In this document: piece by piece, positions 1 through 31,818 of the stretch | Position numbering within the stretch: position 1 is the first letter of the stretch | How the letters are laid out: each line of letters begins with the position of its first letter | Virus record (IMG/VR): IMGVR_UViG_3300023273_000942 | Coordinates: 1-31,818 of that record | DNA from: a virus | Reading direction: 5' to 3' (one strand) | DNA length: 31,818 nt | Notes under the pieces: model-generated | Database searches by the model: none | The model's input: the letters and a program-made list of their open reading frames with translations, nothing else | What the model was told of the DNA's origin: nothing | Translations under genes and position numbers: made by a program

Positions 1-1278
1 TACTCCAGCCCAATCATATGGGCTGTCTAGATCTTGCCAGTGCGATACTAATGCTAAACGCCTGCCCTCAAGCACCTTCTTAAACCCATGCTTAGATATA
101 TCGTTTTCTTCAAAAATATACAAATGTCCAGCTTCTAAACTAAACTCAATATCATAATTAGGAATAAAGACCTCCCCGCCAGAAAACTTATCATCTAGCA
201 CTACAATTGCAACAGCAATTGCTGCTGGGTGATTGTGTGGTGGTGCAGAAGAGCCAACCTTTGATCGATGACCTTTAAACTTAGAAAATGCCACCCGCTT
301 TTGCAAGAAAAATTCTACGTGCTCTTTAATCTTTAAGTTTATATTAGGCAAAGTGTTTTCATCTGTATCATCTGTAAAAATAGGCTTCTTATCACTATCT
401 GGGTTTAGTTTTTCCCAATACTCTCTAAAGCATACGGGAGACCAGCACTCATCACCGTCTTCTCGTTGGTTTAGCTCTAGGAATCTAATAATTTCTACAG
501 CATCATTACTTGTAATAAAATCTTTAATATCTAATACAGGCAGCTTGTTTGCAAATCTAAGCTTGGCCTTTGTTCCATACCTAGACATAATTGTTCCAGC
601 CTCTGGCCCATCATCTTCTCTCCACTGGTGTTCAGTAGCATCTGCTATTTCAGAGAACCTAGCTTGATCTATTTCGCTTTCATAATCCCAAAATGCAACA
701 ATAACATACCTTGGCCTTATGTGATCTATATCACCTGTGACTTGACGAACTCCGTGAAGATTTTCACCGCCTCCTTTAAAAACTAGCAAGGACTTTGCCA
801 CTGGCTTAATTTCAAAATTCTGATTGGGGAAATATAGTTCGCCGCCATCATAATCGTCATTAAGATATAAGAGTGTTGCCAAAGGGAAAACATCTGCATG
901 TGGGGGAGCAGAAGCACCATGAATATACCTATGCATCACAACCTTTTTTAGCTTCATAGGCTTAAAGGTATATCTGTTTGCCGCATCCAAAAGCTTATGG
1001 AAGAATGCAGAAATACCATCCAGGGTGCTGGTATCTTCTGCTGTCTTATCTGAATTGGTATCTATACAATCTGGTGTTAATACAATATAGTTTTCGTCAA
1101 CATTTGGAAAATGTTCTGCGTGTGTGTGATGAGCACAAGAAATATCTTCACTATCAATAAAACTAATAAATCCACGGACATCCTCATCAGAAGCAAAATC
1201 TGGGGCTTCGGCAACATTGTCTGTATGCATGACATACTCTCGATTGCCAAAGTAAGTTTCGTTTATCTTAGTGCCCAT
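1..1278 (-). CDS. Tandem 2OG-Fe(II) oxygenase, two catalytic domains (3' end outside window)
   Basis: The frame starts at ATG 1278 and is still open at base 1 (426 codons seen), so the C-terminus is missing. It contains two prolyl-4-hydroxylase-like double-stranded beta-helix domains in tandem. Domain 1 (about residues 100-195) has the full iron and 2-oxoglutarate set: H127-A-D129, distal H175 in LHGV and R190 in RYVIV. Domain 2 (about 325-426) aligns closely (SSAPPH, GGEVFIPN, KHGF) but reads H348-N-H350 where HxD is expected, with distal H397 and R406/R407. Family members couple 2-oxoglutarate decarboxylation to hydroxylation of a protein or small molecule; the substrate here is unknown. 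The start overlaps the stop of the preceding oxygenase gene (TAATG), so the two are probably translationally coupled. Domain 2 may be inactive or bind metal differently. Confidence 0.9.
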   Translation of the reverse strand, partial: MGTKINETYFGNREYVMHTDNVAEAPDFASDEDVRGFISFIDSEDISCAHHTHAEHFPNVDENYIVLTPDCIDTNSDKTAEDTSTLDGISAFFHKLLDAANRYTFKPMKLKKVVMHRYIHGASAPPHADVFPLATLLYLNDDYDGGELYFPNQNFEIKPVAKSLLVFKGGGENLHGVRQVTGDIDHIRPRYVIVAFWDYESEIDQARFSEIADATEHQWREDDGPEAGTIMSRYGTKAKLRFANKLPVLDIKDFITSNDAVEIIRFLELNQREDGDECWSPVCFREYWEKLNPDSDKKPIFTDDTDENTLPNINLKIKEHVEFFLQKRVAFSKFKGHRSKVGSSAPPHNHPAAIAVAIVVLDDKFSGGEVFIPNYDIEFSLEAGHLYIFEENDISKHGFKKVLEGRRLALVSHWQDLDSPYDWAGV

Positions 1279-1922
1279 TAGAAGTCCCAAAAAGATACTA
1301 TGGAGTATCGAGTACCAGAAGTAATCTCTGTTACTCCATGGATATTCTCTACGCCTCCACTAAAAATATACATAGACCCTGCATTAGGGTGAATATCAAT
1401 TCCGTGATCTGGAAAGTATAGATTACCACCAGCATAATCGCTATTTAGGTATAGGATTCCCACATACTTTAGATTGTCAAATCCTTCTGTGGGGTTTCCA
1501 TCAAAATCTGAGTTATCTGAGTGCGGGTTGGCCGATGAACCGACATCCCATTTTTGAGCATGAATAGATGTTGGAATCACATCCTTGTTATAGACTGTTG
1601 CCACTGCATGCTTAAGCTTGGCATTGATATCTTCAAAGATGCTGTCTGGCATACCGAAATGTGATGGCAAAACAGAGCCAGCTTGCAAGGGTGCACCACG
1701 GGATCCATTAAATGCAGTTTCTCCCCACCTATCTTCTTCTTTAAAATAAGTTACCAAAGATTCTGCTGTTGACTCTGTAATAAAGTGTGGAATCTCTAAG
1801 ATTCTGTTGCGGTCTACGCCCAGCCTTCCTTTTCCATCTGTAATCTCTTCATCCTTAAAAAATACAAACGACTCTGGATCGAGCTCTGGTATCAGGTACG
1901 TGGTCTTATTATTAGTATCCAT
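1278..1922 (-). CDS. 2OG-Fe(II) oxygenase (prolyl 4-hydroxylase-like)
   Basis: A 214-residue single-domain dioxygenase. The iron triad is H134-S-D136 and H195 (in IHGV), with R205 (RYSIVSFWD) as the likely 2-oxoglutarate anchor; GGNLYFPD is the typical beta-helix turn. The closest relatives in the window are domain 1 of the downstream gene and the 3727-4449 product, which share IHG-TEITSG-RY. A longer TTG start at 1934 is possible, but ATG 1922 is preferred because GAGGA lies 5-6 nt upstream. It overlaps the previous stop by 11 nt. Hydroxylation of a phage or host protein is the family expectation; the substrate cannot be read from sequence. Confidence 0.9.
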   Translation of the reverse strand: MDTNNKTTYLIPELDPESFVFFKDEEITDGKGRLGVDRNRILEIPHFITESTAESLVTYFKEEDRWGETAFNGSRGAPLQAGSVLPSHFGMPDSIFEDINAKLKHAVATVYNKDVIPTSIHAQKWDVGSSANPHSDNSDFDGNPTEGFDNLKYVGILYLNSDYAGGNLYFPDHGIDIHPNAGSMYIFSGGVENIHGVTEITSGTRYSIVSFWDF

Positions 1923-2799
1923 CTGGGTCCTCAATTTTCTTTTTCTTGTATCCAGAATTTACGACTCGTCTTTTTTCTAGCCAAAACCACAAATCCTTGC
2001 CATACTCTTCCATGTTTGCTCGCCATTCATCAGACCCCTCAGAAAGCAAGGAGTAGAATATGCTAACAAAGTATTTATCTCCACCAGTTACTCTATTAAC
2101 TGAATGAAAATAGTAATAGTCCTGATCGAGCATGAAATCTGGATGTCCAGATGGGAAAACAACAAGGTCTCCAGCTTCTGGCCTATAGACCACACCACGA
2201 ACATCTAAACTCTCGTCTGGACCAAACTGCTCTGGTCTTCTGAGGTATGGCCTAGATAATCTTTTTTCTAAATTAAAAACCATCTCTCCACCATTAAAAT
2301 TATCATTAATATACATTGTGCATGTCACTACTGGCTTTAATCCAGGGGTATCTTGCATTGAAAAAGTATAGTCTGTGTGGTAGTTCATGTTAAACTCTGG
2401 GCTAGAAATATTCGGTGCTGGTAATGTGTGGTCATACTTGTAATAAGCTGGACCATCTGCATGCCAATCTAAAGAAAGATCGATGCCGTGATCTTCAGAG
2501 TAATGCTCGAATCCTCTTCGTGCAGCCTCTGTTATCATATCAACTAGCTCTAGCTCTCTTCTTTTTTTAGGATCTTCTTCTGTTTTCAATAGCCAGCCAG
2601 CATTATGGTTTGGCAAACCGTCTGCTAAGTTTGTACCCAAATCATTCCAGGTTTCCCACTGGTTATAATAAATAAAATCTTCTGGATTTTGTTCGGATTT
2701 AATTAGAACGTCAAGAAGGTCTTCCCACTTTGGCAGGAGGTTTTTATAAACTCTGATCAGTGGTGCTTCTGGTATATCATAGTATTCTAGATCTTCCAT
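1912..2799 (-). CDS. 2OG-Fe(II) oxygenase, long (about 300 aa) subfamily
   Basis: A 295-residue dioxygenase. Triad H141-T-D143 and H232 (FHSV); the 2-oxoglutarate-binding basic residue is a lysine, K242 in DKYFVSIF, as in lysyl-hydroxylase-like or HIF-type variants. The long N-terminal half (IRVYKNLLP) and the DLVVFPSGHPD strand match the next upstream gene, so the two are tandem paralogs. ATG 2799 overlaps the preceding stop as TAATG; the alternative GTG 2814 would place AAGGA directly against the start codon. Function is otherwise unknown. Confidence 0.88.
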   Translation of the reverse strand: MEDLEYYDIPEAPLIRVYKNLLPKWEDLLDVLIKSEQNPEDFIYYNQWETWNDLGTNLADGLPNHNAGWLLKTEEDPKKRRELELVDMITEAARRGFEHYSEDHGIDLSLDWHADGPAYYKYDHTLPAPNISSPEFNMNYHTDYTFSMQDTPGLKPVVTCTMYINDNFNGGEMVFNLEKRLSRPYLRRPEQFGPDESLDVRGVVYRPEAGDLVVFPSGHPDFMLDQDYYYFHSVNRVTGGDKYFVSIFYSLLSEGSDEWRANMEEYGKDLWFWLEKRRVVNSGYKKKKIEDPDGY

Positions 2800-3743
2800 T
2801 AGTGAAGTCCGCACTCCTTATCGCTAGCCGCAGTTCTTGTCTTGAGCATTTGCAGCTCTTCGTGGGTTTTGACTCTGGCCTTTATACGCTCAAGCTCCAT
2901 TGCTTCCCAAACCTCTGGGCCATATTTTTCTAGACCTGCATTCCACTCTGGCGTACCCTCAAACGGTATTAGATGATATGATCTGATAAAATACTTGTCA
3001 TCTGGCTTTTCCTCAGACTTGCTTGTTCTACTTACACCATGAAAGTATGTGCTTTCTTCGGATAGGATATCTGGATGACCAGATGGGAAAACCAAGACAT
3101 CGCCTGCCTGTGGCTTATACACATGAATTTCTTCGTCTTGGAGTGGCTCTTCCCCAAAAGAATCTTGCTGATGACCTAGGGCAAACCACATTTCTCCACC
3201 CTCATAGCTATCATTTAAATACATGGTACAGGTAATTGCAAACTTATCTCCTGGCTCATCGCCACGAATATAGTCATAGTCTGTGTGATACTTCATGCTT
3301 AGATAGTCTATTCTACAGTGCTCCATTTCGGAGTCATACTTGCAGATCGATGGGCCCATGGTTGTCCAGTTCTCTTCTCTGGTAACTCCATGGTATTGCA
3401 TATAATGTTGTGTGGCATAGCGAAAAGCGTCGGTTAGCTCTTGAACTATAGCCTCTTCTTCTGCTTTACGATCCTGATCAACTAGTTCTGGATAAATTGG
3501 ATTGTACTCAATACCGCCAATAGTTTCTCCAAAAACGAACCACTTATCCCACTTGTTAAAATAGTACGAAGATGCTCTATCTTTGCCAGACTCTTTAAGT
3601 ATTTCTACAAGTCTTGCAGCATTTGGCAAAAGATTTTTATATATGTGAACTCTTGGATAAAACTCTTGAAATTCTACCTTGTCTAGCTCTTGTGAATCTA
3701 CTGGATCAATTGCCCACGTGCCGCCCTTAATCTGACTTGGCAT
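2799..3743 (-). CDS. 2OG-Fe(II) oxygenase, long subfamily paralog
   Basis: A 314-residue paralog of the gene immediately downstream. They share VHIYKNLLPN, KYHTDYDY, TCTMYLND, GGEMWF, DVLVFPSGHPD and a FEGTPEWNAGLEKYG tail. Triad H153-T-D155 and H235 (YFHGVSR), with K250 as 2-oxoglutarate anchor. ATG 3743 is chosen over TTG 3746 because AGGAG sits 6 nt upstream. It overlaps the end of the preceding oxygenase gene by 17 nt, consistent with one polycistronic transcript. The basic C-terminal extension (residues 280-314, rich in K/R/E) is not part of the catalytic fold. Confidence 0.88.
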   Translation of the reverse strand: MPSQIKGGTWAIDPVDSQELDKVEFQEFYPRVHIYKNLLPNAARLVEILKESGKDRASSYYFNKWDKWFVFGETIGGIEYNPIYPELVDQDRKAEEEAIVQELTDAFRYATQHYMQYHGVTREENWTTMGPSICKYDSEMEHCRIDYLSMKYHTDYDYIRGDEPGDKFAITCTMYLNDSYEGGEMWFALGHQQDSFGEEPLQDEEIHVYKPQAGDVLVFPSGHPDILSEESTYFHGVSRTSKSEEKPDDKYFIRSYHLIPFEGTPEWNAGLEKYGPEVWEAMELERIKARVKTHEELQMLKTRTAASDKECGLH

Positions 3744-4449
3744 CAAACTCTCCTAGCTCAGTAATGGTCCAAAAGAACGGGCAAGTATATCTTTCTCCAG
3801 AAGTAATTTCTGTAATGCCGTGGATGTAGTGCATGTCTCCTGGGAAGAAGTATGCAGCACCCCTCTTTGGCTTAAACTGAATCCCTTGGTTTGGAAAGTA
3901 TAGCTCGCCACCCTCATAGTCATCATTAATATAGAACAGCCCAGCTAGGTCATACCACGGGAATGCATTTGGCTTGCCAGCATCATCTCCGATATGCAAC
4001 TCTTTATCAGCATGCGGTATCTGGAATGTTCCTGGAGTCCATCTAACCATTGCAGGCTTTGTGGGGAAGCAGGTAACATTAAAAAACTCTTCAACAATTG
4101 GCTTAAGCCTTAGGACAATATTGGAGATAACGGAAAGCACTTCTGGATTTGCATCATAGATTGTATTCCATGTTGCTACTCGATCTTTCCAGTAGGAGGC
4201 ATCATAGATTTGCACGCCCTCTTCATTCCACTGATCTTCTGTATAGTCCCAATGCGTATTGTTTCGAATAAAATTATTCAGAAAAATAAGCTCATTTTCT
4301 GTAAGAAAATCCTCAATCTCTACGATATTATCTGCAGATGTGCCAAAATATTTCGATGGAGTAATTGACTTGGGATCGTCTAAAAATCTATAAAATGGAT
4401 CTTCCCAAAGTTCGTCTCCACTTTTGTACTCTCTTTTTGTATTATCCAT
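3727..4449 (-). CDS. 2OG-Fe(II) oxygenase (prolyl 4-hydroxylase-like)
   Basis: A 240-residue dioxygenase with H146-A-D148, H210 (YIHGITEITSG) and R220 (ERYTCPFFW), the P4H-type arginine arrangement. It is nearest to the 1278-1922 product. There is no Shine-Dalgarno sequence; a TAAAAT -10 box at 4456-4461 lies exactly 6 nt upstream of the ATG, so its message is probably leaderless and this is probably the first gene of the 4449-to-1 operon. Substrate unknown. Confidence 0.88.
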   Translation of the reverse strand: MDNTKREYKSGDELWEDPFYRFLDDPKSITPSKYFGTSADNIVEIEDFLTENELIFLNNFIRNNTHWDYTEDQWNEEGVQIYDASYWKDRVATWNTIYDANPEVLSVISNIVLRLKPIVEEFFNVTCFPTKPAMVRWTPGTFQIPHADKELHIGDDAGKPNAFPWYDLAGLFYINDDYEGGELYFPNQGIQFKPKRGAAYFFPGDMHYIHGITEITSGERYTCPFFWTITELGEFDAKSD

Positions 4450-4455
4450 GATAAT

Positions 4456-4461
4456 ATTTTA
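4456..4461 (-). promoter_or_regulatory. Putative -10 box for a leaderless transcript
   Basis: TAAAAT on the minus strand, 6 nt before ATG 4449, so transcription should begin at or next to the A of the start codon. No convincing -35 hexamer is visible at 17 bp. It lies just past the stop of the 4473-5207 gene. Confidence 0.5.
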
Positions 4462-4472
4462 TCACAAACTTG

Positions 4473-5207
4473 CTATTCATACTTTCTTCTTTGCCAAACT
4501 TCATTAAGATATACCCCGCCTTTGGGTGTGCGATATTTCTCAATGTTTGCCATATTGTCATTCCAAATCTTTTCATGATCTGGATATTCATAGTCTGACT
4601 TCCAGCTTTCTCTTTTAAAAGGAATAATCTGCAAGAATGGTGTGCCCTTTGGCAATACACCTTGGTAGTCTTTAGCAAGGAAAAAAGGAACTGTGCCAAA
4701 TAGATTAACGTTATCGCTGTCTATGATTCCGCTAGTAGTTTGAAAAGGAAGCTCATATCTATTCATTGGTTGTATATACAATGCACTATATCCTGACGGA
4801 AGTTTTACTGCCCACTCTCCATACCAAGCAAAATGAAACTGATCATACCCCCATGGCACCTGGAATCCAGGCATAGGTGGTCTTTCTTGTACAAAGTTTG
4901 GGAATCTTTCATCTGTAATCTGTACATGAGGGATACCTTTATCGTCTCTAGTAAACACTAGGTCACATGGTGTTTTAAAGGCATAGCCAGTTTCTAAGCC
5001 ATCATATACTACTGGGCATGACTTCCAGCTGTGGATGTTGTTGCCCTGTGGGTCTTTATAGTTATTTCCTGCTGGGTCCTTATAGTACCTTGGAGCTTGG
5101 CGATACCATTCTGGTATTGTTTTCCCAATAGGTCCTGGGTCTGTGTCATTATCATTTGGATCAACTGCATAGGAGTCAGCGATAAATGTAATCTTTTTAC
5201 TGCTCAT
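4473..5207 (-). CDS. Conserved phage protein of unknown function, related to the DUF6065-like neighbour
   Basis: A 244-residue protein with no catalytic motif I can name. Features: IPEWYR near residue 31, a short duplication YKDPAGNN/YKDPQGNN (42-57), ALYIQPMNRYELPF (142-155) and PKGTPFLQIIPFKR (186-199). The P-x-GTP-x-x-x-IIP pattern is shared with the next upstream gene, so the two look like diverged paralogs. Similar PMNR/IIPFKR proteins occur in marine myoviruses, where they are also unassigned (from memory, not checked). The start ATG overlaps the upstream stop by 11 nt and has AGGGTAAGG before it. Its place inside the oxygenase cluster suggests a linked role, but that is inference. Confidence 0.8.
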   Translation of the reverse strand: MSSKKITFIADSYAVDPNDNDTDPGPIGKTIPEWYRQAPRYYKDPAGNNYKDPQGNNIHSWKSCPVVYDGLETGYAFKTPCDLVFTRDDKGIPHVQITDERFPNFVQERPPMPGFQVPWGYDQFHFAWYGEWAVKLPSGYSALYIQPMNRYELPFQTTSGIIDSDNVNLFGTVPFFLAKDYQGVLPKGTPFLQIIPFKRESWKSDYEYPDHEKIWNDNMANIEKYRTPKGGVYLNEVWQRRKYE

Positions 5208-5907
5208 GCCTTACCCTCATTACAATCTTTTTAGATTCGTGCTTTCCATCTGGGTTGCCATTATGGTCTACTGCATCTCTATAAAAATGCGTCCATGTCC
5301 CAGCCATATTCAGCTCCATACTGACATCACCACGATCTCTCATCTTAGTCTTCCAAGTTTCGTCACGCATGTATGGTGGGTCTCCTGCTGTAACCGACAG
5401 CTCGTGCTCTTGAATACCCGCTGTTGAAATAGGGATGATTGCAGCAATTGGGGTGCCAGCTGGAATGGTAATTTCAATATTTGGCTCTGTTATCATCCAT
5501 GCTATTGGAAGCTCTCCCTGCAAAACTGAGGGGCTAATAATAGTAGACATACACTGAGCACCCCTAATAAACTGATTTGGAACTGGCATTGTAAGTAAAG
5601 AAAGGTCTTCTTTATCTGGTGCGTCAAAGGTTATTCCAGTATAAAAACTAATTGTCCTGTTTCCTCTGCCTGGATGCGTATAGCTTTCACCCTTGAGTGT
5701 CTTTACGTGATCCGAAGTAGAATCGTTTACCCCATCCCAAATAAAAGTAATATCTTCTGGAAGTGATATCCCCCACCCAAGCCTGTTCGATAAAGAAACT
5801 GGAAAACACTGGTATGCATGTCTGTCAAAAGTGAAGTCCATCCAGTCTCTCTGTAGTGGAAGTTGGTCAATAGAGGCTATGCCTCTGCTATATGCATTAA
5901 TCTGCAA
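5197..5907 (-). CDS. DUF6065-like protein
   Basis: A 236-residue protein starting at TTG 5907, two nt after the previous gene's stop. Residues 32-60 (AYQCFPVSLSNRLGW followed by LPEDITFIWDG) and 148-161 (IPAGTPIAAIIPIS) match my memory of the DUF6065 family, which is found in proteobacteria and phages without known function. The C-terminus (DGKHESKKIVMRVRHEQ) is basic. It is coupled by overlap to the related downstream gene. No in-frame ATG gives a better start, although the Shine-Dalgarno (AGAGTGG) is weak. A beta-rich, non-enzymatic or ligand-binding role is possible, but nothing in the sequence proves it. Confidence 0.75.
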   Translation of the reverse strand: MQINAYSRGIASIDQLPLQRDWMDFTFDRHAYQCFPVSLSNRLGWGISLPEDITFIWDGVNDSTSDHVKTLKGESYTHPGRGNRTISFYTGITFDAPDKEDLSLLTMPVPNQFIRGAQCMSTIISPSVLQGELPIAWMITEPNIEITIPAGTPIAAIIPISTAGIQEHELSVTAGDPPYMRDETWKTKMRDRGDVSMELNMAGTWTHFYRDAVDHNGNPDGKHESKKIVMRVRHEQ

Positions 5908-5909
5908 AA

Positions 5910-6623
5910 CTAATCGCCACTCTCTTCCATGAACTTTTCACTGTGAAACTTATTAGAATAATCTAGCATTGTCACAAGAGAATACTTTGTGCCATCAACT
6001 ACTGGCATTGCACGGTGTGGGTACATATAGTTAGACGGAAAAATAAAGAGATCTCCAGCCTTTGGCTTATAGTGAACATTCTGAAGCCTAAAGAAGATTT
6101 CTCCACCAGTATAATTATCGTTAACATAACCAACCAATGACACTACGCAATTATAGCTATACCCGTGGTCTGTGTGCTCCTGGAAGTGTTGCCCTGGACC
6201 ATACTTAATAAAGTTAATTGCCTCCCAATAACGCAACTCTCCAACATTGTGTCTTTTTGTGTAATCCTTTACTGCCTGAAGCTTTCTAAAATAAACATCT
6301 TCCCATAAAGACTGCAATTTTAAGGATGATTCTGATGTATCGTGCTCAATATCTGACTTTTTAAACTTGATATCAAAGCAGTCTCGATACTCTGGCATCG
6401 TCATACCATAGCCCACCATGGCCTTCTGATACTCAAAGCCATTATCTGGCTCCTGCATGACTTCTTCTAGCCTGTCAATAATCTTTATACTTTCTGGCAA
6501 AGCATCGTGGTAGACAAGAATTCCATTGCCAAGGTCTGTTATAGAACTCCACGTTTGCTCTTCAATGTTGTACCAGTTATGAAGCCTTTCTTCATGCTCA
6601 ACCATTTCTTTAAGCTCTTCCAT
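5910..6623 (-). CDS. 2OG-Fe(II) oxygenase, KYS-type subfamily
   Basis: A 237-residue dioxygenase with H150-T-D152, H203 (YPHRA) and K213 (TKYSLVTMLDY) replacing the P4H arginine. An N-terminal helical region (1-60) precedes the beta-helix. It is a clear paralog of the upstream gene: both have WEAINFIKYGPGQHF / YEVFNYVKYEGTGKHF type lead-ins and GDL-x-x-FPS-x-x-x-Y. GAGGAA lies before the ATG. Likely a protein or small-molecule hydroxylase; target unknown. Confidence 0.88.
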   Translation of the reverse strand: MEELKEMVEHEERLHNWYNIEEQTWSSITDLGNGILVYHDALPESIKIIDRLEEVMQEPDNGFEYQKAMVGYGMTMPEYRDCFDIKFKKSDIEHDTSESSLKLQSLWEDVYFRKLQAVKDYTKRHNVGELRYWEAINFIKYGPGQHFQEHTDHGYSYNCVVSLVGYVNDNYTGGEIFFRLQNVHYKPKAGDLFIFPSNYMYPHRAMPVVDGTKYSLVTMLDYSNKFHSEKFMEESGD

Positions 6624-6632
6624 AATTCCTCA

Positions 6633-7379
6633 CTAATATATCAGCTCTTGTTTTGCTTGGGTGTAGTCAAAATACTTTGCTCCGCCCCTATCGTTATAGT
6701 CTGTCATGACAACAATAGAATACTTCGTACCATCAATAATTGGCTCTGACTGGTGTTCATAAATAAAGGTAGACGGGAAAACCACAAGGTCGCCAACTTC
6801 TGGCTTTATTGTTAGGCCAAACCTAGGGAATGTAAGCTCTCCGCCAGTATAGTTATCGTTTAAGTATGCAACAGCAGATACAGTAGTTACATATGCTGGT
6901 CCGTGATCTGCGTGTACAGCAAAATGTTTTCCTGTTCCCTCATACTTTACATAGTTAAAAACTTCATAGTAATTCATACCTACCCCCCAGTATGTGCCAT
7001 AGTCACTAACATGTGGGTGAATTTTATCAAAAGAGAGCTGGTGCACGGCATAGAGTTCTCTATTGCTGTCATTTTCTGGCCCAAAACATTTATGACCAAT
7101 CTTAAAATCTACACAGTCTCTAGCATATGAGATCTTTTCATGCCCCTCAGTAACCAAAGCACCATTCCATGAATGCTCAGAGCCATTAGAAAGGTTTTTC
7201 TCCAGAGTACTAATGATGTATTCTACATCTTTTGGGCTAAAAACATTTTTGTAAACATTAATGCCTAGTGCTGGATTTTCTACTACAATGCCGCTGGACA
7301 TTGTCCTCGTAGCCATCCTATTATGAGAAGTTTCTGACCTGTCTTTGGTCAGCCAAGGATTATTATGTTCTATACCCAT
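6633..7379 (-). CDS. 2OG-Fe(II) oxygenase, KYS-type subfamily
   Basis: A 248-residue dioxygenase with H156-A-D158, H209 (YEHQSEP) and K219 (TKYSIVVMTDY). Its paralog is the next gene downstream (9-nt gap). The open frame extends to 7400, but ATG 7379 is preferred: a perfect TATAAT lies 6 nt before it, so translation probably starts at the 5' end of a leaderless mRNA. This appears to be the first gene of the oxygenase region, separated from the tail genes by a terminator. Confidence 0.88.
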   Translation of the reverse strand: MGIEHNNPWLTKDRSETSHNRMATRTMSSGIVVENPALGINVYKNVFSPKDVEYIISTLEKNLSNGSEHSWNGALVTEGHEKISYARDCVDFKIGHKCFGPENDSNRELYAVHQLSFDKIHPHVSDYGTYWGVGMNYYEVFNYVKYEGTGKHFAVHADHGPAYVTTVSAVAYLNDNYTGGELTFPRFGLTIKPEVGDLVVFPSTFIYEHQSEPIIDGTKYSIVVMTDYNDRGGAKYFDYTQAKQELIY

Positions 7380-7385
7380 ACAAAA

Positions 7386-7414
7386 ATTATACCATAACAA
7401 AAGGCCCGTCGCAA
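7386..7414 (-). promoter_or_regulatory. Promoter of the oxygenase cluster (TTGCGA-N17-TATAAT)
   Basis: Minus-strand TATAAT at 7386-7391 with TTGCGA at 7409-7414, exactly 17 bp apart. The -35 hexamer falls in the loop region of the terminator hairpin of the upstream gene. The distance from the -10 box to ATG 7379 is 6 nt, so the transcript should be leaderless. Confidence 0.65.
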
Positions 7415-7428
7415 TGGACGGGCCTTTT
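7399..7428 (-). terminator. Rho-independent terminator after the fn3/HFPP tail gene
   Basis: A perfect inverted repeat: AAAAGGCCCGTC, a 6-nt loop, then GACGGGCCTTTT, followed on the minus strand by TTTTGTTAT. The stem is 12 bp. The repeat is nearly symmetric, so it could also work from the other strand. It begins 12 nt past the stop of the 7441-8253 gene. Confidence 0.85.
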
Positions 7429-7440
7429 GTATTTAGTTAT

Positions 7441-8253
7441 TTAGTTCTCATCTGTTTCGAACTTCTGTCCAAATCCGTGCCTGTAGAATCTTGGGAAGAA
7501 CGGCGGGAAGTGTGGAGGGAAGTGCGGTGGGAAGTGAGGTGGGAAGTGCGGTGGGAAGTGCGGTGGGAAGTGTGGGGGGAAGTGCGGTGGGAAGTGTGGT
7601 GGGAAGTGTGGTGGGAAGTGTGGCGGGAAGTGTGGGAAGAATGGGAAGAATGGTGCAATCGTAGTGACGTTACCAGACCATGGAGACCATTCACCTAGAC
7701 CATTAGCATTTTCTGCACGAACCCTATAGGCCTGTGAAGTATCTGCTTCCTGTGCAACAACAACAGAAAGATCTGTAGTTGATCCAGACTTTCCGTCATC
7801 AGACTCCCAGTAGTACATAGTGATTGCACTACCGCCATCGGCGGGGGCAATCCACTCTACTGTATCTGCATCAACACCAGCGGTTGCTGTAGGTGCAGCT
7901 GGTGTAGCTGGTACGGTTGTTACTGCAATATCAATAGAGTTGGACGAAGCAGAAGTTCCAGCAGCGTTAGATGCTGTAGCTGTAACAGTATATGTTACTC
8001 CAGACTGCAAGCCATTGACCGTGATCGGGCTTGTAGCACTTGACCCAGTGATTGTATCACCAGAGGTAGGTACTGCCGTTACATCGTATTGTGTGGCTTC
8101 TGGAGACCCTTCTGGAAGAGTAGCAGTAACAACAATTTGTCCGTTGTCGTAAGGAATATCTGTTCCAGTATTAGTAACAGAAATTGTTGGTGCTTTAGGC
8201 TCTAGAAAGTCATTCTGTTGTGATGACTTTCCACCTGCTTCTTTTCTAGCCAA
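7441..8253 (-). CDS. Tail-associated protein: two fn3-like domains plus (HFPP)11 repeat tail
   Basis: A 270-residue protein from TTG 8253 (AGGAG 7 nt upstream). Residues 20-114 and 116-200 look like two fibronectin type III domains (GLQSGVTYTVTATASNAAG and AYRVRAENANGLGEWSPWS). Residues 201-256 are a low-complexity tail: PFFPFFP followed by eleven HFPP tetrapeptides and PFFPRF, then a short polar end. Fn3 domains are common in phage tail and adhesin proteins, where they bind surface carbohydrate. The HFPP tail would form an extended polyproline-like rod with regularly spaced His and Phe. It is the last gene of the virion block and lies next to the oxygenase cluster, so its prolines are plausible hydroxylation targets (inference). 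Confidence 0.85.
   Translation of the reverse strand: MARKEAGGKSSQQNDFLEPKAPTISVTNTGTDIPYDNGQIVVTATLPEGSPEATQYDVTAVPTSGDTITGSSATSPITVNGLQSGVTYTVTATASNAAGTSASSNSIDIAVTTVPATPAAPTATAGVDADTVEWIAPADGGSAITMYYWESDDGKSGSTTDLSVVVAQEADTSQAYRVRAENANGLGEWSPWSGNVTTIAPFFPFFPHFPPHFPPHFPPHFPPHFPPHFPPHFPPHFPPHFPPHFPPHFPPFFPRFYRHGFGQKFETDEN
7501..7632. repeat. 12-bp tandem repeat, 11 units, encoding HFPP
   Basis: Eleven contiguous 12-bp units with plus-strand consensus YGGYGGGAAGTG. Variation falls mainly at positions corresponding to proline third bases, so the peptide is constant while the DNA has drifted. It is in frame inside the fn3 tail gene and explains an antisense open frame of W-E-V repeats. Confidence 0.95.
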
Positions 8254-8272
8254 TTTTCTCTCCTATTTCCTA

Positions 8273-10621
8273 TTAAGCCTTGAGGTCTCCGTAGACAACC
8301 CAGTTGTTAGCACCACGCTTGAGCAGTGTAGCTGATGACCACTGAGTACGAAGGATTAGACCTGGGGTAGCATTTACTGTAACTCCAGTGTCTCCTGCAA
8401 TTGTAATTTCTCCAGCTCCAGTAGCAAAGATATCAATGGATGCTCCTACTGGCCAAGCTAGTGCTGCGTCTGTTGGAATTGTAAATGTTCCAGCAGTTGC
8501 CATGTTCATCTCAACAATGTTGTCCTTGTGGTCAAGTGTGTCAAGAGTGTAGCTTGCAGTCTTCTCAGAGAAAGTTGTGAGAGATGGTACGCCAGCAGCT
8601 GACTGCTCTGTTCCGTCAGGGAATACGACCTTCTCTACTGCTAGTGGAGCAAGAGCAAATGATGCGTCTGTAGTGTCAATAAATACGGACTCATCTGGCT
8701 CTGGAGTATATCCATCAAAGAACTTGAATACACCATCAGTTGCGTCACGGAAGATACCTGCGTGTGCGTATCCAGATCCGTTTACAACGTCGTAGCGTCC
8801 AGCTGCCCAACCTAGGTCTGGGTTAGCGTGGGACTTGCCGCGAAGTTGCCCGCTATCTACATAGGTGTCTGTAACTGTGCTAGCAACTGTAATTGTGTTA
8901 GCTGTTACAGCGGTAACCTCTGAACCTTCTCCAGAGATGTCGAAGGAAGATGGGTTGGCACTAGAAACTGTAATGTAGTCTCCAACCTTAATGTCGTGGT
9001 CTGTTGAAGTGGTGTATACGACATTTGTACCATCTCCAGCAGCACCAGAGAGGTCAAACAGGCCAGCCTGGTTTAGGTAAATCATGTTGTCTCGTACAGA
9101 TAGGTCAGAAGCACTGACTGTTACTGTCGTACCAGATACTGTTAGGTCTCCAGTGATTGTAACGTTACCACCGAAGGTAGCACCAGAAAGGTCTGCCTTG
9201 AGGTCGAGTGCTGACTGGGTAGCTGTAGAGACTGGCTTGTCAGCATCTGATGTGTTATCGACATTGCTTAGTCCAACCATTGTCTTGTCAATACCAGAAA
9301 CGGTACCAGTGAATGTTGGGCTAGCGATAGGTGCCTTGTCTGTGTCAAGAGTGTCTAGCTGAGTTTGTACGCTAGATGTAACACCATCTAGGTAAGAAAT
9401 CTCTGTAGCATCTACATCACCGATTGATGTTGTAGAAGGAAGAGATACTGTACCGCTAAATGTTGGGTCTGCCTTTGTAGCGTAGTCTGCAATTGCTGTT
9501 GCAATATCTGAGGCAACTGAGCCATTTGTTGGAATATAGTCAAGGTCTGCGAAGGTATCTGACCCATTACCAACCTTAACCTTAATCTCTGACCCACCAG
9601 TTTCTACATTGATAGAACCAGCTACTGGGGTGCTTGTGTCTGAAGACCACTCTGCTGCAGTCATGACTGTTAGAGCAGGGACATCTGCAATTACTGGGAA
9701 TGTGGCATCTACATAGCTTGTTGTAGCAAAGTTAGCGTCTACGTAAGCTCGTTCTGTTGTCCCAATGTTGTCTGCATATGTGGTGGTAGCAATATTGTCT
9801 GTAATGTAGCTCTCTAGCTCGTTAATTGTTGCATAGGATGATCCGCCAACAACATTTGCTAGATAAGAAAGTGGGATAAGTCCACCAGCCAGCCTTACGC
9901 CAGGGGTGTTCTCCCAGTCTCCACTTGTAGAGTTGTACATAACAATGTCATCATTTGCTGCTGAAGTAATAACAACATCTGTAATTTCATTTAGCTCTGT
10001 GGCATTACGGATGATCTTCCATGCGTTTCTATTAGAGTCATAGACATATCCATTTAGTGTGTCGCCGTTAGAGGGCGTAGTAGAAAAGTTGTGATTGTTT
10101 GTGCCAAGAGATGCGTCTGCGATGTCATCAGAGCCGCCCATTTCAACCCAAACATAGGTCTCGTCCTCAATGTCATAGTACATGTATGCATGTCCAGTAG
10201 ACCTGTCGTACCAAATGTCTCCTTCTTGTAGAGACTCTGACCCATCTGGGCCTGCGGTAGGTGCAGAAGCAGAAACAATTACTACAGTCTTACCAGCAAC
10301 AGCAGTCTCTACGTCAGAGATGCTTTGGTTGATTGTTGTAATAAAGCTTTCATCATCACCGATGGCTGCTGCAAGCTCGTTAAGAGTATCAAGTAGCTCT
10401 GGAGCACCACCTACAAGGTTATCAACCGCGGTGGTAATAAGGGACTCTACTGCAGCTTGGCCAATAGTTGCGTAAGAAAGCCCACTCCATGCGGTAGAAC
10501 TGTCACCAATTTTAATTTTATCTACATCGGTAGATAGTGCAAGCTCACCGCTTGCGAGTACGGGATCATTAGAAGACCAGTTGGCCTCTGTGTCTCTTCT
10601 AATTTGAATTCTTGTTGCCAC
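8273..10621 (-). CDS. Large tail fibre / receptor-binding protein
   Basis: A 782-residue fibre from GTG 10621 (AAAGGT upstream). The first 50 residues (MATRIQIRRDTEANW, then KIKIGDSSTAW) have the N-terminal pattern of Mtd-like and other phage fibres. Residues 60-105 contain a DTLNELAAAIGDD segment also present in the 11095-12855 product. The central shaft includes KTMVGLSNVDNTSD-KPVSTATQ, a repeat motif common in tail fibres, and the AGIFRDATDGVFKFFDGYTPEPD motif known from marine phage fibres. The last 95 residues form a beta-rich cap resembling the C-terminus of the 15165-15992 product. Role: host recognition at the tail tip. It is the longest gene in the window. Confidence 0.85.
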   Translation of the reverse strand: MATRIQIRRDTEANWSSNDPVLASGELALSTDVDKIKIGDSSTAWSGLSYATIGQAAVESLITTAVDNLVGGAPELLDTLNELAAAIGDDESFITTINQSISDVETAVAGKTVVIVSASAPTAGPDGSESLQEGDIWYDRSTGHAYMYYDIEDETYVWVEMGGSDDIADASLGTNNHNFSTTPSNGDTLNGYVYDSNRNAWKIIRNATELNEITDVVITSAANDDIVMYNSTSGDWENTPGVRLAGGLIPLSYLANVVGGSSYATINELESYITDNIATTTYADNIGTTERAYVDANFATTSYVDATFPVIADVPALTVMTAAEWSSDTSTPVAGSINVETGGSEIKVKVGNGSDTFADLDYIPTNGSVASDIATAIADYATKADPTFSGTVSLPSTTSIGDVDATEISYLDGVTSSVQTQLDTLDTDKAPIASPTFTGTVSGIDKTMVGLSNVDNTSDADKPVSTATQSALDLKADLSGATFGGNVTITGDLTVSGTTVTVSASDLSVRDNMIYLNQAGLFDLSGAAGDGTNVVYTTSTDHDIKVGDYITVSSANPSSFDISGEGSEVTAVTANTITVASTVTDTYVDSGQLRGKSHANPDLGWAAGRYDVVNGSGYAHAGIFRDATDGVFKFFDGYTPEPDESVFIDTTDASFALAPLAVEKVVFPDGTEQSAAGVPSLTTFSEKTASYTLDTLDHKDNIVEMNMATAGTFTIPTDAALAWPVGASIDIFATGAGEITIAGDTGVTVNATPGLILRTQWSSATLLKRGANNWVVYGDLKA

Positions 10622-10661
10622 GGCACTACCTTTCTAGTTTATTTTACCATGTGTTTTTAAA

Positions 10662-11060
10662 TTAAAGTGTGAATCCACCTGTGTCGTAGTAATCGTCTGC
10701 GTCTCCACCTTCGATTACACCAACGTATGTTGTCGTAGATGCGTCTCCTCCATCATAGACCACACCAAATAGAGTTGTGTCTGCTTCTCCACCGTAAATT
10801 GACTCTAGCTCGGTCAGATAGGCAATTTCTCTCCATGCGTTTACGTCAAAGATAGCCATTCTACCAGTGACGGTATTTAGGAACAGTGTTCCTGTTTCTG
10901 CATTTGATGGATAAGAAGTACCAAGCGTAACAGCACTAATGTTGTCTGCTGATGTAAGTACTTGATTTCCATTGACAGTTAGAGAGGTACCCTGGACCTC
11001 CACGTTATCAGCGACTACAAGACCATTTTTAATCCTGAAGTTTTTATCTACTGTGGCCAA
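10662..11060 (-). CDS. Small tail-fibre-related protein
   Basis: A 132-residue protein from TTG 11060 with GGAGAAGG before it. Its first 20 residues (MATVDKNFRIKNGLVV) match the start of the upstream fibre, suggesting a common virion-anchoring peptide. The middle (GTLFLNTVTGRMAIFDVNAWREIAYLTEL) resembles fibre segments that end a trimeric module. The C-terminus is Gly/Asp-rich (YDGGDAS, EGGDADDYYDTGG). Probably a short accessory fibre or a duplicated and trimmed copy of the larger one. Confidence 0.75.
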   Translation of the reverse strand: MATVDKNFRIKNGLVVADNVEVQGTSLTVNGNQVLTSADNISAVTLGTSYPSNAETGTLFLNTVTGRMAIFDVNAWREIAYLTELESIYGGEADTTLFGVVYDGGDASTTTYVGVIEGGDADDYYDTGGFTL

Positions 11061-11094
11061 GGTACCTTCTCCTAACTATCTTCTTTATATTCTC

Positions 11095-12855
11095 TTATAC
11101 AATCAGTGTTCCAGTTGCGGAAACTGTTGTTGCATCGTTAACTACAGTTGCCTGTAGCTCTACATCGGTACCGTTCATAACAGCGGTAACCTCCATGAGA
11201 GATCCACCAGTGTTTACGATTGCATACTCTGTGATAGCTACGTTAAGTGAGCTGTCAAGAGTTAGAAGTACCTCTGTAACTTCTGTGTGTGTTCCAGTGT
11301 CTGCCTTGACTACGAACTTAGCTGAAGTGTAAGTTCCGCTGTCGAAGGAGTAAACTGTACCAGTTGTGTTCTGGGTAGCTACCGTTACAGTAGAAGCAAC
11401 CTGAAGTGCAACACTGTTAACATCTACCTCAGTGAATACTGGGGTAACTGCCTCCAAAGCATCTACTGCACGCTGATCTGTGAAGTAAAGGTTGGTTGAA
11501 CCTTCAGTTAGATCATCGGTTGTAGAATCTGCAACACCGTTTTCTGCTTCGAAGCTGAGGCTATTAGCAGTGTCATCGTATGTAACGGTGATGTTGGTCT
11601 GTGTACCTGCAGCAATTGCGGCAGCAACAGCATCCTGAGCACGCTCGTCTGTGAAGTAGAGGTTTCCAGAACCTTCCTGGATGTCATCTGTATCAGCAGC
11701 TGTAATAGCGTTGTCAGTGTAGGTGTTTGCGTTTGACTCTGCGGTGTTAGCCTTTGAGGTTGCATCTGCAGCAGCAGCTGAGATAGCATCTGCCTCAGCA
11801 GTGTCAGCGTATGTCTGCAGGGAAGACTCTAGTGAAGAAATCTCTCCGTCAGTGTAGCTGTTAGCTGAAGTGACAGCATCTGTTTCTGCCTGATCCGCAT
11901 AAGAATTTGCTGCTGTCTCTGCGGCATCCACATACTGCTTAGTGGCGGCGTGAAGAGCAAGAGTTGGGTCCTGAGCAAGAGTCAGGTCTCCAGTCATGCT
12001 GTCTCCAGCCTTGCTTACCTTCGTTCCAATGTCAGTTGCAACAGTGGTGGCAAAGTTGGGGTCGTCACCTAGGGCTGCAGCTAGCTCATTAAGAGTGTCT
12101 AGTGTTCCAGGAGCTGTATCTACAAGGTTAGATACCGCAGAAGCAATACGATCTGTAACAGTGTTTCCACCAGTACCGTCTACACTTGCGTCACCAATGA
12201 GGCTATCTGTGTAGCCATTAGCGTCTGTCTCTGCTGTGTCAGCATATGACTGCAGGGAAGACTCTAGTGTAGAAATCTCTCCATCTGTGTAGTTGTTAGC
12301 ACTGGTCTCTGCTGTAGAAGCTGAGCCAGCTGGGTCATATGCAGCTGATGTAGCAGATAGTGCACGTGCATCTGTAAAGTAGAGGTTTGTTACACCCTCT
12401 GCAAGATCATCTGTAGTAGAGTCTGCCACACCATTCTCAGCGGTGAAGCTAAGAGTGTTGTTTGCATCGTCGTAAGAGATTGCAATGTTTGCGTGTGTTC
12501 CACCAGCAATGAGGTTAGCAACAGCATCCATAACACGCTCATCGGTGTAGTATAGATTAGTTGAACCTTCTGATAGGCTGTCGGTGTCTGGAATCAAAGA
12601 TGCGTCTGCAGCAAATGATAGGCTGTTTGCGGTATCGTCATAAGTAACGGTAATGTTACTGTGGGTACCATTTGAAACTAGTGTGTTTACTGCGTCCTGA
12701 ACTCTCTCATCAGTAAGGAATAGATTGGTGCTACCCTCGGTAATATCATCCGTGGTGTTAGCGGCAGTAAGAATATTGCTACCATTGACGGTAGCGAGAG
12801 TACCCTCAACAACAAGCCCATTCTTTACTCTAAAGTTTTTAGCAACGGTTGCCAT
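11095..12855 (-). CDS. Repetitive tail fibre protein
   Basis: A 586-residue fibre. The N-terminus MATVAKNFRVKNGLVV is shared with the next downstream gene. Five copies of EGxxNLYFTDxR, typically followed by an N-I-T-V-x-YDD-x-x-N-x-LSF segment, form the shaft, and a central region of alanine-rich A-x-x-Y-x-D/T-A-E-T/S repeats (about residues 165-390) predicts a trimeric coiled coil. A DTLNELAAALGDD segment is shared with the 8273-10621 fibre. The C-terminal 110 residues are a non-repetitive beta domain (TLIV end). Role: adsorption apparatus. ATG 12855 follows a purine-rich stretch containing GGAAAG about 13 nt upstream. Confidence 0.85.
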   Translation of the reverse strand: MATVAKNFRVKNGLVVEGTLATVNGSNILTAANTTDDITEGSTNLFLTDERVQDAVNTLVSNGTHSNITVTYDDTANSLSFAADASLIPDTDSLSEGSTNLYYTDERVMDAVANLIAGGTHANIAISYDDANNTLSFTAENGVADSTTDDLAEGVTNLYFTDARALSATSAAYDPAGSASTAETSANNYTDGEISTLESSLQSYADTAETDANGYTDSLIGDASVDGTGGNTVTDRIASAVSNLVDTAPGTLDTLNELAAALGDDPNFATTVATDIGTKVSKAGDSMTGDLTLAQDPTLALHAATKQYVDAAETAANSYADQAETDAVTSANSYTDGEISSLESSLQTYADTAEADAISAAAADATSKANTAESNANTYTDNAITAADTDDIQEGSGNLYFTDERAQDAVAAAIAAGTQTNITVTYDDTANSLSFEAENGVADSTTDDLTEGSTNLYFTDQRAVDALEAVTPVFTEVDVNSVALQVASTVTVATQNTTGTVYSFDSGTYTSAKFVVKADTGTHTEVTEVLLTLDSSLNVAITEYAIVNTGGSLMEVTAVMNGTDVELQATVVNDATTVSATGTLIV

Positions 12856-12880
12856 TTTTTATTTCACTTTCCTTTTCGAG

Positions 12881-13327
12881 TTAGGCCTTCAGACCAATAC
12901 GTGCAAATCGTGCAGTAATTGGTACGATGGCTTGGTTTGGGGTCACTACTAGCTGTAGATTTCCCCCACTTGCAGTTACAGTGATAGTTCCCATATCCCC
13001 ATCATTGTCAATGCTTCCATACTCAGACACATTTACATCTGTGTTATCAATAAGTATGGTATATTCGGTGGCATAAAATTTATTTGAGCCACCAGTATTT
13101 TTGGAGAGAGATACAAGATACTTGACCATTCTCCAGTCTGCCAAAGGAACCTGATCAATTACGGTCTGATTCTCAATGCCAGAAATCTCTTGTTCGTTAT
13201 TACCCGCTGTGCCAAGATCAGTCGCTTGTGCTACAAGCGTATCAATAAGGTCTTGGAAATCATTACCATCTGGTCTATCACCAGTTTCAAACTGCGACCT
13301 AAGTCTGTCAATATCTATCTTTGCCAT
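12881..13327 (-). CDS. Virion-associated protein with QF-x-G-x-x-P/I-DF-LIDTL N-terminus
   Basis: A 148-residue protein. The N-terminal LRSQFETGDRP then DFQDLIDTLV matches the start of the upstream product (LKEQFEPGKFI then YFFNLIDTLA); such N-termini occur in small tail or fibre-attachment proteins of marine phages. The rest is beta-rich (YTILIDNTDVNVSEYG, LQLVVTPNQAIVPITARFARIGLKA). A TATAAT at 13337-13342 lies 9 nt upstream, overlapping an AGGAG. Structural role inferred from position and homology to the neighbour. Confidence 0.7.
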   Translation of the reverse strand: MAKIDIDRLRSQFETGDRPDGNDFQDLIDTLVAQATDLGTAGNNEQEISGIENQTVIDQVPLADWRMVKYLVSLSKNTGGSNKFYATEYTILIDNTDVNVSEYGSIDNDGDMGTITVTASGGNLQLVVTPNQAIVPITARFARIGLKA

Positions 13328-13336
13328 GGTACTCCT

Positions 13337-13342
13337 ATTATA
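13337..13342 (-). promoter_or_regulatory. Putative -10 box (TATAAT) before the 12881-13327 gene
   Basis: Perfect minus-strand TATAAT with 9 nt to the ATG, leaving a leader of only about 3 nt if used. An AGGAG sits in that gap, so readthrough messages could instead use normal initiation. No good -35 hexamer. Confidence 0.4.
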
Positions 13343-13357
13343 AAGCCTTTTTAAAGA

Positions 13358-13678
13358 CTATTTGTCTTGCCAGGTTACAGTTCCGTTACCGTCTGTTGTG
13401 AGGACCTGTCCTGGCAGTCCGTCCTCAACTGGCATTGTGTATTCTACATCTGGGCGTGAAACTGCAACCCATTTTGCTCCATCAAAAATAGATAGGATTC
13501 TTGTGGCATCATTAAACCACAGGGGGATAGCATTAGCATCCGCTGGCTCTGAATAGCCAACATAGATAGCACTTCTGTCATCAGCTAGCGTATCAATTAG
13601 GTTAAAGAAATAATCCGACCTGATAAACTTTCCTGGTTCGAACTGCTCTTTCAGTTCTTGAATAGACACAATAGGCAT
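13358..13678 (-). CDS. Small virion-associated protein, paralog of the downstream gene's N-terminus
   Basis: A 106-residue protein: LKEQFEPGKFIRSDYFFNLIDTL at 9-31 shares its pattern with the next gene, and VEDGLPGQVLTTDGNGTVTW at 85-104 is the classic fibre-repeat phrase (GQVLTTDG). PLWFNDATRILSIFDGAKWVAVS is also a fibre-module pattern. Probably a short fibre or attachment protein. The start has no Shine-Dalgarno and a TAAAAT box 6 nt upstream. Confidence 0.75.
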   Translation of the reverse strand: MPIVSIQELKEQFEPGKFIRSDYFFNLIDTLADDRSAIYVGYSEPADANAIPLWFNDATRILSIFDGAKWVAVSRPDVEYTMPVEDGLPGQVLTTDGNGTVTWQDK

Positions 13679-13684
13679 GTAACT

Positions 13685-13690
13685 ATTTTA
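13685..13690 (-). promoter_or_regulatory. Putative -10 box for a leaderless transcript
   Basis: Minus-strand TAAAAT with 6 nt to ATG 13678. No recognisable -35. Confidence 0.45.
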
Positions 13691-13698
13691 TCATTGTT

Positions 13699-13923
13699 TT
13701 ATAAAATATAGTTATTAAATCCAATAATTGCAATACCAATTGGTGGAATATTAAATGGACCATACCCTGGAACAGTGATAGTTGTAAATTTTACACGAAA
13801 CGGCAGGTCGTGTTTTATTTTGACACCAAATGGTGGGGAGTAATTTATTTTAGCAATTGGGTAGTTTACGGTTCTAAGCTTAGACCTAAAAGGAACATCG
13901 TCAATAATTTTTACATAGGCCAT
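13699..13923 (-). CDS. Small beta-rich protein of unknown function
   Basis: A 74-residue protein made of alternating short phrases such as DVPFRSKL, NYSPPFGVKI and DLPFRVKF, which suggest an internal beta repeat of about 15-20 residues. It starts inside the preceding stop (TAATG). It lies among tail genes, so a minor structural role is likely but unproven. Confidence 0.65.
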   Translation of the reverse strand: MAYVKIIDDVPFRSKLRTVNYPIAKINYSPPFGVKIKHDLPFRVKFTTITVPGYGPFNIPPIGIAIIGFNNYIL

Positions 13924-14288
13924 TATGGAACATCCGTAACATCATCGATTACATACATCTTGCCCTGAGCGACTGTCCAAACAAGAGAGTCTTGAGCATT
14001 AGATAGCTGAATGTCGAAGATGTCATCGGTTTCAAGAATGCGTGTCTGATCTCCAGTAAGAGATACAGTAAACTCTCCTTCTAGGTCATCTGGATCTTGA
14101 ATTGGAGTAGTAGAGGTGACAAGCGTTCCGCTTCTCTTAAATTCCATCTCAATTGTCCAAACGTCAAGATCAAGAGGCTGTCTAGCATCGTCAGTTACGT
14201 AGACTTTGAAGGATGCGGTGTCGCCACGCACAATAGTCCAAACCACCTGTGGTGGTTCGTTTCCTACATCATATTGTCTGCTGGCCAT
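13923..14288 (-). CDS. Baseplate-like small protein (W-x-I-x-RGDTAS family)
   Basis: A 121-residue protein with VVWTIVRGDTASFKVYVTDD at 15-34 and a C-terminal SLVWTVAQGKMYVIDDVTDV. The 17633-18019 product has the same opening and closing, so they are paralogs. The pattern (extended segment, GDT, beta sandwich) resembles the N-terminal domain of BppU-type baseplate proteins; that assignment is tentative. A TATAAT box lies 9 nt upstream. Confidence 0.7.
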   Translation of the reverse strand: MASRQYDVGNEPPQVVWTIVRGDTASFKVYVTDDARQPLDLDVWTIEMEFKRSGTLVTSTTPIQDPDDLEGEFTVSLTGDQTRILETDDIFDIQLSNAQDSLVWTVAQGKMYVIDDVTDVP

Positions 14289-14297
14289 AGTGATTAA

Positions 14298-14303
14298 ATT
14301 ATA
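14298..14303 (-). promoter_or_regulatory. Putative -10 box (TATAAT) before the 13923-14288 gene
   Basis: Perfect minus-strand TATAAT preceded by GG; 9 nt to the ATG, so the leader would be about 3 nt. A weak TTCATT lies about 18 bp upstream. Confidence 0.45.
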
Positions 14304-14309
14304 CCATAT

Positions 14310-15086
14310 CTATTCATAGCCAATGAAGCGTTCTGTCCCATCTGCAAGAATTTCTATTTTTGAATATTCTGACAAAAGTGGCAGGGGACTTTGTGGAATT
14401 CCATCAATAAGGATCTCAAAGTGCAAATGACTTCCAGTTGAAACTCCAGTATTTCCGACCAAGCCAATTTGCTGACCTTTAGTAACAATAGAGCCTACCC
14501 CAATGTTATCTGGAATAGAGCCATCCTGTAGGTGTGCGTATAGAGTCTGCCACTTTTCAAAAGTGTTGTCATCTTCTAGAGATGGAACTAGGTGTTCGAC
14601 AACAAGCCACGTTCCGAAGCCACCATTGATCCCTGCCTCTACGACCAAACCATCTAAAACAGAAACTACTTCTGCACCATGCCCTGGAACAAAATCAACT
14701 CCATGGTGGTCGGAGGAGCATTCATCACAGGGTGGTTCCCTCCAGCCAAAATCGCTACTAATGTCAGTTGGAAAAACTGGGTAGATAGCGTTGCTATAGT
14801 TGAGCTTATTATAGACTTTAATTTCTATCGGCTCTGGCTCTTGACTAGAGAACTCGTCTTCTGGTTCGTCAAAGAATCCATAGATTAGATTTTCTAGCGG
14901 ACCGCCCTGTCCGAGTGGTTCTAGAGTATCGGCCACTACTGGGCTCATCGTTATAGCAGGAATGCTATAGGCAAGGGGTTCTGGCTCTGGTACCTCTGAA
15001 ACTGCCATAGGAAGAATCATATATACAAATACTAAAGCTGATGGTAATGTTAAATTTTTTCTATGCATTGCTTGGAAGAAGCCCAT
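14310..15086 (-). CDS. M23 family metallopeptidase (LytM-type) with N-terminal membrane segment
   Basis: A 258-residue protein. Residues 11-30 (NLTLPSALVFVYMILPMAVS) form a signal peptide or anchor after a basic start. Residues 31-100 are an acidic, proline-rich linker. The catalytic domain (about 105-235) has the M23 zinc motif HHGVD (H127, D131), YAHL (H185) and HLHFE (H220/H222), with the usual GLVGNTG-x-STGSH lead-in. M23 enzymes cut peptidoglycan cross-bridges. The signal segment points to export, so it could act in lysis or, given the location among tail genes, in wall penetration during entry. It has its own consensus promoter and an AGAAAGGA Shine-Dalgarno. A short inverted repeat (CATAC at 15107-15111 with GTATG at 15084-15088 on the transcript) would put the start codon in a stem. 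Confidence 0.92.
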   Translation of the reverse strand: MGFFQAMHRKNLTLPSALVFVYMILPMAVSEVPEPEPLAYSIPAITMSPVVADTLEPLGQGGPLENLIYGFFDEPEDEFSSQEPEPIEIKVYNKLNYSNAIYPVFPTDISSDFGWREPPCDECSSDHHGVDFVPGHGAEVVSVLDGLVVEAGINGGFGTWLVVEHLVPSLEDDNTFEKWQTLYAHLQDGSIPDNIGVGSIVTKGQQIGLVGNTGVSTGSHLHFEILIDGIPQSPLPLLSEYSKIEILADGTERFIGYE

Positions 15087-15132
15087 ACGGGGATGTCCTT
15101 TCTGGGGTATGCCTCTTTTACACTAAGATAGT

Positions 15133-15161
15133 ATAGTACACTATGTTTTTGAAGAAGTCAA
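15133..15161 (-). promoter_or_regulatory. Sigma70-type promoter for the M23 peptidase (TTGACT-N17-TACTAT)
   Basis: Minus-strand -35 TTGACT at 15156-15161 and -10 TACTAT at 15133-15138, spaced 17 bp. It gives a leader of about 40 nt before ATG 15086. It is the best housekeeping-type promoter on the minus strand and starts inside the upstream gene's 3' flank. Confidence 0.8.
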
Positions 15162-15164
15162 GTC

Positions 15165-15992
15165 TTAGAACAAAGGACCTGCAGCAACCCAAACGTTGTT
15201 GCCGCGATATCTAAGCGATGCTTCCTTGTGCTGCTCAAGGGTTCCAGCGTTTCTTATGGTTACACCAGCTTCGGCAGATATAGTAAGAGCAGAAGAATTT
15301 TCATTATAAATATTAACAACTGCACCATCTGGAAAACTAGTCGTGCTACTATTCGGAACAGTTATTGTGCCGCCATCAGTAACATTCATAGCTACCACTT
15401 TATTAATATCTGCTAACGCAATTGTGTGATTTTCAGTCTTTAAATTTTCAGTAAAGTAAATTGGTGCATATCGTGCTGCGATTTCAGTTCTAGTCCATGT
15501 AACGCTTTTATTGTGATATAAAGCATCTGTAATCGTTGCAACTTCTGACGATGTAACATAAGTTTGCCAAGAAGACCATGTGCTAGCATATTGGACCCTC
15601 CAGTAGCTTTTGTTAATAATATTTCCAGTAGTTCCAATCGCGTGGTATTCCTGAACCACAACAGCACCATCATTAATGACCTTTAAAAATCCCACATATG
15701 CTGCTGGGTAATTATTGCCAACTGCGTTTGTAGAATTGGACTGATAGTAAAAACCTGTATCTGTAACCGTATTTAAATTTTCGGAAAGCAAGGTCTGTGG
15801 ATCTTTAGATAGCTTGATGTCTTCTAGGTTATCTAGGTGTCCGACAATTGAATCTGGATCGATACTTGATGGGTTATTTGTATCTGATCCGTAGTGGTAA
15901 AGCCTAAGGGCTGTCTGAATATCAGCATTTTCGTCTTGCCTTGGAATCTTAGTATTATAGATTGACCCCTCGGCTCCAATATTTTCTGGCAT
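15165..15992 (-). CDS. Tail fibre / adhesin with pyocin-knob-like domain
   Basis: A 275-residue protein. Residues 66-146 (LLSENLNTVTDTGFYYQ through YWRVQYASTWSSWQTYV) match the pyocin-knob pattern of R-pyocin and phage fibres: N-T-x-x-x-x-G, a central glycine strand, then YWR and S-x-WSSW. Residues 180-275 are a beta-rich C-terminal cap aligned with that of the 8273-10621 fibre. AGGAGG precedes the ATG, which overlaps the previous stop (TAATG). Receptor binding is the likely role. Confidence 0.82.
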   Translation of the reverse strand: MPENIGAEGSIYNTKIPRQDENADIQTALRLYHYGSDTNNPSSIDPDSIVGHLDNLEDIKLSKDPQTLLSENLNTVTDTGFYYQSNSTNAVGNNYPAAYVGFLKVINDGAVVVQEYHAIGTTGNIINKSYWRVQYASTWSSWQTYVTSSEVATITDALYHNKSVTWTRTEIAARYAPIYFTENLKTENHTIALADINKVVAMNVTDGGTITVPNSSTTSFPDGAVVNIYNENSSALTISAEAGVTIRNAGTLEQHKEASLRYRGNNVWVAAGPLF

Positions 15993-16726
15993 TATGAATT
16001 ACCTCCTGCGGCTAGTTCTGTGAAAAATTGTGAAATTGTTGTTGGATCCTGCAATGTAACAACCATCTGCACAAATAAGACTTTATCGTCTACTGGGAAA
16101 ATACCCTCTGGCCTTGTTTCTACGGCTGAAATTGTAACTGGCAACTTAAGCAAACTATCTGCTTCGTCCAGATATACATCTGAAATTATATATGTAAAGG
16201 AAATTGGGAACAGGTCTAGAGTGCCAACTGTAGGGTCTAGTATAAACTGTGGGTTAAAGTTACTAATGCTTGTTTGAACATTAAAATATGCAGCGGAGCC
16301 AGGCTGTGTAAAGAAGTTAACATCTAATGACTTAGTTTCGCTAAGCTGCTCTAGGCCAGCAACTCCAAGATCTGCTAGATTTAGCTCAATAGTGGCTCCA
16401 CCGTCAATAAAAGTTGTTGGCCTAGTGGTGCTATAAATACTAATGGCAAGCTTAAATGTTGGAATCCAAACTAAATTGCCATCTTGGTTGACATACTGAA
16501 AAATTTGCAGGTAGTCATCTGATGCTGGGTCTACAATAACATATAGATCAAAAATTTGTGGCTCGGAAACAAATGATTCTTCGGCTTCTGGCGTATTCGG
16601 ATTTGGGAAGCCATATAGGATAAATGTTCCCCGCTGTCCCTGAGCACCACTATCAAGGTTTAATGTAATGCTCGATGGGCCGCCAAGAACGCTGATGTTA
16701 TCTGAAGATACTACAACCTCTGCCAT
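15992..16726 (-). CDS. Virion structural protein of unknown function
   Basis: A 244-residue beta-rich protein. The opening GPSSITLNLDSGAQGQRGTFILYG-P-P resembles the N-terminus of phage fibre-attachment proteins that carry a collagen-like GxxGxxG start. No enzymatic motif. It begins 2 nt after the preceding stop and is coupled by overlap to the pyocin-knob fibre, so a role as connector or chaperone for that fibre is plausible. Confidence 0.75.
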   Translation of the reverse strand: MAEVVVSSDNISVLGGPSSITLNLDSGAQGQRGTFILYGFPNPNTPEAEESFVSEPQIFDLYVIVDPASDDYLQIFQYVNQDGNLVWIPTFKLAISIYSTTRPTTFIDGGATIELNLADLGVAGLEQLSETKSLDVNFFTQPGSAAYFNVQTSISNFNPQFILDPTVGTLDLFPISFTYIISDVYLDEADSLLKLPVTISAVETRPEGIFPVDDKVLFVQMVVTLQDPTTISQFFTELAAGGNS

Positions 16727-16728
16727 AC

Positions 16729-17508
16729 TTATGACCCACTATCCGTAAACACTTCATCAATAGTTCCAGCAGTCACATTAAAGTTTCCAACAGCATCGCT
16801 AGAGCCATTATTATTATAGGCAACAACTGCATAAACATATGCCGTATTAGCCGATAGCGGTTCAGATGTGATTCCTAGAGATGGTACGGCAGTTGTGTTG
16901 ACAAATGTATGCCCAGTGTCTGTTGTGTCTACTGGGGACGCTGCTCCAAGGGCACTGACTAGTGCAGCTAGCGTGGTTGGATTTTCATATGCTGGATTAT
17001 ACTCAACAATATAAGCATAGTATCCCGTGGGTGCTCCGCCCTCTGTCGGTGCTAACCACTCGACGGTTACAGAGCTATCGGTTACACTAGCAACATTAAG
17101 AGAAACCACTGTGCCTGGGGCTGCAGCTGTTGGGTCTGTAGTAATTAGGGTGACCTGATCTGTAATAGAAATACTTCCAGTAATTAGCGTCAATACTGAG
17201 TCGTAGGGTGTTCCAGATTTGCTAATCTGAACATCATATACGTACTGTTTGGCGGGGTCTAGATTAGCAGCATGACTATAATCAATTGCACACAGAATGT
17301 TTGTTCTGTCGTTTGAGAATGCAGCATATGCCTCAACTGGATCTGGATCGTCTGGAAGCGGAGTTCCTCGACGCTCAGCAATGGTAAACTTTACAGTTGG
17401 ATACTGTGACAGGGGGAAGGCAGCACCAGAAGAATCTTTAGGGTAGATTCTAAACTCATGGGTATCGCCCATGTAATAGTTAATGTTATAGGTTGCTGGA
17501 AATGCCAT
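16729..17508 (-). CDS. Baseplate-like protein with C-terminal fn3 domain
   Basis: A 259-residue protein. Residues 1-115 begin YNINYYMGDTHEFRIYPKD and look like the BppU-type beta sandwich also seen in two neighbours. Residues 135-250 form an fn3-like domain with a long insertion (VSLNVASVTDSSVTVEWLAPTEGGAPTGYYAYIVEY, shown here only as a description of residues 133-167, and the ANTAYVYAVVAYNNNG strand at 224-239). GAGGAG lies just before the ATG. Probably a tail or baseplate component that contacts the host surface. Confidence 0.78.
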   Translation of the reverse strand: MAFPATYNINYYMGDTHEFRIYPKDSSGAAFPLSQYPTVKFTIAERRGTPLPDDPDPVEAYAAFSNDRTNILCAIDYSHAANLDPAKQYVYDVQISKSGTPYDSVLTLITGSISITDQVTLITTDPTAAAPGTVVSLNVASVTDSSVTVEWLAPTEGGAPTGYYAYIVEYNPAYENPTTLAALVSALGAASPVDTTDTGHTFVNTTAVPSLGITSEPLSANTAYVYAVVAYNNNGSSDAVGNFNVTAGTIDEVFTDSGS

Positions 17509-17524
17509 CTTTACTCCTCAATAT

Positions 17525-17530
17525 ATTATA
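17525..17530 (-). promoter_or_regulatory. Putative -10 box (TATAAT) before the 16729-17508 gene
   Basis: Minus-strand TATAAT about 16 nt upstream of ATG 17508, with GAGGAG between it and the start. It would give a leader of about 10 nt. No clear -35. Confidence 0.35.
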
Positions 17531-17540
17531 GCATGGCCAA

Positions 17541-17633
17541 TTATTTTTTTACCACAAAAATTTTGTCATCAACCTTAATTACATCTGGGAGGTGATCTGT
17601 AACCGCAGTGACTTTGACAACGATGTCGTCCAT
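17541..17633 (-). CDS. Small ORF, 30 aa, coupled to the upstream gene
   Basis: A 30-codon frame beginning MDDIVVKVTAVTDHLPDVIK and ending in KK. Its ATG overlaps the stop of the 17633-18019 gene as TAATG, the same coupling used throughout this operon. It fills what would otherwise be a 124-nt gap. Unknown function; the short hydrophobic/charged pattern suggests one beta hairpin. Confidence 0.55.
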   Translation of the reverse strand: MDDIVVKVTAVTDHLPDVIKVDDKIFVVKK

Positions 17634-18019
17634 TATAGTCTGCCTCCAGTTACGTCTCCAATAACAGTAATAGTTCCAACGATGGGAGTCCAGACTGTTT
17701 CTCTATCAATCTGGGCCTGTAGGTCGAAGTTAAGTTCGGCAACTGATCTTTTGATTCCAGTTCCCCAGAACTCTGTTAAGTCTGATGGTGCAGTAATGAC
17801 AATGTCTGTTCCGTCTAGCTCTACGATTAGGTCGTCGAAGACGTTGTCATTCTTGCTATAGGCAGTTGCTTCGAACTGCCAGTTGGTTGTCGGATAAGGA
17901 GTTTCTTCATCGTGCTGCAGAAACTGAACTCGCAGAGACGCGGTGTCGCCCCTAGTGACAATCCACTTAATGTTAACTGGCTCGATGCCAATTTTTTGCA
18001 GTGCAGGATATTTGCTCAT
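17633..18019 (-). CDS. Baseplate-like small protein, paralog of the 13923-14288 product
   Basis: A 128-residue protein with IKWIVTRGDTASLRVQFLQ at 19-37 and DRETVWTPIVGTITVIGDVT at the C-terminus, both matching the 13923-14288 product. It is the first gene of the leftward virion operon. It has no Shine-Dalgarno; TATAAT lies 9 nt upstream. Tentatively a BppU-N-like baseplate protein. Confidence 0.72.
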   Translation of the reverse strand: MSKYPALQKIGIEPVNIKWIVTRGDTASLRVQFLQHDEETPYPTTNWQFEATAYSKNDNVFDDLIVELDGTDIVITAPSDLTEFWGTGIKRSVAELNFDLQAQIDRETVWTPIVGTITVIGDVTGGRL

Positions 18020-18028
18020 GATGGTTTT

Positions 18029-18034
18029 ATTATA
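18029..18034 (-). promoter_or_regulatory. Putative -10 box for the leftward virion operon
   Basis: Minus-strand TATAAT, 9 nt before ATG 18019. A second TATAAT-like box occurs further upstream at about 18039-18044. There is no good -35, so an activator may be needed. Confidence 0.45.
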
Positions 18035-18226
18035 CCACTATTATAGGACTAGTGCCCAGGTCAGCGGGTATGAGAGAGACAGAAACCTGGACACTAGCCG
18101 TAATCATTATATCATGCGTTTTTATCAAATCGTTATAAACTTTTTTTGTGGCCGTACACACCTGCAACTATGCGGGCTGTTGTCATTCCGTTACATTTCA
18201 AAATGTAATTTTTGGGTTACATCGAG

Positions 18227-18254
18227 TTGAAAATGGATTTTCTGTGTGTATAAT
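18227..18254 (+). promoter_or_regulatory. Plus-strand promoter-like sequence facing the holin-like gene
   Basis: TTGAAA at 18227-18232 and TATAAT at 18249-18254, 16 bp apart. Transcription would run antisense into the 3' end of the 18327-18638 gene. Confidence 0.4.
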
Positions 18255-18289
18255 AAATGACATGGGGGTAGGGGGCAAGGGGAGCTGGG

Positions 18290-18318
18290 GAGATAAAGAG
18301 ATAAGAGATAAGAGATAA
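18290..18318. repeat. Heptanucleotide repeat GAGATAA, four units
   Basis: Four GAGATAA units (one extra A after the first) just downstream of the stop codon of the 18327-18638 gene. Confidence 0.85.
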
Positions 18319-18326
18319 GAAAGAAA

Positions 18327-18638
18327 CTACTTACTATCCTTTAGGATCGAAATAATTGTAGTATACAACTTATCGATCTTACCAGATAGTTCTTGGTGGC
18401 TCATTTCATTATGTTCTTCAACTTTTTCGATTTTCGAGTATAGCTTCTTCTGATCGGCTTCTAATCTATTGACAGCGTCTTTCATGCTGCCTCCACCATT
18501 TGGTTTGAACTCTGCTTTCATTTCGTCGAGGTAGTGCTTGACAAGCCAACGAATCATTCCTCCGACGATACCAAGGATGCTAAGAAAAGCCAATACGGGT
18601 GGGGCCCATGAGAAGTCTAAAGTTGTGAGATCTAACAT
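18327..18638 (-). CDS. Holin-like membrane protein with coiled coil
   Basis: A 103-residue protein. Residues 11-33 (WAPPVLAFLSILGIVGGMIRWLV) form one transmembrane helix; residues 50-95 (MKDAVNRLEADQKKLYSKIEKVEEH) form a charged coiled coil. This layout is common in actinophage holins or holin-associated proteins and in other phage membrane proteins, so holin is likely but not proven. It is read apart from the virion operon, from its own TATAAT (18649-18654) 10 nt upstream. Confidence 0.7.
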   Translation of the reverse strand: MLDLTTLDFSWAPPVLAFLSILGIVGGMIRWLVKHYLDEMKAEFKPNGGGSMKDAVNRLEADQKKLYSKIEKVEEHNEMSHQELSGKIDKLYTTIISILKDSK

Positions 18639-18648
18639 AACAATAACA

Positions 18649-18654
18649 ATTATA
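18649..18654 (-). promoter_or_regulatory. Putative -10 box for the holin-like gene
   Basis: Minus-strand TATAAT with 10 nt to ATG 18638, giving a leader of about 4 nt and no Shine-Dalgarno. No consensus -35. Confidence 0.4.
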
Positions 18655-19005
18655 ATGCCGTTTTTTAAACTATCTACTAAATATAGTGGTTAAAGTTTCG
18701 CGAGATACAAGTCGATCGAAAAATAGTGTGTTTGACCATATGAAAGTTAGTTTAAATAAGTATATAAGTTTCGCGATAAAGTTCGGCGGCGAATAAGAGT
18801 TCCATATGCTCTAAAAGAGCAAGTATCCTAAATATGCCCGATATCCCCCATATCCTGATATATCCGAATATATGCAGATAGCAACAATATCCCCGAATAT
18901 CAGAATACGGATCAATATGTCATACTGGCATCAAGGATGAATATGGACTCTTTTGATCAGGACGAAGTCCTCTATTCCCTCGAAATTTTATGATAAAATA
19001 GTCCT
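18655..19005. other. Divergent intergenic region with phased ATAT(CC) repeats
   Basis: No gene. It separates the leftward and rightward halves. Two direct copies of AAGTTTCGCGA occur at about 18695 and 18770. From 18840 to 18930 ATAT or ATATCC recurs every 8-11 bp on the same face of the helix, with CCGAATAT variants. Similar elements in the other orientation are found at 31600-31650. Likely a regulatory or replication region. Confidence 0.6.
18994..18999 (+). promoter_or_regulatory. Putative -10 box for the rightward zinc-ribbon operon
   Basis: TAAAAT with 6 nt to ATG 19006, consistent with a leaderless message. No good -35 at 17 bp. Confidence 0.5.
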
Positions 19006-19212
19006 ATGAAGGATAATGGAGACGTTGAGTTTACGGACTTATTTGATCCTTCACAACCTAGATCTGATAAAGAACTTATTGAATCTAGGTTAGAGATATG
19101 TAATGGGTGTGAGTGGTTTCATAAGAGACTACACAAATGTCGTAAATGTGGATGTTATATGAAGCTTAAGACTACATTACGCCAAGCTAAATGTCCTATA
19201 GGTAAATGGTGA
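19006..19212 (+). CDS. Zinc-ribbon protein of the C-x2-C...CGC...CP-x-GKW type
   Basis: A 68-residue protein. Residues 32-68 carry the cysteine pattern CNGCEWF, CRKCGCYM and AKCPIGKW, a small zinc ribbon very common in tailed phages (DUF6171-like). The acidic N-terminus (DNGDVEFTDLFD) may bind a partner. The exact role is unknown. First gene of the rightward block; no Shine-Dalgarno, leaderless start. Confidence 0.85.
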   Translation: MKDNGDVEFTDLFDPSQPRSDKELIESRLEICNGCEWFHKRLHKCRKCGCYMKLKTTLRQAKCPIGKW

Positions 19213-19322
19213 TGAGTTCATACGATATAGATACCCTCGAAAATTTACTATGGGAAGAGGAGGAGACTGAAGATGGTGACACGTGCTGTAAGCAAGGATG
19301 TGTTTGTAAACAAGCTACATAA
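19212..19322 (+). CDS. Possible small Cys-rich ORF, 36 aa
   Basis: Starts in the previous stop (TGATGA overlap) and encodes an acidic N-terminal half (WEEEETEDGD) and a Cys-rich end (CCKQGCVCK). It overlaps the following gene by 50 nt, and its acidic codons supply that gene's GAGGAGGAG Shine-Dalgarno, so it may be coincidental. Kept because of the coupled start and the four cysteines. Confidence 0.4.
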   Translation: MSSYDIDTLENLLWEEEETEDGDTCCKQGCVCKQAT

Positions 19323-19476
19323 CTGGATTATGCAACACAACAGAGAGGTTGGACTCCAGCAAGGCTTTCCTGAGGATCAGGTTGACCTTGTGCTAGAGTC
19401 CCAAAGAGCTGGAAATGAAACTCTGTGTGGACACATATACGACTTTTTAAAACTAGAAGGATATATTGATGGATAA
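19273..19476 (+). CDS. Small conserved-looking protein, unknown function
   Basis: A 67-residue, mainly helical protein (VNKLHNWIMQHNREVGLQQG, QVDLVLESQRAG). GAGGAGGAG lies 7-8 nt upstream of ATG 19273. It contains one C-x-H pair but no metal site. It overlaps the HTH gene by 8 nt, indicating one operon. Unrecognised. Confidence 0.7.
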   Translation: MVTRAVSKDVFVNKLHNWIMQHNREVGLQQGFPEDQVDLVLESQRAGNETLCGHIYDFLKLEGYIDG

Positions 19477-19642
19477 GCTTCATAAGAATGAAGAATTTTT
19501 GCGAGTTGAAGTACTCCAAAGAGGAAGAAACTCTAAAGAGATTGCTAAGAGGCTACGCGTCTCTTATAAGCTCGTAGAACTTTACCTTATGAAGTATAAT
19601 ATTCCATTTGAGTCGCAAAGACCCAAAGAAAAAGATGTCTAA
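19469..19642 (+). CDS. Small helix-turn-helix DNA-binding protein
   Basis: A 57-residue protein. Residues 18-42 (RGRNSKEIAKRLRVSYKLVELYL) read as a homeodomain-like helix-turn-helix: N-S-K-E-I-A-K-R-L, turn at V-S, then the recognition helix YKLVELYLMK. The ends are basic. It may be a transcription regulator of this phage or part of a terminase-small-like family; the HTH itself is the only clear signal. It overlaps both neighbours by 8 nt. Confidence 0.75.
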   Translation: MDKLHKNEEFLRVEVLQRGRNSKEIAKRLRVSYKLVELYLMKYNIPFESQRPKEKDV

Positions 19643-20402
19643 ACCGATAACAGTATATTGGTCCCCAGATACTTTTGACACAAACACCCCTTACGACGTT
19701 AATGACTTTAACGATCCTGTACCCCTAGCGAAATATTCTTTTCATAGCCAGATAAATGATTCATACTTTTGGCAATGTCCGTCGATCAGAGATGTTACTC
19801 GAAATACCTTCGCATTTACGTCCAAATATGATGAATATACAACATTGGACCCCGCAGAGCTACAAAAGATACACGACGACAATAACCTAACACGTAAAGG
19901 CATTGAGCCTCCAGTTGTCAAGACAACACTCAAAATGCCAGTTATTGCTGCTAGGATGAACTCTTTAGACAACCATGTTAACTTTAATTACGGCAGATCT
20001 TGGTCTTTCTTCGCAGATGAGCCTCTAGAAGCAAAATTTACTGCTCCATGGCTACCACCAACAGCTCCATACCCTGGAACAATCATGGCTCCTGGCACTT
20101 TCGACATAGGAAGATGGTTTAGACCTTTCCATATCGAATATTTTGTTCCTACAACGGCTACATCGTTCGAATTCAAAGAGAATGAGGCCTTTTTCTACCT
20201 CGAATTCCTCACAGATCGCAAAATTATCTTTAAACGCTTCGATATTAGGGATTCTAAGACACTTTTAGGCATCAGCACAGAGTGCGTACTCACTGGAGTC
20301 CACTTCGATCAGCCCTATGGGCTACCAAAACGTTATAAAATGTTCAAAAATAAGGGATACCGCCAAACTATCCTAAAAGAGCTTGCAAATATAACGAAAT
20401 GA
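19635..20402 (+). CDS. Conserved phage protein of unknown function (FDIG-WFRP family)
   Basis: A 255-residue protein from ATG 19635, which overlaps the HTH gene's stop (the frame is open back to TTG 19608). Key phrases: VYWSPDTF at the start, FFADEPLEAKFTAPWLPP, FDIGRWFRPFHIEYF and AFFYLEFLTDRKIIFKRFDI. I remember similar proteins from marine myoviruses, where they are unassigned. Its overall look (opening CPS motif, aromatic-rich strands) recalls the two DUF6065-like genes at 4473-5907, but I cannot show homology. No enzymatic motif seen. Confidence 0.75.
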   Translation: MSKPITVYWSPDTFDTNTPYDVNDFNDPVPLAKYSFHSQINDSYFWQCPSIRDVTRNTFAFTSKYDEYTTLDPAELQKIHDDNNLTRKGIEPPVVKTTLKMPVIAARMNSLDNHVNFNYGRSWSFFADEPLEAKFTAPWLPPTAPYPGTIMAPGTFDIGRWFRPFHIEYFVPTTATSFEFKENEAFFYLEFLTDRKIIFKRFDIRDSKTLLGISTECVLTGVHFDQPYGLPKRYKMFKNKGYRQTILKELANITK

Positions 20403-20557
20403 TAACGTTATAAAATCGTTACCTAATTAAAATGATCAAAATTTCAAAAATGTTTTTACATGTATGATGCATACATATATGAAAAAAAACCACTTTTATT
20501 AGTGAGCACACCACAGAAATCTTTTATAACAGAATGGTAACAATACCCGTGTCCCTC
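20403..20557 (+). other. Intergenic: palindrome and upstream element of promoter A
   Basis: AT-rich. Contains the inverted repeat ATGTATG-ATG-CATACAT (20460-20476) followed by an A-run, possibly a terminator or operator, and the 16-bp element ATAACAGAATGGTAAC at 20526-20541, which ends 16 bp before the next -35 box. Confidence 0.6.
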
Positions 20558-20586
20558 TTGACAAATCCACTCGTAGGGTATAGGCT
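20558..20586 (+). promoter_or_regulatory. Promoter A (TTGACA-N17-TAGGCT)
   Basis: Consensus -35 TTGACA and a TANNNT -10 (TAGGCT) spaced 17 bp. Drives the 20633 operon through a purine-rich, almost C-free leader of about 40 nt ending in AGAAAGTAGGT. Confidence 0.75.
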
Positions 20587-20632
20587 ACTACCATAAAGAA
20601 ATAAAGATAAATAAAAGAAAGTAGGTTTCTAA

Positions 20633-20773
20633 ATGTACAAAGTAACATTCAAAGATTCAATCCTAAAGCAGGCTCTATACCCTGCTACCGTTTCCATCGA
20701 GGAACTAACTCAGAGACTAGAGTCTCAGGGTCTAGTTGTTGTAATGGTTGAGAGGAGTGGAACTCTTGACTAA
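20633..20773 (+). CDS. Small protein, 46 aa, unknown function
   Basis: A 46-residue frame beginning MYKVTFKDSILKQALYPATV and ending VERSGTLD: a beta-alpha-beta pattern without motifs. It shares the leader motif AGAAAGTAGGT with the genes at 21199 and 21499. Its end overlaps the next gene by 8 nt. Unrecognised. Confidence 0.7.
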   Translation: MYKVTFKDSILKQALYPATVSIEELTQRLESQGLVVVMVERSGTLD

Positions 20774-20939
20774 AGAACTCTACCCCGATGAGTTGCTACT
20801 CACTTGCCCCGTGTGTGGGCAGTTGGGTATCCACGCTAACGATTTGTGGAACAAGTCTCAATTTTTCCACAAAGTCCCTTCCGAGCGTGAAGGTTACTAC
20901 ACTTTTACAGAAACTCACCTTATCGGCGTGTCGGCTTGA
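20766..20939 (+). CDS. Small zinc-ribbon-like protein, 57 aa
   Basis: Read from TTG 20766, with GGAG 8 nt upstream; the frame is open further back to 20748, but the overlap with the previous gene supports the internal TTG. It carries CPVCGQLGIHA followed by a histidine (FFHK) about 20 residues later, a plausible C-C-H-H zinc site. The stop codon lies inside the -35 box of promoter B. Confidence 0.65.
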   Translation: MTKELYPDELLLTCPVCGQLGIHANDLWNKSQFFHKVPSEREGYYTFTETHLIGVSA

Positions 20940-20964
20940 CAATGTCAGTGATAGGGTATAGGCT
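20936..20964 (+). promoter_or_regulatory. Promoter B (TTGACA, ATGTCAGTG spacer, TAGGCT)
   Basis: TTGACA-N17-TAGGCT with the recurring ATGTCRGTG spacer start. It is embedded at the 3' end of the preceding gene and feeds a C-poor leader with AAAGGAG before ATG 21012. Confidence 0.8.
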
Positions 20965-21011
20965 TTAGACATAAAGAAAGATAGATTAGATAAAAAAGAA
21001 AGGAGTTCAAA

Positions 21012-21143
21012 ATGAACTCACTAGTAGATACAGACATCAAGTTCTGTGAAATTTGCGATAACTATGTCCCTTCGATTTACATCGAAACCGAAGATGAATT
21101 CGGTTGCCAGTATTGTTGGGAGGCTTACGGCGAAATCAACTAG
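21012..21143 (+). CDS. Two-CxxC small zinc protein, 43 aa
   Basis: Cysteines at FCEICDNYVP and GCQYCWEAYG make a four-Cys zinc knuckle. The gene at 22055-22180 is a close duplicate with the same start (MNSL), both CxxC pairs, the AYGEIN end and the AAAGGAGTTCA leader. Unknown role; small zinc proteins of this kind in phages often bind host proteins or nucleic acid. Confidence 0.8.
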   Translation: MNSLVDTDIKFCEICDNYVPSIYIETEDEFGCQYCWEAYGEIN

Positions 21144-21172
21144 CCGTAAATGTCAGTGGTTCGTGTTAGTAT
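21144..21172 (+). promoter_or_regulatory. Promoter C (ATGTCAGTGGT spacer, TAGTAT)
   Basis: The spacer motif ATGTCAGTGGT followed at the standard distance by TAGTAT; the -35 position is CCGTAA, a poor match, so this copy is recognised through the spacer motif. Confidence 0.6.
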
Positions 21173-21198
21173 TTAGTAAATAGAAAGTAGGTAATAAA

Positions 21199-21372
21199 AT
21201 GTATCAAGTAAAGGTTTTCAACCGCCAGACCAATGAGGTCATAATGGAAAGCGACACTTTCCAGACTCTGTCAGAGGCAGAGGGTATGCGTAGCAATGTC
21301 GGTAGTGGCGAGGGCTACTACTCCGTAATCTTCAAACTAGATGCCGTCTGGTCAGACTTGGTAGGTGCCTAA
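21199..21372 (+). CDS. Small protein, 57 aa, unknown function
   Basis: A 57-residue protein (MYQVKVFNRQTNEVIMESDT... to ...VWSDLVGA) with a beta-beta-alpha-beta look. AGAAAGTAGGTA is its ribosome-binding leader, complementary to the loop of the terminator at 21822. Its stop overlaps the start of the next gene (TAATG). Unrecognised. Confidence 0.7.
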   Translation: MYQVKVFNRQTNEVIMESDTFQTLSEAEGMRSNVGSGEGYYSVIFKLDAVWSDLVGA

Positions 21373-21497
21373 TGGTATGGGTTCCAGAGAATGCTCAGTA
21401 TCTTTTGGGCGGTATCCCTGATAGCGTGTTGCTCTTGACAGTGTCAGTGGTATACCTTATAATTGTAAACAAGATAAGTAAGAAAGTAGGTAAGTAA
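21372..21497 (+). CDS. Small single-helix membrane protein, 41 aa
   Basis: Coupled to the previous gene by TAATG. Residues 19-33 (VLLLTVSVVYLIIVN) form one transmembrane segment, followed by a basic tail KISKKVGK. Promoter D is entirely inside this frame, so the peptide could be a by-product of conserved promoter DNA; the coupled start and good hydrophobic helix favour a real gene. Confidence 0.5.
   Translation: MVWVPENAQYLLGGIPDSVLLLTVSVVYLIIVNKISKKVGK
21435..21463 (+). promoter_or_regulatory. Promoter D (TTGACA-N17-TATAAT)
   Basis: Perfect consensus hexamers at 17 bp with the GTGTCAGTGGT spacer motif. The strongest-looking promoter of the set; drives 21499-21814. Confidence 0.85.
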
Positions 21498-21498
21498 A

Positions 21499-21708
21499 AT
21501 GGACTTTGAGAAACTAGTAGAGTTGGGAATGAGCAAGGCTACCGCTGTCTACTCCGATAGCCCTTATGCCCTTGAGCAAGACACTCGCCGTTTCCTTGAT
21601 GCTATCGCTAGTCAAGATGTCTACACCGCTAGCGACATCGAAGACGAGGTTCGTCTCCGAATGAATGAGCTTGTTCGTCAAATCAACGAGAGGTTCGAGA
21701 ATGCTTGA
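21499..21708 (+). CDS. Small helical protein, 69 aa, unknown function
   Basis: A 69-residue acidic, all-helical protein (MDFEKLVELGMSKATAVYSD, TASDIEDEVRLRMNELVRQI). The leader is AAGAAAGTAGGTAAG. The next gene starts inside its last codons (ATGCTTGA overlap). Unrecognised. Confidence 0.7.
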   Translation: MDFEKLVELGMSKATAVYSDSPYALEQDTRRFLDAIASQDVYTASDIEDEVRLRMNELVRQINERFENA

Positions 21709-21814
21709 GCTGTTGATAGTATTGGCTATACTCTCCATAGGTGGAGCCATTGCCCTAGGGTATTGGACATACCGCCTATCTCGCCCCCGTCGCCGTCGGG
21801 CTACTTGGGTATAG
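21701..21814 (+). CDS. Small single-helix membrane protein, 37 aa
   Basis: Overlaps the previous stop by 8 nt. Residues 2-23 (LELLIVLAILSIGGAIALGYW) form one membrane helix with an arginine-rich tail (RLSRPRRRRATWV), so the C-terminus should be cytoplasmic. Last gene before the strong terminator. Confidence 0.65.
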   Translation: MLELLIVLAILSIGGAIALGYWTYRLSRPRRRRATWV

Positions 21815-21821
21815 CATAGAC

Positions 21822-21876
21822 CCGTCGGCCCCCCATTTCCTACCTACTTTCTTGGGGGGTCGGCGTTATTTTTTTC
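21822..21876 (+). terminator. Rho-independent terminator with a leader-complementary loop
   Basis: Stem CGTCGGCCCCCC paired with GGGGGGTCGGCG (two G-U wobbles), then TTATTTTTTT. The loop contains TACCTACTTTCTT, the exact complement of AAGAAAGTAGGTA in the leader at 21480. Confidence 0.85.
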
Positions 21877-21919
21877 TCGGCGTGTCGACTTGACAGATCC
21901 CAAAAATTTTGCCAGGCGA

Positions 21920-21935
21920 TCGAACACTTGTTCGA
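21920..21935 (+). promoter_or_regulatory. SOS-box-like palindrome TCGAAC-ACTT-GTTCGA
   Basis: A perfect match to the mycobacterial/actinobacterial LexA site TCGAAC-N4-GTTCGA. It lies 60 bp upstream of promoter E, just after a GCCAGGC box. Confidence 0.6.
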
Positions 21936-21937
21936 AT

Positions 21938-21953
21938 ATAACAGAATGGTAAC
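21938..21953 (+). promoter_or_regulatory. 16-bp element ATAACAGAATGGTAAC
   Basis: Direct-repeat TAAC half-sites 11 bp apart. It ends 27 bp before the -35 position of promoter E and is identical to the copy at 20526-20541. Confidence 0.55.
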
Positions 21954-21980
21954 AGTCTTAAGAAACTACGGCGTGTCGCT

Positions 21981-22009
21981 TGTAAAATGTCGGTGGTGTC
22001 CACTAGAGT
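21981..22009 (+). promoter_or_regulatory. Promoter E (ATGTCGGTGGT spacer, TAGAGT)
   Basis: The ATGTCGGTGGT spacer and TAGAGT at the standard spacing; the -35 is TGTAAA, or TTGTAA with an 18-bp spacer. The upstream CGGCGTGTCG is shared with promoter B. Confidence 0.65.
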
Positions 22010-22054
22010 AATAGTATAAAGAAATAAAGAATAAATAAGAAAGGAGTTCATAAA

Positions 22055-22180
22055 ATGAATTCACTACTAGAAATGGATATCAAGTTCTGCGATATCTGCG
22101 ATAACTATGTCCCTGCTACTGATGTAGATGGCGAGTCTGCTTGCCAATACTGCTGGGATGCTTATGGTGAGATAAACTAA
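22055..22180 (+). CDS. Two-CxxC small zinc protein, paralog of 21012-21143
   Basis: A 41-residue duplicate of the earlier zinc protein: same MNSL start, FCDICDNYVP, ACQYCWDAYGEIN end, with a shorter linker. The leader AAGAAAGGAGTTCA is also conserved. Coupled to the next gene by TAATG. Confidence 0.8.
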   Translation: MNSLLEMDIKFCDICDNYVPATDVDGESACQYCWDAYGEIN

Positions 22181-22290
22181 TGTCTCACTATTTCTCAAAT
22201 TGGTTAGATGACGATTGTATCCGCTGTGAATACTGTGGAGTCAATCCCTTCTCCCCCAAAGCCAAAGAGGGATGCCCCCAATCCCTCTGA
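22180..22290 (+). CDS. Small Cys-containing protein, 36 aa
   Basis: Begins in the previous stop. It contains CIRCEYCG and a later C (EGCPQSL), giving four cysteines in a likely zinc knuckle. Unrecognised; the coupling supports translation. Confidence 0.6.
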   Translation: MSHYFSNWLDDDCIRCEYCGVNPFSPKAKEGCPQSL

Positions 22291-22307
22291 GGACCATTAA
22301 GATTAAG

Positions 22308-22323
22308 ATAACAAAATGGTAAC
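22308..22323 (+). promoter_or_regulatory. 16-bp element ATAACAAAATGGTAAC
   Basis: Ends 16 bp before the -35 position of promoter F, the same spacing as at promoter A. Confidence 0.55.
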
Positions 22324-22339
22324 GCATTAAGATATCGGC

Positions 22340-22368
22340 CCTAAAATGTCGGTGGTAGGTGGTAGTGT
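22340..22368 (+). promoter_or_regulatory. Promoter F (CCTAAA, ATGTCGGTGGT spacer, TAGTGT)
   Basis: Conserved spacer motif with TANNNT -10 at the standard distance; the -35 is weak and identical to that of promoter L. Confidence 0.6.
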
Positions 22369-22393
22369 TACTAATAACAAGAAAGGACAACTA

Positions 22394-22603
22394 ATGTCAA
22401 GAACAGTCGCAGATGAAATTGCCCGCTTTGAGGCTACACAGGTAGCCTACGTTGAGAAGCGTGATGGCGAAGAGGGTCTGGATACTATGGACCCACGTGT
22501 AGTAGGTAGGGTTATTGCTCTAATGGCAATCACTATAGCAGAGGGTTCCAAGTCTTGGGGTAGGTTCCTCAAGATGGTCGAGAAGTTTGAGCAGGAGGAC
22601 TAA
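22394..22603 (+). CDS. Small protein, 69 aa, unknown function
   Basis: Starts at ATG 22394 behind GAAAGGACAAC, not at the ATG of the promoter spacer (22346), which is in the same frame. Helical (ADEIARFEATQVAYVEKRD, VGRVIALMAITIAEG). Overlaps the next start (TAATG). Unrecognised. Confidence 0.75.
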   Translation: MSRTVADEIARFEATQVAYVEKRDGEEGLDTMDPRVVGRVIALMAITIAEGSKSWGRFLKMVEKFEQED

Positions 22604-22791
22604 TGTCGTATAATCACAATCCAACAGTAACCGAGTTGCGTCAAGCCTATGAGGTAGCCTATGGCGATAAGGGTGTCTACCAGCTTGTAGGTGCGTTGTT
22701 TGCTAATGTAACCGATATGAAAATAAACCAACTATACAATCAGGCAATCGAAGATGTCAGAAAAGACCTTGAGGATAGGGGACTGCTATGA
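22603..22791 (+). CDS. Small helical protein, 62 aa, unknown function
   Basis: Coupled at both ends (TAATG and ATGATGA). Helical and amphipathic: TVTELRQAYEVAYGDKGVYQ, QAIEDVRKDLEDRGLL. Unrecognised. Confidence 0.72.
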   Translation: MSYNHNPTVTELRQAYEVAYGDKGVYQLVGALFANVTDMKINQLYNQAIEDVRKDLEDRGLL

Positions 22792-22982
22792 TGACACGGA
22801 AAGACTATGTAGCCGTAGCCAAAATTCTGGTGAGCTACAAAGAGGCTATGGGTGAAGAAGCACACGCCAATCTAGTAAATGATTTTGCGGACTATATGGA
22901 AGCAGATAATCCTAGATTCCAAGACTATAAATTTTTGAGGGCGAGTGGCGTGACTGATACTTTCATTCGTATTCCATTCTAG
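22788..22982 (+). CDS. Conserved small actinophage-type protein, 64 aa
   Basis: MTRKDYVAVAKIL at the start and DNPRFQDYKFLRASGV at the end match, from memory, a widespread family of small actinobacteriophage proteins (MTRKDY...ADNPRFDRxRFLxACG) without known function. This supports the actinophage assignment. ATG 22788 overlaps the preceding TGA; ATG 22791 is an equal alternative. Confidence 0.78.
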   Translation: MMTRKDYVAVAKILVSYKEAMGEEAHANLVNDFADYMEADNPRFQDYKFLRASGVTDTFIRIPF

Positions 22983-22990
22983 GCATGTAA

Positions 22991-23018
22991 GCCTGCTCGA
23001 ACGTTTGTTCGGGCGGGC
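22991..23018 (+). terminator. GC-rich hairpin, possible terminator; contains an SOS-box-like core
   Basis: A 12-bp stem with two G-U pairs and a GTTT loop directly after the stop codon; no T-run follows. Its centre, 22997-23012, reads TCGAAC-GTTT-GTTCGG, one base off the actinobacterial SOS box, so the element may be a terminator, an operator or both. Confidence 0.55.
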
Positions 23019-23041
23019 CAGGCTAGATCTGCCAGGCGACC

Positions 23042-23057
23042 GTTACCTAAACGTTAC
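23042..23057 (-). promoter_or_regulatory. 16-bp element, inverted orientation (GTTACCTAAACGTTAC)
   Basis: A reverse-oriented copy of the ATAAC-N6-GGTAAC element, preceded by GCCAGGCGACC, 21 bp before the -35 of promoter G. Confidence 0.5.
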
Positions 23058-23078
23058 GAAAAAAGTTTTAAGATGGAC

Positions 23079-23107
23079 TTGAAAATGTCGGTGGTTCGTG
23101 ATAGGTT
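23079..23107 (+). promoter_or_regulatory. Promoter G (TTGAAA, ATGTCGGTGGT spacer, TAGGTT)
   Basis: All three parts at standard spacing; the -10 ends 6 nt before ATG 23114, so the mRNA is probably leaderless. Confidence 0.78.
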
Positions 23108-23113
23108 TTACTT

Positions 23114-23275
23114 ATGTTAGGAAAAGGAAACGAAGCGAGACGGAAAGCAGAAGCCGCTGAACTATTTAGGCAGATGCTGAAAGCACCGCACCTTGTCCAG
23201 CAGTCCAAAAAATACAAAGGAAGCCGTAAGTCTAAGAACGATAAGGCTATTAGAGAAAGTAAGGATAACTACTAA
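23114..23275 (+). CDS. Small basic protein, 53 aa
   Basis: MLGKGNEARRKAEAAELFRQ followed by a lysine-rich tail (SKKYKGSRKSKNDKAIRES), very basic and helical; may bind nucleic acid. No Shine-Dalgarno, leaderless start. Coupled to the next gene by TAATG. Unrecognised. Confidence 0.7.
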   Translation: MLGKGNEARRKAEAAELFRQMLKAPHLVQQSKKYKGSRKSKNDKAIRESKDNY

Positions 23276-23553
23276 TGGGAGCACTACACGCTATGGAGTT
23301 GGCAGACTCAGACCTAGACCTTGAGAATCAGATTAGGTTTCAGTTGCGAAGCAATCACTATCCCCCCGTCCCGCTTGAGATGGTTCCAGTATGTATTGAG
23401 GCTCTCGATGCGGTGAACACCGATGGAGAGTGGGAGCGTGAGATTACGTTACCAGATGGCATTACGTGGCGAGGCTTGACCTCTGCCCCAGCCAGTGCTA
23501 TTATTGAACAGCACCACCTTGAATTCTGGATTATCGAAAGCGAGTTAGACTAA
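23275..23553 (+). CDS. Small protein, 92 aa, unknown function
   Basis: An acidic helical N-terminus (MELADSDLDLENQIRFQLRS) then PPVPLEMVPVCIEALDAVN, and a beta C-terminal half (EREITLPDGITWRGLT, HHLEFWIIESELD). No motif. Coupled on both sides by TAATG. Confidence 0.72.
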   Translation: MGALHAMELADSDLDLENQIRFQLRSNHYPPVPLEMVPVCIEALDAVNTDGEWEREITLPDGITWRGLTSAPASAIIEQHHLEFWIIESELD

Positions 23554-23675
23554 TGATAGTAGAGCGTAATCACTTTCGCTGTAATACCCCAGTCTCTTTT
23601 GAGCAGGTATCGGACGGATACTATGCCCAATGCCCTAGTTGTGATGAAGACTTATTTAGTTTTGAGGTAAAATGA
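23553..23675 (+). CDS. Small zinc-ribbon protein, 40 aa
   Basis: Starts in the previous stop. Contains H7 and C10 (NHFRCNTPV), then CPSCDEDLFSF: one C plus a CxxC, with the histidine as possible fourth ligand. Unrecognised. Confidence 0.65.
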   Translation: MIVERNHFRCNTPVSFEQVSDGYYAQCPSCDEDLFSFEVK

Positions 23676-23815
23676 CTTATCTTATTGACACTTGGTATGT
23701 GGAGTACGCAGACGGTACCATTGGTCCCGTACAGAATCTAGCTACTGCTAACTACTTGATAATGTCGGAGGCAGCTGTTAGACTAATAGATGTTCACAAA
23801 GACAACTTAGGATAA
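23672..23815 (+). CDS. Small protein, 47 aa, unknown function
   Basis: ATGA overlap with the previous stop. MTYLIDTWYVEYADGTIGPV suggests a two-strand sheet and the rest a helix (IMSEAAVRLIDVHK). A copy of the ATGTC promoter lies inside its second half. Confidence 0.65.
   Translation: MTYLIDTWYVEYADGTIGPVQNLATANYLIMSEAAVRLIDVHKDNLG
23756..23784 (+). promoter_or_regulatory. Internal promoter (TTGATA, ATGTCGGAGG spacer, TAGACT)
   Basis: Matches the recurring promoter at all three parts with 17-bp spacing while lying inside a coding frame. Would drive the 23818 gene with a leader of about 27 nt. Confidence 0.5.
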
Positions 23816-23817
23816 TT

Positions 23818-24084
23818 ATGGAAAACGGCACTTACCTAATGAAGCCCAATGGCAAACTCGCCCCTATCAACTCGCCTAAAGGTTATTGGGTTGCCGAAAG
23901 GGAAGTACAGCTATCCGATGTCCGCGTAGGACAGATAGTCGGTGTGTGGACAGACGACAATGGTAAAGAGTGGGTAGACGAGTCTCACTTAGTGGAAGAC
24001 TTGCCTACCGCTCTTGCCCTTGCCGAAGCGTGGGAACAAATAGCAATCTATGACTGCCAGAACGGAAAGGTAATTGAGGTATGA
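23818..24084 (+). CDS. Small beta-rich protein, 88 aa, unknown function
   Basis: MENGTYLMKPNGKLAPINSP then YWVAEREVQLSDVRVGQIVGVWTDDNG reads as a small beta barrel, with a C-terminal helix (TALALAEAWEQIA). No cysteines or catalytic motif. ATGA overlap with the next gene. Confidence 0.72.
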   Translation: MENGTYLMKPNGKLAPINSPKGYWVAEREVQLSDVRVGQIVGVWTDDNGKEWVDESHLVEDLPTALALAEAWEQIAIYDCQNGKVIEV

Positions 24085-24200
24085 GCGACGATCTAACAAA
24101 AATTTGGAGCAGCGATTCTCTGATTAATCATGATGCACTAGAGAGCATGTCACAGGAAGAACTAAATAAGGTTCTTGATATCCTGAAAAAGCTGGACTAG
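24081..24200 (+). CDS. Small helical protein, 39 aa
   Basis: ATGA-coupled to the upstream gene. Sequence runs MSDDLTKIWSSDSLINHDAL then MSQEELNKVLDILKKLD, a short amphipathic helix. Unrecognised. Confidence 0.6.
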   Translation: MSDDLTKIWSSDSLINHDALESMSQEELNKVLDILKKLD

Positions 24201-24204
24201 CCCA

Positions 24205-24218
24205 GCCCCTTCGGGGGC
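24205..24218 (+). terminator. UUCG-loop hairpin, probable terminator
   Basis: GCCCC-TTCG-GGGGC just after the stop codon. No T-run follows, as is often the case for actinobacterial terminators. A GCCAGGC box follows directly. Confidence 0.55.
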
Positions 24219-24227
24219 CAGGCGGCC

Positions 24228-24243
24228 GTTACCAAACTGTTAT
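24228..24243 (-). promoter_or_regulatory. 16-bp element, inverted orientation (GTTACCAAACTGTTAT)
   Basis: Reverse copy of ATAAC-N6-GGTAAC, 20 bp before the -35 of promoter H. Confidence 0.55.
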
Positions 24244-24263
24244 CAAAAACCTTACGAATGGAC

Positions 24264-24292
24264 TTGACAAACCTACGATTATCCATCATAAT
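24264..24292 (+). promoter_or_regulatory. Promoter H (TTGACA-N17-CATAAT)
   Basis: Good hexamers without the ATGTC spacer. The leader of the next gene contains a GTTGGC/GCCAAC hairpin (24329-24346) and then GAGGA. Confidence 0.65.
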
Positions 24293-24361
24293 AGATACAT
24301 CAGCAAAAGTTGATAATAAACAATAAGTTGGCTGGCTCGCCAACAGAAATGAGGAAGCATA

Positions 24362-24505
24362 ATGACCGCAGTAATTGGACAGTCATTCACCACCGCAAAG
24401 TCAGGCGTTACTGGCGTTGTTCAGGAAATCGTTGAGAACAAGAACGGCTCGTTCCGAGTTCGTCTTGATGTCAATGGTGCTGAGCGTTGGACTACTGTAA
24501 AGTAG
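24362..24505 (+). CDS. Conserved small phage protein, 47 aa (TTAKSGVTG...VRLDVNG-WTTV)
   Basis: IGQSFTTAKSGVTGVVQEIV and SFRVRLDVNGAERWTTVK form a compact beta fold that I recognise from many small actinophage genes; its function is unknown. Preceded by GAGGA. It is flanked by two hairpins and has its own promoter, which suggests high expression. Confidence 0.78.
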   Translation: MTAVIGQSFTTAKSGVTGVVQEIVENKNGSFRVRLDVNGAERWTTVK

Positions 24506-24514
24506 TCTGACCCC

Positions 24515-24556
24515 TATGGGGGGCGGGGTATTCCTACTTTCCCCCGCCTCCCCATA
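24515..24556 (+). terminator. Strong GC-rich hairpin, probable terminator
   Basis: TATGGGGGGCGGGG pairs with CCCCCGCCTCCCCATA around a 12-nt loop, with a one-base bulge. No T-run. The loop carries TATTCCTACTTT, which resembles the leader-complementary loop at 21841. Confidence 0.65.
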
Positions 24557-24579
24557 ATGTCCCCCCTCCGTAGTATAAT
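24551..24579 (+). promoter_or_regulatory. Promoter-like sequence (ATGTC spacer start, TATAAT)
   Basis: TATAAT at 24574-24579 with ATGTC beginning 17 bp before it, as in the recurring promoter. The -35 position (CCCATA) overlaps the terminator stem and is poor. Confidence 0.5.
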
Positions 24580-24606
24580 AAAACCCCCTAAGAGAGAGAG
24601 ATAATA

Positions 24607-25056
24607 ATGGCAAGAAACATTTCTGTAAAGGTTCCCGTAGCATCTTTGGTTGCTGAGATTGAGAACAAGATTGCTGAGATTGACGAGGCAGTCGCTACCT
24701 ACCCCGCAAAGCGTGAGGCTTTTGAGAAGGCTCAGGAAACATACAAGGAAGATGTCGTTTCTTTCCTTGCTAACTTCCTCACTAGCAACAGTCACTCTGT
24801 CGGCTACAACTATGATGACACCCTCCGCATTACCAGAACCTATGGCGGTAGGTTCGAGTTGGCTTTAGATACTGATGCTATTACTGGTTTCCCAGTAGAG
24901 CCAGAGTCACCAACTAAGCCTAACCAGAAAGAGTGGTTTGGTCGTGACCACGCAACCCGCAAGGAGTTGCTGGAGAAGAACCTCCGCATCTTGAGAATGA
25001 CCTCTCAGGAAGAAGTGAACGCATCAACCTATGGTGCGATAATGGAAATCCTGTAA
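24607..25056 (+). CDS. Phage protein of unknown function, 149 aa
   Basis: A helical N-terminal half with a coiled coil (ASLVAEIENKIAEIDEAVAT, KREAFEKAQETYKEDVVSF), a beta segment (YDDTLRITRTYGGRFELALD) and a helical end (RKELLEKNLRILRMTSQEE). The leader is an AGAGAGAGA purine tract. I do not recognise the family; the layout suggests an abundant early structural or regulatory protein. Confidence 0.75.
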   Translation: MARNISVKVPVASLVAEIENKIAEIDEAVATYPAKREAFEKAQETYKEDVVSFLANFLTSNSHSVGYNYDDTLRITRTYGGRFELALDTDAITGFPVEPESPTKPNQKEWFGRDHATRKELLEKNLRILRMTSQEEVNASTYGAIMEIL

Positions 25057-25366
25057 TGGGAATGGTGCTGGGTATCACCTAAAACTGCCTCCCGAATTGG
25101 GGTAGCGACTAGACGGGTAAAATAATTTCGCTAGCCTAACAGAATGTCAAAGTTCTGTTAGGCACAACGAGAAGCCGACGGGTTTCTCGGGGTATGGCTG
25201 AATAATCTGTTGGTTGTATGGGCAGATAAGGCACTAGAGGGCGTAACGGCTGGGTGTAACCCAACTCTAGGTGTGCTGATTAGCGGGCTTGACTCCCACA
25301 AATAGGCACTGGTGGTAAAAAGCAACCCACCTACCCACACCCCTTTTATAGATGAGGAGAAGGAAA
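25057..25366 (+). ncRNA. Gene-free interval with serial stem-loops; candidate structured RNA
   Basis: No frame longer than about 11 codons. Successive stems: TAGCGA/TCGCTA (25103-25108 with 25128-25133), a perfect 11-bp stem with 8-nt loop (25134-25163), a 9-bp stem with GACG loop (25168-25189), and CTAGAG/CTCTAG (25234-25270) enclosing TGGGT-GTA-ACCCA (25251-25263). No T-run after any of them. It ends in GAGGAGAAGG before the next gene. May be a structured RNA or a leader; the two long stems are beyond what chance would readily give. Confidence 0.45.
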
Positions 25367-25783
25367 ATGGTAAGAGAGCGTAAGTCTGTTTGGACATCAA
25401 AGACCGACACTGATAAGGCTAGTAAGCTTATGCAGGACCACTTCAACGATCCCGCGATCACAGCAGAAGAGATGGCTGTGATCAATGCCGAAAGCGGAGT
25501 AGCAACTGTATGCAACGAAGGTGTTGGTTGGTTCGCTAACGACGAGGGCAAGTTCCTGCTGTTAGGATACGTTGGCCAGTTTGGTGAGGTAATCATGTAT
25601 GCTACCGCGGATGAGTTGGCAAGCATCATGTCTGATGAATTTATTTATCTTGATGAGTTTATTAGATCCTTTGGAGGTAGGCTTGAGAGCAACTATGACA
25701 TTTGGTATAATCAAGCAAACAGTGGCCCAAGCCAACAGCCATACAAGGTGATCGAAGCCCTGTCTTCCCTTGCCCCCGCATAG
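25367..25783 (+). CDS. Phage protein of unknown function, 138 aa
   Basis: Start ATG 25367 is chosen because GAGGAGAAGG is immediately upstream; ATG 25352 would put that ribosome site inside the gene. Basic start (MVRERKSVWTSKTDTDKAS), then ITAEEMAVINAESGVATVCN and WFANDEGKFLLLGYVGQFGEV as an alpha/beta domain. The stop codon lies in the loop of a hairpin. Unrecognised. Confidence 0.75.
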   Translation: MVRERKSVWTSKTDTDKASKLMQDHFNDPAITAEEMAVINAESGVATVCNEGVGWFANDEGKFLLLGYVGQFGEVIMYATADELASIMSDEFIYLDEFIRSFGGRLESNYDIWYNQANSGPSQQPYKVIEALSSLAPA

Positions 25784-25789
25784 CGGGGG
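25773..25789 (+). terminator. Hairpin spanning the stop codon
   Basis: CCCCCGC-ATA-GCGGGGG, 7-bp GC stem with a 3-nt loop that contains part of the TAG stop. No T-run. Confidence 0.5.
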
Positions 25790-25790
25790 A

Positions 25791-25806
25791 TCGAACACTT
25801 GTTCGG
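25791..25806 (+). promoter_or_regulatory. SOS-box-like site TCGAAC-ACTT-GTTCGG
   Basis: One mismatch to the actinobacterial LexA consensus; the same core as the perfect site at 21920. Confidence 0.5.
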
Positions 25807-25818
25807 GGCCTGGCCACC

Positions 25819-25834
25819 GTTACCAACCTGTTAT
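25819..25834 (-). promoter_or_regulatory. 16-bp element, inverted orientation (GTTACCAACCTGTTAT)
   Basis: Reverse copy, preceded by GCCTGGC, 20 bp before the next -35 box. Confidence 0.55.
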
Positions 25835-25854
25835 TAAGAAGATGCCCACTGGGC

Positions 25855-25883
25855 TTGCATTATATGCCACCGTCCGCTACAAT
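25855..25883 (+). promoter_or_regulatory. Promoter (TTGCAT-N17-TACAAT)
   Basis: Near-consensus hexamers at 17 bp, no ATGTC spacer. Drives the 25919 gene; leader with AGAGAGG and CAGGG. Confidence 0.65.
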
Positions 25884-25918
25884 TGAATGGTCCGCAAAAC
25901 TAGAGAGAGGCAGGGCCC

Positions 25919-26113
25919 ATGGCACTGTATGATATCGACGTAGAATTAATCGGCAATGACGGTAACGCATTCTCCATCATGGGTGCGGTCCAGAAGTCAT
26001 TACGTAGGGCGGGTGCCCCTCGTGAGGATTTGGACAAGTACTTTGCCGAGGCCACAGCTGGTGACTACGATAACCTTCTTACTGTTACATCTAGGTGGGT
26101 CAACATCGTATGA
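25919..26113 (+). CDS. Conserved small actinophage protein, 64 aa (YDI-V-LIG-DGNAF family)
   Basis: YDIDVELIGNDGNAFSIMGAV, LRRAGAPRED and AEATAGDYDNLL match, from memory, a small protein found across actinobacteriophages and actinobacterial plasmids; function unknown. Length is typical. ATGA overlap with the next gene. Confidence 0.82.
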   Translation: MALYDIDVELIGNDGNAFSIMGAVQKSLRRAGAPREDLDKYFAEATAGDYDNLLTVTSRWVNIV

Positions 26114-26262
26114 GCGGAGACGTTAAAGAATTTGTTATTCATGACACGAAGTCATTCTTTGTGCATGCAGTTAACGAGGATGAAGCTCTTGACAAACTAT
26201 TGAATGGTGAATATCACGACAGCAGTGATTCTGACTTTGTCGTTGAGGAGTGGAAACCGTAG
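26110..26262 (+). CDS. Small acidic protein, 50 aa
   Basis: ATGA-coupled. FVIHDTKSFFVHAVNEDEAL reads as a beta hairpin and helix, followed by an acidic tail (HDSSDSDFVVEEW). The pattern recalls small proteins with an NEDEA turn in phages; unrecognised. Confidence 0.68.
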   Translation: MSGDVKEFVIHDTKSFFVHAVNEDEALDKLLNGEYHDSSDSDFVVEEWKP

Positions 26263-26291
26263 ATTTCTCTAGGGGGAGAAAAAGAAGGTCC

Positions 26292-26321
26292 TGAGCACGA
26301 CCGTTAAAACTGCTCATTTTT
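26292..26321 (+). terminator. Probable rho-independent terminator
   Basis: TGAGCA pairs with TGCTCA around a 13-nt loop, followed by TTTTTC. Modest stem but a clear T-run. Confidence 0.5.
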
Positions 26322-26349
26322 CATGCCCTCGATCCCCGCCTGGCCCCCG

Positions 26350-26365
26350 ATAACGGTTTGGTAAC
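26350..26365 (+). promoter_or_regulatory. 16-bp element ATAACGGTTTGGTAAC
   Basis: Preceded by GCCTGGC; ends 27 bp before the -35 of promoter I, the same spacing as at promoter E. Confidence 0.55.
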
Positions 26366-26392
26366 AAAGGTTTACGAACATGCATAATAGTA

Positions 26393-26421
26393 TTGACAAT
26401 GTCGGTGGTTACCTGTATAGT
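26393..26421 (+). promoter_or_regulatory. Promoter I (TTGACA, ATGTCGGTGGT spacer, TATAGT)
   Basis: The fullest match of the recurring promoter: perfect -35, full spacer motif and good -10 at 17 bp. Drives the DUF932 gene. Confidence 0.82.
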
Positions 26422-26456
26422 TATTTATAGTAAACCCCTAACACGAAAGGTGGCTC

Positions 26457-27470
26457 ATGGCCCACGAAATCGAAACAGTAAACGGCGAAGCTACATTTGC
26501 ATCCTTCAGGGAGCCCGCGTGGCACCAGTTGGGGACCGTCTTCAATGAAGAGGTCTCGACTGCCAAGATGCTAGAGCTTGCTAAGCTAAATGATTGGAAC
26601 GTCCGTCTTGAAGAGGTTGTCATCCCAGATGGATTCAACTCTGACAAGAGCTATAACTACGTAGCCCGCACTAACCCATTTGACGCTAGCACTGACATTC
26701 TCGGTGTTGTTGGTGAGCGATACCGCATTCTTCAGAACGAAGAGCTGTTTGACTTTGGCGATGCTCTTCTGCATGGCGGTGGTCGCTGGGAGACTGCTGG
26801 CTCCATCAAGGGTGGTCGTCAGGTCTTTGGCTCTCTTGCTCTTGAGCGTGAGACTGTGCTCGACCCCTCTGGTGTGTCTGATAAGGTAAACACTTATCTT
26901 CTTGTCAACACCTCTCACGATGGTTCGATTGCTATTCAGGCATCTGTTACCCCTGTGCGTGTTGTCTGTGCTAACACTCTAAACCTTGCTCTTGGTTCTG
27001 GTGTTGGTCGTAACCGCAACATCAAGCAGTCATTCAAGATTCGCCACACTCAGACTGCTCAGGGTAAGATTCAAGCAGCTCGTGAGGCTCTCGGTCTTGC
27101 TAATGTCTACATGGACGAATTCGACAAGTTGGCTCAGCAGATGATTGAGCAGACTGTATCTAATGACAAGTTCCAAGAGATTATCCGTCTCGCCTACCCT
27201 GAGCCTGAGGCAGACAAGAAGGGTGCACTCTCCAAGTGGAACAACAAACTTGAGCAGATTGAGCAAATCTATGTCGGTCCATACAATAACACTATTGCTG
27301 GCACCGCTTGGGGCACGCTCAATGCTCTAACTGAGCGACTCGACTGGCACCGTCAGGGACGTAAGGGGACTAATGAGGCTGTCCTTGCGGGTGCTAGCGG
27401 GTTCGACCCTATGGTGAACGCTGAGAAGAACCGCCTGCTTCAGGTAGTTCGTCAAGCGGTAGCCGCTTAG
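26457..27470 (+). CDS. DUF932 / TIGR03299 phage-plasmid-like protein
   Basis: A 337-residue protein with family landmarks: FREPAWHQLGTVF near residue 17, YNYVARTNPFDAS, LGVVGERYRILQNEE, then IQASVTPVRVVCANTLNLAL and the IRHTQTAQGKIQAARE region. The length fits TIGR03299. It is common in actinophages and plasmids; its biochemical role is not established, though replication- or recombination-linked functions have been suggested. AAAGGTGG lies before the ATG. It is the longest rightward gene and has the best promoter. Confidence 0.92.
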   Translation: MAHEIETVNGEATFASFREPAWHQLGTVFNEEVSTAKMLELAKLNDWNVRLEEVVIPDGFNSDKSYNYVARTNPFDASTDILGVVGERYRILQNEELFDFGDALLHGGGRWETAGSIKGGRQVFGSLALERETVLDPSGVSDKVNTYLLVNTSHDGSIAIQASVTPVRVVCANTLNLALGSGVGRNRNIKQSFKIRHTQTAQGKIQAAREALGLANVYMDEFDKLAQQMIEQTVSNDKFQEIIRLAYPEPEADKKGALSKWNNKLEQIEQIYVGPYNNTIAGTAWGTLNALTERLDWHRQGRKGTNEAVLAGASGFDPMVNAEKNRLLQVVRQAVAA

Positions 27471-27620
27471 CGGGTAGTCCTAGGCATGACTATAAACTGC
27501 CTGCCCCAAGGGCTTGACTTTTGATCGACGGCGGGCCAGGCGGCATCTCCACATATATATAATCATTTTATTTTAATTACGAACATCATTAAGATATCGT
27601 GGCAAAAAGCGTGGCAAGTA
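27471..27620 (+). other. Intergenic: hairpins and GCCAGGC box
   Basis: No gene. Contains AGGCA/TGCCT and GCCC-CAA-GGGC hairpins right after DUF932 (probable terminator), GGGCCAGGCGGC, an AT-rich stretch and the repeated ATTACGAA...ATCGTGGCAAA sequence. Confidence 0.5.
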
Positions 27621-27649
27621 TTGAAAATGTCGGTGGTGTGTAGTATAAT
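27621..27649 (+). promoter_or_regulatory. Promoter J (TTGAAA, ATGTCGGTGGT spacer, TATAAT)
   Basis: All parts at standard spacing; the -10 ends 6 nt before ATG 27656, predicting a leaderless mRNA. Confidence 0.8.
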
Positions 27650-27655
27650 CAGAGT

Positions 27656-27841
27656 ATGGAAAAAGATAACGGATTATATATGAATATTCAGTCGCTGTAT
27701 GACGGAGTAGTTGAGATGATTGACGAAACCGTTGACATTCTAGATGACTGTGAGGTAGGTTCCTCTGCCCACTTTCATTTCACTGGTCGCCTTGAGGTTC
27801 TTGAAATTATCAAGGATGCTGTCGAGGCTGGAACTTTCTAG
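27656..27841 (+). CDS. Small acidic helical protein, 61 aa
   Basis: Helical (NIQSLYDGVVEMIDETVDIL, RLEVLEIIKDAVEAG), acidic, one Cys. No Shine-Dalgarno. Unrecognised; a close promoter-to-start arrangement supports translation. Confidence 0.72.
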   Translation: MEKDNGLYMNIQSLYDGVVEMIDETVDILDDCEVGSSAHFHFTGRLEVLEIIKDAVEAGTF

Positions 27842-27850
27842 CAAAAAAGC

Positions 27851-27879
27851 TTGACAAAGCTATCATTTTGCTGTATCAT
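27851..27879 (+). promoter_or_regulatory. Promoter K (TTGACA-N17-TATCAT)
   Basis: Good hexamers at 17 bp without the spacer motif; begins 10 nt after the previous stop. The leader has GAGAGAGG before ATG 27914. Confidence 0.7.
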
Positions 27880-27913
27880 GGAAAAGTAGTAGAAGCCACG
27901 AGAGAGGTAGACA

Positions 27914-28147
27914 ATGGCACTCCCCATTATTAGAGATAATAAAACTATTTTAGAACTAAAAGAAGACCAATACTACGAGTGGGAAGATGGTGATGATGGT
28001 GCTTTGTATGAAGCAGGGTATCAAGAAGGTATTGACCACGCTGTAGCTCTTATTAACAATGTGTTATCAAATAAAGACTTAGACACTATGCCTACGTCTT
28101 GGGTTGTCAAGGTGATTGCACATACCCTTTCTAACCCCTCCTCCTAA
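27914..28147 (+). CDS. Small protein, 77 aa, unknown function
   Basis: Acidic centre (KEDQYYEWEDGDDGALYEAG) followed by a helix (EGIDHAVALINNVLSNKD) and a tail ending in HTLSNPSS. No motif recognised. Confidence 0.72.
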   Translation: MALPIIRDNKTILELKEDQYYEWEDGDDGALYEAGYQEGIDHAVALINNVLSNKDLDTMPTSWVVKVIAHTLSNPSS

Positions 28148-28171
28148 AATGTCAGACCCTAGTGGTATGGT
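28143..28171 (+). promoter_or_regulatory. Promoter L (CCTAAA, ATGTCAG spacer, TATGGT)
   Basis: The spacer starts ATGTCAG and TATGGT is at the standard position, with 6 nt to ATG 28178. A TATAAC overlaps downstream but would leave no room for a start. The -35 is weak, as at promoter F. Confidence 0.5.
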
Positions 28172-28177
28172 ATAACC

Positions 28178-28270
28178 ATGATAGTTGTTTGTCCAATGCA
28201 TGAGGGTAGCTATGACTGCACACCCTTTTGCCGTATCTGCGAAGGAAATCAAGAGTATGAAGACAGTTGA
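28178..28270 (+). CDS. Tiny zinc-finger-like protein, 30 aa
   Basis: MIVVCPMHEG then YDCTPFCRICEG gives C5, H8, C14, C18, C21, enough ligands for one zinc ion. Leaderless start; overlaps the next gene by 14 nt. Small but well placed. Confidence 0.6.
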   Translation: MIVVCPMHEGSYDCTPFCRICEGNQEYEDS

Positions 28271-28622
28271 AGATTATCTGTATGAGATTGAGTCCGAAGT
28301 ATCAGAGGCAGACTCTGCTTGCTTTGATGGGTGTCACAAAATCTATATCATGAAAGACCCACTTGGAACCACACAAATGCGTGAGTATGAATACGAGCAT
28401 ATTGTTCCAATCACCAAAGAGAACCAGAGCGAAGTTGTTAAGACTATTATTGATTGGTTCAATGACTCGTGTGGTTTGAAGTTCATCAATGCCGTTGAAA
28501 ATGATGGCCGAGAGAACGAACACTACATAACAGTAATTGGTCAGTTCGACCTCGATGAGGACGAAGAAGACGAAGACTGGGATGAGGAAGATGAGTATGA
28601 TGACGAAGATGAGTCTGACTAA
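28257..28622 (+). CDS. Protein with polyacidic C-terminal tail, 121 aa
   Basis: Start ATG 28257 behind AAGGA (spacing about 10). Residues 1-95 form an alpha/beta domain (VEDYLYEIESEVSEAD, KTIIDWFNDSCGLKFINAVE); residues 98-121 are almost only D and E with one W and one Y. Such tails are seen in DNA-mimic and nucleic-acid-avoiding proteins, but the function here is unknown. Confidence 0.75.
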   Translation: MKTVEDYLYEIESEVSEADSACFDGCHKIYIMKDPLGTTQMREYEYEHIVPITKENQSEVVKTIIDWFNDSCGLKFINAVENDGRENEHYITVIGQFDLDEDEEDEDWDEEDEYDDEDESD

Positions 28623-28638
28623 TAAGGATTGGTATATC

Positions 28639-28878
28639 ATGGCTGATAAATTAAAGACACGTGACTTTGAAGATATTGAAAAACTAACTAATTATATGGT
28701 GCGACACCTATACTCTCTGTATGACGAGCTTGCTATCGCAGACGGTGCGGACTACATGTTTTCCTTTCTGGAAGGTAGCATTGAAACAACACAGCACTAT
28801 CTAATGAAAAGCGGTGTTGACTTTCTGGAGGAATCGGAGTATAATAAGGCTGTAGCTTCCATGACAGAGAGAGACTAA
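28639..28878 (+). CDS. Small helical protein, 79 aa
   Basis: ATG 28639 with AAGGA upstream; earlier in-frame ATGs lie inside the previous gene and are rejected. All-helical (TRDFEDIEKLTNYMVRHLYS, YDELAIADGADYMFSFLEGS). Coupled to the next gene (TAATG). Unrecognised. Confidence 0.7.
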   Translation: MADKLKTRDFEDIEKLTNYMVRHLYSLYDELAIADGADYMFSFLEGSIETTQHYLMKSGVDFLEESEYNKAVASMTERD

Positions 28879-29033
28879 TGGCAATCAACGATAAAATTAC
28901 CGACCTTGAATACTGGGAAGGTGTCCTCGACACCTGCACATACTTTGTAGAACAACTTGGGATTGAAGATGCTCTGGATACAAGCATAGCACTCCAAGCC
29001 ATTGAAGAACTACATGCAGCAGGCGTAAACTAA
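28878..29033 (+). CDS. Small acidic helical protein, 51 aa
   Basis: Starts in the previous stop. MAINDKITDLEYWEGVLDTC, then DALDTSIALQAIEELHAAG: two or three helices. Unrecognised. Confidence 0.68.
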   Translation: MAINDKITDLEYWEGVLDTCTYFVEQLGIEDALDTSIALQAIEELHAAGVN

Positions 29034-29071
29034 TAATCTTATCAAACAACCCCTAACGAGAGAGAGTAACA

Positions 29072-29593
29072 ATGCATTGCATTCAATACATTGCGGTAAA
29101 GGCAGATAACAAGGAAGAGGCTCATGGCGAGGTCAAAGGCTACCTTGAAGGACAAATGGGTGACGAATACAACCTATCGTCTTGGTATGATTGGTTCGTT
29201 ACTGGGGGTGGACGTTGGTCTACTGACACAGACCCTTACAATGACAACTACACTGGTGACGTAGTTCATCAATCCGAGGATAAGTTCCAAGAGTATTTAG
29301 ATACCGCTCACAAACACCGCTTGGCTCAGCTCAACCAGCACATCGAGCAAGCACGTGAAATAAACTTATCAGACTTACTAGATAAGCTAGAAGACTTTGA
29401 GCATGACCACTTCAAGGTGGGTATGGACCTGTATCCAATAAAGAAACTGTATGACATGGCTCTGGGTATCTGGGACTATAACTCTTATTTCTTTGACATT
29501 GTCAACGACACAACTAACAGAAAATATTTGCTTGAAGGTATTGACAGCGGAGCAGATAGCTGGTATCTTGTTCCTGTGGACTTTCACTTCTAA
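29072..29593 (+). CDS. Phage protein of unknown function, 173 aa
   Basis: MHCIQYIAVKADNKEEAHGE (beta-alpha start), then WYDWFVTGGGRWSTD, a pattern I associate with conserved hypothetical phage proteins, a central coiled helix (HKHRLAQLNQHIEQAREINL) and an aromatic C-terminal half. AGAGAGAG precedes the ATG. No catalytic motif. Confidence 0.78.
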   Translation: MHCIQYIAVKADNKEEAHGEVKGYLEGQMGDEYNLSSWYDWFVTGGGRWSTDTDPYNDNYTGDVVHQSEDKFQEYLDTAHKHRLAQLNQHIEQAREINLSDLLDKLEDFEHDHFKVGMDLYPIKKLYDMALGIWDYNSYFFDIVNDTTNRKYLLEGIDSGADSWYLVPVDFHF

Positions 29594-29602
29594 GGAGTAT
29601 CT

Positions 29603-30085
29603 ATGACTAACCTAATGACTGAGAGCGGTTTCTACAACCTAGAAGCCGTGCGAGACGGCAGTATCTTTGAGGGTGAGATAACCTTCACACAGTTTGAAGA
29701 AAAGTATAAGCCAGTAGTAAATCATTTAGATAAGTATGCTGGCCCTAACAATGTGTCACGCATGTTCGAAACATACGGACCAGAGGTTAAGTATGTTCAG
29801 TCTAGGCACGAAAAGTATGTATGGACATGGGTAGACGGTGACGCATGCTCTCTGCTATTAGCTGGCTATCACTATGTAAATAGACTAGGATACTATGTCT
29901 GCGAGGAACCATGGGAGACTGGGAACGAACAGGTCCTGTTGTCCGTCGAGGTAGAGTGCGAATGCTATGACGAAGAAGCGTATGGACCCTACACTCTGCC
30001 AAACGGCCATGAGTATTGGGAAAGCGGTAACCCTGAGTGCAAGGTGTGCGAAGGTCAAGGAATCAGAACGGAGTATGTAGACTAA
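29603..30085 (+). CDS. Protein with C-terminal zinc knuckle, 160 aa
   Basis: The N-terminal 110 residues are alpha/beta without motif. The C-terminus has CECYDEEAYGPYTLPNGHEY and CKVCEGQG, four cysteines and a histidine, a knuckle like DnaJ-type C-x-C...C-x-x-C-x-G-x-G elements. AAGGAG lies 5 nt before the ATG. Coupled to the next gene (TAATG). Unknown role. Confidence 0.76.
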   Translation: MTNLMTESGFYNLEAVRDGSIFEGEITFTQFEEKYKPVVNHLDKYAGPNNVSRMFETYGPEVKYVQSRHEKYVWTWVDGDACSLLLAGYHYVNRLGYYVCEEPWETGNEQVLLSVEVECECYDEEAYGPYTLPNGHEYWESGNPECKVCEGQGIRTEYVD

Positions 30086-30510
30086 TGGTTAATCTGATGA
30101 TATCACGTAACAAGAACAAGGGTAAGACTATTATTGACTGGGACCTTAACGTCTACTGTCCAGAGCAATGGTATGGGGGTGAGTCATTCTGGGATCCAGA
30201 GTTTTGGAAGATCAATGCACGGATCTACCGTGAAGGCGATCAGGCACCCATTGACACCGAGTACACGATCACCCTTCTGGAAAAAGAAGCTAGATCTATT
30301 GGTCTTGTTGACTGGGCTAATAAAGTTAACTCTGATCAGGATACCGCAGGTGACTCTTGGGATGATTGGTTGGATGCGGGGCTAGATGGATTCATAGATC
30401 TATATCACTTTAATGAGATGTACAGATCTAAATGCCCTGATCGCGTTCTTGAATTTTTAGATCAGCTACCCCGATATATCGAGGACGTACCAAAACGCAT
30501 GACGTGGTAG
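30085..30510 (+). CDS. Phage protein of unknown function, 141 aa
   Basis: Start in the previous stop; the frame is open upstream to 30037 but coupling supports 30085. Basic start (MVNLMISRNKNKGKTIIDWD), then a Trp-rich acidic body (CPEQWYGGESFWDPEFW, DSWDDWLDAGLDGFIDLYHF). No family recognised. Confidence 0.75.
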   Translation: MVNLMISRNKNKGKTIIDWDLNVYCPEQWYGGESFWDPEFWKINARIYREGDQAPIDTEYTITLLEKEARSIGLVDWANKVNSDQDTAGDSWDDWLDAGLDGFIDLYHFNEMYRSKCPDRVLEFLDQLPRYIEDVPKRMTW

Positions 30511-30536
30511 ACAAGACTAGACAGATAGGGTATAAT
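30508..30536 (+). promoter_or_regulatory. Promoter M (TAGACA-N17-TATAAT)
   Basis: Five of six -35 matches and a perfect -10, starting in the last codon of the preceding gene; 8 nt from -10 to ATG 30545, so a leader of about 2 nt. Confidence 0.7.
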
Positions 30537-30544
30537 AGACAAGT

Positions 30545-30772
30545 ATGAGTAAACACGGAGTAGTCACAAGGGAGCAGAAGGTTGCTAAGACTATTATTGA
30601 CCTGTTGTCCGACATCAGACTGGACTTAGATATCATTGGATTGTATCTGGGTAAGTATGCTAGGAATGTCATCTTCAACAGGTTCGAGAATATCTATGAA
30701 GCCGCTAAAGAAGCAAGAGAGGCGAATACACGGGAAGACCATATGGAATACATTCGCAACATAAATATGTGA
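30545..30772 (+). CDS. Conserved small actinophage protein, 75 aa (KHGVVT family)
   Basis: MSKHGVVTREQKVAKTIIDL and LRLDLD-IGLYLGKYARNV-FNRFE resemble, from memory, a family present in many actinophages (KHGVT...DLRxDLxxxGYYLARxA...YNRFEE). Helical; function unknown. Leaderless-type start. Confidence 0.82.
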   Translation: MSKHGVVTREQKVAKTIIDLLSDIRLDLDIIGLYLGKYARNVIFNRFENIYEAAKEAREANTREDHMEYIRNINM

Positions 30773-30783
30773 CACCCTCGCAT

Positions 30784-30803
30784 CGGTCCCCTTCGGGGGG
30801 CCG
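30784..30803 (+). terminator. UUCG-loop hairpin terminator
   Basis: CGGTCCCC-TTCG-GGGGGCCG, an 8-bp stem with one G-U, 12 nt after the stop. No T-run; followed by GGCCTGGC. Confidence 0.6.
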
Positions 30804-30880
30804 AATGTGGCCTGGCACATCTTTACACACAAGTCAATATATAAACATAACAATCTTATTACGAAAGGGGATTACGAATC

Positions 30881-31159
30881 GTGGCAAATAATGATGGCAA
30901 TAATGGAACAAGCTTTGAAAATAGATGTATGATCTTATCAGAACTATGGATGGAATATCGAGATCAGGTTGAATTTACTGACTTTGTAGAGTATAATGAT
31001 CTAGGTCTACCTCTATCCTTCCTATTGGATGAGGGTATTGTATTACCTACTGATAGATCTACTATGATGATTAATGAAACATTTGATCTATTCCTGGCTA
31101 CCCTGGGCAGAGAGACAGATGAAGGTTACGAAAGCCTGGATGATATGCTGGTAGGTTAG
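30881..31159 (+). CDS. Small acidic protein, 92 aa, unknown function
   Basis: From GTG 30881, behind CGAAAGGGG at a long spacing (about 14 nt); ATG 30929 is an in-frame alternative because the GTGGCAAA at the start is also part of a repeated intergenic sequence. Acidic helical protein (FTDFVEYNDLGLPLSFLLDE, FDLFLATLGRETDEGYESLD). Unrecognised. Confidence 0.65.
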   Translation: MANNDGNNGTSFENRCMILSELWMEYRDQVEFTDFVEYNDLGLPLSFLLDEGIVLPTDRSTMMINETFDLFLATLGRETDEGYESLDDMLVG

Positions 31160-31160
31160 T

Positions 31161-31232
31161 ATGGAATGGTTATTTATATTAGCAGTCATTATCTTATTGT
31201 GGGGCATACTCATGATTGATAATTTTAAATAA
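31161..31232 (+). CDS. Single-helix membrane peptide, 23 aa
   Basis: MEWLFILAVIILLWGILMID then NFK: one transmembrane helix. It starts 1 nt after the previous stop. Too short to be sure, but two more small genes follow. Confidence 0.45.
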   Translation: MEWLFILAVIILLWGILMIDNFK

Positions 31233-31251
31233 CATTATTACGAAGAGGGTA

Positions 31252-31280
31252 TTGAAATCGTGGCAAACTAATGGTATAAT
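31252..31280 (+). promoter_or_regulatory. Promoter N (TTGAAA-N17-TATAAT)
   Basis: Consensus -10 and good -35 at exactly 17 bp; the spacer begins TCGTGGCAAA, part of a repeated sequence. The -10 ends 5 nt before ATG 31286 (leaderless). Confidence 0.75.
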
Positions 31281-31285
31281 AGACT

Positions 31286-31429
31286 ATGCCATCTATACCT
31301 CCATACTTCAAGACAATGTATCCTGATCAAGCACAGGACATACATGATGGATACTCTGATATGGGTAGGTATATGACTAAGGCATTGATTAATCTTTTAC
31401 ATAGATTTAATCCCTTCAGAACACCATAG
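31286..31429 (+). CDS. Small protein, 47 aa, unknown function
   Basis: MPSIPPYFKTMYPDQAQDIH, DMGRYMTKALINLLHRFNPF and a final RTP. No Shine-Dalgarno; the promoter-to-start spacing supports translation. Unrecognised. Confidence 0.6.
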   Translation: MPSIPPYFKTMYPDQAQDIHDGYSDMGRYMTKALINLLHRFNPFRTP

Positions 31430-31443
31430 AAACATTGGCAGGG

Positions 31444-31449
31444 TATACT
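31444..31449 (+). promoter_or_regulatory. Putative -10 box TATACT for the 31456 peptide
   Basis: TATACT with 6 nt to ATG 31456; no good -35. Confidence 0.35.
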
Positions 31450-31455
31450 AATGAT

Positions 31456-31518
31456 ATGCCTGAATTACTCTCTATACTCTTTATAGTATTCGTACTATAC
31501 GTATTAGCTAAGGACTAA
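31456..31518 (+). CDS. Single-helix membrane peptide, 20 aa
   Basis: Hydrophobic except for the ends: MPELLSILFIVFVLYVLAKD. Leaderless-type start. Could be a toxin-like or regulatory membrane peptide, or chance. Confidence 0.4.
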   Translation: MPELLSILFIVFVLYVLAKD

Positions 31519-31818
31519 ATACCCCTGATTCTTTTTAAAAGATTTTGCCCATTTTCTTTTAAGTTCCCCTCCTTTTTGTATATGTTTAATAGTTTTATTA
31601 AGGATATTTGGGCATATTTGGACACAATATTTTGGGGATATTCGGCTAAATAAGATTACGATAGATCGAAAAAAATCGTGGCGACATTACGATTCCATAA
31701 CTATATATGTTCTTTTACCCTATATACTTTTCCACAATGTTATTAACAGGTTTATCCACAATGTTAGTAAGATAATTATGGAGAAAAGTGGAGTAAAATG
31801 GAGTAGTTATTCAGCAAA
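31519..31818. other. AT-rich gene-free region with DnaA boxes and iteron-like repeats; candidate origin
   Basis: No gene. Contains phased ATAT elements (31600-31650) like those at 18840-18930, a repeated ATCGTGG sequence (31674), DnaA boxes TTTTCCACA (31728-31736) and TTATCCACA (31752-31760) inside a 12-bp direct repeat TCCACAATGTTA spaced 24 bp, and three 10-bp GGAGNAAART-like units (31780-31809). Confidence 0.55.
31752..31760 (+). promoter_or_regulatory. Consensus DnaA box TTATCCACA
   Basis: Exact match to the bacterial DnaA box; a second, TTTTCCACA, lies 24 bp upstream in the same orientation. Confidence 0.6.

Follow-up and report, generated by a model that had tools for sequence, protein, structure and literature searches.

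MtrA is an OmpR-family response regulator of the Actinobacteria. It is conserved throughout the phylum, whose members generally have MtrAB, is essential in Mycobacterium tuberculosis, and regulates the envelope, division, and osmotic state of the host. The binding site in Corynebacterium glutamicum is the direct repeat (A/G)TAACAATttn(A/G)TAACAAT, attributed to Brocker et al. 2011 as given in PMC3353115, and in that species MtrA acts as an activator at sites upstream of –35 and as a repressor at sites near –10 (PMC3353115). MtrA motifs of Streptomyces (PMC5650626, PMC13189361) and Mycobacterium (PMC6265350) share this general layout but differ in base weights. The boxes of GlnR, an OmpR-family regulator of nitrogen genes, are nearly the same direct repeat: GTnAC-n6-GTnAC in S. 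venezuelae and t/gTAAC-n6-Gc/aAAC in M. smegmatis (PMC10704036).

That phages can exploit a response regulator of their host is known already from cyanophages, whose Pho boxes are bound by host PhoB according to PMC10976474, citing Zeng and Chisholm 2012. As summarized there, Pho boxes resemble the elements proposed here in bringing a host response regulator of the OmpR family to the phage's own promoters, but they differ in regulator, host phylum, and physiological setting (phosphate stress), and we found no helical-phase rule in that summary. A literature search found no paper linking MtrA to phages, and neither the two-way phase rule described below nor the number of such promoters per genome appeared in the papers searched.

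Gene content and probable hosts

The DNA analyzed here (the window) is a 31,818-base IMG/VR virus record. Its left part carries minus-strand tail and baseplate genes, and its right part is plus-strand with many small genes and a DUF932 gene. The nearest isolated relatives of the DUF932 gene are in Streptomyces phages such as Samisti12 (identity ~53%), and phages of this type carry the gene near both genome ends, among small genes. From its genes and these relatives, we infer that the right part is an early region. No close relative of the window region was found in isolated phages, and the sole match in a scan of a genome collection was a distant DUF932 relative in a cyanobacterial bin. This relative (L055) is carried by a 110-kb contig that had been placed in the bin of a cyanobacterial genome; the contig is possibly mis-binned phage DNA.

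With the DUF932 protein as bait we collected 51 loci from relatives, and three further loci were found by pattern. WhiB proteins form a family known from Actinobacteria and actinobacterial phages (PMC10202952). We found WhiB in 13 of the 19 relatives and in 9 of the 14 pattern-found records; of 14 control genomes, C. glutamicum alone has it. The presence of WhiB in most relatives points to actinobacterial hosts, and we take this phage and its dozens of relatives to be freshwater phages of Actinobacteria. Elsewhere in the window, several adjacent genes at 1278–7400 (–) match a phage 2OG-Fe(II) oxygenase family (phrog_61).

Copies of a 16-bp direct repeat precede promoters in the right part of the window

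An earlier note on this DNA had described seven copies of a TAAC repeat with a six-base spacer. All seven are present, but the true form is ATAAC-N5-GGTAAC, a 16-bp direct repeat with an 11-bp period; the N6 version has a single chance-like match, at 26408–26423 (–), over a –10. Allowing TAAC-N4..9-GGTAAC gave eight matches in the window, where 0.33 would be expected; a count of eight was not seen in any of 100 shuffles. The distances from element to –35 given in that note (16, 27, 16, and 27 bp for the forward copies and 21, 20, and 20 bp for the reversed copies) are correct, and all seven elements lie upstream of plus-strand promoters regardless of their own direction.

A weight matrix built from the relatives recovered all seven copies and two strong extras that had been missed (Table 1); in ten Markov control sequences, the top score of each was 7.4–16.7. 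The matrix scan found no strong copies in the structural half of the window. The two extras stand head to head as a 32-bp imperfect palindrome (20391–20422) at the stop codon of the gene at 19608–20402. Two weaker element-like sites, 18121–18136 and 18179–18194 (–), precede a gene that starts at 18019 on the minus strand, and the first of them would overlap a –35 region.

Table 1. Positions of MtrA-box-like elements, their promoters, and the DUF932 gene in the window
Feature	Position	Strand	Distance to –35 end (bp)	–35	–10	Remarks
MtrA-box-like element ATAACGAAATGATAAC	20391–20406	+				Head-to-head pair member; matrix score 23.5
MtrA-box-like element GTAACGATTTTATAAC	20407–20422	–				Head-to-head pair member; matrix score 24.5
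Element ATAACAGAATGGTAAC	20526–20541	+	22	TTGACA 20558–20563	TAGGCT 20581–20586	
Element ATAACAGAATGGTAAC	21938–21953	+	33	TGTAAA 21981–21986	TAGAGT 22004–22009	
Element ATAACAAAATGGTAAC	22308–22323	+	22	weak, 22340–22345	TAGTGT 22363–22368	
Reversed element	23042–23057	–	27	TTGAAA 23079–23084	TAGGTT 23102–23107	Plus-strand promoter
Reversed element	24228–24243	–	26	TTGACA 24264–24269	CATAAT 24287–24292	
Reversed element	25819–25834	–	26	TTGCAT 25855–25860	TACAAT 25878–25883	
Element ATAACGGTTTGGTAAC	26350–26365	+	33	TTGACA 26393–26398	TATAGT 26416–26421	DUF932 promoter
DUF932 gene	26457–27470	+				Pfam PF06067, E 7.6e-52; phrog_1221; 3' of the 26350 element; bait for relatives

The element recurs in related phages

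Further copies in relatives had been named beforehand as the test of the element, and they are there: RTAAC-N6-RTAAC occurs in 19 of 20 related phage records when whole records are searched, and the pattern read backward is far rarer. In the relatives' loci and the three pattern-found ones together, two TAACs at 11-bp spacing occur 117 times, compared with 11–58 times for other spacings. The nonredundant sites are 84% non-coding; coding sequence accounts for 16% of them, for 44% of control matches, and for 63% of the sequence as a whole. Among the isolated Corynebacterium and Streptomyces phages that we examined the pattern is absent, with 0 or 1 copy per record, and the one found in Corynebacterium phage P1201 is inside coding sequence.

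That the repeats are mere chance or DnaA boxes has next to no probability in our estimate. Relatives do have some TAAC repeats that are tandem DnaA boxes (GTGGATAAC), most of them spaced 12 bp apart, and the excess at that spacing comes largely from them, together with some coding repeats. However, in the window copies the first TAAC is followed by A or G rather than C and is not preceded by GTGG, and counts far above both shuffles and the backward-read pattern, the non-coding bias, and the helical phase described below all speak against chance. The counts refute this reading. Near the right end of the window (31728–31760) are the DnaA-box-like sequences TTTTCCACA and TTATCCACA; they and the 12-bp-spaced tandem boxes of relatives, L022 and L029 among them, perhaps belong to a replication origin.

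The element matches the MtrA box of Actinobacteria

The earlier note knew of no named site that fits the element, a statement that does not hold: it agrees with the actinobacterial MtrA box and resembles the GlnR box. Over 133 sites the element has the consensus RTAACRRWTTGRTAACRRT, in which the commonest base equals the C. glutamicum MtrA consensus at 8 of 8 positions that had not been selected for. A random consensus matched the C. glutamicum box as well in 0 of 3000 trials. Both the phage element and the MtrA box of C. glutamicum and other Actinobacteria are 8-bp direct repeats with a 3-bp linker, and thus an 11-bp period, and have RTAAC cores; the A/T-rich inner and trailing bases AATtt and AAT recur in the phage sites, as does a location upstream of –35, where the box lies at activated genes. 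The phage sites differ in mixing A or G at positions after TAAC and in lying in phage genomes, in both orientations and at phased distances. We conclude that, compared as consensus sequences, the phage element is the same element as the MtrA box.

The main rival reading, which we regard as improbable, assigns the sites to a different OmpR-family regulator of the host, with GlnR the likeliest candidate. GlnR boxes of Actinobacteria share the GTnAC-n6-GTnAC direct repeat with its 11-bp period, the T, A, and C positions fit the phage sites, and, to judge by a title cited in PMC10704036, Streptomyces MtrA itself binds GlnR boxes. Yet the second half-site of GlnR boxes is often GaAAC or GcAAC, their first base is G or T whereas that of the phage element is A or G (A in 62% of the 133 sites), and they are found at nitrogen genes. 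The inner RRWTTG, together with the A that often opens the site, brings the phage element closer to the C. glutamicum MtrA consensus. We also considered the RpaB (HLR1) sites of cyanobacteria and set them aside, as these have a 10-bp period and belong to other hosts.

Elements occupy one face of the helix relative to the promoter

Distances in relatives were measured with a spacer motif, ATGTCRGTGG, as a precise ruler. This motif has 86 unique occurrences in these phages, immediately 3' of the –35 position, and TAnnnT stands exactly 17 bases past its start in 81 of them. By this ruler, forward elements end 22, 31–33, 41–45, or 54 bases from the –35 end, and reversed elements 15–16, 25–27, 36–37, or 47 bases from it, with two exceptions at 101. 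In both orientations, the classes are ~10.5–11 bp apart. The 34 nonredundant sites within reach had a phase concentration of 0.89; 5000 simulations, in which period and centre could likewise be chosen, gave 0.57 at most. New regions with the spacer motif yielded 6–8 sites, too few for a decision. The check at promoters without the motif was decisive: 31 such sites have the same phase, with a concentration of 0.63 and P ~4e-6. Because related phages are not fully independent, all these probabilities are indicative.

We additionally scanned all of IMG/VR, blind to phage family, for a reversed element before a consensus promoter. This gave 67 loci, of which 35 lie at 15–17, 5 at 26, and 7 at 37–38 bp; of the 20 off-phase loci, 12 represent a single repeated sequence that looks coding. 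The corresponding forward scan of the collection gave 13 loci, seven of them a single lineage (TAACCTCTTG..., with C after TAAC) at 47 bp, and adds no support. When all sites were pooled (41 forward and 49 reversed), the phase was kept, at concentrations of 0.62 and 0.70, with some sites off phase. The one-face placement first proposed from four forward copies is therefore supported in relatives far beyond them: the element stands upstream of promoters on one helical face in both orientations.

Forward and reversed classes differ by ~6 bp, an offset that is reconciled if the working centre of the element lies ~3 bp downstream or 2 bp upstream of its 16-bp centre. A footprint of exactly 22 bp was considered and dropped, since centre shifts of +3.25 and about –2.1 bp fit the two orientations equally well.

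The phased position upstream of –35 is where activators sit, which suggests the activator role that the earlier note proposed. The sites could instead repress, with MtrA or another host protein holding promoters down until infection advances. MtrA in C. glutamicum represses too (PMC3353115), but there from sites near –10, whereas the phage sites are 11–54 bp upstream of –35 and in phase; we hold repression to be very unlikely.

Two other motifs recur at these promoters. AATGTCRGTGG, which includes the spacer motif used as the ruler, is found directly after –35 in the window at 21149, 21986, 22345, 23084, 26398, and 27626 (+) and also in relatives, and may be a phage- or group-specific promoter element; we found no name for it, the literature search giving just unrelated primers and the like. 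TTAAGA/TTACGA recurs between element and –35, at ~17, 28, 39, and 49 bases before ATGTCRGTGG in relatives' promoters, positions that are also roughly one helical turn apart, and occurs in the window at 21958, 26372, and 27577. It is possibly another half-site or a polymerase contact.

The regulator is probably supplied by the host

The OmpR-type DNA-binding domain (PF00486) was found in none of 18 relatives and none of 14 pattern-found records, several of which exceed 90 kb and several of which are fragments. With phages lacking such a domain, the regulator would be the host's, and a host-supplied regulator is the simplest reading. A query with an approximate MtrA protein sequence had no match in viral contigs. 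MtrAB is present and transcribed in Luna-1 Actinobacteria (Aquiluna) (PMC12422013).

A phage-encoded regulator of another fold could bind the element; many small proteins here are without a known family. Phages often encode their own activators. Against this stand the absence of an OmpR-type domain from the 32 records, the match of the element to a known host site down to the inner bases, and its recovery from phage contigs by a scan blind to family. We give this possibility a low probability.

Implications for actinophage transcription

We consider it likely, from sequence, that the elements are MtrA boxes at which host MtrA would act at early promoters and activate phage transcription. MtrA, probably phosphorylated, would bind the 11-bp direct repeat head to tail, with the site centred roughly 45, 56, 66, 77, or 88 bp before the transcription start, and would contact RNA polymerase from the same helical face each time, and this contact would raise transcription of phage genes. 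Binding by host MtrA is predicted from the site; activation through polymerase contact is suggested by the position and phase of the element, and early timing of the genes it would drive by the genes themselves and their relatives.

More tentatively, widespread freshwater actinophages may tie much of their early transcription to MtrA, from sites in either orientation and at several whole turns, with host state setting the strength of expression. That the host state sensed by MtrB gates infection is speculation. In the spacing and orientation of the activator site, the promoters make up a natural series, in which the rules of contact between OmpR-family regulators and RNA polymerase are directly testable. 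If freshwater actinophages depend on MtrA, infection would be tied to the osmotic and envelope state of the host.
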